DNA from: a virus
Length of the DNA stretch: 40,748 nt
Reading direction: 5' to 3' (one strand)
IMG/VR virus record: IMGVR_UViG_3300044822_000036
Location: 1-40,748 of that record
Part shown: positions 1 through 40,748 of the stretch, in pieces
How the letters are laid out: every line of letters begins with the position of its first letter
Position numbering within the stretch: the first letter of the stretch is position 1
Made by a program: the position numbers and the translations under genes
Notes under the pieces: generated by a model
What the model was told of the DNA's origin: nothing
The model's input: only the letters and a program-made list of their open reading frames with translations
Databases searched by the model: none

Positions 1-187
1 CGAGCGCGAGCAATCCCCGGTCGATCCGATGGCCTTAAATCCGAACTTGGTGATCTCGAGCGACGTCGGACAGGTCCCGGCCGCCGGCGCCATGCTCGCC
101 GCGAACGAAGCGGCCGCCCGCACCGAAGAGATCGCCCCGACCCTCTTCAAGGCGGCGACCGATTGCGCGTTGAGGCACGGCACATGA
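1..187 (+). CDS. C-terminal fragment of a large virion (polyvalent-type) protein, 5' end missing
   Basis: An open frame enters from the left edge in frame 2 and gives about 61 residues of Ala/Glu-rich, probably helical C-terminus ending in ALRHGT and a TGA at 185-187. The TGA overlaps the ATG of the next gene (ATGA), the coupling used throughout this phage. The giant gene beginning at 37136 runs off the right edge without a stop and would be followed by this position on a circular map, so this is most likely its missing end. The frames join only if 3k+1 bases are absent between the edges. The assignment is by position; the fragment has no diagnostic motif. Confidence 0.7.
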   Translation, partial: EREQSPVDPMALNPNLVISSDVGQVPAAGAMLAANEAAARTEEIAPTLFKAATDCALRHGT

Positions 188-2736
188 AGCAGGCTTGTAT
201 CGATCTCGTCGGCGGACTCCTCGGTCGCCCTCCCGTCGCGAAGGAAACCGCCGGCCTCGAGGACCGGGTGCGGCTGCACATGAAGCTCCTCGCCCGAAAA
301 GATCCCGACGCCTGGCGCGCGCTCTCGCTCAACGAGCGCATGACGCAGGCGGCGCAGGCGGCGGCGCAAGATCTGATCGCTGAGCTCCAGAAGCAGCAGC
401 AGCGCGTCGCGCTCACGATCCAAGCTCACGACAAGATCGAGCAGTTCCTCGCGAACCAAGGGATCAAGAAGCCGGGCGACAAGCTGCGCGCGCTCTCGCA
501 AGTGCTCGACTTCGACACGAAGGGCGGCGGGTTTACCTCGGCCGCGAGTTGGGTGAAAGCGATTCAGGAAGAGACCTTCGGCCAGCTGATCGATACCTGG
601 ACGGCCTCGCATCCGAAATTCTTCGGCCTCTTCGAACACCAAGAAGGCACGCGCGACCTTGTGCGGGAGATCTTCGGGGAGGACACCGGCAACGCCGCAG
701 CGAAGGCCGGCGCGAAAGCGTGGCTCAAGATTACGGACGGCCTGCGCGATCGGTACAACGCGGCCGGCGGGGATGTCGGGAAACTCGATGAATGGCATTA
801 CCCGCAAAGCCACAGCCAGCAGCGCATCGGCAAAGCCGGGTTTGAACGCTGGGCCGCCGATACCTTGCCGCTCCTCGATCGCACGAAGTACGTGAACGAA
901 GATGGCACGTCGATGAACGACGGCCAGATGCGGGATTTCCTCGGGGCCGTCTACGACTCGATCATCACGGACGGCAACAACAAGCGCGACACCACGCGCC
1001 CGCAAGGCTACGGGCTGCAGGCGAACCGGGGCGGGGAACATCGGCAGGTGTTCTTCAAGGACTCGGCGAGCTATCTCAGCTATCAGGGCAACTACGGCGA
1101 TAAGTCGCTGTGGAACGTGCTCACCGGGCACGTGCGCGGCTTGGCGCGGGACATCGGTGTGGCCGAGACCTTGGGGCCGAATCCCGATCAGGTATTCGGA
1201 GCGTTCAATCAGCGCGTGCTGACGGAGGAACTACGCGCGAATCCGACGAAGGCGGCGAAGCTGAACAAGGCCGCCGTATTCAACGACAAGCTGCTCGACT
1301 ACGTGAGCGGACGGCAGCAGGTGGTCGATACCGAGCTCGCGGCGAAGTTCCAAGGATTCCGAAACTTCATGACCGCCGCGAAACTTCCGAAGGTCATCAT
1401 CACCGCGCTCGGCGACGAAGCCGGGATGGCGGCGACCGCCTTTGCCAATAAGGTGCCCTACAGCGAAACGTTCCTGCGCGAAATGGCGACCCTCAATCCC
1501 GCAAACGGTCGCGACCGCGCGATGCTCGAGCAGAACGGCATTGGCCTCAACTCTATGATGGGCGGCCTCAACCGTTTCGGGCAGGAGGAATACGGTTCGG
1601 GGTGGACGGGGAAACTCGCGAACTTCGTGATGCACGCCTCGGGAGCCGAACGCATGTGGGACGCTCGCCGGCAGGGACTCGCCTCCATCCTCATGAGTTC
1701 GCTCGCGAAACTCACCCGCGAGCATGCGACGTTCGCGGATCTGAACCTAGCGGACCACGGGGTGCTCGCGAACAAAGGCGTGACGGAAGCCGACTGGCAG
1801 GTGTGGCAGAAGGCCGAGCCCGAGCTCTGGCAGGGCGAGACCCCGATGATTACGCCGAAGTCGATCCAAGCCATTCCGGACGAGGCGATCGCGCACCTCG
1901 GAGATCCCACCGCACTGCGGCGCCACGCTTCCACCCAGCTGCTCGCGCACGTGCTCGAGGAGGCCGGCATGGGCGCCATGGACACCGGACCGCGGCAACG
2001 GGTCACGCTGCAACTCGGCACCACGAAAGGCACCTACGGGGGCGAGCTCCTGCAGAGCGTGCTCCTGTTCAAGTCCTTCGCAGCCTCAATGATGATGAAG
2101 CATTGGGCGCGCGCTGCGCAGATGCCTGGTGCCGGCTCGAAGTTCGGCTATATCGCGCCCCTCATTGTGTACGGCACCGTGATCGCCGCGCTCGGCAACC
2201 AGATCCGGAACGTGCTTGCGGGCAAAGATCCGGCCAACATGGCGAGCCCCGCGTTCTGGGGCGCGGCGGTCCTGCGGGGCGGCGGCCTCGGATTCTTCGG
2301 GGATTTCTTCTACGACGAATTCACCGAGCAGGACACCTCGCTCGCGGCGGCGCTCACCGGCCCCATGGGTACCACGGCCGAAGATATCTGGAAGCTGACG
2401 GGGGCGGCCGCGATCCATCACGCGCGCGGGCAGCGCACCGACGAAGGCGGGAACCTCGTCCGTTTCGGCAAACAGAACCTTCCCGTGCTGAGCCTCTGGT
2501 ACCTCCAAGCCGCGATGGATCACATCCTGTGGAACCAGATGCAGGAAGCGGTGAGCCCGGGGTACCTCGAGCGGATGCAGGCGAAGGCCGAAGCCATGAA
2601 GGGGACGAGCTGGTACTGGCGTCCCGAGGACCGCGTGCCCGAGCGCGCGCCCGACGTATCGCTCTCGAAAGTGTTCAACACCGATCGCGGGATGGCGGAA
2701 ACGCAGCGCATCGCTTCATCGGTAGGACTGGAGTAA
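184..2736 (+). CDS. Large internal virion (ejection) protein
   Basis: An 850-residue protein. I start it at ATG 184, which overlaps the previous stop as ATGA; a TTG at 163 in the same frame has no such support. The N-terminal third is charged and helical (Gln/Lys-rich near residues 65-90). A conserved-looking centre near residues 205-225 contains WHYPQSH and a GFERWA stretch, which I associate with large podovirus ejection proteins. A hydrophobic segment lies near residue 660 (IAPLIVYGTVIAALG), and the C-terminus is rich in Trp and charged residues. It sits between the giant virion protein and the tailspike, the place of the T7 gp16-like ejectosome protein. I see no transglycosylase motif. 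A structural or ejection role is inferred from size and position. Confidence 0.75.
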   Translation: MKQACIDLVGGLLGRPPVAKETAGLEDRVRLHMKLLARKDPDAWRALSLNERMTQAAQAAAQDLIAELQKQQQRVALTIQAHDKIEQFLANQGIKKPGDKLRALSQVLDFDTKGGGFTSAASWVKAIQEETFGQLIDTWTASHPKFFGLFEHQEGTRDLVREIFGEDTGNAAAKAGAKAWLKITDGLRDRYNAAGGDVGKLDEWHYPQSHSQQRIGKAGFERWAADTLPLLDRTKYVNEDGTSMNDGQMRDFLGAVYDSIITDGNNKRDTTRPQGYGLQANRGGEHRQVFFKDSASYLSYQGNYGDKSLWNVLTGHVRGLARDIGVAETLGPNPDQVFGAFNQRVLTEELRANPTKAAKLNKAAVFNDKLLDYVSGRQQVVDTELAAKFQGFRNFMTAAKLPKVIITALGDEAGMAATAFANKVPYSETFLREMATLNPANGRDRAMLEQNGIGLNSMMGGLNRFGQEEYGSGWTGKLANFVMHASGAERMWDARRQGLASILMSSLAKLTREHATFADLNLADHGVLANKGVTEADWQVWQKAEPELWQGETPMITPKSIQAIPDEAIAHLGDPTALRRHASTQLLAHVLEEAGMGAMDTGPRQRVTLQLGTTKGTYGGELLQSVLLFKSFAASMMMKHWARAAQMPGAGSKFGYIAPLIVYGTVIAALGNQIRNVLAGKDPANMASPAFWGAAVLRGGGLGFFGDFFYDEFTEQDTSLAAALTGPMGTTAEDIWKLTGAAAIHHARGQRTDEGGNLVRFGKQNLPVLSLWYLQAAMDHILWNQMQEAVSPGYLERMQAKAEAMKGTSWYWRPEDRVPERAPDVSLSKVFNTDRGMAETQRIASSVGLE

Positions 2737-2745
2737 AAGATCCTC

Positions 2746-5118
2746 ATGACGATTTCCTCTACCGTCACCGACAAGACCGCGACCGCGAACGGGTCGACGA
2801 CTCAGTTCCCGTTCCCGAACAAGATCTTCTCGGCCGCTGATCTGGTGGTGCTGCTCACCGACCTTTCGGGCAATACCTACGCCTTCACGGGCGGCCCCAC
2901 CACGTTCACCAATGCCGCCACCGGTTTGTCCTATACCGTACAGAACGTCGATGTCGACACGGGCTGCACCGTCGTATTCAGCGCGGCTCCGACCAACGGC
3001 TGGACCGTCGACATTCGCTCGGCCATCGCCGAAGTGCAGAGCACGTCGATCAAGAATCAGGGAAACTTCCTGCCCGAGCTCCACGAGGAGTTCTTCGATC
3101 GCGCGACCCGCATGCTGCAGGATCTGCTGCGGATTACCTACACCTACGGAATTCACGGACCCGACACCGAAACGACGCCCTGGCCAGCGCTTCCCAACGC
3201 TGCAGGCCGGGCGAACCTCGCGCTGATCTTCTCGGGCGCGGGACTGCCGACCGTGGGCACTCCGATCTCCCAGACGCTGGCGGTCTCTCAGATCCAATTC
3301 TACGGCACCGATTCCGGTACCGCGAACGCCTACGTCGTCGCAGTGACCTCGCCCTCGGTCGCGTTTTCCCTCACGGCGGGCGTCCTCGTCCGTTTCACTG
3401 CTCTCAATGCCGACACCGGAGCCAGCACTCTGAACGTCGCGGGTACGGGCGCGCAGCCCGTCATCGGACAGACCGGAGCCGCGCTCACGGGCGGGGAGAT
3501 CCTGACCACGGGACCGACGTGGGTGCAGTGGACCGGAACGGCGTGGCAGATCGTCGGGACGGGGGTGGAGCCGGCGAATGTGAGGACCGCCGCCGAGATC
3601 GCGGCGTCCGTTACGCCCACCTACTACTACTATCCTCCCGGAGACGTGCGCCGCTACGGCGGGGACTTGACCGGGGCCACCGACTCCACCACCGCGCTCC
3701 AGAACCTCGTGTACGTGTGCCAGCAAACGACGGCCGGCACGAACGGAGTCGAAGGATTCATCCCCCAAGGGACCCTCAAGATCTCAAGTCCGATCGTCTT
3801 CAACCAGCCCTACATCAAGCTGCGCGGAGCGGGGATGTGGCAGAGCGTCATCAGCTATACCGCCTCGAGCGGCGATGTGTTTTCGATCAGCGGATCGATG
3901 AGCTCTTGGCGCCCGACGATCACCGACCTCTGCATTTCGGCCGCCGCGACGAGCGGCATGGCGATCAACGCGAGTGCTGTGACGAACTTCCTCTACGATT
4001 TCTGTTTTCGCAACCTCGTCACGATCTCCGGCGGGACGTGCTTTGCGACCCCGGCGACCTCGGGGAGCAACCTCTTTTCGGGAATCCTCGACAACTGGAT
4101 CGGGCAGTCGACGAACGGCCACACCTTCCTGCTCGATGTCGGTCCCTCGGTCACGCTCACCAACCTGTACGCGAGCAAATGCGGAACCGGAAAGGCCGGC
4201 TACCGGATCGCCGGCAATGCGACCCTCATCAACTGCAACGGCCTCGACTCGGGAGACTACTGGTGTGTGGCCGGCCAAGACACGACCGCGAGCGACGGGT
4301 TCCAAAACGACTTTCCGAGTCTGGGGAACGTGTACCCGGGCCTGCTGTTGATCGACTGCAACGTCGAGTCGTTCAACCTGCAGGGCGTCGAGCTCCATAA
4401 CAGTTTTAGCTACCTCGAGATGCTGGGGGGCTCGATCACGCGCTCGCTGGCACCGGCCTACAATTCCATGATCCGGGCGCGCTACGCGCCGCTCGTGTCC
4501 GGCACGCCGATCCGCCTCAAGCTGACGTCCGTCAACCCGAGCGGCGGCAATCCGACGCTGCTCGCCGGCACGCCGACGAGCACCCCGTTTGCTTACCTCT
4601 ACGCGGACCGCGCGGGCGTGTTCTTCGAGGACGAGACGGGGCAATTCATCAACCAGCCCGGCTACTACAACGCCGGCTACGGGCAAATCGTGCCCGTCGT
4701 CGATCGCAACGTCACCGCGGACGTGTACGCGGACTTCGCCGAGAACTTCTCCGCCGTCACGGCCCGACGCCTGTCGCTCCAGATGGTGCGCTATGCCGTC
4801 CCCGCCGCCTTGACGCCGGTCGGCTCCAATCAGGCGATCAACGTCACGGGCTATACCCGAGTGACGGTGACGCCGGCGGCCGCAGCGTCCATCAGCACCG
4901 CGACGTTCACTCAGACCGTCGGCGGCGGCGTCGATGCCGCCCGAAACGGGGACCTCGTGATCGAGGCGGGCAACGGCAACCTGACCATCAATTATTCCGC
5001 CGCGGCCTATGGATTCCGGACCGCCGCGAACGCGACCACGGGCACCTATGCCATGACCGCCGGACAGGTCGCGCGCTTCATGTTCTCGATCACGAACAGC
5101 TGCTGGATGCAGGTGTGA
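2746..5118 (+). CDS. Tailspike / tail fibre with pectate-lyase-like beta-helix
   Basis: A 790-residue receptor-binding protein. The N-terminal ~120 residues (FPFPNKIF, then paired beta strands and NQGNFLPELHEEFFDRATRMLQ) look like the T7 gp17-type virion-attachment domain. Residues ~165-270 form a Thr/Ala/Gly-rich beta linker. From about residue 300 (DVRRYGGDLTGATDSTTALQNL) comes the typical entry of a pectate-lyase superfamily right-handed beta-helix, which runs to about residue 640. The last ~150 residues form a Ser/Thr/Ala-rich beta domain ending in CWMQV. Such spikes bind and often cleave surface polysaccharide; a catalytic activity here is likely but no active-site residues can be named by eye. 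It is followed at once by the lysis genes. Confidence 0.88.
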   Translation: MTISSTVTDKTATANGSTTQFPFPNKIFSAADLVVLLTDLSGNTYAFTGGPTTFTNAATGLSYTVQNVDVDTGCTVVFSAAPTNGWTVDIRSAIAEVQSTSIKNQGNFLPELHEEFFDRATRMLQDLLRITYTYGIHGPDTETTPWPALPNAAGRANLALIFSGAGLPTVGTPISQTLAVSQIQFYGTDSGTANAYVVAVTSPSVAFSLTAGVLVRFTALNADTGASTLNVAGTGAQPVIGQTGAALTGGEILTTGPTWVQWTGTAWQIVGTGVEPANVRTAAEIAASVTPTYYYYPPGDVRRYGGDLTGATDSTTALQNLVYVCQQTTAGTNGVEGFIPQGTLKISSPIVFNQPYIKLRGAGMWQSVISYTASSGDVFSISGSMSSWRPTITDLCISAAATSGMAINASAVTNFLYDFCFRNLVTISGGTCFATPATSGSNLFSGILDNWIGQSTNGHTFLLDVGPSVTLTNLYASKCGTGKAGYRIAGNATLINCNGLDSGDYWCVAGQDTTASDGFQNDFPSLGNVYPGLLLIDCNVESFNLQGVELHNSFSYLEMLGGSITRSLAPAYNSMIRARYAPLVSGTPIRLKLTSVNPSGGNPTLLAGTPTSTPFAYLYADRAGVFFEDETGQFINQPGYYNAGYGQIVPVVDRNVTADVYADFAENFSAVTARRLSLQMVRYAVPAALTPVGSNQAINVTGYTRVTVTPAAAASISTATFTQTVGGGVDAARNGDLVIEAGNGNLTINYSAAAYGFRTAANATTGTYAMTAGQVARFMFSITNSCWMQV

Positions 5119-5122
5119 CCGC

Positions 5123-5260
5123 GTGAGTGGGCAATTCTGGAGCCCTGAACAGATGCCGTGGGCGGTCGTCACGATCCTCGCGCTCTGGGGGTTTACCGTG
5201 CGTCTGCTTCTGGGCCGCGAGTCGTCTGATGCCCGTGGACACCGACAGCGGACGCTATGA
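5123..5260 (+). CDS. Small single-span membrane protein
   Basis: A 45-residue protein starting at GTG 5123, four bases after the tailspike stop. Residues ~12-31 (PWAVVTILALWGFTVRLLLG) form one transmembrane helix, followed by a short basic tail (RESSDARGHRQR). Its place at the head of the lysis cassette fits an accessory lysis or holin-like role, but nothing specific identifies it. The end overlaps the tiny reading frame at 5229. Confidence 0.55.
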   Translation: MSGQFWSPEQMPWAVVTILALWGFTVRLLLGRESSDARGHRQRTL

Positions 5261-5294
5261 CATGGGCCGGCACGAGGAGGCGGACATTCCGTGA
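5229..5294 (+). CDS. Possible 21-residue peptide coupling into the endolysin
   Basis: ATG 5229 to TGA 5292-5294 encodes a 21-residue acidic/polar peptide (MPVDTDSGRYDMGRHEEADIP). It begins inside the preceding membrane-protein gene, and its stop overlaps the endolysin GTG as GTGA, the same coupling seen between established genes here. The Shine-Dalgarno for the endolysin (GAGGAGG near 5274-5280) lies inside it. It may be a real peptide or only a translational coupler. Confidence 0.3.
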   Translation: MPVDTDSGRYDMGRHEEADIP

Positions 5295-5731
5295 CCAACC
5301 TTTCTGCATTCCTGACCATGATCGCTACCTCCGAGGGCACCGCCGGCAAAGGCGACGACGGCTACAATGTGCTGGTCGGAGGGACGCTGTTCACCGGTTA
5401 CGCCGACCACCCGCGCATCAAAGTCGATCTCGGCCACGGCCTGGTGTCGACCGCCGCAGGGCGGTACCAGATCCTCGAGCGTTATTACGACGCCTACAAG
5501 GCGCTCCTACATCTGCCGGACTTCTCGCCCGCCAGCCAGGATGCGATCGCCACTCAGATGATCCGAGAGCACCATGCGCTGGATGACGTGGAAGCCGGGC
5601 GGTTTGATGCGGCAGTCGGAGAAGTCGCCAAGATCTGGGCATCGCTCCCCGGGGCCGGGTACGATCAGCATGAAAACCAGCTCGCCTATTTACGGCAGTC
5701 CTATACTTCTGCGGGCGGAACGCTCGCTTAA
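5291..5731 (+). CDS. R: Endolysin, lambda R-type (GH104) lytic transglycosylase
   Basis: A 146-residue murein-degrading enzyme. It follows the lambda R pattern closely: SEGT near residues 14-17 with Glu15 as the expected catalytic acid, YNVLVGGTLFTGYADHPR, then STAAGRYQIL and the C-terminal IWASLPGAGY. Length is close to that of lambda R (about 158). It cleaves the glycan backbone without hydrolysis. No signal peptide or SAR segment is visible, so export must depend on a holin. Start is GTG 5291, overlapping the upstream TGA and preceded by GAGGAGG about ten bases away. Confidence 0.93.
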   Translation: MTNLSAFLTMIATSEGTAGKGDDGYNVLVGGTLFTGYADHPRIKVDLGHGLVSTAAGRYQILERYYDAYKALLHLPDFSPASQDAIATQMIREHHALDDVEAGRFDAAVGEVAKIWASLPGAGYDQHENQLAYLRQSYTSAGGTLA

Positions 5732-5748
5732 CCTCGACGGAGATACTG

Positions 5749-5928
5749 ATGAGCCAACTGACCGCACTGAAAACCGAAGCCGCTACGGATCTCGCGAACG
5801 CGAAGACGACCATTACCGGGTACGTCCGGGCGCTTGAGGACTCCGTCGCCGCGCACCGTACCCTCGCAATCGTCATCGCCGTCGTGGCGCTCTTTGTCGG
5901 CGCGGCGATCGGGCACTTCATCAAGTAA
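5749..5928 (+). CDS. Small membrane protein, holin candidate
   Basis: A 59-residue protein with ATG at 5749 preceded by GGAG. The first ~35 residues are amphipathic and charged (TALKTEAATDLANAKTTITGYV), and residues ~38-57 form one strongly hydrophobic Ala/Val/Ile helix ending GHFIK. The architecture recalls DUF883-like proteins (helical stalk plus C-terminal anchor) and also fits a single-span holin or antiholin. Its place directly after the endolysin supports a lysis role; which of the three membrane proteins here is the holin cannot be told from sequence. Confidence 0.65.
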   Translation: MSQLTALKTEAATDLANAKTTITGYVRALEDSVAAHRTLAIVIAVVALFVGAAIGHFIK

Positions 5929-5932
5929 CTCC

Positions 5933-6151
5933 GTGAACGGTCCGCCGGATGCCAGAGACTGGTTTGTCATGGTGCTGGTGGCCGTCATCTGGGGGGCCTG
6001 CTCGGTGTTCATCTTCCTCTTCGGAACCCGTGACAACGCCGTGCTCCTGCTCGGGGCCTATGGAACGATCTGCACCATTCTCTCCGGGGTCTTCCACTGG
6101 CTGCTCGTCCGGGATTCCAAGATCCCGGACGCGCGCTCGGGAGTCTGTTGA
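5933..6151 (+). CDS. Two-span membrane protein, holin candidate
   Basis: A 72-residue protein. GTG 5933 follows the previous stop by four bases; ATG 5969 is an alternative start. Two hydrophobic stretches are clear: MVLVAVIWGACSVFIFLFG (residues ~13-31) and AVLLLGAYGTICTILSGVF (~36-54). A short loop with TRDN lies between them and a charged tail RDSKIPDARS follows. Size, two spans and a charged C-terminus match class II holins. It lies between the endolysin and Rz. Confidence 0.7.
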   Translation: MNGPPDARDWFVMVLVAVIWGACSVFIFLFGTRDNAVLLLGAYGTICTILSGVFHWLLVRDSKIPDARSGVC

Positions 6152-6154
6152 ACC

Positions 6155-6544
6155 ATGGACTTCGTCATGCGTCTCCTTGCAGGGCTGGTGCCCGATCACA
6201 CTGCGGATCCGGAAGTGCAGTACCGTTATCAGCTGCGACTGGGGTTGACCGTGAGCATCATTGCATTGTGGGTGGCGTCCGTGACCGTGGCCGCGTTCGG
6301 CCTGGTTCCCGCCCTCTCTCAAGGGTTTGCGCTGACCGCCGACCTCAAGCAGGTGGTGATCGAGATCCGGACCAACCGGGCGCAGACGATCGACAACCAG
6401 CTCCTTGATCTGCGGATCAAGCATTGCCAGGCGAAGGACGACGCCGCCCGGCAGCTGTATTGGAGCAAGATCTCTCCGCTCATGGTGGAGTACCAGCAGA
6501 TCACGAGCCGTCCGTACCTGCTGCCGAGCTGCTCGGACTTGTAA
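6155..6544 (+). CDS. Membrane-anchored protein of the lysis cassette
   Basis: A 129-residue protein with one transmembrane segment at residues ~30-52 (GLTVSIIALWVASVTVAAFGLV). It is followed by a helical region and a conserved-looking tail with two Cys (IKHCQAK and LPSCSDL). The large C-terminal part would lie outside the inner membrane if the N-terminus is cytoplasmic. Similar phage proteins sit next to Rz and are often annotated as holin or lysis accessory; I cannot assign a precise role. Confidence 0.7.
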   Translation: MDFVMRLLAGLVPDHTADPEVQYRYQLRLGLTVSIIALWVASVTVAAFGLVPALSQGFALTADLKQVVIEIRTNRAQTIDNQLLDLRIKHCQAKDDAARQLYWSKISPLMVEYQQITSRPYLLPSCSDL

Positions 6545-6548
6545 CCCC

Positions 6549-7061
6549 GTGTCCGAGATTTCGCTCTATGCCCGTCTGGCCGCCTACGCCGTCCTAGGGG
6601 CGGTCCTGTTCGGGGGGGGCTGGTATCTCGGCGGCCTCTCGCCGAAGCGCGCCTTGGCGGTGCTCGAGGCGCAGGACTGGCAGGCCAAGGCGCAGGCGTC
6701 GGACGTGGCGTTGAAAGCGACACAGGCGCAACTCAAGGCGTTGGCCGATGCCGACGCGAAGAATGCCGGAATCATCAAGGATCTCAACGATGCGAACCTC
6801 AAGACTGCGGCCGACCGCGATCGCAATGCTGCTCTGTATCAGCGGCTGCTCCACCGTCCCCAAGCCGCTCCCCCCTCCGGTAGTGCTCAAGTGCCTGCCG
6901 CCGCGGCTGGACAAGGCGCTTCTGGTCCCGGCGGAACGGACGGCGCAGACCCGGCTGGAGAGCTTCTTGCAGACGCTAGCGCCGAGTGCCACCGGAACAG
7001 TGACCGGCTCGACGCGTTGATCGAAGAGCTCCTCCCTCAACTTTCCTCCCCCCCTCCCTAG
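6549..7061 (+). CDS. Rz: Rz-like inner-membrane spanin
   Basis: A 170-residue i-spanin. GTG 6549 follows the upstream stop by four bases. Residues ~6-29 (YARLAAYAVLGAVLFGGGWYLGGL) form the N-terminal membrane anchor. A long Ala/Lys/Gln/Asp-rich coiled coil follows (QDWQAKAQASDVALKATQAQLKA), then a Pro/Gly/Ala-rich linker and a short helical C-terminus. With Rz1 it would span the periplasm and fuse the two membranes after the endolysin has cut the murein. The o-spanin gene is nested in the +1 frame. Confidence 0.85.
   Translation: MSEISLYARLAAYAVLGAVLFGGGWYLGGLSPKRALAVLEAQDWQAKAQASDVALKATQAQLKALADADAKNAGIIKDLNDANLKTAADRDRNAALYQRLLHRPQAAPPSGSAQVPAAAAGQGASGPGGTDGADPAGELLADASAECHRNSDRLDALIEELLPQLSSPPP
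6790..7020 (+). CDS. Rz1: Rz1-like outer-membrane lipoprotein spanin, nested in Rz
   Basis: A 76-residue protein wholly inside Rz in another frame. From ATG 6790 it has a basic N-terminus (MRTSRLRP), a hydrophobic stretch and a lipobox ending ISGC with Cys20 as the lipidated residue. Proline-rich sequence follows (PKPLPPPVV), as in lambda Rz1. An ATG at 6748 in the same frame would put an implausible extension before the signal sequence. The nested arrangement and lipobox make the call strong despite divergence. Confidence 0.87.
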   Translation: MRTSRLRPTAIAMLLCISGCSTVPKPLPPPVVLKCLPPRLDKALLVPAERTAQTRLESFLQTLAPSATGTVTGSTR

Positions 7062-7068
7062 GAATCCC

Positions 7069-7389
7069 ATGTCCCAGAACATCCTCGTCCAGCTTCTGAA
7101 AAACACCCAAGGCAGCGCGCAGCTTCCGGCCGGCGTCACGTTTGCCGGTACCCAGATCGTTGTCACCGATTCCGCAGGCGCGGTGCAAACCGACACCCTG
7201 AACGGCACCGAGTCGCCGCCGTGGTCGGCCACCGTCACGGGCCTCGCGAACGGCGCCGGCAGCGTCACGGCCACGGACCTCGACAGCACGGGAGCCGCGA
7301 TCGGCTCGCCCATCACGCAGTCGTTCAGCCCGTCCGTACCGGTGACCGTGTTCCCTCAGACGACCGGCATTACCGTCACGCCCGCGTGA
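7069..7389 (+). CDS. Small beta-rich (Ig-like) protein of unknown function
   Basis: A 106-residue protein, ATG 7069, with AGGAATCCC just upstream. The composition is Thr/Val/Gly/Ala-rich with alternating strands (TFAGTQIVVTDSAGAV, ATVTGLANGAGSVTATDLD), suggesting one Ig-like or fibronectin-like beta sandwich as found in virion decoration proteins. The last 15 residues (VTVFPQTTGITVTPA) are nearly repeated at the end of the next gene. I do not recognise the family. Its stop overlaps the next start as GTGA. Confidence 0.7.
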   Translation: MSQNILVQLLKNTQGSAQLPAGVTFAGTQIVVTDSAGAVQTDTLNGTESPPWSATVTGLANGAGSVTATDLDSTGAAIGSPITQSFSPSVPVTVFPQTTGITVTPA

Positions 7390-7580
7390 AATGGTGGCGC
7401 CGGAAGGGAGAGGAGCGCCTGGATCGGGCGCTCCTGCTCCTTGAGACCGAGCAGCGGCTGAACCAGATTCTGGTCAAGGCCGTGGAAACGCAGGCGCTCG
7501 CGATCCTCGAGCTCAGCGCCCCAAAGGGCGCGCCGACGATCTATCCGCAGACGGTCGGCATCCGAGTCGATCCCGCTTAG
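7386..7580 (+). CDS. Small helical protein sharing its C-terminal tail with the preceding gene
   Basis: A 64-residue protein from GTG 7386. It has a basic start (KWWRRKGEERLDR), a Leu/Glu/Gln-rich helix (ALLLLETEQRLNQILVKAVETQALAILEL), a short linker, and a tail PTIYPQTVGIRVDPA that parallels the tail of the preceding protein. The helix could trimerise or dimerise. Function is unknown. It is the last gene of the rightward operon, and its TAG overlaps the stop of the convergent gene. Confidence 0.65.
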   Translation: MKWWRRKGEERLDRALLLLETEQRLNQILVKAVETQALAILELSAPKGAPTIYPQTVGIRVDPA

Positions 7581-7765
7581 CGAAGCGAGACGTGCATCCC
7601 GCCGCCCTCGACGTACCGCAGCAGCCATAGCAGCAGAACAACGCCGACCACGACGTAGATAACGGTCTTCACGACGGGGGGAAGACCTGGTATCTGGCCG
7701 ATGCCCCAAAGGATCAGGCCGACGATGCAGAGAACGATGAACGCGGTCAGCAGGGTAGTAATCAT
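7577..7765 (-). CDS. Small two-span membrane protein (Thivi_2564-like)
   Basis: A 62-residue, very hydrophobic protein. Span 1 (TAFIVLCIVGLILWGIGQI) and span 2 (TVIYVVVGVVLLLWLLRYV) are separated by the loop PGLPPVVK. The pattern matches the small Thivi_2564-type bacterial membrane proteins as I remember them. ATG at 7765 is preceded by AAGGACACCAC, the Shine-Dalgarno form used by other leftward genes, so the gene looks real. It is the most distal leftward gene. Role unknown; a membrane-directed effect on the host or on superinfection is possible. Confidence 0.72.
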   Translation of the reverse strand: MITTLLTAFIVLCIVGLILWGIGQIPGLPPVVKTVIYVVVGVVLLLWLLRYVEGGGMHVSLR

Positions 7766-7918
7766 GTGGTGTCCTTAAAGGCAGGTAACAGGATACGGGA
7801 AATGTCGATCAGGGAGGCGAGTCTGCGCTGTCCGTGGGGTTCCCCGGACTATTCGGTTCACGGGCGGCGAGGAAGGCTTCGACTTCACTCCGGTGATCCA
7901 TGTGCGCCGCGGCGCAAC

Positions 7919-8149
7919 TCAGGCGGAGGTTGAGGGAGGGGAATTCGAGGACGTTGGGGCGGCCGAGACCTGTAAGGGTGCGCTAAAAATCACGCCAGCC
8001 CCCGGCGTGGGAGCAACCACCGCCGGGAGTGACGCTGCGTTTCGGGGAGCGCCCGCGAGCGAGCCGAGTGTCCGGCATGGCCGGGTTCGGATATGCCGGG
8101 CGTCTCGCGGAACGCGACCGGCTGCTATGACTTGCGCCCGTGCTTGCAT
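7919..8149 (-). CDS. Doubtful small reading frame over hairpin-rich DNA
   Basis: A 76-residue frame from ATG 8149 (or GTG 8152), with GGGGATAACC just upstream. It is Arg/Pro-rich first (AAGRVPRDARHIRTRPCRTLG), then Ala/Ser/Pro-rich (NAASLPAVVAPTPGAGVIF and a Ser-rich tail). The wording resembles small proteins that I have seen annotated in many temperate phages over structured DNA of this type, possibly because the DNA or RNA structure is what is conserved. No domain is visible. Treat it as a candidate only. Confidence 0.35.
   Translation of the reverse strand: MQARAQVIAAGRVPRDARHIRTRPCRTLGSLAGAPRNAASLPAVVAPTPGAGVIFSAPLQVSAAPTSSNSPPSTSA
7985..8032 (-). terminator. Candidate intrinsic terminator of the leftward operon
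   Basis: Read leftward: TCAC, then CCCGGC/GCCGGG and GTGG/CCAC arms around a TTGCTC loop (one bulged G), then GTGA followed directly by TTTTT (7985-7989 on the plus strand as AAAAA). The T tract makes a factor-independent terminator plausible, although the lower stem has an unpaired stretch. If active, it would reduce expression of the distal membrane-protein gene at 7577. Confidence 0.4.
8072..8099. repeat. 7-bp inverted repeat CCGGCAT...ATGCCGG
   Basis: Arms CCGGCAT (8072-8078) and ATGCCGG (8093-8099) are separated by 14 bases that are themselves GC-rich. There is no T tract. It lies close to the terminator-like hairpin and may be part of the same structured element. Confidence 0.5.
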
Positions 8150-8189
8150 CACGGTTATCCCCTTCGTGGTGTATTCGACAGATCTCCGA

Positions 8190-8360
8190 TCATTGCGAAG
8201 TTGATATGTCTCGATGGCAGAGACCGCAGACACCGTTCGTAGCCGACGGATGGCAGCAGTAATCGCACTCCTCGCACTTGAGCACGCCGAAGCCGTCATA
8301 GTCGGTCTGCTGCGCGCCGCACTTGGGGCACAGCACGACGGGGTATTCTTCGTCGATCAC
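8190..8360 (-). CDS. Small zinc-ribbon protein
   Basis: A 56-residue protein from GTG 8360 with GGAG upstream. It carries three Cys-pair motifs: CPKCG (residues 11-15), CEECDYCCH (29-37) and CGLCH (45-49), with an acidic start (MIDEEYP). This is enough for two zinc-binding sites, as in rubredoxin-like or zinc-ribbon folds. The ordered knuckles make chance coding unlikely. It belongs to the leftward operon of small Cys-rich proteins. Function unknown; binding of nucleic acid or a host protein is typical for such ribbons. Confidence 0.78.
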   Translation of the reverse strand: MIDEEYPVVLCPKCGAQQTDYDGFGVLKCEECDYCCHPSATNGVCGLCHRDISTSQ

Positions 8361-8373
8361 GACATATCTCCGA

Positions 8374-8502
8374 TTATGCGACGCAGGTTAAGTAAGGATA
8401 ATTGAAGGCTCTAATTACGCCTTGGCCGCACGACTCGCACACGCCAACTCGCTCATTATGCGTGCTTGATATATTGATCGGCCTGAGAGGCAGAGCCTTC
8501 AT
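8374..8502 (-). CDS. Possible 42-residue protein with one CxxC
   Basis: ATG 8502 to TAA 8374-8376 gives 42 residues: MKALPLRPINIS, then RVGVCESCGQG, and a C-terminus containing LTC. The VCESCG knuckle and the tight place between two Cys-rich genes support it. The Shine-Dalgarno is weak, and a nine-codon frame (MTDKPSTDR) bridges to the upstream gene by TAATG and ATGA overlaps. The DNA here is visibly poorer in GC than its surroundings. Confidence 0.45.
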   Translation of the reverse strand: MKALPLRPINISSTHNERVGVCESCGQGVIRAFNYPYLTCVA

Positions 8503-8527
8503 CTATCGGTACTCGGTTTGTCGGTCA

Positions 8528-8878
8528 TTATTTCTGCTCCCCCGACGCGGCGAGGAAGGTTTGCGCCTGATGCCCCCACATGCCGCCGACCAGATTGAGA
8601 ATATCCCCGCGCGATGCGGACTCGCGCGCTTCCCGTAGCAACGCCTCGGCCTGCGCAAGTCGCTTCGCCTGCTCCATCCGCGCCTTGTCGATCTCGCGGG
8701 TGTTCCGCCATGCGAAGTCGGCTCTCGTGGTCTCGGCGGCGAGTTGCTCCCGCAACCGCTGATTCTCAGCAGTCAGGCGGTCGAGTTCGTCGGCAGCTTC
8801 GCAAGGGGCGCAAGTGCATCCGGGCTTGTGCTTGCGCAGGCGCAGCGAGAGCGGGATTGTTAGCGGTTCGTTGCTCAT
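8528..8878 (-). CDS. Coiled-coil protein with N-terminal CTCAPC motif
   Basis: A 116-residue protein, ATG 8878, overlapping the upstream stop (ATGA). Residues ~15-27 contain KPGCTCAPCEAAD, a small metal-site candidate. From residue ~28 onward heptads rich in Leu/Ala/Glu/Arg suggest a coiled coil (DELDRLTAENQRLREQLA and onward) to about residue 90. Not recognised; a dimeric adaptor is the simplest reading. Confidence 0.72.
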   Translation of the reverse strand: MSNEPLTIPLSLRLRKHKPGCTCAPCEAADELDRLTAENQRLREQLAAETTRADFAWRNTREIDKARMEQAKRLAQAEALLREARESASRGDILNLVGGMWGHQAQTFLAASGEQK

Positions 8879-9498
8879 GGCGTGTCCTTCAAGGCGGAAA
8901 CGTACCTCTTGAAAGCAGCAGCGAGCGATTTACGTATAACCACTTCGCCGTCAGTCTGCTCGTTGGCGCGCGAGGCGTTTTTGAGTATGCCGTATCGAAC
9001 TGCGTGAAACTCGGCTGCGGCCGCGTCCATTTCATCCGAGAACAGATCGGCTTCGGGATCAGCTCGTAGCTTCTCCGCGTCCCGCTTCGCCTCCGCGAGT
9101 TCGGCGTGCAGACGGTCGCGCTCGGCCTGCGCCGCCATCAGCTTGTCGAGCAGGTCATCGCGTTCGGCGGCGAGCATCCGAAACTTCGCCACGATGTCGT
9201 GCCCTTGACACAGGCGTAGGTCCCGCTTCGCCTCCGCGAGTTCCGCGCGCAGGTCAGCAATCACCAACTCGGCACCGGGTGGCTTGCCCGTGTCGCCATA
9301 TCTGTAGTCCATGTATTCGTGATGCCTGCGCAGGTACTCTGCCCGCGCCTCATCCCGCTCCCGCTCCAACTCCGCGACGTGGGCGAGCAGTGCGGCGCGG
9401 TCGGCGTGTATTTGAGCAAGCCGGCTGTACATCACGAACGTGATTGACTGGTCGTCATCGTGCCGCTTTCGGATCGCGGCGAGTTCGGCGGGGGTCAC
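8875..9498 (-). CDS. Long coiled-coil protein
   Basis: A 207-residue protein. I choose GTG 9498, whose G-T-G-A overlaps the upstream stop; the longer ATG 9531 frame would overlap the conserved end of the upstream gene. Almost the whole chain is Glu/Arg/Ala/Leu heptads (AHVAELERERDEARAEYL, ELAEAKRDLRL, LMAAQAERDRLHAEL). ELAEAKRD occurs twice (near residues 83 and 131), an internal repeat. The C-terminus is a small globular or basic segment (VIRKSLAAAFKRYVSAL). Function unknown. Confidence 0.75.
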   Translation of the reverse strand: MTPAELAAIRKRHDDDQSITFVMYSRLAQIHADRAALLAHVAELERERDEARAEYLRRHHEYMDYRYGDTGKPPGAELVIADLRAELAEAKRDLRLCQGHDIVAKFRMLAAERDDLLDKLMAAQAERDRLHAELAEAKRDAEKLRADPEADLFSDEMDAAAAEFHAVRYGILKNASRANEQTDGEVVIRKSLAAAFKRYVSALKDTP

Positions 9499-9893
9499 TT
9501 GATGTCCCCATTTGTAATGAAGCCGTGCCAATGTCCAGACGCGCTTGCGTCGACTGACGGCGTACAGCTAAGCGTCTCAAAGTCGTCGCCGGTTCGTTCC
9601 CACGCGAGTTCACGCTTGCAAGACACAACGTTATGGTATGAGCCCTCGACGGGATCGGAGTGGCCAAGCTCGCGCAAGGCATCGCAAAACAAGACGCGAT
9701 GCATGCGGCTACCCCGGAATGACTCGACAGGGTAGTCGTCCGGCACAAAGGGAAGGTCAGCGATGGGCTTGAAGAAACACGTCAGCCACGTTTCGGAGCT
9801 TCCGCCTGTCAAGCAGCATGGGCAACGAAACATGATCGCGACTCGCTCGCCGTTAAGTTCTAGCCATCTCGGTTCCAGTTGTGAAAGTCTCAC
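9495..9893 (-). CDS. DUF6527-like (BubE-like) zinc protein
   Basis: A 132-residue protein. Start GTG 9893 is chosen because CCGGAGGAG lies a few bases upstream; the frame could open further at TTG 9926 but without a ribosome site. It has the SQLEPRWLEL opening, FRCPCC (Cys pair), WLTCFF, and the ending GHWHGFITNGDIK that I associate with DUF6527. Relatives occur in phages and near ubiquitin-like conflict systems, but no activity is known to me. Stop overlaps the next gene. Confidence 0.75.
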   Translation of the reverse strand: MRLSQLEPRWLELNGERVAIMFRCPCCLTGGSSETWLTCFFKPIADLPFVPDDYPVESFRGSRMHRVLFCDALRELGHSDPVEGSYHNVVSCKRELAWERTGDDFETLSCTPSVDASASGHWHGFITNGDIK

Positions 9894-9943
9894 GGCTTCT
9901 CCTCCGGCAAAACTTTGTCGAGCCAATCCAGGTCATGGCGCAA
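9890..9943 (-). CDS. Possible 17-residue peptide between two Cys-rich genes
   Basis: TTG 9943 to TGA 9890-9892 reads MRHDLDWLDKVLPEEKP. Its stop overlaps the next GTG as GTGA, and its start overlaps the preceding gene. It could be the remnant of a longer gene interrupted at the 14-bp repeat. No good ribosome site is visible. Confidence 0.25.
   Translation of the reverse strand: MRHDLDWLDKVLPEEKP
9924..9937. repeat. 14-bp direct repeat, copy 1
   Basis: CAATCCAGGTCATG here is identical to 10140-10153, exactly 216 bases apart. Between the copies lies one complete small zinc-finger gene. Confidence 0.8.
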
Positions 9944-10118
9944 CCCTCGGCCGCTGATCCCGCCACCGATGTATCCGGCACGTTTGCCCCGGCAGCAGAA
10001 TGGACGGATTCGCGCGTGGTAACAGGCGCACGCACTCGGGACACGGCTGGCCGTGCTCGGCGCGCTTGCGTTGGCGTGCTTCCTTCACGTCGCGCCAGTA
10101 ATCGCCTTCGTCACCCAT
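9933..10118 (-). CDS. Small zinc-finger protein
   Basis: A 61-residue protein from ATG 10118, preceded by AGGAGGGTGCGAT (strong Shine-Dalgarno). The chain opens MGDEGDYWRDVKEARQRKR, then HGQPCPECVRLLPRANP and LLPGQTCRIHRW, giving a C-x2-C ... C-x2-H set for one zinc site. The LLPGQTC-type ending is familiar from other phage ORFs of this size. It is flanked by a 14-bp direct repeat. Function unknown. Confidence 0.78.
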   Translation of the reverse strand: MGDEGDYWRDVKEARQRKRAEHGQPCPECVRLLPRANPSILLPGQTCRIHRWRDQRPRVAP

Positions 10119-10139
10119 ATCGCACCCTCCTAGAGCAGG

Positions 10140-10153
10140 CAATCCAGGTCATG
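10140..10153. repeat. 14-bp direct repeat, copy 2
   Basis: The second copy of CAATCCAGGTCATG overlaps the stop codon of the DUF1364-like gene. The repeat unit of 216 bases could be gained or lost as a cassette by recombination. Confidence 0.8.
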
Positions 10154-10424
10154 CTTTCACCTTTCCACGTCTCAGCAATTCCGCGAGAGTGCGCACGAAC
10201 CCGCGCAGGAAGTCGCGTTCCGTCTCAGCGTCGTGATGCGTGTCCGCATACGCGTGGCACGCCGAACAGGCCCAGACGCCGAGCAAGTCCGGCGACTTGA
10301 TGCCGAGACCCGAAACGCCGATCACCCGCACGTGCGCGAGCACGGTGGTCGTGGGGTCGAAGTTACACACGCCTTCGTAACGCACCTGGCACATCTTCCC
10401 TTCCGCTTCGCGACGCAGGTTCAT
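10149..10424 (-). CDS. DUF1364 / YbcO-like putative nuclease
   Basis: A 91-residue protein matching the DUF1364 pattern closely: NLRREAEGKMCQVR, VCNFDPTTTVLAHVR, GIKSPDLLGVWACSACHAYAD. Cys12, Cys20, Cys53 and Cys56 with His31 and His57 form the likely metal and HNH-like centre. The family includes YbcO of the DLP12 prophage and sits in the nin-type region of lambdoid phages, where small nucleases and recombination proteins cluster. Here it likewise follows a DUF1367-like gene and lies near Erf and exonuclease genes. Confidence 0.87.
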   Translation of the reverse strand: MNLRREAEGKMCQVRYEGVCNFDPTTTVLAHVRVIGVSGLGIKSPDLLGVWACSACHAYADTHHDAETERDFLRGFVRTLAELLRRGKVKA

Positions 10425-10849
10425 GCCGACGCCAGCTGATTCAGCACTTCGTTGCGCAGCACGTCCGCCTCAATCCCGCCGGCCAGCTCGCAAAGCGCGG
10501 CGATCGCCCGCTCATAGAACTCATTGAACTGCGCCTCGTCCATCTTCGCAAAGGAGATCGAGCCGAGCACCTTCACGACTTCGCCCGTGTCGCGGAGGAT
10601 CACGTCTTTCGTGACCCCCAGCCGCACCTTGAGCTCGATCAGCAGATCCTCGACGCTCGGCCACGTCTCGCTCGAGGCCCACACGAGCTGCAGCAGCGCA
10701 AAGAATTTGCGATGGTGTTTCAGGTTGCGCGGAATGACGAGCTCGGCTCGCGCCACTGTTCCGATCGGCATCGCGCGCAGCGCCGCTTTCGCGTGATCGT
10801 CGGCGCCAGAGAGGCCGCCGACGGAACGCACGACGAGGATCTGGCTCAC
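10421..10849 (-). CDS. DUF1367-like phage protein
   Basis: A 142-residue protein. The stretch RNLKHHRKFFALLQLVW (residues ~42-58) is the hallmark of DUF1367 proteins, which, like NinB, occur next to recombination genes. The rest is helical and acidic (EDLLIELKVRLGVTKDVILRDTGEVVKVLGSISFAKMDEAQFNEFYERAIAAL), consistent with DNA- or protein-binding helices. ATG 10849 overlaps the upstream stop. A role in recombination or replication is inferred from family context only. Confidence 0.82.
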   Translation of the reverse strand: MSQILVVRSVGGLSGADDHAKAALRAMPIGTVARAELVIPRNLKHHRKFFALLQLVWASSETWPSVEDLLIELKVRLGVTKDVILRDTGEVVKVLGSISFAKMDEAQFNEFYERAIAALCELAGGIEADVLRNEVLNQLASA

Positions 10850-11052
10850 GGCTCCTCCCGCTCCTCGCCCGCCGTCTCGATCGCCGTCGCGCCGTCCACG
10901 GCAAAATGCACGATCTGCTCCTGCGTCGCGACCGCCGCGGCGTAGACGCCTTTCACCACGTGCCGGATCGCCTGCGCGGGACTCGAGGCGCGCACGAGGC
11001 GCACGGTGTTGGGATAGCCCCCAGCGTCGACCAGATAGATTCGCTTCGTCAT
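10846..11052 (-). CDS. Small protein of unknown function in the recombination operon
   Basis: A 68-residue protein from ATG 11052 with GAGGAAACT directly upstream. It opens with MTKRIYLVDAGGYPNTVRLVRASSPAQAI, a beta-beta-alpha pattern, and continues RHVVKGVYAAAVATQEQIV. Similar short phage proteins (a strand pair followed by an 'A-I/L-R-H-V' helix) are common but uncharacterised. It overlaps both neighbours by four bases. Confidence 0.7.
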   Translation of the reverse strand: MTKRIYLVDAGGYPNTVRLVRASSPAQAIRHVVKGVYAAAVATQEQIVHFAVDGATAIETAGEEREEP

Positions 11053-11693
11053 AGTTTCCTCACCTTCTCCGTATCGAGTTCCACTTCGGCCAGGAAGGTC
11101 TGCGCCTCGCGCTCGTAGTCGTAGAGCTCCTGCATGAGCTCGTCCGCCGTGACGCGGATCACCCACAGCCGCAGGCGCTCCGGGAACCGATCGTCGTAGC
11201 TGGCGAAGTCGAGCCACTTCGCCCCCGTCACGAGCAGGTTGTGCAGCACCTGCGGCCGGTGCTCTTTCGGGAGCGTCCGCTCGGTCAGGTACCGGAGATG
11301 CGTCGCCGACTTCGGGCACTTCAATTCGATGATTCCCTCGAACGCCTCGACATGCCCGTCGAGCGAACACCCCGCCTGCAATTCGGTGCAAGAGAGAAAT
11401 CCGGACTCCTCGATGAGATAGCCCTGGCGCGCCTCGAGCGCCGCCCGCGCGACCGGCTCCAGATCGATCCCGCGCTGCATCGCCGCGTTGACGAACGAGT
11501 CTTCCTGCGGAAGTCCGGTCAGCCGCTCGGTGACGAGCTGCATGCGGTAGTCGCGGCGCGCGGCGGCTTCGCCCGTCTTGATCTTGGCGAGCACGTCGCC
11601 CGCCCGGGATCCCGTGAGGCGCCCCGCGCGCGCCAGATGCCATTCCGGCGAACGTTGGGGGTGGGTGATCTCCACGAACGGCCAGCGGCTCAT
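11049..11693 (-). CDS. YqaJ / lambda-exonuclease-family recombination nuclease
   Basis: A 214-residue PD-(D/E)XK exonuclease that would degrade one strand of dsDNA ends, giving 3' tails for the annealing protein. Expected elements are in order: HPQRSPEWHLARAGRLTGSRAG (residues 11-32), GIDLEPVARAAL with Glu79, SLDGHV with Asp112, IIELKCPKS with Glu123 and Lys125, and HRPQVLHNLLVTGAKWLDFASYD with Gln148. Start ATG 11693 overlaps the Erf stop; the longer frame upstream is the Erf gene in another frame. Pairing with Erf mirrors lambda Exo/Beta. Confidence 0.92.
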   Translation of the reverse strand: MSRWPFVEITHPQRSPEWHLARAGRLTGSRAGDVLAKIKTGEAAARRDYRMQLVTERLTGLPQEDSFVNAAMQRGIDLEPVARAALEARQGYLIEESGFLSCTELQAGCSLDGHVEAFEGIIELKCPKSATHLRYLTERTLPKEHRPQVLHNLLVTGAKWLDFASYDDRFPERLRLWVIRVTADELMQELYDYEREAQTFLAEVELDTEKVRKL

Positions 11694-12502
11694 GACACGC
11701 TCCGCGGGTTCTTCGCCCGGGTGGCCGCCCACCAGTCCATGTCCACGTTGGACGCGTAGGCGCGGAACTCCGGCGGCGAGCCGTTCCACGCGCGCTTGAG
11801 CGCTTCGTGCCCCTCGACGAGGCCCATGTCCGCCTTCCAGCTGTCATAGCCGGCTGGCGGCTCCGGCAGGTCGGGCTTCTTCCCGCCGTCCCCGCCCTTC
11901 TTCCCGTCATCGTCCGACTCGGACACCCCGATGCCGGTCGCGGCGAGCAGCGTGTACCGCTCGAGGTACGTGATGGTCGAGGCGCTCTGCTGCAGCAGGT
12001 TCTTCGATCCCGAGTCGTCCAGCGGGCCGTCCCACGTCGTGCGGGTCGAATAGCCGGCCCGATGGGTGAGAACGCAGGTCACGAAGATCCGCGCCTCGCG
12101 CCGCTCCAGATCCCAGCGGTGCGAGATCCCGACCGCCGCGAGCCCGGGGATGATCGCCTCGCAGACCGCGCCGATCGTCGCGTGCCGGTACTGGGTGGTG
12201 CCTTTCGTCGTCGTGAACGACACCAGCTTGTCCTTCTGGATCGTGAGCGGAACCGCCTTGAACTGCGCCATGGCTTCGGTGAACTGCCGCTCGGCATCCT
12301 GAGCGGCCAGGCGCCCGTGCATCTCGAGCAGCCGCTCGACCCGGTCTAAGTCGATGGTCGAGTCCGAAGCGACCCGGGAAATGATCTGCAGCAGAACCGC
12401 CTGACTCGAGGCGGCCGGGGAGTGTTCCACGTGGAACCTTTCCCGCGGCATGAGGGGCAGCGTGCTGGACGATTGGGCGACGGGCATATCGGCGGGGATC
12501 AT
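11690..12502 (-). CDS. erf: Erf-type single-strand annealing protein
   Basis: A 270-residue recombinase of the ERF superfamily. Core signatures: ERQFTEAMAQFKAVPLTIQKDKLVSF (residues ~73-98), YRHATIGAVCEAIIPGLAAVGISHRW, then TCVLTHRAGYS, and QQSASTITYLERYTLLAATGIGVSESDDDG. It would anneal complementary strands produced by the adjacent exonuclease, in recombination or genome circularisation and concatemer formation. The tail is Lys/Gly/Asp-rich and then Trp-rich. ATG 12502 is preceded by AAAGGCACCTC. Confidence 0.92.
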   Translation of the reverse strand: MIPADMPVAQSSSTLPLMPRERFHVEHSPAASSQAVLLQIISRVASDSTIDLDRVERLLEMHGRLAAQDAERQFTEAMAQFKAVPLTIQKDKLVSFTTTKGTTQYRHATIGAVCEAIIPGLAAVGISHRWDLERREARIFVTCVLTHRAGYSTRTTWDGPLDDSGSKNLLQQSASTITYLERYTLLAATGIGVSESDDDGKKGGDGGKKPDLPEPPAGYDSWKADMGLVEGHEALKRAWNGSPPEFRAYASNVDMDWWAATRAKNPRSVS

Positions 12503-12693
12503 GAGGTGCCTTTCGTAGAACGCACGGAGAAGGCGCCAGAGGCGCGATCGGCTTCGCGACGGGCTTGAGCTCGTCGGACGAGGTTATCGGCCACCCGCTG
12601 GCGCCACCGCTTCTCGCACAGGGCATCTGCGGCCCGCTGGTCGACGCATTCGACGTAGGGGGGGAGCCACAGGAAATCGATCGGGCGGCTCAT
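12499..12693 (-). CDS. Small basic protein of unknown function
   Basis: A 64-residue protein, ATG 12693, overlapping the upstream stop (ATGA). It contains MSRPIDFLWLPPYVECVDQRAADAL and an Arg-rich helix (EKRWRQRVADNLVRRAQARREADRA), suggesting nucleic-acid binding or a helical adaptor. I do not recognise it. Confidence 0.65.
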   Translation of the reverse strand: MSRPIDFLWLPPYVECVDQRAADALCEKRWRQRVADNLVRRAQARREADRASGAFSVRSTKGTS

Positions 12694-12869
12694 GCGGCAC
12701 CTGCTTTCGCGACTTCCGCTGCTTTCAGCCGCTTAATGCAGGTCGCGCGCCAGTAGCCCGACTTTCCGAAGATCGTCAAGCGTGCCTGAAATCCAGGGTC
12801 GCGCGGCTTTGCGGGCTTGTCGCAGCCGCAAGGGCAACGACGGCCGATCGGCTGAGTGCGCCGGCTCAT
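12690..12869 (-). CDS. Small basic CxCxC protein
   Basis: A 59-residue protein from ATG 12869; both ends overlap neighbours as ATGA. It opens MSRRTQPIGRRCPCGCDKPAKPRDPGF and continues YWRATCIKRLKAAEVAKAGAA. The RRCPCGCDKP motif plus a later Cys (residue 44) could bind one zinc. Very basic, so nucleic-acid binding is plausible. Its phase with neighbours and the ordered Cys motif support coding. Confidence 0.68.
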   Translation of the reverse strand: MSRRTQPIGRRCPCGCDKPAKPRDPGFQARLTIFGKSGYWRATCIKRLKAAEVAKAGAA

Positions 12870-13192
12870 GACGCACCTGCTTTCGCGCGCAGTTCTTCAA
12901 TGCGCTCCACCGAGAGGCCCGTGAACATGCTGAGCGAAAAACTTGAGATCTCCGGAAAGCGCTTGATCCACTGCCGCGCTTTGCGCTCCGCGCGCACGAC
13001 CGAGCCGAGCACGGCGTCGCCCTTCTTCTCGCAGCATTCCGTGCAGATCCACGCGCGCGTGCTCAGCTGGAAGAACTTCTCGCTCGTGTAGCCGTGGCAC
13101 ACGCAGCAGCTGGTGACGGCATAGGCGTGACGCCCCATCGTCAGGAGATCCCGGTAGGTGCGGGGCCGGGAACCGTCGCGACCGCGAGTCAT
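12866..13192 (-). CDS. Zinc-finger protein of unknown function
   Basis: A 108-residue protein. Start ATG 13192 is chosen because it overlaps the upstream stop; longer versions run over the neighbour. After a basic start (MTRGRDGSRPRTYRDLL) come CCVCHGYTS and WICTECCEKK, a paired-CxxC zinc ribbon across residues ~29-58. A helical tail with RKARQWIKRFPEISSFS and VERIEELRAKAG follows. Function unknown. Confidence 0.75.
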   Translation of the reverse strand: MTRGRDGSRPRTYRDLLTMGRHAYAVTSCCVCHGYTSEKFFQLSTRAWICTECCEKKGDAVLGSVVRAERKARQWIKRFPEISSFSLSMFTGLSVERIEELRAKAGAS

Positions 13193-13419
13193 GACACACC
13201 TGCCTTCGCGAGCGCGGCGCGGCCCGCGTCCGTTACGTCTAGGGAGCCGCTCGCGTTGCTGACAATCAAGCCGCGACTGCGCAGCGCATCCAACACCCGT
13301 TCGCGGTTCCGCCACCACAGGCCGTTAGCGTGACTCCACTCCATCGGGTCCGTGGGCTCGCCGAAGCGTTCCAGTTCGCGCAGTTCCTCCACCATGCGGG
13401 CGGAAAGCGGACGGCTCAT
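13189..13419 (-). CDS. Small winged-helix-like protein
   Basis: A 76-residue protein, ATG 13419. The sequence reads as a small winged helix: LSARMVEELRELERFG, WWRNRERVLDALRSRGLIV, then a hairpin SNASGSLDVTDAGRAALAKAG. The 'V-T-D-A-G-R-A-A-L' ending is common in bacterial and phage wHTH proteins. DNA binding is likely but not shown. Overlaps neighbours by four bases at both ends. Confidence 0.7.
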   Translation of the reverse strand: MSRPLSARMVEELRELERFGEPTDPMEWSHANGLWWRNRERVLDALRSRGLIVSNASGSLDVTDAGRAALAKAGVS

Positions 13420-13604
13420 GGCGCCACCCTGAGGGTGGGGATATCGACCACCGGAGCGACCGGGCCGATCGCCTGGAGGCCGGTGTCGATCAGGATCTGG
13501 GAGAGTTCGCGCAGCGCGATCTCCCGATGGGGTTCGCTCACGCCGAGGCGCACGAGCGCCGCGTGGGCGCGCTTTGTGACCTCGGCGACTTCTTGGATGT
13601 TCAT
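13416..13604 (-). CDS. Small helical protein
   Basis: A 62-residue protein, ATG 13604, with AAAGGCATCCG upstream. It has two helices (VAEVTKRAHAALVRLG and HREIALRELSQILIDTGLQ) and a Pro/Val tail. Not recognised. The consistent ribosome site and four-base overlap with the next gene support coding. Confidence 0.65.
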   Translation of the reverse strand: MNIQEVAEVTKRAHAALVRLGVSEPHREIALRELSQILIDTGLQAIGPVAPVVDIPTLRVAP

Positions 13605-13614
13605 CGGATGCCTT

Positions 13615-13830
13615 TCAATCGCAGGAGTAGATGCGCCACTCGACGCGCCAAAGCGTGCCGCTCGGCGTGACGGTGATCCAAGTGCCGTATCCCTCAGGGG
13701 GATACGCCTCGAGGAGCTCGGTCTCGAAATCCTCGGCCTCGCGCTGGGTCGCGAACCACGCTTCGGTGTATCGGGAGCCGGGGCGGGCGAGCTGCAGCGC
13801 GTGGGCGACGGTGGAGGGGGAGGCGCTCAT
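13615..13830 (-). CDS. Small alpha/beta protein of unknown function
   Basis: A 71-residue protein, ATG 13830, overlapping the upstream stop. An opening helix (TVAHALQLARPGSRYTEAWFATQREAEDFETELLEAY) is followed by strands GTWITVTPSGTLWRVEWRIYS. Not recognised. Ten bases separate it from the next gene. Confidence 0.65.
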   Translation of the reverse strand: MSASPSTVAHALQLARPGSRYTEAWFATQREAEDFETELLEAYPPEGYGTWITVTPSGTLWRVEWRIYSCD

Positions 13831-14126
13831 GCGGCCACCGCCGTCGGCGCGAGCTCGGCCGCCGCGCGGATCAGCGCGCGGATCTCGGGGGTGCGGTAAT
13901 TCGCGACCGCCGCCTCAATGGTGGGGAACCGCTTCCCCATCCCGCGCCACACGCGGTGGCTCGCGTTCTGCACGATCACCTGCACGGCGGGCGCATTGCG
14001 CAGCGCCCCGCCGCCGTCCTCGATCGCGACGAATACCGCATGCTTCCCGCTCGCCAGATCGGCGTACACGTAACGGCCCAAGTTGGGGTAGGTGACTGCT
14101 TTCAGATCTCGAATCTGTATGTCCAT
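13827..14126 (-). CDS. Protein of unknown function in the leftward operon
   Basis: A 99-residue protein, ATG 14126, GAGGAG upstream. Strands dominate residues 1-60 (DIQIRDLKAVTYPNLGRYVYADL, HAVFVAIEDGGG, PAVQVIVQNASHRVWRGMGKRF), followed by a helix (TIEAAVANYRTPEIRALIRAAAELA). Not recognised. Confidence 0.65.
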   Translation of the reverse strand: MDIQIRDLKAVTYPNLGRYVYADLASGKHAVFVAIEDGGGALRNAPAVQVIVQNASHRVWRGMGKRFPTIEAAVANYRTPEIRALIRAAAELAPTAVAA

Positions 14127-14140
14127 GGTTCAGGCGCTCC

Positions 14141-14473
14141 TCAATCGCAGCTGTCGTAGTACTTCGGCTGGCCGTCCCAGAGCCGGGCCTCCCCGTACTC
14201 GGTCTTGACCCCGAGCACGCCGTTTCGCAGCGACACCTTCCGCCGCTCGACCGGATACCGCGGCTCGAGGTTGTCGAGTTGCGGGAGCTTCCGCCCTTGC
14301 TGGCCGTAGCCGTCCTGGTTCTGCACGAGCACGCTCTCGAGGCGCTGGATCTGGGCGAACTTGCCCGGCCCCGCGCCCTTCACGACCTTCCACCAAGTCG
14401 GGAGCACCATCGAGTAGCCCCAAGAGAGGAACACCACGTCCCCCGTCTGAAACCCTTGCACTTCTGCATCCAT
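14141..14473 (-). CDS. Protein of unknown function with beta-rich core
   Basis: A 110-residue protein. Start ATG 14473 follows AAAGGGCTAAGACG; the frame upstream to 14545 overlaps the neighbour and lacks a site. It contains GFQTGDVVFLSWGYSMVLPTWWKVVK, an SH3- or KOW-like barrel opening, then VSLRNGVLGVKTEYGEARLWDGQPKYYD. This wording is familiar from uncharacterised phage proteins. Role unknown. Confidence 0.7.
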   Translation of the reverse strand: MDAEVQGFQTGDVVFLSWGYSMVLPTWWKVVKGAGPGKFAQIQRLESVLVQNQDGYGQQGRKLPQLDNLEPRYPVERRKVSLRNGVLGVKTEYGEARLWDGQPKYYDSCD

Positions 14474-14541
14474 CGTCTTAGCCCTTTCGTCGTTGGTTTG
14501 TTCTCTGTACGCGATCCAGTGTACTCCGGTGCGCGTAGGTG

Positions 14542-14742
14542 TCAACAGGTTTCAATCATCTCCGCTTCTACCTGCCACCGATAGACGGGCATTTCCCCAT
14601 TCCCGCAGTAGAAGCAGGTGTAAGGCACTCCGCTATCGGGTTCGATGTCCAGGTACCAGGCGCCGCCGCATCGCGGACAGTCGACGACTTCATTCGCGTG
14701 CCGTTCGGCGTCCGCGACGTACTCGTCCCAAGCGGCGCTCAT
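14542..14742 (-). CDS. Small zinc-ribbon protein
   Basis: A 66-residue protein, ATG 14742, overlapping the upstream stop. An N-terminal helix (AAWDEYVADAERHANEVV) is followed by CPRCGGAWYLDI and YTCFYCGNGEMPVY, a classic CPxCG...CxYCG zinc ribbon. Function unknown; one of several such ribbons in this operon. Confidence 0.75.
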   Translation of the reverse strand: MSAAWDEYVADAERHANEVVDCPRCGGAWYLDIEPDSGVPYTCFYCGNGEMPVYRWQVEAEMIETC

Positions 14743-14963
14743 GACCGTCTCGCCGCGGCAACTTCGCCCGCGTAGTCGAGCCTGCTCTGAGCGCGCAGTT
14801 CCGCGTCCTCGACCGTCTCGATCCGATCGCCGAGCCGCTCGATCAGCGCCAGCTGCCGGTTATTGAACGTCCGGACCCCGAGAAGCTCCGCGAAATCCTC
14901 GGCCCGCTCATCGGCGGGGTAGATTTTGTAGTTTCCATAAACCAGTCGAATGTAGATCTTCAC
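14739..14963 (-). CDS. Small protein of unknown function
   Basis: A 74-residue protein, ATG 14963. It opens with strands MKIYIRLVYGNYKIYPADER, then helices (AEDFAELLGVRTFNNRQLALIERLGDRIETV). Many phage early proteins of this size begin with the same pattern; none is characterised to my knowledge. Both ends overlap neighbours by four bases. Confidence 0.7.
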   Translation of the reverse strand: MKIYIRLVYGNYKIYPADERAEDFAELLGVRTFNNRQLALIERLGDRIETVEDAELRAQSRLDYAGEVAAARRS

Positions 14964-15265
14964 GCCGCTACCTCCTCTTGCAGGTCCACCCCGAAGAGGT
15001 GAACCAAGCGACCCTTAGGGTTCTGCTTCTTCATCCAGTCGGGCGGGCTCTCGAGCTTCACCAAGACCCCGAACCACCCGTTTTCGATGAAGTACCCGCG
15101 CACCTCACCGGGGCCGAAGGCCCAGGTTTCGATCCGCTGCCCGACCTTCGGGGCGGGGAACCGGGCGCTCCACTTCGCCGCGTCGAGCTTTGCGAATTCC
15201 TCAAACTCGACCCCGTCCGCCTGCATTTCGTAGGCGGGCAGCTTCTTCATCCGCTGGTAGCTCAT
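14960..15265 (-). CDS. Protein of unknown function, early leftward gene
   Basis: A 101-residue protein, ATG 15265. It contains KVGQRIETWAFGPGEVRGYFIENGWFGVLVKLESPPDW (residues ~40-78), a small beta barrel that also occurs as a putative phage adaptor-like module, then RLVHLFGVDL. Not recognised as a named family. Overlaps both neighbours by four bases. Confidence 0.7.
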   Translation of the reverse strand: MSYQRMKKLPAYEMQADGVEFEEFAKLDAAKWSARFPAPKVGQRIETWAFGPGEVRGYFIENGWFGVLVKLESPPDWMKKQNPKGRLVHLFGVDLQEEVAA

Positions 15266-15477
15266 CGTCCGGTCTCCTCGATGTCCGCGGGCTCAGGGAA
15301 GTCGTCGGTCCCGCAGCACTCGAAGCCCTCCGGGGCCTCCTCGCCGCACATGGGGCATATCCAGACCCTCACCCAAGCCTCTCCATCCCAGACCTTGTTG
15401 GCGTTGGGACAGCCGCTCTCGTGGCAGAACACGCCTTGGATCATCAGGGCCTCACATTGGTCACAGTTCACTCGCAT
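15262..15477 (-). CDS. First leftward gene: small zinc-finger protein
   Basis: A 71-residue acidic protein with many Cys: NCDQCEALM (residues 4-12), FCHESGCPN (17-25), ICPMCGEEA and ECCGTDDF. These can form two zinc sites. ATG 15477 is preceded by AAAGGAAACGACG, and the strong promoter lies 34-61 bases upstream, so it should be among the first products after infection. A host-takeover or regulatory role would fit, but is inferred from position only. Confidence 0.77.
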   Translation of the reverse strand: MRVNCDQCEALMIQGVFCHESGCPNANKVWDGEAWVRVWICPMCGEEAPEGFECCGTDDFPEPADIEETGR

Positions 15478-15510
15478 CGTCGTTTCCTTTTCCTGTTCCA
15501 GTACGGCGTC

Positions 15511-15538
15511 ATTGTACTCTTCGCTGCGTAGTCGTCAA
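15511..15538 (-). promoter_or_regulatory. Strong sigma-70-type leftward promoter
   Basis: Read leftward: -35 TTGACG (15538-15533), 16-base spacer, -10 TACAAT (15516-15511). Five of six bases match consensus at each element. Transcription would start near 15504 and run through the whole leftward operon. The dyad at 15536-15558 overlaps the -35. Confidence 0.75.
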
Positions 15539-15547
15539 GCGTATTAT
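15520..15547 (+). promoter_or_regulatory. Weaker rightward promoter candidate
   Basis: -35-like TTCGCT (15520-15525), 16-base spacer, -10 TATTAT (15542-15547), start near 15554, upstream of the HTH gene at 15591. The -10 is good and the -35 poor, as for a promoter helped or opposed by a regulator. The dyad covers the -10. Confidence 0.4.
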
Positions 15548-15558
15548 TCCGCCGCTTG
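15536..15558. promoter_or_regulatory. Dyad operator candidate CAAGCG-N11-CGCTTG
   Basis: A perfect 6-bp inverted repeat (15536-15541 and 15553-15558), arm centres 17 bases apart. It covers the leftward -35 and the rightward -10. Size and position suit a dimeric HTH repressor such as the protein encoded at 15591. Confidence 0.5.
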
Positions 15559-15590
15559 CGGATCGACCGTGACCGTATTACGATGCGAGC

Positions 15591-15932
15591 ATGGACAAAA
15601 GAAACCTGCGACCGAAGCCCCGCCGCGCGCGGCCCATTCCGAAGACAATCCGCAATCTCGATGTGGTGTACGAGGCGCTCGCGCAGCGTCTGAAACGCTA
15701 CACGCAGGTCGGGATCGCCCGGGAGTGCGGGCTCTCCGGTCAGATGATTTCGGACGTGATCGCGCGGCGCCGCATGCCGTCCGAGCCGCTCGTGCGGTGG
15801 CTCGGGTTCGAGGTCGCCTTCGTGCGTCGGCGCACCCCCTCGGAGACTGCAGGAACTCTCCCATCGTCCCCTGCAGCCCGTGAGCCTGCGGACTTAGCCC
15901 CCGCGGCTCCTTCGGACGGCCTCGGGCCCTAA
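15591..15932 (+). CDS. Small HTH regulator (Cro/YdaS-type position)
   Basis: A 113-residue protein. A basic start (MDKRNLRPKPRRARPIPK) leads to a helix-turn-helix around residues 39-66: YTQVGIARECGLSGQMISDVIARRRMP, where Q-V-G-I-A-R-E-C-G-L-S is the first helix and turn. The tail is Pro/Ala-rich and disordered. It is divergent from the leftward operon and directly upstream of the O-like gene, the place of lambda Cro or CII. No CI-like partner is present. It probably binds the dyad 33-55 bases upstream of its own start. Confidence 0.8.
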   Translation: MDKRNLRPKPRRARPIPKTIRNLDVVYEALAQRLKRYTQVGIARECGLSGQMISDVIARRRMPSEPLVRWLGFEVAFVRRRTPSETAGTLPSSPAAREPADLAPAAPSDGLGP

Positions 15933-15971
15933 ACCCAGGCCGTCTACTTTTCAGCCCTGAGGGGGGTGGCG

Positions 15972-16952
15972 ATGGGCGGATGGATCAAGCTCGGGAAGGA
16001 TCTCCCGCAGGATTTTCGGGTGCGCCGAATGGCCCGCGAACTGGTCGCGGGAATGGGTGACACAGAGCGTCACACCGTGACGTCACGCGTGACGCTAGGC
16101 GTGACGCTGGTGCTAGGCGGCCTCGCGCAACTGTGGATGCACGCGGACACGTTCGCCGATGAGGACAACGTGATTCGTGCCTCCCTCGACGATATAGACG
16201 AGCTCACCGGCCTCAAAGGCTTCGGCAAGCTGATGCCCGCCGAGTGGCTTGAGATCCTCGACGCGGATCGCGTGAAACTTCCCGATTTTCATGAACATAA
16301 CGGCTCCGAGGCTCGATCACGGTCTCGACATGCCGAGCGCCAGGCGCGGTATCGCCGCAATCTTGCGTTACGCTCTAGCGTCACGCAAGCGTCACGCGTG
16401 ACGTCTACAAGCGTCACACCCGGGTCACCAGACCAGACCAGACCAGACTTAGACCTCTTAAGAATTAAGACCGCGCTTCCCGAAGCGCGAGACGTGCCTG
16501 CCCCGAAGGTGAAACGCTCCAAACCCCGATCGCCGATCCGAGCGGACCAGGAACCGACCGAAGCCGATCGGGCGTATGCGCTCGCGAAGGGACCGCCGGA
16601 TGCCGACTGGCCGAGCATCTGGGCGGGCTTTCGCGACTACCACCTCGGCAAGGGCACGCTCGCCGCCGACTGGTCCGCCACGTGGCGCACGTGGATCCTG
16701 AATCTCACCACCCGAGGAATGCCCTATGCCCGACGCCCCGTGGACTCCCGCGCAGGACGAAATCCCGTATCCTCCGTCCCCGTCAGCCCGAGCGAAGCCA
16801 CCCGAATCTCGAACGGAGAATCCCTCGAATCCGTCCTCGCGAGCCGTGCGCAAAGACCTCCCGCTCCACAGCCCGGAGTGGTGGGAGGAACGCCGGAGAT
16901 GGCTCGCGACGTACTGTCGCTCGCCCAGCGAGCTCTCCACCGCAGCGGCTGA
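15972..16952 (+). CDS. O-like replication initiation protein, origin inside its gene
   Basis: A 326-residue protein. ATG 15972 follows a run of AGGGGGG; GTG 15966 is possible. N-terminal ~100 residues (GWIKLGKDLPQDFRVRRMAREL ... FHEHNG) look like the winged-helix DNA-binding domain of phage replisome organisers. The middle (residues ~105-160) is Arg/Ser/Thr-rich and encoded by the repeats. Residues ~215-255 (WAGFRDYHLGKGTLAADWSATWRTWILN) match the DnaT/O-type C-terminal module that contacts the helicase system. It would bind the internal iterons and recruit the host replisome. No helicase or loader gene of recognisable type follows. Confidence 0.82.
   Translation: MGGWIKLGKDLPQDFRVRRMARELVAGMGDTERHTVTSRVTLGVTLVLGGLAQLWMHADTFADEDNVIRASLDDIDELTGLKGFGKLMPAEWLEILDADRVKLPDFHEHNGSEARSRSRHAERQARYRRNLALRSSVTQASRVTSTSVTPGSPDQTRPDLDLLRIKTALPEARDVPAPKVKRSKPRSPIRADQEPTEADRAYALAKGPPDADWPSIWAGFRDYHLGKGTLAADWSATWRTWILNLTTRGMPYARRPVDSRAGRNPVSSVPVSPSEATRISNGESLESVLASRAQRPPAPQPGVVGGTPEMARDVLSLAQRALHRSG
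16055..16110. repeat. Iteron cluster 1 (candidate origin)
   Basis: Six GTCAC/GTGAC cores within about 50 bases. They include two tandem 12-mers GCGTGACGCTAG/GCGTGACGCTGG (16087-16110), a 12-bp palindrome CGTGACGTCACG (16076-16087), and a 14-bp palindrome CGTCACGCGTGACG (16081-16094). All lie inside the replication gene. Confidence 0.75.
16365..16470. repeat. Iteron cluster 2, ACCAG tandem repeats and AT-rich segment (candidate origin)
   Basis: Five more GTCAC/GTGAC cores (16380-16428), including an exact second copy of CGTCACGCGTGACG at 16390-16403. Next come four tandem ACCAG-type pentamers (about 16428-16447), then an AT-rich stretch with the inverted repeat TCTTAA-GAA-TTAAGA (16456-16470), a good candidate for the unwinding element. 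Confidence 0.72.
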
Positions 16953-17064
16953 CCTCGCGGCCTTTGCCGGCGACCAGTCCCTGCTCGGCTACGCCGAAGC
17001 TCGAGAGCGGTACGACGCCCTCGCATTGCCGCTGCTCCGAGCCCGCGGCGTGGTCCGCAGTTGA
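16726..17064 (+). CDS. Protein overlapping the replication gene out of frame
   Basis: A 112-residue protein from ATG 16726 with GAGGAATGCCCT just upstream. Its first 75 residues overlap the end of the O-like gene in another frame and are Pro/Ser-rich (low complexity). The unique part (LHSPEWWEERRRWLATYCRSPSELSTAAADLAAFAGDQSLLG ... ERYDAL) is helical and protein-like. It sits where lambda has P, but nothing shows a helicase-loader motif. Probably real, because the unique third has good coding character. Confidence 0.6.
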   Translation: MPDAPWTPAQDEIPYPPSPSARAKPPESRTENPSNPSSRAVRKDLPLHSPEWWEERRRWLATYCRSPSELSTAAADLAAFAGDQSLLGYAEARERYDALALPLLRARGVVRS

Positions 17065-17098
17065 CGCCTCCGCGCCTCGCGTAGCACACTCCGTGCCC

Positions 17099-17224
17099 AT
17101 GGACCTCGCAGAACGCGTCATCGCCTACGGCACGGTTGGCCTCGTCAGCCTCTGCGGCCTGTGGCTGACGGTGACCGTCCTGCGCGACGTGGTCGAGCTC
17201 GTCCGCCTGGTGCGCGTGCTGTGA
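17099..17224 (+). CDS. Small single-span membrane protein
   Basis: A 41-residue protein from ATG 17099: MDLAERVIAYGTVGLVSLCGL, WLTVTVLRDVVELVRLVRVL. One transmembrane helix covers residues ~9-27, followed by an amphipathic helix. Its stop overlaps the next GTG (GTGA). Function unknown. Confidence 0.55.
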   Translation: MDLAERVIAYGTVGLVSLCGLWLTVTVLRDVVELVRLVRVL

Positions 17225-17670
17225 AGCGGATCCCGCAGGTCAATTCGGGCGAGGAGACGTTCCTGTTCTGGGTGAAGGCCGTGCGGCTGCCGGTCCCGGA
17301 GCGCAATTTCCGGTTTCTCACAGAGCGCAAGTTTGAGATCGATTTCGCGTGGCCGGCGTGGAGGGTCGGCGTCGAGATTCAGGGCGGCATCTGGACGGGC
17401 GGCGCGCACGGGAGGCCCTCGAACATCCTGCGCGATCTGATCAAGCACAACCTGCTGCTCGATGCCGGATGGCGCGTGTGGCACTACACCCCCGATCACG
17501 TGACGACCGGCGAGGCAGTCCAGCATCTGGAACCGATCCTGCGGGCGTGCCAAGATCGCGACGCGAGGGCGCAGGGAGAGTCGAGCCGTTCCGTCCCCCG
17601 GTGCGTACCGTACTTTCCCCCGTCCTCGCCCTGGCCGAGCCGACCGAGCGATGAACCTGCGCCGTTCTGA
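17221..17670 (+). CDS. PD-(D/E)XK endonuclease (DUF559/VRR-like)
   Basis: A 149-residue nuclease from GTG 17221. Key elements: Glu12 in SGEETFLFWVK, KFEIDFAWPAWRVGVEIQGGIWTGGAHGRP with Asp41 and Glu52, then RDLIKHNLLLDAGWRVWHYTPDHV. The usual E-x-K appears as E-x-Q (Gln54). Phage members of this group are placed near replication and recombination genes and are often suggested as Holliday-junction or branch nucleases. The last ~35 residues are Ser/Pro-rich and disordered. Confidence 0.82.
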   Translation: MKRIPQVNSGEETFLFWVKAVRLPVPERNFRFLTERKFEIDFAWPAWRVGVEIQGGIWTGGAHGRPSNILRDLIKHNLLLDAGWRVWHYTPDHVTTGEAVQHLEPILRACQDRDARAQGESSRSVPRCVPYFPPSSPWPSRPSDEPAPF

Positions 17671-18061
17671 CCCGCCTCGCCTGCAGCGAGCCATGGTGTC
17701 GTGGCTGGTCCTCGTCACGGCCTGTCTGTGGCTCGGCGTCATCACCCGGGAGAGTGCGCGCGTGGATCCCCCCGCTGAGGCTGCCGAGAACTTCCGGGAC
17801 GCCCCCGTCTCGCTCACCGAGGCGCGCAGTGCGCGCGACCAGTCCGCCGCGCCGCTGACGCCGCGGGACGTGCTCGTGAAGGCGTTGCGCCAGCTCGACA
17901 GCGGGGAGATCTCGCCGGACACCCTGATCGTCGTGTTCTCCGAGCGCGGCACGGACGATACGGTGCTCTGCAGCGTGCGCCGGTCCGGCGCGCGGCTCTA
18001 CGAGCAGATCGGGCTGCTGCACACCGCCGCGTTCGATCTGCTGAGCGCGTGCAGCACGTGA
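17651..18061 (+). CDS. Membrane-anchored protein of unknown function
   Basis: A 136-residue protein, ATG 17651, overlapping the nuclease end by 20 bases. A hydrophobic segment at residues ~15-32 (MVSWLVLVTACLWLGVI) follows a basic start, so it is a signal anchor. The remainder (VLVKALRQLDSGEISPDTLIVVFSERGTDDTVLCSVRRSGARLYEQIGLLHTAAFDLLSA) is an alpha/beta domain seen in many phage ORFs near the terminase, without known role. Topology would place it outside the cytoplasm if N-in. Confidence 0.65.
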   Translation: MNLRRSDPPRLQRAMVSWLVLVTACLWLGVITRESARVDPPAEAAENFRDAPVSLTEARSARDQSAAPLTPRDVLVKALRQLDSGEISPDTLIVVFSERGTDDTVLCSVRRSGARLYEQIGLLHTAAFDLLSACST

Positions 18062-18372
18062 GCGGACTCACCGAATTCGAAAAGCTCGAGCGTCGCAAGC
18101 ATCGGCAGCTGCTGGTGTTCAACGCCGCCGTGATGATCCGGGAGCACCTGGGGGGCTCAGAGGGCAAGCTCGAGGAGCGCATGGAGCACGTGCGGATCGC
18201 GGCGCTCGGGGCCGTCTGTGACGCCCGAGCGGTGTTCATTGCGCTGCGGGCGAAGGGCCTCATCACCGAGCGGGAGGAGCAGTTCTTCCTCGACCAGGGG
18301 TATCAGGCGGTGCTCGCGCAGATCGAGCAGGGCATGAAGGCGATGGCGCAGCACGGGGTGATGAGTGGGTAA
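18058..18372 (+). CDS. Helical protein of unknown function
   Basis: A 104-residue protein. GTG 18058 is chosen since it overlaps the previous TGA; GTG 18049 is also open. Composition is helical and charged (LTEFEKLERRKHRQLLVFNAAVMIREHLGG, RMEHVRIAALGAVCDARAVFIALRAKGLI, REEQFFLDQGYQAVLAQIEQGMKAM). Not recognised. Its position just before the terminase genes is compatible with a packaging accessory role. Confidence 0.65.
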   Translation: MSGLTEFEKLERRKHRQLLVFNAAVMIREHLGGSEGKLEERMEHVRIAALGAVCDARAVFIALRAKGLITEREEQFFLDQGYQAVLAQIEQGMKAMAQHGVMSG

Positions 18373-18763
18373 GCGCGAAGAGTTGTCGCGGGCGCAGCAG
18401 GCCGCCGTCGAGTGGATCAACTCGAAGAGCGCGACGAAGCTCGGCCCGATCGGTCAGGAAGTCGGCAAGATGCTGGCCGAGATCTGCGTTGAGCTCATGG
18501 ACGCGAAGCAGGAAGCCGCGCACTGGAAGGCGGCCTTCCAGACCATCCAGGCCGAGTTCAAGGTCGCGGTCGGGCTCACGATCCGCAAGCAGGGCGGGGA
18601 GGCGCTGGTCGTAACGCGGGCGGACCTGGCGACGATGCCGGCGAACACCGAACTGTGGCTGGATGACCGCGAGCCGGGCGTACGGGCGTATTCTCTGCGG
18701 GAGATCCCGGTGCGTAACCCCTCCGTCGACGGAGCGGTGCGTCGGCTGATCCAGACGCATTGA
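18365..18763 (+). CDS. Protein of unknown function before terminase
   Basis: A 132-residue protein from GTG 18365. Helical N-terminal 65 residues (EELSRAQQAAVEWINSKSATKLG, VGKMLAEICVELMDAKQEAAHWKAAFQTIQAEF), then strands (GGEALVVTRADLATMPANTELWLDDREPGVRAYSLREI). Not recognised. Six bases separate it from the small terminase gene. Confidence 0.65.
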   Translation: MGKREELSRAQQAAVEWINSKSATKLGPIGQEVGKMLAEICVELMDAKQEAAHWKAAFQTIQAEFKVAVGLTIRKQGGEALVVTRADLATMPANTELWLDDREPGVRAYSLREIPVRNPSVDGAVRRLIQTH

Positions 18764-18769
18764 GGCACC

Positions 18770-19021
18770 ATGGCGAAACGGCAGAAAACGGGCGGCGGCA
18801 GTCGCAAGGGCATTCCGAACAAGATCACGAGCGACGTGCGCGAGATGGTGCTGCGCGCGCTCCAGGCAGCGGGCGGTGAGGATTACCTGAAGCGTCAGGC
18901 GATCGCGCAGCCGGCCGCGTTCATGGCACTCGTCGGCAAGACGCTGCCGAAGAACTTGAAGATCGACGCGGCGGGCTCCCTGACCGTCACGGTGTTGACC
19001 GGCGTCCCGACCCCCGAGTGA
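18770..19021 (+). CDS. terS: Terminase small subunit
   Basis: An 83-residue protein. The opening GGGSRKGIPNKITSDVREMVLRALQAAGGEDYL, and FMALVGKTLPKNLK afterwards, match the short terminase small subunits (DUF5681-like 'G-x-P-N-K' opening) that precede many podovirus large subunits. It would recognise phage DNA and feed it to TerL. ATG 18770; its TGA overlaps the TerL GTG. Confidence 0.83.
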   Translation: MAKRQKTGGGSRKGIPNKITSDVREMVLRALQAAGGEDYLKRQAIAQPAAFMALVGKTLPKNLKIDAAGSLTVTVLTGVPTPE

Positions 19022-20346
19022 ACGTCATCGATCTCGGCTTTCGCCCGCGCCCGTGGCAAGCCGAGGCCCTCCGATCCCTGCAACGCTTCTCCGTCGTCGT
19101 CGTCCATCGACGGGGCGGCAAGACCGTCATGGCGATCCTGAAACTGATCGATGCGGCGCTGCGCGCGGGGAGCGAGCGTCCGCGGTTCGCCTATATCGCT
19201 CCGGAGTTGAAGCAAGCGAAGCGGGCCGCGTGGGATTACCTGCGCTCCTACGCGAGCAAGATCCCCGAGACGCGGGTGAACGAGTCGGAACTGTGGGTCG
19301 AGTTCGCCCACAACCAGGCGCGGATCGGAATCTACGGGGCCGACGCGCCGGACAGCCTGCGCGGCCAGTACTTCGATGGCGTCGTGCCGGACGAGGTCGC
19401 GCAGATGCGGGCGAATGTCTGGGGCGAGATCCTCGTGCCGACCTTGGCGGATCGCAACGGCTGGGCGCTGTTCATCGGCACGCCGAAGGGCATCAATCTC
19501 TTCTCGAAACTGTACTTCGAGGCGCGCGGGAAGGAGGACTGGTACAGCCAGACCTTCACGATCGCCGATACGGACGTGCTCGATCCGGCCGAGCTCGAGA
19601 CGATGCGACGCGAGATGTCCGACCAGCAGTGGCGGCAGGAGATGCTGTGCGACTTCTCGGCCTCAAGCGACGACGTACTGATCTCGCTCGCCTTGGTCGA
19701 CGCGGCCTTGGGCAAGCACCTGACGACGGACCAGTACACGTTCGCCCCGAAGGTCATCGGGGTGGATGTGGCGCGGCAGGGCGCGGACCGCTCCGTGATC
19801 CAAGGCCGGCAGGGCCTCGCCGCCTTTCAGCCGATCGTCATGAAGATCCCCGACAGCCAGGAGGTCGCGGACCGCGTCGCGCAGTACGCGGCGCAGTTCG
19901 GGCCGGATGCGATCTTCGTGGACGGGACCGGCGGCTATGGAGCCGGCGTCATCGACCGGCTGCGGCGGCTGGGGTTCTCGGTGATCGAGGTGCAGTTCGG
20001 GGGCGAATCGACCGATCCGCGGTACTTCAACAAACGCACCGAAATGTGGGTCGGGGTGCGGGATTGGCTGCGCGACGGCGGGGCGCTGCCGGACATGAAC
20101 GAGTACCGCGTCGATCTGACGGGCGTGCGCTACAGCTTCTCCAATGCCCGCGGGAGGCTCCAGCTCGAGTCGAAGGACGCGCTGATCGCGCGCGGGCTTC
20201 CGTCGCCGGATCTGGGGGATGCCCTGGCGCTCACCTTCGCGGCCAATGTGGAGCCGAAGCCGAAACTCAATCGGATGCGCAGTTTTGACGTGGTCACGAA
20301 CATCGGTAAGACTCTGACCGAGTACGATCCGCTGACGAGAGCGTGA
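19018..20346 (+). CDS. terL: Terminase large subunit
   Basis: A 442-residue packaging motor. ATPase: VVVHRRGGKT as Walker A (Lys35, Thr36), FDGVVPDEVAQM as Walker B (Asp125, Glu126), FIGTPKG as the coupling motif (~153-159). Nuclease: VIGVDVARQG with Asp250, IFVDGTGGYGAG with Asp302, and the late acidic site PDLGDAL (Asp401). Start GTG 19018 overlaps the small-subunit stop; the N-terminal Q-motif-like FRPRPWQAEAL follows at once. It cleaves concatemers and translocates DNA through the portal. Confidence 0.96.
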   Translation: MNVIDLGFRPRPWQAEALRSLQRFSVVVVHRRGGKTVMAILKLIDAALRAGSERPRFAYIAPELKQAKRAAWDYLRSYASKIPETRVNESELWVEFAHNQARIGIYGADAPDSLRGQYFDGVVPDEVAQMRANVWGEILVPTLADRNGWALFIGTPKGINLFSKLYFEARGKEDWYSQTFTIADTDVLDPAELETMRREMSDQQWRQEMLCDFSASSDDVLISLALVDAALGKHLTTDQYTFAPKVIGVDVARQGADRSVIQGRQGLAAFQPIVMKIPDSQEVADRVAQYAAQFGPDAIFVDGTGGYGAGVIDRLRRLGFSVIEVQFGGESTDPRYFNKRTEMWVGVRDWLRDGGALPDMNEYRVDLTGVRYSFSNARGRLQLESKDALIARGLPSPDLGDALALTFAANVEPKPKLNRMRSFDVVTNIGKTLTEYDPLTRA

Positions 20347-20621
20347 TGGCGATCGGTCCGATCCACAAAGGCGCGTTTCATCGCTGGCTCGGCAAGAAGC
20401 CGGGCACGCCGATCACGGACGCGGACATCGCGAAGGGCATTGCAGCCGGAGGGCACGCGGCGAAAATGGCAGAGTTTGCGAAAGCAGCGCGCGGGTTCAA
20501 GAAAGGCGGCAAGGAGAAAGCCGCGCCGAAGGATCACGCAACGCGGATGTACGGCAAGGACTCGAAGGCGAAGCGCCCGAGTTCGTCCCAGGCGATCCCC
20601 ACGAAACGACTTCCGAAGTGA
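20346..20621 (+). CDS. Small basic protein with RMYG motif
   Basis: A 91-residue very basic protein from ATG 20346 (GTG 20343 also open). It opens IGPIHKGAFHRWLGKKPGTPITDADIAKGIAAGGHAAKMAEFAKAARGF, a short pattern I have seen in many podoviruses between terminase and portal. The C-terminal part is Lys/Ala-rich with DHATRMYGKDSK. The RMY motif also occurs in the scaffold and staple-like proteins, hinting at a head-assembly role. Confidence 0.68.
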   Translation: MAIGPIHKGAFHRWLGKKPGTPITDADIAKGIAAGGHAAKMAEFAKAARGFKKGGKEKAAPKDHATRMYGKDSKAKRPSSSQAIPTKRLPK

Positions 20622-20630
20622 GGCACTGAC

Positions 20631-21212
20631 ATGCGACCGACCACCGTCCGCGGCACGCCCTACACCAAGATTACGAACACGGCGAATCAAGGCGTCAGCC
20701 CCCGCACGCCGAGTGGCATGAAGGGCACCGTCGAAGAAAATACCGCCGAGCCCGGCATCCGCACGGGTCCGCCGGGGCGCGGGACGCCCTATCGCTCGCA
20801 GGCCGGCAACTCGGATGAGTTCATGCGCACGGTGTCGCGCGATCGGTACGGCATGGTCATGGACCCGGTGTTGGGCAATCCCAATGATCCGAGGACCAAC
20901 GGGGATGGCGTGATCCTGGACCACATGGCAACCGATTACGAAGATCCGCGGCACATGCCGACGATGGATTCTCCGGTGCCGGTCGAGGCGCCGATCTTCG
21001 AGACGAGCACCGTCGCGCAGGAGAACGCGGCGCACTTGGGCAGAGGACGCGGGCCGACCGCGCCGAATCCCGCCATGGCTCGGGACGACCTGCTCGCGAT
21101 CGGTGGGGTGATGTCGCGCGGCATGGTGGGTACCAGCACCAACGCCGAGCCGGAGAAGATCCTCACGGACGACGACACCCTGCCTGCGGTGGCTCCCGCC
21201 GGCAAGGTCTGA
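20631..21212 (+). CDS. Structural-region protein of unknown function
   Basis: A 193-residue protein, ATG 20631, preceded by GAGGCACTGAC. It is Gly/Pro/Thr/Asn-rich, with RGTPY occurring twice (residues 7 and 46). The middle (DEFMRTVSRDRYGMVMDPVLGNPNDPRTNGDGVILDHM) is followed by an Ala/Pro tail. Low predicted order. No family recognised; position suggests a virion or assembly protein. Confidence 0.65.
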   Translation: MRPTTVRGTPYTKITNTANQGVSPRTPSGMKGTVEENTAEPGIRTGPPGRGTPYRSQAGNSDEFMRTVSRDRYGMVMDPVLGNPNDPRTNGDGVILDHMATDYEDPRHMPTMDSPVPVEAPIFETSTVAQENAAHLGRGRGPTAPNPAMARDDLLAIGGVMSRGMVGTSTNAEPEKILTDDDTLPAVAPAGKV

Positions 21213-21218
21213 GGGTCG

Positions 21219-21668
21219 GTGAGCGTGCGGTTCGCGCGCGAGTCGATGGCGGCCGTGCGCGAGGAGATCCTGCCGCTGCTGCACGCGCACTGGGCGGAAG
21301 TGGCGCACTACGCCGACATGCCGCTTAACCCGAACTGGCCGTGGTACGAGGCGTCCGAAGCGGCGGGGCAGCTGCGGATCTTCACCGCTCGGGACGGCGA
21401 GACGCTGATCGGCTATGCGATCTACGTCATCGGCCCGGGGCTCCACTACCGCGATTTCACCTACGCGAATCAGGACATCCTGTTCGTGCTGCCGGAGTAC
21501 CGCCGCGGGTTCACGGGCCGCGAGCTCCTGCGGTTCACGGAGCAGGCACTCCGGGCCGACGGGGTGCATCTGGTGCTGCAGCACGTGAAGGTCGCCCACG
21601 ACTTCGGGCCGCTGCTGCGGCGCGAAGGCTACGAGCCGATCGATACCATCTGGGGAAAGCGGCTGTAA
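21219..21668 (+). CDS. GNAT-family N-acetyltransferase
   Basis: A 149-residue protein from GTG 21219. It follows the GNAT fold: LRIFTARDGETLIGYAIYVI (strand-turn with the 'G-Y' motif), QDILFVLPEYRRGFTGRELLRFTEQALRADGV with the acetyl-CoA-binding R-x-G-x-x-G/R loop (YRRGFTGREL), and LRREGYEPIDTIWGKRL at the end. Such genes are common between terminase and portal in podoviruses. The substrate is unknown; modification of a capsid or host protein is possible. Confidence 0.85.
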   Translation: MSVRFARESMAAVREEILPLLHAHWAEVAHYADMPLNPNWPWYEASEAAGQLRIFTARDGETLIGYAIYVIGPGLHYRDFTYANQDILFVLPEYRRGFTGRELLRFTEQALRADGVHLVLQHVKVAHDFGPLLRREGYEPIDTIWGKRL

Positions 21669-22243
21669 TGGGCGTGACCTTGGGCGCGCTCGGCACCTGG
21701 ATCGCCGGAACGGTCGGGGGCACCAGCGCGGCCGCCGCCGGAGCCGGCGCGGGAGCCGCTGCGGCGGGCGGTACGGCGGCGGGGGCGGCCGCCGCAGGGA
21801 CGGTCGCAGCGGCCACTGCCGATGCCGCTGGGCTCGCCGTGGGCGACGTGGCGCTGGGGGCCGGGGTCGATGCGGGCGCCACGGCGGCGACGGGTGCGTT
21901 GGCGGGAGGTGCGGCGGCGACGGCCGGGCAGGCGGCGGTCGCGACGAGTTCTCTCGGCGCGGGGGCCACCACCACCCTCGGCACGACGCTGAGCGAGGCG
22001 TCGGCGGTCGCGACCGGTGCCTCGGCACTCGCGACGCTCGCGCGCGGCTCCGGAAGCGTCAACGTGCCGCCCATTCCGAACCAGATCGGCAACGATCAGT
22101 CGGTGCAGCAGACCGAGCAGGCGCAGCTCGCGCGCGAGCAGGCGGCCGGGGGCCTCTCGAGCACGACGGGCACGTCGGGCGGCATGGCGGGAGCGATCCT
22201 GAATCCTTCGACCACCAGCAGCCGCTCGCTGCTCGGAGGCTGA
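21668..22243 (+). CDS. Ala/Gly-rich hydrophobic protein
   Basis: A 191-residue protein, ATG 21668 overlapping the previous TAA. Residues 1-140 are almost all Ala/Gly/Thr/Val. The last ~50 (VPPIPNQIGNDQSVQQTEQAQLAREQAAGG) are polar and Gln-rich. It could be a membrane-active or virion-internal protein; low-complexity proteins of this kind precede portals in several podoviruses. No specific function can be assigned. Confidence 0.65.
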   Translation: MGVTLGALGTWIAGTVGGTSAAAAGAGAGAAAAGGTAAGAAAAGTVAAATADAAGLAVGDVALGAGVDAGATAATGALAGGAAATAGQAAVATSSLGAGATTTLGTTLSEASAVATGASALATLARGSGSVNVPPIPNQIGNDQSVQQTEQAQLAREQAAGGLSSTTGTSGGMAGAILNPSTTSSRSLLGG

Positions 22244-22244
22244 C

Positions 22245-24257
22245 GTGGCCGGCACCGGTACCGACCTCAATCCGCTGAACGCTCCGAGCGCGGGCGATCT
22301 CATCGATTCCGCCCCGCCGGTGCGCGACGGGAGCAAGGGCGCGCGGAACGCCGCTCGGGTGCGCGCGGACGGCTACGGCGCGCGGCAGCGCAAAGGCACT
22401 GCGAAGGGCGCCCAGCCGCTCGACACCGACGGCATGACGACGCCGATCGAGCAGCCGCCGAAGACGCGCTACGAGGTGCGGCGCAACTACATGCAGCTCG
22501 ATTGGGAGACCTGGCGCCCGCACTACCTCGACATCAAGAACCTGTTCCTGCCGTACCGCACGCGCTGGCTCGATGACGGTGGCGTGCCGAATCGCGGGAA
22601 CAAGAAGATGCAGTACATCGTCGACAACTGCCCGCTGCTCGCGCTGCGGACGATGTCGGCGGGACTCATGTCGGGCATGACGAGTCCCTCGCGCCCGTGG
22701 TTCCGGCTGCGACCCGATGACGACTCGGTCTACGACGCGCAGGGCGTGGCGGAATGGTGTGAGCAGGCGACCGATGCCTGTCACAAGATCCTCCTCAAAT
22801 CGAACTTCTATCGCGCCATGCCGACGTTCTACTCCGAGATCGGCGCGTTCGGCACCGGAGCGCTCGGGAACTACGAGGTGCCGTTCGATCCCTCCCGCAA
22901 GCACCAGCCCGTGGTGAACTTCATCACCTACACTTGCGGGGAATACCTCTGCAGCCAGAACGATGAGAACGTGGTGGATACGTTCTTTCGCAAGTTCAAG
23001 TGGACGGTGCGGCAGATCGTTGAGAAATTCGTCTCCGACCCCGCCGATCCGGACTGCCCCGACTGGGACAACCTGAGTCCCACGACGATCTCGCTCTGGC
23101 GTTCCCGCAAATGGGAGACGTGGGTCGACATCATTCACGTCATCGAGCCGAACGACCAATGGGAGGCGGGCGCGCTCGGCACGAAGGGCATGCAGTCGCG
23201 CAGCGTCTACTACGAACTCGGGGGCAATCAGGATCAGCTGCTCGGCGTGCTCGGCTATCACAATCGACCGGTGAAGGTCGCGCGCTGGGACACGAATTCG
23301 GATTCGGTCTACGGGCACAGCCCGGCGATGTATTGCTTGGGCGATGCGAAGCAGCTGATGGTGCAGCAGAAGCGAAAGATGCAGGCGATCGACAAGCAGG
23401 TCGAACCGCCGCTGATCGGCGATGCCGCGCTCAAGCGCACGACGGTCTCGCAACTCCCGGGCGACATCACGTGGGTCGAAGTCACGGCCGCGAGCACGCA
23501 CGGGCTGAAACCGCTCTACGAAGTGAAGCCCGAGATGCAGAGCATGCTGCAGGATCTCGATGAGACGCGAAAGCGCATCCGCGCCGGCATGTACGAAGAC
23601 GTGTTCCAGATGATGCGTTCGCTGGACGACACGCTGAAAGCGGGCATCACGGCGACCGAGATCAACGCCCGCAAGCAAGAGCAGCTGCTCGAGCTCGGGC
23701 CGCTCCTCGACCGGCTGAACGGTGAGCTGCTCGAGCCGGTCATCGAGGACGTGTTCGATCTCGCGGTGAAGCGCTCGAAGCTCGCGTGGCAATACCTCGC
23801 GCGGAACATGCCGCTGCCGCCGAACCTCGAGATGTTCCTGCCGCCGCCCCCGCAGGCGCTGCAGGGCGTCAAGCTCAAGATCGACTACATCAGCATCCTC
23901 GCGCAGGCCGTGCGCGTCGCCGAGGTGCAGGGCATCAACCAGATCACGCAGTACGTGCTGCAGCTGGTCGAGGCGAAGCCCGACATCATGGACAAGGTCG
24001 ACTGGGACAAGGCGATCGATATCCTCTCGGAGCGCACCGGTGTCCCGCCCGAGATGATCGTCTCGGATCAGGTGGTCCAGAACATCCGCGCCGCGCGCGC
24101 GAAAGCGCAGCAGGCACAGGCGCAGGCTCAGCAGAAACAGCAGTCGATCCTCGCGGCGAGCCAAGCGGCGAAGAACCTAGGCCAAGCGCCGGTCGGCGGC
24201 AGTAACGCCCTCGATCAGATCATCAACGGCCAGCAGGGCACGCAGCAAGCCGCGTGA
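22245..24257 (+). CDS. Portal / head-tail connector (T7 gp8-like)
   Basis: A 670-residue portal starting at GTG 22245, one base after the previous stop. The first ~75 residues are disordered; then RRNYMQLDWETWRPHYLDIKNLFLPYR and ALRTMSAGLMSGMTSPSRPWFRLRP mark the podovirus head-to-tail connector family. The centre includes the barrel-forming region, and the last 60 residues are Gln/Ala-rich (crown or barrel helix). As a dodecamer it would form the DNA channel, the terminase docking site and the connection to tail protein A. Confidence 0.93.
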   Translation: MAGTGTDLNPLNAPSAGDLIDSAPPVRDGSKGARNAARVRADGYGARQRKGTAKGAQPLDTDGMTTPIEQPPKTRYEVRRNYMQLDWETWRPHYLDIKNLFLPYRTRWLDDGGVPNRGNKKMQYIVDNCPLLALRTMSAGLMSGMTSPSRPWFRLRPDDDSVYDAQGVAEWCEQATDACHKILLKSNFYRAMPTFYSEIGAFGTGALGNYEVPFDPSRKHQPVVNFITYTCGEYLCSQNDENVVDTFFRKFKWTVRQIVEKFVSDPADPDCPDWDNLSPTTISLWRSRKWETWVDIIHVIEPNDQWEAGALGTKGMQSRSVYYELGGNQDQLLGVLGYHNRPVKVARWDTNSDSVYGHSPAMYCLGDAKQLMVQQKRKMQAIDKQVEPPLIGDAALKRTTVSQLPGDITWVEVTAASTHGLKPLYEVKPEMQSMLQDLDETRKRIRAGMYEDVFQMMRSLDDTLKAGITATEINARKQEQLLELGPLLDRLNGELLEPVIEDVFDLAVKRSKLAWQYLARNMPLPPNLEMFLPPPPQALQGVKLKIDYISILAQAVRVAEVQGINQITQYVLQLVEAKPDIMDKVDWDKAIDILSERTGVPPEMIVSDQVVQNIRAARAKAQQAQAQAQQKQQSILAASQAAKNLGQAPVGGSNALDQIINGQQGTQQAA

Positions 24258-24625
24258 GCGAGGACTACGACGAGCTCGACCCGGAGGCGCGGGACCGGAA
24301 ACGCCACGCGGCGCGTCTCATCGAAGCGCTCGACGCCGATGCGCAGCTCGCCCACTTCCGGGATCTGCTGCAGGACGAGCGGGTACGAGATTTGATGTGG
24401 CGCCTGTTGGTCGAATGCGGCATCTACAAATCGACCTATCAGAAGAACTTCGGCGACATGGCCCTGATGGAAGGGCGGCGTCAGATGGGACTGTGGCTGC
24501 TCAACGAGATCTGCGCAGCGGACCCGAATGCGGAAATGCTGATGCGACGGAAGGCGGTCGAGGTGGCGTTCGCGCAGGCGCAGACGGAGCGCTCGACGCG
24601 CCAGCGTCCGAAGCCCCGGACTTGA
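24254..24625 (+). CDS. Bbp19-like head protein
   Basis: A 123-residue protein from GTG 24254 overlapping the portal stop. The core FRDLLQDERVRDLMWRLLVECGIYKSTYQKNFGDMALMEGRRQMGLWLLNEI matches the Bbp19-like family named after Bordetella phage BPP-1. It lies between portal and scaffold as there. Function within the head is not known to me. Its last 125 bases lie opposite the convergent HTH gene. Confidence 0.83.
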   Translation: MSEDYDELDPEARDRKRHAARLIEALDADAQLAHFRDLLQDERVRDLMWRLLVECGIYKSTYQKNFGDMALMEGRRQMGLWLLNEICAADPNAEMLMRRKAVEVAFAQAQTERSTRQRPKPRT

Positions 24626-24785
24626 GCCAGTCCTTCAACGCCTCGCGCGTGAACCAGTAGCGTTTGCCCTTGCGCACTCGGGGCGGTCCGACCCCCGCGC
24701 GCAACCATCCCCGAAGCGTCGGGGCGCTGATCCCCAAGAATTTACAGGCCCCTTCGGCAGACAGGATTTCCGGCGTCCGCGACAT
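24501..24785 (-). CDS. HTH (AlpA/excisionase-like) DNA-binding protein inside the head module
   Basis: A 94-residue protein read against the structural operon. Residues 7-55 (ILSAEGACKFLGISAPTLRGWLRAGVGPPRVRKGKRYWFTREALKDWL) form the MerR/AlpA-like HTH_17 domain. The tail is Ser/Ala/Pro-rich and lies opposite the Bbp19-like gene. ATG 24785 is preceded by AAAGGACACGAA, the Shine-Dalgarno type used by the leftward genes. It may regulate late transcription or be a small selfish or moron gene; there is no integrase for it to act as an excisionase. Confidence 0.8.
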   Translation of the reverse strand: MSRTPEILSAEGACKFLGISAPTLRGWLRAGVGPPRVRKGKRYWFTREALKDWLKSGASDAGASSAPSAPARTPPRPPSVASAFPHSGPLRRSR

Positions 24786-24862
24786 TTCGTGTCCTTTCGT
24801 AATGTTTCGACTCCGAGGCCAATGCTACGGGAACAAGGCGCGCGCGCGATAGGCTCTGCCGC

Positions 24863-25612
24863 GTGACGACGACAGACTCCAGCCCGGCCTCGAGCCAAAC
24901 TTCCAGCCAGCCCGCTGTCCAGGGTACGGTGGCTGCCGCTGCGGTTCCTGCCGCCGCTGCCGCTCCCGGACCTGCCGCCGCCGCCTCGACCTCGACGACT
25001 CCTGCCGTTGCTGCTGCCCCTGCGGCCGCTGCACCGGTTCCTGCCCCGGCTGCGGCACCTGCCGCGGCGGTCCCCGCTGCCCCAGCCGTCGCTGCGACAG
25101 GTGCTGAGCCGAAGCCCGGTGAGCTCCCTGCTGCGGCCACCCCCGAGGTGCCGGAGACCTACACCCTGACGCTGCCCCAGACCGACGCCTTCAAGGGCAT
25201 CGAACTGAATGCAGCCGTCTTGCCTGCGATGCTTCCGGCCTTCAAGGCGGCGAAGCTGACTCAGTCGCAGCTCGACGCCCTCCTGCCCGCCTTCGTGCAG
25301 TTCCAAGCCGCTCAGCCCGCCGCAATGCTGGCGCGCGACATGGAAGTGACGATGAAGGATCCGCAGGTCGGGGGGATGAACTGGGGCAAGACCCAAGGGT
25401 ATGTGAACGATGCGCTCACGGCGTTCACCACTCCGGAGTTCCGTCAGAAGCTCGAGCGGTGGGGGATAGCGAACGACCTGGAGTTTGTGCGCGTCTTCGC
25501 GGCAGTCGGCAAAGCCATGCAGGGCGATGCGCCCGTGCGCGGCCAGCCTACCGCCGCCGAACCGACGACCCGAGCCCAACGTATGTACGGACGGACCTCC
25601 GGACAGACCTGA
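24863..25612 (+). CDS. Scaffold-like capsid assembly protein
   Basis: A 249-residue protein from GTG 24863. Residues 1-85 are an Ala/Pro/Thr low-complexity region. Then EVPETYTLTLPQTDAFKGIELN, helices (LPAMLPAFKAAKLTQSQLDALLPAFVQFQ, MLARDMEVTMKDPQVGGMNWGKT) and a C-terminal TTRAQRMYGRTSGQT. The position directly before the capsid gene and the helical, acidic-to-basic design match podovirus scaffolds, whose C-terminus typically binds the coat. Confidence 0.8.
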   Translation: MTTTDSSPASSQTSSQPAVQGTVAAAAVPAAAAAPGPAAAASTSTTPAVAAAPAAAAPVPAPAAAPAAAVPAAPAVAATGAEPKPGELPAAATPEVPETYTLTLPQTDAFKGIELNAAVLPAMLPAFKAAKLTQSQLDALLPAFVQFQAAQPAAMLARDMEVTMKDPQVGGMNWGKTQGYVNDALTAFTTPEFRQKLERWGIANDLEFVRVFAAVGKAMQGDAPVRGQPTAAEPTTRAQRMYGRTSGQT

Positions 25613-25638
25613 CGCCCTACCCGGGCAGGAGTTGAACG

Positions 25639-26649
25639 ATGGCCACGATTGGCGGGACAGTCTTCACGCTGTCCGACTTTGCGCAGCGTCTCGATCCGGA
25701 TGGATCGATCCCCGACATCGCCGAGCTCCTCAACGAGAAGAACGAGGTGCTGAACGACATGTTGTGGGTCGAGGGCAACCTCCCCACGGGCCTGCGGACC
25801 ACGCAGCGCACGGGCCTGCCCAACGTCGCCTTCCGGCAGCTGAACACCGGCGTCACGCCGAGCAAGAGCACGGTCGGCCAGGTCGATGACGCCTGCTGCA
25901 TCCTTGAGGGCTGGAGCGTCCTCGATGAGAAACTCGCCAAGCTGAACGGCAACGTCGAGGCGCTGCGGCTGTCGGAAGCGAAGCCGTTCCTTGAGGCGAT
26001 GAACCAGCAGTTCGTCCAGACGCTGTTCTACGGCAACACGTCGGTGAACCCGGAGCGCTTCCTTGGCTTCTCGCCGCGGTACGGCGCGATCTCCGGCGCG
26101 ACCAACGCGCAGAACATCCTCTCAGGCGCGGGCGCCTCGAACAACCTGTCGATCTGGCTGATCGGCTGGGGCGAGGACACGATCTGCGGGATCTTCCCGA
26201 AAGGCACCGCCGCGGGCCTCACGCATGAGGATTACGGCCTGCAGACCGTGCAGACGGCGTCGGCCGGCTCGGCGGTCGGACTCACGTCCGGGTTCATGCG
26301 GGCGTATCAGGACCGGTTCGTCTGGGAGCCGGGCCTTGCCGTACGTGACTGGCGGTATGCGGTGCGCATCGCGAACATTCAGGTGAGCTCGCTCGTGAAC
26401 AACAGCTCGCCCGCGAACCTCATCACGCTGATGTCGCGCGCGCTCGACCGTATCCCCTCGCTCAAGGGCTGCATGCCGGTGTGGTACATGAACCGCACGG
26501 CGTACTCGTTCCTGCGCCTGCAGGGCCTCTCGAACAGCACCAACGCGGTGACCGTGCAGCCGGCCCTGAACCAGTTCGAGAACGGGTTCGAGGGCGTGCC
26601 GATCCGGCGCTGCGATCAGCTGCTCAACACCGAAGCCACCATTTCGTAA
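25639..26649 (+). CDS. Major capsid protein (Bbp17-like)
   Basis: A 336-residue coat protein; ATG 25639 with AGGAG upstream. Sequence features familiar from the BPP-1 Bbp17 group: FTLSDFAQRLDPDGSIPDIAELLNEKNEVLNDMLWVEGNLPTG, VDDACCILEGWSVLDEKLAKLNG, FLGFSPRYGAIS, and DRFVWEPGLAVRDWRYAVRIANI. These proteins adopt the HK97-type fold. It is flanked by the scaffold and the cement protein, which supports the call independently. Confidence 0.93.
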   Translation: MATIGGTVFTLSDFAQRLDPDGSIPDIAELLNEKNEVLNDMLWVEGNLPTGLRTTQRTGLPNVAFRQLNTGVTPSKSTVGQVDDACCILEGWSVLDEKLAKLNGNVEALRLSEAKPFLEAMNQQFVQTLFYGNTSVNPERFLGFSPRYGAISGATNAQNILSGAGASNNLSIWLIGWGEDTICGIFPKGTAAGLTHEDYGLQTVQTASAGSAVGLTSGFMRAYQDRFVWEPGLAVRDWRYAVRIANIQVSSLVNNSSPANLITLMSRALDRIPSLKGCMPVWYMNRTAYSFLRLQGLSNSTNAVTVQPALNQFENGFEGVPIRRCDQLLNTEATIS

Positions 26650-26676
26650 GGTCCGTTTCCCCAGGACGCAGGCGAA

Positions 26677-26692
26677 GGTTCCCCCGGGAACC
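26677..26692. repeat. Hairpin between capsid and cement genes
   Basis: GGTTCC and GGAACC arms with a CCCG loop lie in the 79-base gap after the capsid gene. There is no T tract, so it is not a normal intrinsic terminator. It could protect the 3' end of a processed capsid mRNA or partly slow transcription. Confidence 0.45.
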
Positions 26693-26728
26693 GGCTCGCA
26701 GGGCCGATAGGTCTGACAGGAGAGTTCC

Positions 26729-27244
26729 ATGTTCGTTGACAATGAGAATCAGTTCACCACGGGCGGAACGTCCGGTCAGTCCGTCGCGGCCTTTACCGCC
26801 GGCACGACCGCGCTCGGCAACGTGATCGACTCCGGCCCGCTCGGCGGCCAGAACACGCCAAACACCAACGCCGGCCGGGATTTCGGCATGGGTTATCCGG
26901 TGTGGCTGTTCTTCCTCGTCGTGACCGCGATCGCGCAGTCGGCCAACACGACGGACATCCAGCTGGTGAGTTCCGCAGCGGCCACGCTCACTTCGCCGAA
27001 CGTCATGGTCGACCTCACGGGCGGCCCGATCGCGGTGACCGGCAGCAAGCTCGCGACGAGCGGCACGGCGATTCGCATCGAGATGCCGCGCGCCGGGGTG
27101 GGCGGCACCACGGGGTGGCTGCGGTACATCGGCATCAACTTCATCCTCGTGACGACCGGCTACACGGCCGGCGTCGTCAACGCCTTCTTCTCCCGCGACA
27201 TTCAGGACAACCTGCTGTATGTCCCGGGCTTCACGGTGTCCTGA
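26729..27244 (+). CDS. Bbp16-like capsid cement protein
   Basis: A 171-residue protein, ATG 26729 with AGGAGAGTTCC upstream. MFVDNENQFTTG, GMGYPVWLFFLVVTAI and GGTTGWLRYIGINFILVTTGYTAGVVNAFFSRDIQDN match the cement-protein family of BPP-1 (Bbp16), a jelly-roll trimer on the outer capsid surface that stabilises the filled head. The gene follows the capsid gene as expected. Confidence 0.88.
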   Translation: MFVDNENQFTTGGTSGQSVAAFTAGTTALGNVIDSGPLGGQNTPNTNAGRDFGMGYPVWLFFLVVTAIAQSANTTDIQLVSSAAATLTSPNVMVDLTGGPIAVTGSKLATSGTAIRIEMPRAGVGGTTGWLRYIGINFILVTTGYTAGVVNAFFSRDIQDNLLYVPGFTVS

Positions 27245-27480
27245 TGAGCATCCTCAAAGGCGAAACGTCTCACATCCCCGCCGCCCAAGCGGCCTCGGTC
27301 ACGCAGCCCATGGTCCGCGTGCGGCTGCGGTTCCGCTCGATCCTCGAGCCCGGCTGTCGCACGGTCGACGCCGGGCACGAGATGGAGATCCCGCAAGCGC
27401 ACTACGATCCGACGTACCATGAGCTCCTCGGACCGGCCGCTCCGGCGACGGCGGACGAAGTGAAGCTCCTCGACGTCTGA
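27244..27480 (+). CDS. Small head-region protein
   Basis: A 78-residue protein; ATG 27244 overlaps the previous TGA. It is beta-rich in the first half (MVRVRLRFRSILEPGCRTVDAGHEMEIP), then YDPTYHELLGPAA and a short acidic end. Not recognised. Conserved place after the cement gene suggests a minor head role. Confidence 0.62.
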   Translation: MSILKGETSHIPAAQAASVTQPMVRVRLRFRSILEPGCRTVDAGHEMEIPQAHYDPTYHELLGPAAPATADEVKLLDV

Positions 27481-27500
27481 GCCCGCAGGAGGGCCGATCC

Positions 27501-28088
27501 ATGGCTGAGCCCGAGAAGAATCGCCCGCTCAAGTTCAAGGCCCCCTGGCGGGTCGTCGCGACGCAGGCGGGCCTGTACAACCAGTTCTTCATGGAAATCG
27601 GCATGGTGTTCGACCTGCTGACCTATCCGGACGGCACCTACCCCGTTGCCGAGCGGCTCGTCCTGAAAAAGGACGAGACCGGTGCGCCGCTTCCCGGCCA
27701 CGACGGCAATGACCGGTTCATCGCGGCGAACTGGGATTCGACGCCCGTCATCGGCAAGGACGGCATTGCGGTCCACCGCGACTTCGCGCTCGACCTCGGA
27801 GCGCGGGCCATGAAGACCGGCCCGAAGAAGGGCGAGGTGATGCGCGTCGGCTGGATGAAGCGCGTGCCGGAGCGCACGCCGCTCGGGCAATACCCGGTCG
27901 ATGAGAACGGGGTGATTCAAGCCGCGTTCTGGGATCCGCGCGCGCAGCTGCCCCCGACGATGGATGTCGGTTATGCGCCTTGGACGCCCGGCCCGCTCGA
28001 TCGCAAGCGCAACCACGCGCCGATGCTCGCGCACTACCCCAAGCCGGAACCGGAGTTCGACGACGGGCAGGACGAAGAAGCCGCCTGA
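27501..28088 (+). CDS. Head-region protein of unknown function
   Basis: A 195-residue protein; ATG 27501 with AGGAGGGCCGATCC upstream, a strong site. It contains LKFKAPWRVVATQAGLYNQFFMEIGMVFDLLTYPDGTYPV, FDLLTY being typical of small head-tail proteins, then GRAM-like strands and an acidic C-terminus (EFDDGQDEEAA). Not assigned to a family. Expression level suggested by the ribosome site fits a structural component. Confidence 0.65.
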   Translation: MAEPEKNRPLKFKAPWRVVATQAGLYNQFFMEIGMVFDLLTYPDGTYPVAERLVLKKDETGAPLPGHDGNDRFIAANWDSTPVIGKDGIAVHRDFALDLGARAMKTGPKKGEVMRVGWMKRVPERTPLGQYPVDENGVIQAAFWDPRAQLPPTMDVGYAPWTPGPLDRKRNHAPMLAHYPKPEPEFDDGQDEEAA

Positions 28089-28091
28089 GTC

Positions 28092-28454
28092 GTGGGGATC
28101 ACTACTCAGACCACGGATGCCGGAACCGGCCAGCGCGACGGGGTCGTGGTCACTTGGTCCGCCATCCCGAACGGCAATCAGGGCGACCCCCACGGCGGTC
28201 CGTGGTCCTCGCTCTACGCGTACGTCACCGGTACTTTCGGGGCGGCCGGCTCGGTGCGCCTCGAGGGCTCCAACGACGGCACCAACTGGTTCGCGCTCTC
28301 GCCCGCGGCGCTGACGGCGGCCGGGAGTTTCGCGGCGCTGGGGGCGGCCGAGCATCCGAAATACGTGCGGCCGAACGTCACGGCGGGCGATGGCACGACC
28401 GCGCTGAACGTCGTCGCCTTCTTCGGCATCCCGCTCGGCCTCGGAACCCGCTGA
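28092..28454 (+). CDS. Beta-sandwich head/decoration-like protein
   Basis: A 120-residue protein from GTG 28092, three bases after the previous stop. Strands GVVVTWSAIPNGNQG, AYVTGTFGAAGSVRLEGSNDGTNWFAL and KYVRPNVTAGDGTTALNVVAFFG form a small beta sandwich. The 'EGSNDGTNW' turn is common in phage decoration or capsid-stabilising proteins. Role inferred from fold and place. Confidence 0.67.
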   Translation: MGITTQTTDAGTGQRDGVVVTWSAIPNGNQGDPHGGPWSSLYAYVTGTFGAAGSVRLEGSNDGTNWFALSPAALTAAGSFAALGAAEHPKYVRPNVTAGDGTTALNVVAFFGIPLGLGTR

Positions 28455-28822
28455 TGGATCTGGTCGACATGGCCATCAAGGCCCCCATCGCCGAACGGAT
28501 GTATGCCGAGTCGCCGGCCTGCAGTCCTTATCCCTACGGCCTGCGGCTGAATCTCAATGCCGAGCAGCTGGCCGCGCTCGGGATCGAAGGACTGCCCCCG
28601 GCGGGCACGACGATGCACCTCGAGGCCGTCGCGGTCGTCACGCGCTCCTCGACCGAAGACCCGGATGCCGACGGCGACGTGGACTACGTGTGCCTAGAGA
28701 TGCAGGTCACGCAGCTCGCCGTCGAGGAGGGCGAGGGGGGCGAGGACGAGGAAGACGAGCCCGAGACGAAAGTCGATGATCGGGCCGAGCGCATGTACCG
28801 TAAGGGGACCCAACCCGCCTGA
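28454..28822 (+). CDS. Capsid-staple-like protein with two RMY motifs
   Basis: A 122-residue protein; ATG 28454 overlaps the previous TGA. The middle YPYGLRLNLNAEQLAALGIEGLPPAGTTMHLEAVAVVTRSS resembles the small capsid-staple proteins of some phages. An acidic linker (EEGEGGEDEEDEPE) separates it from the C-terminal DRAERMYRKGTQPA. A second copy of the short motif, IAERMYAES, stands at the N-terminus. Such a layout fits a tether joining two capsid sites. Confidence 0.65.
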   Translation: MDLVDMAIKAPIAERMYAESPACSPYPYGLRLNLNAEQLAALGIEGLPPAGTTMHLEAVAVVTRSSTEDPDADGDVDYVCLEMQVTQLAVEEGEGGEDEEDEPETKVDDRAERMYRKGTQPA

Positions 28823-28843
28823 TCCGGGTTGCCGGAGACTGGC

Positions 28844-29536
28844 GTGGCCTCGCAATTAGACTGTTACAACATGGCGCTCGCCTTTCTGGACACCTCCCAG
28901 ACGGTCCAGAGCGTCAACGACAACAGCGAGGCCGCCGGCGCCTGTAACCGGTTCTATGACTGGGCGCGGAAGAAGACCCTGGAGCGCGCGTTCTGGGACT
29001 TCGCGACGAAAGCCCCCGCTCTCTCGCTCGTGCTCGATCAGTCGACGCTCGCCACAAATGCGGTGGTTTATCCGGGCTGGCGCTACGTGTACGCAAAGCC
29101 TCTCGACTGCCTGCGCTTTCTCGCGATCACCACTCAGTACGGCCTGCGGACGAACCCGTTCCGCACGTTCTGGTGGTCGGCCGATCAGCCGTTCATCGGC
29201 TGGGGACCGTACCGGCCGCCGTTCGTGGAAGCGATCGATCAGGTCAACACCACGCAGCCAAACCAGTCGATCAACCTGCTCACCGACCAGTCGAGCGCTT
29301 ATGGGGTGTACGTGACCGACGTCACGAACGTGGGCCTCTGGTCGCAGAGCTTCCTCGAGGCCGTCGCCTGGCAGCTCGCGGTGCCGATCGCCGGACCGAT
29401 TTCGGCGAACCAGAACGCGAAGAAGAACGCGATCGAGATGGTCGAGCGCTCCATCACGACCGCCTTGCAGGTGCAGTTCGGCGAGCGACAGGACGACGGT
29501 TACCCGGATAGCCCGGCGATCACGGCGCGGCAATAG
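28844..29536 (+). CDS. Tail tubular protein A (T7 gp11-like)
   Basis: A 230-residue protein. I choose GTG 28844 with CCGGAG upstream over TTG 28829. The opening SQLDCYNMALAFLDTSQTVQSVNDNSEAAGACNRFYDWARKKTLERAFWDFATKA is diagnostic for the gp11-like gatekeeper that binds the portal. VYPGWRYVYAKPLDCLRFLAI follows. The TAG overlaps the start of tail tubular protein B. Confidence 0.92.
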   Translation: MASQLDCYNMALAFLDTSQTVQSVNDNSEAAGACNRFYDWARKKTLERAFWDFATKAPALSLVLDQSTLATNAVVYPGWRYVYAKPLDCLRFLAITTQYGLRTNPFRTFWWSADQPFIGWGPYRPPFVEAIDQVNTTQPNQSINLLTDQSSAYGVYVTDVTNVGLWSQSFLEAVAWQLAVPIAGPISANQNAKKNAIEMVERSITTALQVQFGERQDDGYPDSPAITARQ

Positions 29537-32500
29537 TGTTCGAGACGCCGATCGACCTGATCCAGCCGAGTTTCGCCCGCGGCGAAGTCTCCCCGTTCCT
29601 CTTCGGTCGCGTCGATCTTGCCGGCTGGGCGCAGGGCCTGCGGACCTGCCGCAACTTCGTCGTGCGCCCCGAGGGGTCGGTCTCGAACCGGCAGGGGTTC
29701 ACGTACCTCAATAATTCGATCGCGCCGAGCGGCTCGACCCAGTCGAAGGCTACGATCCTGATGCCGTTCATCTTCTCGGCGACCCAGAGCTATGTGCTCG
29801 AGATCGGCGCGAGCACGGCGCAGGTGTTCTCGAACGGCGCGCAGGTGCTTTCGGGCGGCGTCCCGATCAGCTTCGCGACGCCGTGGGCCGCCGCCGATCT
29901 TCCGCTCCTGCGCTGGTCGCAGTCCTCGGACACGCTCACCGTCGTCCACCCGAAATATCCGCCCTACGAGATCAAGCGCACGAGCGCGACGAGCTTCACC
30001 TGTCTCGCCGCCGTGTACACCAACGGTCCCTTCCTGCAGCAGAACTCGGACGGGGTGACGTTCGTCTACGCGAGCGCGAAGAGCGGCACCGTGACGCTCC
30101 ATGCGAGCGCCGCGATCTTCAATGCGAACCACGTCGGCGCGCTCTTCCAACTGACCCAGCAGGACGTGTCGACCATTACGCCCTGGCAGTCCGAGCGACA
30201 GATCGCCGGGCCTTCCCCGCTTGCCTCCCAGACCGTCGGCCTGCAGCGCAGCTCCAACCTCAAGAATTACGCCTCTGTCTCTTCGGTCCTGCAACCGTTC
30301 AATCCCGCGAGCCAAACGGTCTGCACCGGGACGACCGCCCCGCAGCACAGCCAAGGGGTGCAGGCGGACGGCGACGGCGGCAACGTCCCGACCCTCGGGT
30401 TCTGCGGCATGAACTGGGAGTATCAGGACTCCGGGTTCGGGATCGTGCTGATTACCGGCTATACGAGCCCGACGCAGGTCACGGGCGTCGTGCAGCCGAA
30501 TTACCCCGGCGGCCCGGGCCTCCTGCCCGTAACGGTCGTCGGAGGCCCTCAGGTGACCGTGGGACCGCTCACGTTCAGCGGCACGGGATCCGCGACGGTG
30601 TTTTCCCCGCTCACCGGCATGACCTCGACCGATCCGTCGAAGTACTACGTGACGGTCGGCGGGGTCTATCAGCCGCCCGCGCTCTACTCGATCAGCGGGG
30701 CCGGCGGGAGCATCACGTTCCTGAACCCGCCGGCCGCCGGCACGAACAACGTGTCGGTCTCGCAGATCACCCTCCTCGGGCAGACGACGTATTGGGCATT
30801 CGGAGCGTTCAGCGCGGATCAGGGATACCCCTCTGCCGTCACCTACTTTCCGGACCGGCTGATTCTCGCCGCGACCCAACAGCAGCCCGTGGGCGTCTTC
30901 GGTTCGCAGACCTCGCAGTACCACAATTTCGGGGTGAGCAATCCGGTCGTCGCGTCCGATGCGTTCACGGTCTTCCTGAACGCCCGACAGCTGAACGCGA
31001 TCTCCGACCTGATCCCGCTGTCGGACCTGCTGCTCGGTACTTCCAACATTATCTGGCGACTGTGGCCGGGCTCGACTGGTACGGCGCTCGGACCGCTCGC
31101 GATCAGTGCGAACCCGCAGAGCTTCTACGGCCAGTCGCCGACCTGTGCCTCGGTGCTCTTCGGCGACTCGGCGATCTTCCCAGAGTACGACGGACGGCGG
31201 CTGCGCGACCTCATCTATCAGTTCGCCTACGACAAGTTCCTCGGGCAAGAACTCACGCTCTACTGCCATCACCTCATCCCGTTCGGAACCCAGTTCCAGC
31301 GCCTGGCGTACAAGCCCGATCCCATCGGCCAGTTCGTGTTCGGGCTGCGCTCGGACGGAGTGCTGCTCTGTTGCACGTACCTGCGCGAGCAGCAGCTGGT
31401 CGGCTGGTCGCATTGGGACACGCAGGGCACGTTCGAGGACATCTGCGTCGTCCCCGAAAACAACACCTTCGGGCTCTACGCGATCACGAACCGCACGATC
31501 AATGGGGTCGCGAGTCGCTTCGTCGAGCGGCTGTCGCAACGCGAAGTTTCAACGATTTACGACTATAAGTTCCTCGACTGCAATCTGACGTATGACGGGC
31601 GGAACACGAGCGCGGTGACGATGACCGCGAGCGGCCTCACCTCGCTCCTGGCGGGCGGGACCGGCACGCTCACGGCCTCGAGCGCGAGCGGCTGGGCGAC
31701 GTTTCTCGCCACCGACATCACGAACAATAACGAGATCTGGATCTTCCAGACGTTCACGTTCGCGACGTCGGTCGCGGGACAGGCCGGGGGGACGCTGACG
31801 AGCGCCGTCACGGCCGGCACCTACGTCGTGCAGTTCAGCGATGGGGAATCGCAGGCGATGACGGTCGCGAGTGACGGAGTGACCTGCACGTGGTCCTCGC
31901 CCCTCGCGACGCCCGTGCAGGTGTTGAGTGCGACCTGCCGCTGCCGACTGCTGCTGACGGGGTACACGAGCTCGACGGTCGCGACCGTGCGCCTCAAGGA
32001 TCCCTGCCCGAATGGCCTGAACAACGTGGCCACCGCGGTCTGGACGTTCGCGCGCACCACCTTCTCCGGCGCCACGCAGCTCGCCAATACGCCCGTGGTC
32101 GCGCTGGTCGATGCAAACGTGGTCGGGATCTCGGCGGCCTCCAGCGTGCCGAATGGGGCGCTGTCGGTGTCGAATACCGGCATGGTGACGTTACCGAACG
32201 CAGGCGGCGTCGTGCAGATCGGCCTGCCGTACCTCTGCGACTTTGAAACCCTGCCCTTGAACGAGCAGGGCCAGCAGACGATCCGGATGCGCGCGAAGTC
32301 GGAGCCGGTCATTTATCTCGACGTGACCGAGACCCGGAACTTCCTCGCGGGCACCGATTTCAGCACCGCCGATCAATGGCCGCTCAAGCAGCGCGCTTTC
32401 GAGCCGTATGTCGCCGCAACGAGCCTTGCCGACGGCATCCTCTGGACGCGGGTGAACTCCTCGCTCTCCAGCGAATGCCACACCTGCATTCGCCAGAACA

Positions 32501-32565
32501 TGCCTCTGCCGATCAGTATCCGGGGTCACATCCCGAGCGTCATGATCGGCGAACCCATCAGCTGA
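29536..32565 (+). CDS. Tail tubular protein B (T7 gp12-like nozzle)
   Basis: A 1009-residue protein from GTG 29536. MFETPIDLIQPSFARGEVSPFLFGRVDLAGWAQGLRTCRNFVVRPEGSVSNRQGFTYL is the family's start, followed by a long multi-domain beta structure. AVTYFPDRLILAATQQQPVGVFGSQTSQYHNFG and LVGWSHWDTQGTFEDICVVP are typical later landmarks. It forms the tail nozzle and carries receptor-binding proteins. It is longer than T7 gp12 (~794), with an insertion in the Thr/Gly-rich C-terminal half. Confidence 0.93.
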   Translation: MFETPIDLIQPSFARGEVSPFLFGRVDLAGWAQGLRTCRNFVVRPEGSVSNRQGFTYLNNSIAPSGSTQSKATILMPFIFSATQSYVLEIGASTAQVFSNGAQVLSGGVPISFATPWAAADLPLLRWSQSSDTLTVVHPKYPPYEIKRTSATSFTCLAAVYTNGPFLQQNSDGVTFVYASAKSGTVTLHASAAIFNANHVGALFQLTQQDVSTITPWQSERQIAGPSPLASQTVGLQRSSNLKNYASVSSVLQPFNPASQTVCTGTTAPQHSQGVQADGDGGNVPTLGFCGMNWEYQDSGFGIVLITGYTSPTQVTGVVQPNYPGGPGLLPVTVVGGPQVTVGPLTFSGTGSATVFSPLTGMTSTDPSKYYVTVGGVYQPPALYSISGAGGSITFLNPPAAGTNNVSVSQITLLGQTTYWAFGAFSADQGYPSAVTYFPDRLILAATQQQPVGVFGSQTSQYHNFGVSNPVVASDAFTVFLNARQLNAISDLIPLSDLLLGTSNIIWRLWPGSTGTALGPLAISANPQSFYGQSPTCASVLFGDSAIFPEYDGRRLRDLIYQFAYDKFLGQELTLYCHHLIPFGTQFQRLAYKPDPIGQFVFGLRSDGVLLCCTYLREQQLVGWSHWDTQGTFEDICVVPENNTFGLYAITNRTINGVASRFVERLSQREVSTIYDYKFLDCNLTYDGRNTSAVTMTASGLTSLLAGGTGTLTASSASGWATFLATDITNNNEIWIFQTFTFATSVAGQAGGTLTSAVTAGTYVVQFSDGESQAMTVASDGVTCTWSSPLATPVQVLSATCRCRLLLTGYTSSTVATVRLKDPCPNGLNNVATAVWTFARTTFSGATQLANTPVVALVDANVVGISAASSVPNGALSVSNTGMVTLPNAGGVVQIGLPYLCDFETLPLNEQGQQTIRMRAKSEPVIYLDVTETRNFLAGTDFSTADQWPLKQRAFEPYVAATSLADGILWTRVNSSLSSECHTCIRQNMPLPISIRGHIPSVMIGEPIS

Positions 32566-32571
32566 GGAACT

Positions 32572-33471
32572 ATGGCCGACGAGAAAATATCTGCCTTGAG
32601 CGCGTTCCCCGCCGCTGCACTGACGGGCGCGGAGATCTTCCCCGCGTACCAGTCAGGAGCCGCAGACACGGTCGGCGTGCTCGCCTCGCAGATTAAAACG
32701 TATGCCGGGGTTCCGAGCGGAGTGGCCGTAGGAGATGTGTTGACGGATAACGGCCCTGGAGTGGCGGCGACCTTCCAAGCGCCCGCGAGTCAATCGGGCC
32801 GGTTAATTTCGACTCGCGCGGTTCCGATCATCTATACCTACACGGGCAGCGGATCGACCTACACGCCTTCTCCCGGAGTGAACTCGATCTACGTCGTGTG
32901 CATCGGCGATGGCGGCGGCGGAGCGGGAGCGGGATATACCTCACTCGGTTCTGTAGGCGGTGGCGGTGGATCAGGGGGATGGACCTCAGGGTTTTTCAGC
33001 TTGGCTTCGCTCGCCGGGGCCATCACGGTAACGGTCGGATCAGGGGGTTCGGGAGGCGCGTCGGGGTTCAACGCGGGCAGTGCAGGATCGGGGTGCTCCA
33101 TCCAAGCAGCGACTTCTGGAACGATGCTGGCCTGTAATGGCGGAAGCGGAGCCTATGCCACCACAGACGGTCAATATTTGGGGCGCCCTGGAGCGGGAGG
33201 TACTGTCACTACCGCCGGCACCCTCTTCAGCGCCGGTAATCAAGGGGGGACAGGAAATAAAATCGCTTCCACCAATTTAGCAGTGGGAGGAACAGGCGGC
33301 GGCACCCCGTGGGGAGCCGGAGGTAACGGCGGGTCATCGGTGTCCACTGGGCAAGCGGGCGGTACTACTTCCAGTTACGGTGGTGGAGGAGGAGGCGGGT
33401 GTGCCAATTCGGTCGCTTTTGCGGGCGGCAGAGGCGGCACGGGCGCGATTCTCATCTGGGAATACTCGTGA
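32572..33471 (+). CDS. Glycine-rich tail-tip / receptor-contact protein
   Basis: A 299-residue protein; GAGGAACT precedes ATG 32572. Residues 1-75 (MADEKISALSAFPAAALTGAEIFPAYQSG) are a virion-binding opening common in fibre proteins. From about residue 100 come glycine runs (GDGGGGAGAG, GGGGGSGG, GSGGSGGASG, GGGGGGG) ending GAILIWEYS, the pattern of Gly-rich domains that fold as polyglycine helices in phage adhesins. The DNA is less GC-rich and uses GGA codons more than neighbours, suggesting exchange. Confidence 0.78.
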   Translation: MADEKISALSAFPAAALTGAEIFPAYQSGAADTVGVLASQIKTYAGVPSGVAVGDVLTDNGPGVAATFQAPASQSGRLISTRAVPIIYTYTGSGSTYTPSPGVNSIYVVCIGDGGGGAGAGYTSLGSVGGGGGSGGWTSGFFSLASLAGAITVTVGSGGSGGASGFNAGSAGSGCSIQAATSGTMLACNGGSGAYATTDGQYLGRPGAGGTVTTAGTLFSAGNQGGTGNKIASTNLAVGGTGGGTPWGAGGNGGSSVSTGQAGGTTSSYGGGGGGGCANSVAFAGGRGGTGAILIWEYS

Positions 33472-33484
33472 GGGTTCCCTTCTA

Positions 33485-33883
33485 ATGGCGACTTACCGGT
33501 TCCTGCGCGAGTCGGGGTCGGGTTGTCTCCTGCGGGAATCGGCGCCGTATCCCAATGGCAGCGGCTACCTGATCCGTGAATCGGGAGTTACCTCAATTCG
33601 GGTGCAGGCCGTAGCGCCAGGATTCTACGGGCGCAGCTTTCGCAATGTCGGCGATGTGTTCGATATCACTCCCGAAGCGTTCTCTGATTCGACGGTGAGT
33701 CTCGTGCCGATCGGGAATCCCGATTACCCGCTCTACGGATGGATGCTGCAAGTCGCGAGCACCACTCCGCTCTCCACTTACTCGCTTTCCACAGGTCAAG
33801 GGCTTTCCGATCCGTACCAAAGCGTGATGGGCGTCGATTCCGCAGGGCATCCGCTCTGGTCGATTCCGAGGACGGTCGTATGA
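33485..33883 (+). CDS. Small tail-region protein with RESG repeats
   Basis: A 132-residue protein from ATG 33485. Its N-terminus carries a threefold repeat (FLRESGSG, LLRESAPY, LIRESGVT). Then IRVQAVAPGFYGRSFRNVGDVFDI and a small beta domain. I do not recognise it. It follows the Gly-rich tip protein and shares its lower GC, so it may be part of the same receptor-binding unit. Confidence 0.68.
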   Translation: MATYRFLRESGSGCLLRESAPYPNGSGYLIRESGVTSIRVQAVAPGFYGRSFRNVGDVFDITPEAFSDSTVSLVPIGNPDYPLYGWMLQVASTTPLSTYSLSTGQGLSDPYQSVMGVDSAGHPLWSIPRTVV

Positions 33884-34368
33884 CGGTGCGCGTGGAAGTC
33901 GCCCGGGCGCATCACATCCCGCTCATCGTGCGCGGACTGCGGGAGCGAGATCGCGCCGAAATCCGCGCGGGATGGGGCGAACCGGAATACGCGATGCTGC
34001 AGGCGGTCTATTTTTCTCCGACCTTTGCGCGCGTCGCGTTCTGGGAACTCGAGCCGCTCGCTCTGTTCGGGATGCGCCCTTTGAGCGTGCTCGGCGGTTC
34101 GGCCGAAGTCTGGTGCTTCGGCACGGAGGCCATCGATCGGCACCGCTTGGCGTTCCTGCGCGCCTCCCGATCGCAGGTGCAGGCGATGTGGCGCCGCGCG
34201 CCGATCCTCACCAATTACGTCGACGTCAACGATGCCGCTGCCCTGCGCTGGCTCGCGTGGCTCGGCGCGAGGCAATCTTTGCCGCCCGAATCCCGCGGTG
34301 GGACACTCTTCGCGCAGTTTTTCCTGACTGCGCCACAGAGAGGGGCCAAAACGTGTCAGCGGGATTGA
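33880..34368 (+). CDS. Gp13-like internal virion protein A (DUF2833, acetyltransferase-like)
   Basis: A 162-residue protein; ATG 33880 overlaps the previous TGA. ARAHHIPLIVRGLRERDRAEI, LFGMRPLSVLGGSAEVWCFGTEAIDRHRLAFLRASRSQVQAMW and LTNYVDVNDAAALRWLAWLGA match DUF2833, the T7 gp13-like group with a GNAT-related fold. It opens the ejection-protein block. Upstream extension to 33739 in this frame runs over the neighbour and is rejected. Confidence 0.85.
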   Translation: MTVRVEVARAHHIPLIVRGLRERDRAEIRAGWGEPEYAMLQAVYFSPTFARVAFWELEPLALFGMRPLSVLGGSAEVWCFGTEAIDRHRLAFLRASRSQVQAMWRRAPILTNYVDVNDAAALRWLAWLGARQSLPPESRGGTLFAQFFLTAPQRGAKTCQRD

Positions 34369-34811
34369 CCGCCGGAGCGGGACTGCTGCAAGGCGTCGGC
34401 CAGTACGAAGCCGGACAGACGCGCAGCAACCTCTTCCGCCAGAACGCCGCGATTGCGACCGCGCAGGGGCAGTCGGAAGCCGAAGCGGGCGCGACGAACG
34501 CGAGCATGATCCGCATGCGCGGGCAGGCGCTCGAGGGGACGCAGATCGCCAACATCGGGGCGAACAACCTCACCCAAGGCGGAACGAACGCGCAGGTGGT
34601 CGCAAGTTCGGCGGCGATCAATGAACTCGACGCCCTGAACACCCGCAACAATGCGTTGCGCCGGGCGTGGGGGTTTGAGGTGCAGCAGGCGTCGGATGCC
34701 TTTCAGGCGAAACAGGCATCGCAGGCCGGCGATTTCAACGCGGCCGGGTCGATCCTGGCGGGCGGTGCAAAGAGCTACAAAGAAGAACAGCAGACGGGAA
34801 GCTGGTTTTAA
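34353..34811 (+). CDS. Internal virion protein B-like (T7 gp14 position)
   Basis: A 152-residue protein; GTG 34353 with GAGAGGGG upstream, overlapping the previous gene by 16 bases. It starts with SAGLTAGAGLLQGVGQYEAGQ, a hydrophobic/Gly segment found in podovirus ejection proteins. An Ala/Gln/Asn-rich helical body follows (QNAAIATAQGQSEAEAGATNASMIR, NNALRRAWGFEVQQASDAFQ). T7 gp14 forms the outer-membrane part of the ejection tube; the role here is inferred from position and composition. Confidence 0.76.
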   Translation: MSAGLTAGAGLLQGVGQYEAGQTRSNLFRQNAAIATAQGQSEAEAGATNASMIRMRGQALEGTQIANIGANNLTQGGTNAQVVASSAAINELDALNTRNNALRRAWGFEVQQASDAFQAKQASQAGDFNAAGSILAGGAKSYKEEQQTGSWF

Positions 34812-34814
34812 GCC

Positions 34815-37139
34815 ATGCCGACCGTTCCGAACCTCGAGACTCCGACCGTCCAGACGGAGCCGCTCCCTGGACGCGCGTACCCGCGGCTCGATGACAACGT
34901 CAACCCGGCCGCGTTCGGCACGGGACTCGCGGCGGGGCTCGAGGACGTGTCTGCGGCGGTCACCGACGAGCAGGCAAAGCAGAAGCTGCAGAACGATCAG
35001 CTGCGCGTGATCGATGCGAACACGCAGCTTGAGGCCGGGCGCACCGCGCTCCTGTACGGCACTCCGGACCCGCAGACCGGCGAGCGCACGGGCGGGGCCT
35101 TCTCCTATCACGGCGCGGACGCATTGAACCTCCCGGCGAAGATCCTTCCGGGATACCAGCAACTCGCGAGCCAGATCAGTTCGACCCTCACCCCCGACCA
35201 GCAGCGGCTGTTTGCGGCGCATATCTCGGCCGGTGCGAACGACCTCAACCTGCAGCTGAATCGCTACGAGTACGAGGAATCGAACCGGCTCGCCGATCAC
35301 ACGTATGCGTCGGCAGTGAATCAGGCGGTCGAGGGCGCTTCGGTCGGCTGGCGCGATCCGATACAGATCGGGAAGTCCCGAGCGGACATCAAGGCGCTTG
35401 TCGACATGCAGGGCAATCGGGAGGGCTGGAATCAGACCGAGAAGGACGCGCAGGCGCAGAAACTCCTCGCCGAGATGCACTTCTCGGTGGTCGACCGGAT
35501 GCTGGCGGACGGCAAGCCGCAGGCGGCGCTCGCGTACTTCGTCGGGACGAAACAGGAACCCGGGATCCGGGATTCCAACGAGCTCACCGGCGAGCAGGCG
35601 CACCAGCTCGGCAGCGCGATCGATGCGGCGATCAAGGAGGGTCAAGTGCAGCAGCAGACCCTGACCGCCGCGAAGGTCCGAGACGTGCGGACCGCCGCGA
35701 TCAACGGGCAGTTGATCCCGCCGTCGGCCATGCCGAGCCACGCGGAGCTGCAAGCCTATGACCCGTCCGGCGCGACCGAGAAGGCGATCCGTGCCGACAT
35801 CACGATGGGCTCGGACATGAAGAGCCTGGCCGGGCTCTCTCCGGCCGAGATGCAGGCGAAGGTCGAAGGATATCGCCCGACGACGGTCGAAGGCGCGGCC
35901 GAAGGCTATGAGCGGTACAACGCCATCGGAGCGGCGGCGCAGCGCGTGCAGGCTGAGCGGTCGAAGGACCCGCGGCAGTTCGCGATTGATAATCAGCTCG
36001 GCAGCAGCCCGATCAACTGGTCGGATCCTCAGGCCGCCGGACAGGAGATCCGCGCGCGCTTGGCGTCACTCCCGCAGCTGTCGTCGACGTTCGGCGGGTA
36101 TGTCCCGCCCCTCACCCGGACCGAGGCCGGGCAGCTGGCGCATTCGTGGGAGACGCAGACGCCGGCCGACCGGCTGCGCTCGATCAACGCCCTGCAGAGC
36201 GCGGTGGGCGACGATCACGGGTTCCAAGAGATCATGCACCAAGTCATGCCGAGCTCGCCGGTCACCGCGATCGTCGGCACGCAACTCTCGCAGTCGAAGC
36301 CCCAGAACGCCCCGGTCTGGTTCGACCAGCATTTTGCGCCCCAGCCGGCCGATCAGGTGCGGATCCTCGCGGGCGAGGCGCTGGTGAACCCGCAAGGCGC
36401 CGAGAAAGCGGGCGAAGGCAAAGGGGGCTTCAAGGGAGCGTTTCCGCTTCCCCCCGATGGCGGACCCGCGGGCCTGCGCGAGCAGTATTCCGATGCGGTC
36501 GGGGATCTGTTCCGGGGACGTCCCGAACTGGCGGACGCCTACTACGGCGCGTTCAAGGGTGCCTATGCGGCGCTGCTGTCGGAGAAGGGGGATCTCTCCG
36601 GCAACGGCGACGGGAAGCTGCGCGATCAGGCGTTGAAAATGGTGCTTGGCAATACCGCCGAGATCAACGGCCGGAAACTCGGGGTACCTCCTGGAATGGA
36701 CCCCTCGCGCCTCGAGGCCCTGGCGCAGAACGCGGTCGCGGCGCGCGCGAAGGAATCGAACGCTCCGGCCGATTGGGCCGACAAGATCAAGGGGTACCAG
36801 CTGCTCGAGGTGGGCGGCGTCGGGAGCGGGCGGTACGAGCTCGTGAACGGCAACGCCCCGCTCGTGCGCCCGGATGGCCGCGGCGTCTTTGAGATCGACG
36901 TGCGCAACCAGTACCTGCCGGGCCACGCGCGCGGGACACCGGCCGATGTCGCCCGGATGGCCGCCGCGCAGCGCACCGCCGATCCGGCCGCCCCGCTCGT
37001 CCCGCCGACCTCTCCGACTGCGGGCAATCCGGTGCCGAAGCCCCCTGAACGGACCGAGCCCGCCGTGACGCCGCCTGCGGTGATCCGATCAGGGGGCACT
37101 GGCCGAGCGCGTCCGTCACAAGGACCGAGCACCGAATGA
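34815..37139 (+). CDS. Internal virion protein C-like (T7 gp15 position)
   Basis: A 774-residue, helix-rich protein. The N-terminal region ETPTVQTEPLPGRAYPRLDDNVNPAAFGTGLAAGLEDVSA is a common opening of such proteins. The C-terminal third holds a conserved-looking PEL...FKGAYAALLSEKGD, GNTAEINGRKLGVPPGMDPSRLEALA and a beta section KGYQLLEVGGVGSGRYELVNGNAPLVRPDGRGVFEIDVRNQ. The last 50 residues are Pro-rich. It lies between the gp14-like and giant proteins; a periplasmic tube role is inferred. Confidence 0.8.
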   Translation: MPTVPNLETPTVQTEPLPGRAYPRLDDNVNPAAFGTGLAAGLEDVSAAVTDEQAKQKLQNDQLRVIDANTQLEAGRTALLYGTPDPQTGERTGGAFSYHGADALNLPAKILPGYQQLASQISSTLTPDQQRLFAAHISAGANDLNLQLNRYEYEESNRLADHTYASAVNQAVEGASVGWRDPIQIGKSRADIKALVDMQGNREGWNQTEKDAQAQKLLAEMHFSVVDRMLADGKPQAALAYFVGTKQEPGIRDSNELTGEQAHQLGSAIDAAIKEGQVQQQTLTAAKVRDVRTAAINGQLIPPSAMPSHAELQAYDPSGATEKAIRADITMGSDMKSLAGLSPAEMQAKVEGYRPTTVEGAAEGYERYNAIGAAAQRVQAERSKDPRQFAIDNQLGSSPINWSDPQAAGQEIRARLASLPQLSSTFGGYVPPLTRTEAGQLAHSWETQTPADRLRSINALQSAVGDDHGFQEIMHQVMPSSPVTAIVGTQLSQSKPQNAPVWFDQHFAPQPADQVRILAGEALVNPQGAEKAGEGKGGFKGAFPLPPDGGPAGLREQYSDAVGDLFRGRPELADAYYGAFKGAYAALLSEKGDLSGNGDGKLRDQALKMVLGNTAEINGRKLGVPPGMDPSRLEALAQNAVAARAKESNAPADWADKIKGYQLLEVGGVGSGRYELVNGNAPLVRPDGRGVFEIDVRNQYLPGHARGTPADVARMAAAQRTADPAAPLVPPTSPTAGNPVPKPPERTEPAVTPPAVIRSGGTGRARPSQGPSTE

Positions 37140-40100
37140 GCAGTCCGTTCCCCCTCGAGGAAGCGGCGCAGCAGGACACCGGACAACCGGTCTGGGATCC
37201 GTGGAAGTCCCCCGCGAAACCGGACTGGTATGCGGGATTCGGCTACACCGAGGACACGGCCTACCTCGGCCCGACGTACCGCCTGGCGGCGATGCCCGGG
37301 GCGGCCGTCGCGAAAGGAGAGTTGCTGCTCGGCGGCGCCCTGCACGCCTTCGGCTATCAGGATCCGGCCGCGCTCGCCGCCAACTACCAGACCCCCGATC
37401 CGATCCTGAAAAAGCTGGACGCGGCCGGCGAGGTGATCAAAGCCGACGCGAAGGAACGTCTGAAAGCCCTCACCCCTGATCCTGCGACCACGGGCTCGGT
37501 GCTCCAGACGCTCCACAGCCTCGGGGAGGGCGTCAGTACCGCTCTGGTGGGATCGGCCCTTGGCGGCCTTCCTGGTGCGTTTGGCGCGCTGTCGACTACG
37601 GAAGGCAATGCGGCCTACGAGTCCTTGCGCGATCAAGGCGTGGCGCCGGGCACCGCCGGCAGTGTGGCGACGGTCCGGGGGCTGCTCGCCGGGGCCGGAG
37701 CGGTGACGCCGATGGTGTTCGGGGCGAGCCTCTTGCCCCGGCTCGTGACCGGAGCGGCCACGAACGTTGCCTTCGGGACCGTGGGCCGGGCGGCGGACTC
37801 CGAGCTCCTGCGCCGCGGCGGCTATGACGAGATGGCCGATCAGGAGGCGACCTTCGACCGTTCCCAGATGCTGATCGATGCTGCGCTTGGGGTCGGGTTC
37901 GGAGGCTGGGCGCACGTCCACGCGGTTTTGGGTGGGGAAGCGAACTCGAAAAAGCTGGCCGACCTGATGGCCGCCGACCCGGCGCTGCGCGATGCCGCCC
38001 TGACGGCGAACCTGGCGCTGCGGGACCGGGCTTCGGGGCCGGGGGTTCCGGTCTCGCCGGGGGATGCGAACGCGCACACGGCGGCCCTGGAGCGTGCGGT
38101 GCAGCAACTGCAGGACGGCGCGAAGGTGAACGTCGCCGGCACCGGCGTCGAGGACTCCACCGTCGTGACCCGGGGCGGCACGGAGAATCCCGAGATCGGG
38201 GCGCTCCTCGAGCAGGCACTGCGGCAAGCCGGGGTGCTCGAGCACGCCCAAGCGCTCGACCAGATGGAAGCGGTGCTCGGGCGCAAGCTCGCCGGGGAAC
38301 CGGAACCCGCGCCCGTTGCCGCCGCCGAGATCCCGAAAGGCGAGAACCTGACCCCGGAGCAGCAGGGGATCGAGGAGCGCTTCGCCCGGCAACTCACCAG
38401 CGATCCCGCCGCCGCCGAGCGCGCTTACGCCGAGAACGAGGACACGGGCGGCGGCAAGATCCTGAACACCGACACCGCCCGCGAGCTCTCGCCCGATTAC
38501 CTCAAAGACCGTACCCAGTCGGCGGCCGTGCACGAGCCGGCCTCGTGGTTCATCAAACGCCTTTATGCCCGCAAGCTCGCCGCCGCGCCGGCGCCGGGCG
38601 AGACGCCCACCGTGCTCTTCACCGCCGGAGGGACGGGCGCCGGCAAGTCGACCGCAGTGCGCCAGACGATCCAAGCGGAAGCGAACCGCGCGCAGCTCAT
38701 CTACGACACCAACATGAACGGCCTGAAAAGCTCGATCGCGAAGATCGAGCAGGCGCTCGCCGCCGGCAAGAAGGTAAAGATCGCTTACGTGTTCCGCGAC
38801 CCGATCGAAGCGCTCGTGAACGGCGCGCTGCCGCGGGCGATGCGTCAAGAGCGGGAATTCGGCAGCGGGCGCACCGTGCCGCTGAACGAACACCTTGCCA
38901 CGCATGTCGGCTCGAACGAGGCAATTCGACAGATTGCAGAGCGCTATCGAGGCGACAACCGGGTCGCGATCCAAGTGATTGATAACTCGCGCGGGGCGAA
39001 TCAGGCGCGCGTGATCCCCCTCGCCGATCTACCCAAATTGGAGTACAGTAAGCTCCGTGAACAAGCCCACACAGCACTCGAGCAGGAACGCGCCAAGGGC
39101 GTCATCTCCGAAGCCGTCTACCAAGGTTTCCGAGATCGATCCGGCGCCGGCAGCGAGTCCGACGGACGACTGGGCGGACAGCTGGGGCCAGGAGCTGGCC
39201 GACCAGTTGAACCGGAACGTCCGGGACAACGTGCCGACCAGCTGACCGGCGAGACCGTTTCGACGGCGGCTGGCCGCGCCGTCCAAGTGCGCCCGCGCCT
39301 AGCCGAACTCGCCGACCTCATTACCTCCGACCAGCCGGCCTTCCCGCCGGAACTCCAGCCCCGCGAGCGCGGTGAGCGACGCGTGCTCGACCAACAGGTG
39401 CGGGAGATTGCCGCGAACCTCGTGCCGGAGCGCTTGGGCAACTCGCCCGAGGCCGACCGCGGCGCCCCGATCGTCTCCCCGCAGAACGAGGTCGAGAGCG
39501 GCAACGGCCGCGTCATGGCGCTGCGGCAGGTGTACCAAGGGAACCCGGAGAGAGCGGCGGCCTACCGGGCGTTCCTTGAGGCGCAGGGCTACGACGTTTC
39601 CGGGATGAAACAGCCTGTGTTGGTGCGCGAGCGCGTGACGCCGATGACGATGGCCGAGCGCACGGCCTTTGCCCTCGAGGCGAACCAGTCGGCGACCGCT
39701 TCGCTCTCAGCCGTCGAGCGCGGCGCGGCGGACGCGCGACGCCTGGATACGGATACCCTTTCGATGCTGACAGACGGGGAGATCGATTCGCGGGCAAACC
39801 AACCGTTTGCCCGCGCCTTTCTCGATGGCATCCCCCTCTCCGAACGCGCCGGCCTGCTGAACCCAGACGGCTCCCTCAATCAGGACGGAATCCGCCGGAT
39901 TCAGGCGGCGATCCTGACGAAAGCCTACGGGGGGACCGAGCACTCGGCGGCGATCCTCGGGCGCATGCTGGAGTCGACCGAAGGCGAGCAGCGGAACCTC
40001 CTGGGCGCGCTCCTGGATGCGGCGCCTGCGTTCGCGCGGCTGCGGCAGATGGTGAGCGACGGCGTGCTCGGGGAGCAGTACGACGTCACCGAGCGGGTAC

Positions 40101-40748
40101 TCGCGGCGATCGAGGACGCGAAGAAGCTACGGGAATCCGGTCAGTCGCTGAGCGAGCACCTCTCGCAGGCCGACATGCTGACCCCGCGCGATCCGGTGCA
40201 GGACGCGATCCTCAAGGCGTTCTACGACAAGGCGGGCAAACGTGCCGCCGGCCGAGCGAAGATCAAGGATGCGCTGATCGATTACGTGAACCGCGCCACC
40301 GCGCAGCGGCTCGACCAAGGCAACCTGTTCGGCGATCCGCCACTCGCGGCCGACCGGCTCCTTGAGGCGACCCTCGCGGGGCGCAAGGAAGAAGCCCCGC
40401 CACCGACGTCGCTCGACATGTTCGGCCTGCGCACTCCGCAGGGGAAGAAAGCCGAAGCGCCCGCCGCGCCGCCGCGCCGGGCCGAATTTGAGCCCGTGCA
40501 TGCCACGGCGGAGGCCGCTGCGGTCGGACCCGACAAGCCCTTCCTCGCCCTGCGCTTTGCGGATCGGCCCGACCTCGAAGGGCGCAACGCGGGAAACCCG
40601 GAAAGCCTGGCCGGCTACCTCATGGATACGGAGGACTGGGAGAAGCCTCAAGCCTCAGGCGTTGAGAAGAGCCACACAATCTATGTGCACGAAGTGACTC
40701 CAAAAGAACCGTGGGGACCTTACGCCGAGCTGATCGGGGGCAAAGAAC
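37136..40748 (+). CDS. Giant polyvalent-type virion protein with Zeta-toxin-like and DdrB/ParB-like domains, 3' end missing
   Basis: An uninterrupted frame from ATG 37136 (ATGA overlap) through the right edge, at least 1204 residues. Residues ~40-270 are Ala/Gly-rich with hydrophobic helices. Residues ~490-660 hold a Zeta-toxin-like P-loop kinase: VLFTAGGTGAGKST (Walker A Lys504), YDTNM with Asp524, then an Arg-rich lid region. Residues ~700-1010 carry a DdrB-like ParB-superfamily domain with the motif VSPQNEVESGNGRVMALRQ (Glu787 to Arg792). The fusion is what the literature calls a polyvalent protein, delivered with DNA to counter host defences. The C-terminus is probably the fragment at 1-187. 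Confidence 0.85.
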   Translation, partial: MSSPFPLEEAAQQDTGQPVWDPWKSPAKPDWYAGFGYTEDTAYLGPTYRLAAMPGAAVAKGELLLGGALHAFGYQDPAALAANYQTPDPILKKLDAAGEVIKADAKERLKALTPDPATTGSVLQTLHSLGEGVSTALVGSALGGLPGAFGALSTTEGNAAYESLRDQGVAPGTAGSVATVRGLLAGAGAVTPMVFGASLLPRLVTGAATNVAFGTVGRAADSELLRRGGYDEMADQEATFDRSQMLIDAALGVGFGGWAHVHAVLGGEANSKKLADLMAADPALRDAALTANLALRDRASGPGVPVSPGDANAHTAALERAVQQLQDGAKVNVAGTGVEDSTVVTRGGTENPEIGALLEQALRQAGVLEHAQALDQMEAVLGRKLAGEPEPAPVAAAEIPKGENLTPEQQGIEERFARQLTSDPAAAERAYAENEDTGGGKILNTDTARELSPDYLKDRTQSAAVHEPASWFIKRLYARKLAAAPAPGETPTVLFTAGGTGAGKSTAVRQTIQAEANRAQLIYDTNMNGLKSSIAKIEQALAAGKKVKIAYVFRDPIEALVNGALPRAMRQEREFGSGRTVPLNEHLATHVGSNEAIRQIAERYRGDNRVAIQVIDNSRGANQARVIPLADLPKLEYSKLREQAHTALEQERAKGVISEAVYQGFRDRSGAGSESDGRLGGQLGPGAGRPVEPERPGQRADQLTGETVSTAAGRAVQVRPRLAELADLITSDQPAFPPELQPRERGERRVLDQQVREIAANLVPERLGNSPEADRGAPIVSPQNEVESGNGRVMALRQVYQGNPERAAAYRAFLEAQGYDVSGMKQPVLVRERVTPMTMAERTAFALEANQSATASLSAVERGAADARRLDTDTLSMLTDGEIDSRANQPFARAFLDGIPLSERAGLLNPDGSLNQDGIRRIQAAILTKAYGGTEHSAAILGRMLESTEGEQRNLLGALLDAAPAFARLRQMVSDGVLGEQYDVTERVLAAIEDAKKLRESGQSLSEHLSQADMLTPRDPVQDAILKAFYDKAGKRAAGRAKIKDALIDYVNRATAQRLDQGNLFGDPPLAADRLLEATLAGRKEEAPPPTSLDMFGLRTPQGKKAEAPAAPPRRAEFEPVHATAEAAAVGPDKPFLALRFADRPDLEGRNAGNPESLAGYLMDTEDWEKPQASGVEKSHTIYVHEVTPKEPWGPYAELIGGKE

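Follow-up and report, generated by a model that had tools for sequence, protein, structure and literature searches.

The window, by which we mean the whole 40,748-nucleotide stretch of viral DNA analysed here (IMG/VR record IMGVR_UViG_3300044822_000036), carries a replication initiator gene on its plus strand at 15972-16952. An in-frame GTG at 15966 is a possible earlier start; homologs begin with MSGWIK and align with the window ATG at 15972. The encoded protein matches phrog_2509 (E = 9e-16) and phrog_9474 (E = 3e-14), both named 'replication initiation protein', over its N-terminal domain; it has no match in Pfam, Phage_rep_O included, and megablast of the window against phage records gave no match. 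An AlphaFold2 model divides the protein into a predicted DNA-binding domain (residues 1-141), a linker predicted to be disordered (residues 142-195) and a small helical C-terminal part (residues 197-324). Modelled alone, the N-terminal domain reaches a pLDDT of 91 with a winged-helix-like order of helix, helix and hairpin, and its structure comparison returns, weakly, CRP-type winged helices and RepA_N initiators (Z about 5); on this modelling the domain is probably a winged helix. The likeness to the RepA_N plasmid initiators (PDB 5kbj, 4pql, 4pt7) covers model residues 6-105 (Z 4.8, rmsd 2.8, 77 aligned), is accompanied by no sequence match and, at a Z below 8, may reflect only the shared winged-helix arrangement. 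Structure searches with the whole protein and with its N-terminal part gave no match at E <= 0.001, and a profile search of solved structures with the window protein found nothing. Family searches recognised no helicase loader adjoining the initiator gene in the window; positions 17221-17670 encode a function-unassigned protein (phrog_503, E = 6e-24) weakly similar to restriction-endonuclease-like domains.

Iteron clusters, pentamer array and hairpin in the window

Two iteron clusters lie on the plus strand within the gene. Cluster 1 (16057-16105), 85-133 nt inside the gene start, holds six GTSAC half-sites (GTCAC or GTGAC), and cluster 2 (16365-16428) holds five, at 16380, 16391, 16398, 16413 and 16424, together with a twelfth core, GTTAC, at 16367-16371. 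The eleven GTCAC/GTGAC cores that a preliminary description had counted in two clusters of one gene are therefore there, six at 16057-16105 and five at 16380-16428, all inside the ORF that runs from 15966 or 15972 to 16952. So is the identical 14-bp palindrome that it had reported in both: CGTCACGCGTGACG is exact and is found in the 40.7 kb only at 16081-16094 and 16390-16403, two copies against about 0.0005 expected in the window from base composition. Each copy sits within an 18-bp element, at 16079-16096 in cluster 1 and, inverted relative to it, at 16388-16405 in cluster 2. There are 101 GTSAC sites in the window (84 expected), among which only the two clusters bring at least four within 60 nt, the densest having six; when 101 sites were placed at random 2000 times, the maximum was 2-4 in nearly all placements and never more than 5. 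Against synonymous-codon shuffles of the window gene, cluster 1 is improbable at P = 0.0002 and cluster 2 at P = 0.005. Neighbouring cores are spaced by 5-15 bp, more densely than in relatives, and for this reason several of them may be alternatives that are not all occupied at once. At the protein level, cluster 1 encodes a loop whose length varies among homologs together with the first part of the helix that follows it, helix 36-61, and the linker is where cluster 2 ends and the array described next begins.

The GTCAC at 16424 overlaps a run of four ACCAG units (16427-16446), forming on the plus strand a junction and T-free pentamer array at 16424-16446 whose opposite strand reads as 5' TGGTC repeats. 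An A+T-rich stretch follows on the plus strand (16447-16471), a candidate unwinding element with TCTTAA-GAA-TTAAGA at 16456-16470, and then a stem-loop, CGCGCTTC-CC-GAAGCGCG (16472-16489), which the first reading had overlooked. That reading had correctly placed the pentamers and the A+T-rich inverted repeat after cluster 2; it made too much of the latter, since TTAAGAATTAAGA, present in the window, is common to only two relatives, L093 and L112. The GC content around the array is 63-65% in the window itself, and this makes the strand-opening step proposed below the least certain one. Cumulative GC skew, suggested earlier as a check, is lowest at 17152 when the full 40,748 bases are scanned, 0.7 kb downstream, but gene direction also changes near there, so that the minimum lends an origin weak support. 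A second, shallower minimum (-364) lies at about 32000.

Recurrence of the layout among relatives

The query for homologs was the N-terminal domain alone, which includes neither cluster 2 nor the array, so that the resulting set (50 viral and 2 genome loci) is free of ascertainment by the array. A second search with one of the loci found gave 43 named phages, and the survey was made on 62 non-redundant homologous genes, among them those of metagenomic viruses, Olaya, CP2, epsilon15 and Rac YdaU. The first relative, L001, has two clusters at the same places with GTAAC as the core instead. Both clusters are present in 51 of the 62 genes. Eight have cluster 2 without cluster 1, two of them cut at the 5' end (L117, L118); cluster 1 is truly absent from L088, L103, L112, L122, Carin1 and SAC. 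Relatives lacking both clusters, named in advance as evidence against an origin, were not found, as judged for 60 of the 62 by GTNAC/GTCCGC patterns and for the two exceptions, L082 and L086, by a shifted core, GTAATG/CATTAC, carried in both clusters. The density of GTNAC across the 62 genes is 17.7/kb in cluster 1 and 22.1/kb in cluster 2, compared with 1.4/kb between them and 1.2/kb after them, and the excess over synonymous-codon shuffles amounts to z = 14.8 and z = 24.3, respectively, with all three reading frames used. Judged by sequence, the layout is not peculiar to the window phage and recurs in dozens of distant phages and in one Rac prophage of E. coli. In the Olaya/CP2 group (L124-L125, L128-L130, L134, L137) the protein loop that holds cluster 1, DGNAxxVT at gene nt about 148-165, is not the one used in the group of the window; a second cluster has thus been retained there although its place has changed.

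What is conserved is the DNA rather than the protein: the same core is read in three frames and yields peptides as different as VTHVRY, CNAVALP and CHAGAL, the clusters exceed the synonymous shuffles, and cluster 2 persists where the ORF stops. The last case is that of five relatives whose ORF ends at or inside cluster 2 (134-137 residues, without the C-terminal domain) while the iterons run on past the stop codon; in four of the five the non-coding cluster 2 is followed by array-like GACCT units. The ORF that comes next is an unrelated one. These observations bear out the earlier remark that the coding sequence bends to the repeats.

DnaA boxes are the host's own origin signal. None (TTWTNCACA) occurs in the window, and consensus boxes (TTATCCACA or TTTTCCACA) occur in six relatives, the five short forms and epsilon15, at the position of cluster 1 and/or just after the array: at gene nt about 151-154 and 470-483 in the short forms (L088, L093, L103, L112, L122) and at gene nt 446 in epsilon15 (L126). 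Their density is 0.16/kb in and around the gene and 0.01/kb elsewhere in the same loci. All five short forms have them against 1 of 59 others, a contrast whose P value overstates its significance, the short forms being related to one another. The host DnaA may stand in, in these forms, for functions of the missing C-terminal domain.

The core type varies by lineage (GTAAC, GTCAC, GTAATG, GTCCGC) and tends to change in both clusters together; in epsilon15, phiPSA1 and BUCT711, for instance, both have GTCCGC where others have GTNAC. The share of cores with a central C or G in cluster 1 correlates with that in cluster 2 (Spearman 0.81, n = 47), at 0.80 with GC content held and at 0.90 over the means of 26 related-protein groups, relatedness being corrected by clustering only and not by a full phylogenetic model. 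Such covariation is as expected if one protein reads both clusters. No N-terminal residue could be tied convincingly to core type, the best column reaching z = 3.6 among about 100 tested. Where a GC flank gives the half-site a direction, the spacing of neighbouring cores depends on their orientation, being 13 bp for convergent, 11 bp for tandem and 9-10 bp for divergent pairs (P < 5e-5; 106 pairs, 45 loci), a rule that we read as the mark of polar units that follow one another at one helical turn, with a shift of about 1 bp for each. Between the two clusters no helical phasing was seen (R about 0.3 for all periods examined), and a phased loop gains no support.

In most relatives the last core passes directly into a T-poor array through a junction GTNAC-C(A/T)-AGA, the array units being GACCA, GACCTA, GACAA, GAGAA, GAGGAA or GAACAA. 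Arginine is encoded by AGA in 71 of 74 cases within arrays and in 95 of 1422 elsewhere in the same genes; the array codons were picked by motif, and the count mainly shows how unusual the codons are. The A+T content exceeds the locus mean by 0.11-0.13 at 10-49 nt past the junction (0.18-0.19 in named phages), and the excess drops at 50-69 nt, where stems occur: perfect stems of at least 7 bp lie within 60 nt past the array in 33% of relatives and in 1.8% of control windows, with varying sequence. What emerges as general from this comparison is the T-poor array with its overlying peak of A+T, accompanied in many cases by a hairpin whose sequence varies. Several other readings of the array were tried and dropped. 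The length of the T-free run is no independent evidence (26.6 vs 25.6 nt in synonymous shuffles); a G-quadruplex formed by the array complement (GGTCT repeats) does not have a general role, for GAGAA arrays stand at the same place without G runs; the DnaG primase start triplet CTG is contained in CTGGT and absent from TTCTC; and triplex or H-DNA from purine tracts would suit GAGAA and not GACCA.

A homolog with the same layout, YdaU, is encoded by the Rac prophage of E. coli 442/2. Compared with the K-12-type ydaU, it has only the DNA from the array onward in common (query nt 428-789, 86.5% identity; the two forms are L133:1228-2016 and L140:705-1562), and the N-terminal half of the K-12 type is a DUF1376 domain, where the repeats are different ones, TGTTCAAA/TTTGAACA, and a T-poor tract is again present. 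The DNA-binding half thus travels with its own sites, exchanged as a cassette with the break at the array. Matches to ydaU were found in 1500 of 5426 E. coli genomes, in 676 of them across most of the gene. Rac has an active origin, oriJ (PMC3945230).

A putative origin within its initiator gene

The region is, with a probability of about 0.85, a replication origin inside its own initiator gene. This agrees with the preliminary description, which had proposed an origin with two iteron clusters there, and draws on the match to initiator families and on the retention of the clusters in relatives: by comparison, it is as DNA that both clusters and the array are conserved, in a fixed order and with orientation-dependent spacing, and the two clusters usually share one core type. 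Positions 16057-16489 would then constitute a theta-type origin that lies within the gene for the protein acting on it. Through its N-terminal domain, probably a winged helix, the initiator would bind GTNAC(GC) half-sites in both clusters; adjacent monomers would lie about one turn (11 bp) apart, each about 1 bp towards its GC flank, and would stack along a single face of the double helix, like the O-some of lambda. Cluster 2, whose end coincides exactly with the start of the T-free ACCAG array, would be the working origin; binding there would open the A+T-richer stretch between array and hairpin, and the exposed strand or strands of array and hairpin would guide helicase loading via the variable C-terminal domain. 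Cluster 1, which some relatives have lost or carry in a different protein loop and which can be missing from genes with DnaA boxes, would be an accessory site, serving cooperative assembly, titration or autoregulation.

Among the alternatives, the one that fares best, itself improbable, is that the clusters are operators or autoregulatory sites for the protein or a phage repressor and that the origin lies elsewhere. A protein bound to cluster 1, only 85-133 nt into the gene, could block early transcription, and some relatives have lost this cluster; an operator or autoregulatory role for cluster 1 alone is reasonable. For the region as a whole such a role fits poorly with the position of both clusters inside the gene and not at a promoter, with the conserved distance that joins cluster 2 to a T-poor array, to a peak of A+T and in many relatives to a hairpin, none of which operators need, and with the DnaA boxes that join cluster 2 in some relatives. 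Less probable still is that the initiator gene harbours another kind of site besides an origin, for instance one for partition or recombination, to which the mosaic breakpoint at the array between the K-12 and 442/2 forms of Rac ydaU might point; yet exchange at the array leaves each DNA-binding domain with its own iterons, as in initiator-origin cassettes, and no recombinase or partition gene was recognised beside the initiator.

We consider it very unlikely that selection acts on the protein, the T/V/S-rich loop and the PDQTR linker mattering as peptides and the DNA repeats merely following. PDQTR is common to many homologs, and a 5-nt repeat gives the same cyclic pentapeptide in every frame, but other arrays specify quite different peptides (REEKR, EEEEE) at the same place, in a linker that is predicted to be disordered, and the use of three frames, the excess over synonymous shuffles, the preference for AGA in arrays and the continuation of cluster 2 past the stop codon in five relatives all run counter to it. 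Known restriction enzymes recognise GTNAC and GTSAC, and the clusters could on that ground be sites of a restriction-modification or other DNA-marking system, a reading that we regard as scarcely credible: the sites are dense in two places of one gene only and elsewhere neither strongly depleted nor enriched, the core switches to GTAATG or GTCCGC in both clusters, and the orientation-linked spacing rule implies protein units side by side.

No description of such a layout was found in a full-text literature search, the subscription journals lying mostly outside it, and the split clusters and the repeat array are conserved across a large family of probable lambda-like in-gene origins that has apparently gone undescribed. 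If the origin reading is right, an origin precise to the base can be read from the sequence of dozens of phages in which the gene bears only the label 'replication initiation protein' or 'hypothetical protein'. Xanthomonas, Pseudomonas, Salmonella and E. coli are hosts of some of these phages, and one form of Rac would be covered as well. The coupled change of core in two clusters provides natural specificity variants for working out recognition, and cores, array and hairpin can be altered separately by synonymous recoding, so that strand opening and helicase loading become testable outside lambda.

Comparison with lambda and other origins

The origin of lambda lies in gene O, between the segments for the DNA-binding and C-terminal domains (PMC3349717), as the window origin would lie between the corresponding parts of its initiator. 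The lambda O gene, read directly, has four iterons at gene nt 348-432, then a T-poor tract, ACACAAAAGACACTATTACAAAAGAAAAAAGAAAAGATTA, and then an imperfect palindrome, and the order of iterons, T-poor tract, A+T-rich stretch and palindrome or hairpin is the same in the window and its relatives. The differences are half-sites of about 7 bp at 9-14 bp spacing in place of four iterons of 18-19 bp, a second cluster about 280 bp upstream and, in the window phage, a T-poor tract built of GC-containing pentamers; the lambda half-sites GAGGGA/TCCCTC are confined, in the O region examined, to its one cluster. Palindromic iterons, which had been put forward as a contrast, do not separate the two, for the iterons of lambda are themselves 19-bp imperfect inverted repeats (PMC7466680). 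The earlier term 'O-like' suits the role and the layout and fails for descent: there is no match to Phage_rep_O, and profile comparison of the window initiator with lambda O gave E = 0.93, lambda O itself matching PF04492. An origin of the lambda O type would have a single cluster of four to six iterons of 18-19 bp, and the window instead has two clusters of 5-bp cores. From the shared arrangement, the window origin very probably works like that of lambda, with an initiator that does not appear to belong to the lambda O family.

Closer counterparts are epsilon15, phiPSA1 and BUCT711 (Uetakevirus type), Olaya, CP2, PAN70 and Rac YdaU (E. coli 442/2), which have a homologous N-terminal domain and the same layout of two in-gene clusters and a T-poor array after cluster 2. 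They differ from the window in their array units, GAGAA or GAGGAA, and the epsilon15 group also in its GTCCGC cores. The C-terminal domain is DnaT-like in epsilon15 and likewise in the E. coli relatives. Annotations of these named relatives read 'replication initiation protein' or 'primosomal protein I', and in the records examined of all seven no origin is annotated at the clusters.

The unwinding module of B. subtilis oriC consists of DnaA boxes, DnaA-trios and a DnaD recognition element, DnaD needing two 5'-TnnT-3' motifs (PMC10201434). Here too double-strand sites adjoin a tract of short repeat units, and the array complement holds repeated 5'-TnnT-3' (TGGT, TTCT, TTGT, TCCT), as in the DnaD motif; unlike B. 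subtilis oriC, the units are of 5-6 nt and not triplets, and the initiator is not DnaA. At least two TnnT on one strand are found in the window, as TGGT on the bottom strand of 16427-16446, which says little given that any ACCAG repeat has TnnT. The excess of AnnA/TnnT spacing over shuffles is small (8.2 vs 7.1 per 45 nt), and the GACCTA variant is without it. By analogy, we regard the likeness to the DnaD element as a lead, not a test.

An exact search for three ACCAG units in 2.9 million viral contigs gave 67 loci, of which about 19 are homologs of the window gene and some are unrelated low-complexity sequence. About a dozen others lie in initiators mainly of other families (phrog_9474, 22470, 3992, 270, 678 and 345), and the repeats before the arrays are GTSAC, GTAAC, GGGGGATCGTC, GTCCACGG and others. 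The array follows different iterons and initiators, and for this reason may be an element in its own right, read by something more general than the DNA-binding domain. We put forward only tentatively, and think rather doubtful, the wider proposal that tailed phages in general use a T-poor array of 5-6 nt units as an origin element, one that would act in single-stranded form as a strand-specific signal, independently of the iterons, and be read by a conserved helicase-loading step; if true, it would be the phage counterpart of the DnaA-trio or DnaD recognition element. ACCAG arrays stand right after other iteron types in other initiator genes at L019, L028, L031, L033, L036, L040, L043, L050, L056 and L060. 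At three further loci (L012:6034-6120, L013:2270-2380 and L015:5750-5825) dense GTCAC/GTGAC sites precede ACCAG arrays, either close to where a short ORF without family match ends or past its end, and from their repeat pattern these regions are probably further origins.

Follow-up and report, generated by a model that had tools for sequence, protein, structure and literature searches.

A predicted ng_zeta1-type kinase and a DdrB-ParB domain within an epsilon15 gp16-type ejection protein

What might a podophage gain from building two enzyme domains into a protein of its ejection block, and what would those domains act on? The question is raised by the gene at one end of a viral contig of 40748 bases, a complete IMG/VR record whose full length we call the window. 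A preliminary description, made from the letters of the sequence, had read the product as an ejected fusion of a Zeta-like kinase and a DdrB/ParB-like domain; in the present analysis its observations were partly confirmed and its interpretation was partly supported.

A gene of the ejection block, cut by the contig end

The genes flanking the frame bear out its earlier placement in an ejection-protein block, whose features are as follows.

29536..32565, plus strand: tail protein (phrog_376), start of the block
33972..34811, plus strand: internal virion protein (phrog_418)
34815..37139, plus strand: epsilon15 gp15-like ejection protein, with a 4-base overlap with the start of the cargo-bearing gene
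37136..40747, plus strand: cargo-bearing ejection protein of predicted epsilon15 gp16 type, residues 1-1204, open frame at the contig end
37136..38320, plus strand: N-terminal constant module of this protein, residues 1-395 (conserved core ~105-366)
40463..40747, plus strand: stretch 1110-1204, with no recognisable relatives
2..187, plus strand: C-terminal tail and stop codon assigned to the same gene, at the opposite contig end
184..2736, plus strand: epsilon15 gp17-like virion protein (phrog_684)

The order of tail protein, internal virion protein, gp15-like gene, cargo gene and gp17-like gene is that of epsilon15 and phiV10. As had been described, a single long plus-strand frame starts at 37136, and it is still open where the contig stops. 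Position 40748 is not the end of the gene; the contig end truncates it, and its 61 C-terminal codons and stop codon are found at window 2-187. This frame, which terminates in '...FKAATDCALRHGT', overlaps the gp17-like gene, whose start is at 184. A profile built from 29 tails of relatives, from which the window's tail was excluded, matched the frame at E 6.8e-9 (next window frame, E 1), a test that is partly circular because the 29 tails had been gathered with a six-seed profile containing the window's own tail. A five-seed profile lacking that tail, run over every frame of every locus, reached just E 0.15 by domain and 0.095 over the full frame. If the two contig ends are neighbours, the length of the missing stretch leaves a remainder of 1 on division by 3. 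Terminal repeats of the contig were searched for and none were found, and the direct and inverted repeats between 36000 and 40748 were just short and imperfect.

The N-terminal module is common to epsilon15 gp16, phiV10 p19 and YA3 ORF16, and occurs in 33 phage records, including those of phiV10, epsilon15, SPN1S and YA3. With this module, a site between gp15-like and gp17-like genes and the conserved tail at 2-187, the product of 37136-40747 is, on sequence grounds, an epsilon15 gp16-type ejection protein, in which a constant N-terminal module and a constant C-terminal tail enclose a variable cargo. AlphaFold modelled the module poorly (pLDDT 68), and nothing in the PDB matched it at a threshold of E 0.001. 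In a prophage survey its profile had no match in one Rubrivivax-labelled genome; of 399 genomes from that genome's order, 6 were matched by the gp17-like profile. Alignment A5 comprises the window and 23 of the 29 listed gp17-like sequences; near-copies and weak matches were excluded from alignment A3. Residues 1-395 and about 1110-1204 had been absent from the preliminary description. For the latter, searches of viral contigs, phage records, PHROGs, Pfam and NCBIfam gave no relatives, and the stretch may open another domain that the contig end interrupts.

The expectation that the product is carried in the virion draws support from YA3, whose orf15-orf17 are among 13 structural-related genes detected by mass spectrometry of particles (PMC7326022). 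By this result the protein very probably travels in the virion. For the cargo itself packaging is argued by analogy, since the YA3 orthologue has neither a Zeta nor a ParB domain.

A kinase domain of predicted ng_zeta1 type

Both domain types claimed for the middle of the protein scored above the Pfam cut-offs in a profile search. The kinase and its key residues are listed here, with conservation given as counts among 64 sequences.

38327..39151, plus strand: ng_zeta1-type Zeta kinase domain, residues 398-672, predicted from profile, alignment, model and fold comparison
38471..38473, plus strand: D446, predicted catalytic Asp, aligned with D56 of ng_zeta1 (64/64)
38645..38647, plus strand: K504, P-loop Lys, aligned with K115 of ng_zeta1 (64/64)
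38705..38707, plus strand: D524, the Asp highlighted earlier, aligned with E133 of ng_zeta1 (64/64)
38834..38872, plus strand: R567 to R579, two invariant Arg (64/64)

PF06414 (Zeta_toxin) matched the whole protein at E 9e-12, with 45.3 bits against a cut-off of 22.3, its best stretch spanning only profile positions 91-187 of 199. Searched against the PDB, a profile of the kinase found ng_zeta1 at E 4e-19. The AlphaFold model of the domain (pLDDT 96.5) had 6EPG as its best Foldseek match (E 4e-14, compared with 1e-4 for classical zeta), and fold comparison aligned 259 residues with 6EPH at 2.5 A and Z 28.0, the next family reaching Z 13.0 and classical zeta giving a weaker match (Z 11.4, rmsd 4.3). 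The fold match runs end-to-end, and the Asp-bearing strand precedes the P-loop as it does in ng_zeta1. The predicted structure thus places the kinase with the rewired ng_zeta1 type and not with classical zeta wiring; a Zeta-type domain with a predicted intact active site had been rightly recognised, and it is the wiring that differs from the earlier reading.

The P-loop GGTGAGKST with Lys504 is present as described. D446, K504, D524, R567, R579, H586 and N617 are invariant in all 64 kinase sequences (alignment A2, consisting of the window and 63 of the 64 kinase domains kept at 90% identity, with L005 excluded), which are 32-64% identical to the window's kinase. Asp524 is thus present and conserved; as a catalytic base it was rejected, the alignment placing it at E133 of ng_zeta1 and D446 at D56. 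R567 and R579 likely bind phosphate, and their equivalence to R175/R181 of ng_zeta1 is presumed. In ng_zeta1, phosphorylation of UDP-sugars at the C4'-OH employs D56, and the K115A variant is not toxic (PMC5923241). Two positions at which ng_zeta1 contacts the lactoyl group of its best substrate differ in the phage kinase (K59 to R449, N75 to S462), so a preference for UDP-MurNAc is not predicted. These changes concern substrate preference, not fold class. One scan of viral contigs confirmed 273 loci with kinases of ng_zeta1 type, the best 80 of which were retained. The neighbours of the kinase gene are virion genes.

The DdrB-ParB domain

39251..40372, plus strand: DdrB-ParB region, residues 706-1079 (PF18763 at 713-833; phrog_5143 at 706-1079)
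39494..39511, plus strand: ESGNGR, residues 787-792 (N790 and R792, 13/13)

PF18763 (ddrB-ParB) matched at E 1e-30, with 106.4 bits against a cut-off of 27.6, and covered profile positions 3-120 of 121. The ESGNGR motif noted earlier is present. According to Iyer et al. (PMC5512222), DdrB-like ParB domains are marked by a conserved Arg, a D/N ending strand 2 and a Tyr in an extra helix; R792, N790 and Y810, candidates for these residues, are kept in all 13 aligned ParB sequences. Sequence search gave no solved relative of this domain.

Cargo exchange among relatives

The two loci closest to the window over the ejection block, L095 and L002 (tail protein 71 and 70%, gp15-like protein 63 and 62%), carry a GGDEF domain and a different cargo, respectively, and neither has Zeta or ParB within the stretch covered. 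The kinase closest to the window's (L012, 64%) belongs to a block that has diverged, with 32% identity over 112 residues of the N-terminal module and 34% in the gp17-like protein. Zeta was found in only 3 of the 26 slot proteins of a gp17-anchored survey, so the kinase is dispensable for the gp16 delivery system. Slot frames were taken among those ending near the gp17-like start, with N-terminal-profile matches favoured, so the presence of the module in 26/26 is partly by choice. Cargo at other loci includes ART, GGDEF and ParB. By eye, the cargo of L132 was guessed to be nuclease-like and that of L126 lysozyme-like; Pfam gave no match for either.

We give an even chance to the reading that the gp16-type ejection protein is a natural delivery chassis, in which podophages exchange enzymes between the fixed N-terminal module and C-terminal tail, with cargo in either order, and through which a dose of enzyme, here a nucleotide-sugar kinase, would reach the cytosol with the genome. 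The cargo set would comprise an ng_zeta1-type kinase, DdrB-ParB, ADP-ribosyltransferase, GGDEF or none.

Proposed mechanism and alternatives

Building on the architecture, fold, active-site conservation and cargo exchange described here, and on the virion presence published for a relative, we infer a route of delivery to the cytosol, a substrate, a timing and a benefit. The gp16-type ejection protein of this epsilon15/YA3-like podophage would be packed in the head with two enzyme domains between its N-terminal virion module and C-terminal tail, and, judging from YA3 virions and epsilon15 biology, would pass down the short tail together with the DNA. In the cytosol the cargo would meet ATP. The substrate of the ng_zeta1-type kinase would be a nucleotide sugar, with a UDP-sugar the likeliest, phosphorylated on the sugar hydroxyl that adjoins D446. 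Early in infection this would run down the Gram-negative host's envelope precursors, and the DdrB-ParB domain may act on NTP or DNA. Against this account weigh the changed lactoyl-contact residues, the lack of Zeta and ParB in the YA3 orthologue, the poor model and absent PDB match of the N-terminal module, the rarity of Zeta among the slot proteins and the partial loss of the gene's C-terminal part. That both domains are ejected with the protein and that the predicted kinase drains envelope precursors early is a proposal that we hold to be evenly poised.

The same protein and delivery could instead serve a kinase with some other small-molecule target, be it NAD or one of its precursors, a nucleotide used in signalling or defence, or the ends of nucleic acids, with counter-defence or host take-over as the outcome in place of an envelope drain. 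We regard this as possible, if doubtful: AvrRxo1, the next fold after ng_zeta1 (Z 13.0), phosphorylates NAD (PMC5923241), polynucleotide kinases appear at Z about 9, the lactoyl-contact residues are changed and the further slot cargo (ART, GGDEF, ParB) comes from nucleotide-working families, whereas the UDP-sugar kinase is collinear end-to-end and AvrRxo1 lies 15 Z units below it. A further reading, which seems unlikely to us, has the kinase at work late in infection, when the cell produces the protein in quantity; it would then aid lysis, and its ejection would be incidental. The gene is located in the late block, expression of ng_zeta1 by itself lyses E. coli (PMC5923241), and other phages have stand-alone kinases of that type directly upstream of terminase-like genes; fusion within a conserved ejection-protein frame, with variable cargo at one site, nevertheless fits delivery better.

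We think it highly improbable that the domain is a classical epsilon/zeta UNAG-3'-kinase with Asp524 as base, since the PF06414 match and the invariance of D524 are set against a far weaker classical fold match and an Asp strand that, as in ng_zeta1, comes before the P-loop. Decayed or purely structural cargo without catalysis is equally improbable; it would accord with the lack of demonstrated activity for any member of the phage set, but the P-loop Lys, Asp and Arg are invariant across the full set of diverged kinase sequences. If the early envelope drain by an exchangeable cargo is correct, one ejection protein offers a slot for foreign enzymes across a large podophage group, in which E. 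coli, Salmonella and Pseudomonas phages with an epsilon15-type block are included. The slot would be a defined place to seek pre-transcription effectors and would raise the testable question of whether a phage carries in its own enzyme to phosphorylate envelope precursors. The kinases of ng_zeta1 type would extend from a plasmid toxin to phages.

Comparison with known systems

Calling the locus an undescribed system, as the preliminary description did, was too strong. Iyer et al. 2017 (PMC5512222, sections 15 and 25) name both domain types, the DdrB-like ParB and the zeta-like kinase, among polyvalent proteins that are injected, so the kind of system is already known. The likeness includes a phage late-gene context and predicted injection with the DNA, and two disparate effector domains (Zeta, ddrB-ParB) are likewise found here on one predicted injected polypeptide. 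The passages there on these domains place the zeta-like kinase in conjugative elements and MuF fusions and mention neither an epsilon15 gp16-type slot nor ng_zeta1 wiring. Literature searches for polyvalent proteins with zeta toxin found nothing, and the accessible literature, searched by title and abstract opening and in passages of PMC5332604 and PMC12666361, yielded no account of a kinase of zeta type within a podophage's ejection protein, most subscription papers and all bioRxiv preprints lying outside the search. Within the literature searched, both the gp16 cargo slot of epsilon15 type and the ng_zeta1-type kinase in it appear to be undescribed.

T7 gp15/gp16 ejection proteins are alike in block place and role (PMC8954989); none of the matches listed for the window protein is a T7 record. 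P1 DdrB matches residues 708-1020 at 32.6%, in the ParB region only, and its C-terminal metallopeptidase, reported in PMC5512222, is not seen in the window protein. Epsilon15 gp16, phiV10 p19 and YA3 ORF16 share the N-terminal module, C-terminal tail and gene order, but their middle part has no Zeta or ParB. With ng_zeta1 of the gonococcal epsilon1/zeta1 toxin-antitoxin (6EPG, 6EPH, 6EPI; PMC5923241), the phage kinase shares the predicted fold, the Asp strand before the P-loop, the P-loop Lys and the catalytic Asp; it differs in having R for K59 and S for N75, in its seat within a predicted virion protein and in being followed by ParB in place of ng_zeta1's C-terminal OB domain.

Genomic position and extent of the gene

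The 40748-base window, which is the complete IMG/VR record, has a GC content of 65.7% and includes the following features:

37136-40747, plus strand: frame of 1204 codons, open at the contig end
40463-40747: residues 1110-1204 of that frame, with no relatives detectable by sequence searches
2-187: C-terminal frame of the same gene, stopping at the start of the next gene (ATGA overlap at 184)
34815-37139: gp15-like gene, upstream
184-2736: gp17-like gene (phrog_684), downstream
21219-21668: acetyltransferase-like gene (phrog_1249) among the head genes
17161-17670: weak REase_MTES_1575 and RAMA matches, below curated cut-offs
10846-13318, minus strand: three frames with no PHROGs or Pfam match

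The preliminary description had placed the 37136-40747 gene in an ejection-protein block, and its surroundings agree: PHROGs identified tail and internal virion proteins upstream and, downstream, a virion structural protein (phrog_684) followed by a gene for a tail fibre or tailspike. Annotation of phiV10 and epsilon15 gives, in this order, a tail protein, two internal virion proteins, and then gp15, gp16, and gp17 or their counterparts; the window gene occupies the gp16 position. The gp17-like protein, which was also compared with epsilon15 gp17, had matches in 111 phage records, and in 85 of these the match spanned 80% or more of the protein; phiV10 and SPN1S are among the matches listed. 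The N-terminal module (residues 1-395) matched 33 phage records and contains phrog_1145 (residues 105-366; function unassigned in PHROGs). Pseudomonas phage YA3 has ORF15-ORF17 as its counterparts of the gp15-, gp16-, and gp17-like genes, and these are among 13 structural-related genes detected by mass spectrometry of particles (PMC7326022), and a review groups the epsilon15 gp14-, gp15-, and gp16-like proteins with the T7 and P22 ejection proteins (PMC8954989).

Frame 2-187 resembles the C-termini of two relatives (L003 and L009). A profile of 29 relatives' tails, the window's own excluded, matched this frame at E 6.8e-9, with the next of the window's frames at E 1, although the test is partly circular since the 29 tails were gathered with a six-seed profile that had the window's tail as one seed. 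A five-tail profile alone, searched over all frames of all loci, gave a domain E of only 0.15. At the related locus L095, the corresponding block is internal to a 44590-base contig. We therefore read the record as a permuted assembly that leaves a gap of unspecified length, the gene wrapping round the contig; residues 1110-1204 are perhaps a third cargo domain truncated by the contig end.

A predicted ng_zeta1-type kinase

The proposed Zeta-like kinase was confirmed by Pfam (Zeta_toxin, E 8.8e-12, above the curated cut-off) and by the predicted fold of residues 398-672. When a profile of seven relatives was searched against PDB sequences, it matched the gonococcal kinase ng_zeta1 (E 4e-19) and, within a limit of E 1, none of the other zetas. 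The AlphaFold model (64 sequences; pLDDT 96.5, pTM 0.92) aligned in VIA-align with the ng_zeta1 structure 6EPH at Z 28.0 (259 residues, 2.5 A), followed by AvrRxo1 (Z 13.0) and the classical zeta 1GVN (Z 11.4). The ng_zeta1 structure was published in 2018; the enzyme is topologically rewired relative to classical zetas and phosphorylates UDP-sugars at the C4'-OH, with Asp56 as the likely base (PMC5923241). With ng_zeta1 chain numbering hand-counted from the printed alignment range, K115 aligns with K504, K59 with R449, and N75 with S462. D446, K504, D524, R567, R579, H586, and N617 are invariant in all 64 kinase sequences, while R449 is kept in 63 and S462 in 56. Of the P-loop Lys504 and Asp524 singled out earlier, Lys504 stands; Asp524, although invariant, aligns with E133, and it is D446 that aligns with D56. 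From sequence and model, we read the domain as a predicted active kinase of the ng_zeta1 type.

Stand-alone kinases made up 24 of the 67 frames that remained after collapse of the Zeta-chosen set, the other 43 being multi-domain. Those in other viral contigs include L061, L087, L027, and L040, the first two lying directly upstream of genes judged by eye to resemble small and large terminase subunits. One in an Alcaligenaceae MAG (L105:7872-8723) has, also by eye, a signal-peptide-like N-terminal stretch that would place the kinase outside the cytosol. Diverged stand-alone relatives (31-33% identity; L110, L111, L112, L114, and L118) occur in Acidobacteria-labelled genomes and MAGs, where one of them lies on a scaffold of 1.1 Mb.

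The DdrB-ParB domain and its association with the kinase

A DdrB/ParB-like domain had likewise been suggested, and Pfam ddrB-ParB matched the product at E 1.4e-30, above the curated cut-off; PHROGs placed phrog_5143, function unassigned there, at residues 706-1079. All 13 relatives compared keep Q741, R743, R745, N790, R792, Y810, P827, and R831, among others. According to Iyer et al., members of this family are predicted to act as NTP-regulated DNases or to sense NTP (PMC5512222). Zeta and ParB share a frame in 13 of the 43 multi-domain frames. They occur together in either order, and large proteins outside the epsilon15 frame (L069, L101, L102, and L104) combine them as well. This suggests a partnership, with the caveat that the set was selected for Zeta. 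Very large polyvalent proteins containing the same kinase (L103:5100-13145, L050:1992-11360, and L101:1410-13568) carry ART, GNAT, inorganic pyrophosphatase, glucosaminidase, Eco57I-type methylase, or SNF2 domains beside it.

Variation and exchange of the cargo

The YA3, phiV10, and epsilon15 counterparts share the window's arrangement of module, middle part, and conserved C-terminal tail but lack Zeta and ParB. We surveyed 84 loci with an upstream frame of at least 250 residues, a set mostly not selected for cargo because it was anchored on the gp17-like gene; it sampled 80 of 568 confirmed loci, and 47 of the 84 form one phiV10-like cluster. After collapse at 70% identity, 26 slot frames remained, all with the module (frames were picked with preference for it) and 24 with the tail. 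Zeta was present in three and ParB in two, Pfam further detected ART in two and GGDEF in one, and four short forms of 423-492 residues (L125, L127, L201, and L202) are scarcely more than module and tail. Among 29 slot proteins, mostly found through Zeta, Pfam detected Zeta in 22, ParB in seven, ART in two, and GGDEF in one; the order is Zeta-ParB in the window, L009, L012, L014, L019, and L091, and ParB-Zeta in L073.

L095 is 71%, 63%, 42%, and 56% identical to the window in the tail protein, gp15-like protein, N-terminal module, and gp17-like protein, and has a GGDEF domain in place of Zeta and ParB. L002 (70%, 62%, and 55% for the first three) has neither Zeta nor ParB in the part of the gene present before its contig ends. 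The L012 Zeta domain is 64% identical to the window's, yet its module (32% over 112 residues), gp17-like protein (34%), and ParB (34%) are distant. These identities indicate that cargo moves independently of the rest of the block. When 65 kinase domains were placed in a tree, the window's clustered with those of four other ParB-bearing slot proteins (SH-aLRT 97%), and pair and slot therefore appear partly co-inherited. Counted over all branches, the context of the kinase (slot, stand-alone, or other) requires 14 changes (minimum 2; shuffled labels 30.1). Contexts are both clustered and repeatedly exchanged.

Proposed role and relation to known systems

The protein would be packed in the head and ejected together with the DNA, and its cargo would arrive in the cytosol, where the kinase may deplete nucleotide sugars early and the ParB domain may work on NTP or DNA. 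Packing in the virion is supported by analogy with the YA3 orthologue; we infer every step past ejection, and the kinase substrate is our main doubt.

Polyvalent proteins with DdrB-like ParB domains and zeta-like kinases are already in print, the kinase being placed in conjugative elements and phage MuF fusions with wall weakening as a suggested effect (PMC5512222). In the passages of that article consulted, we found no mention of the epsilon15 gp16 slot or of ng_zeta1 wiring.
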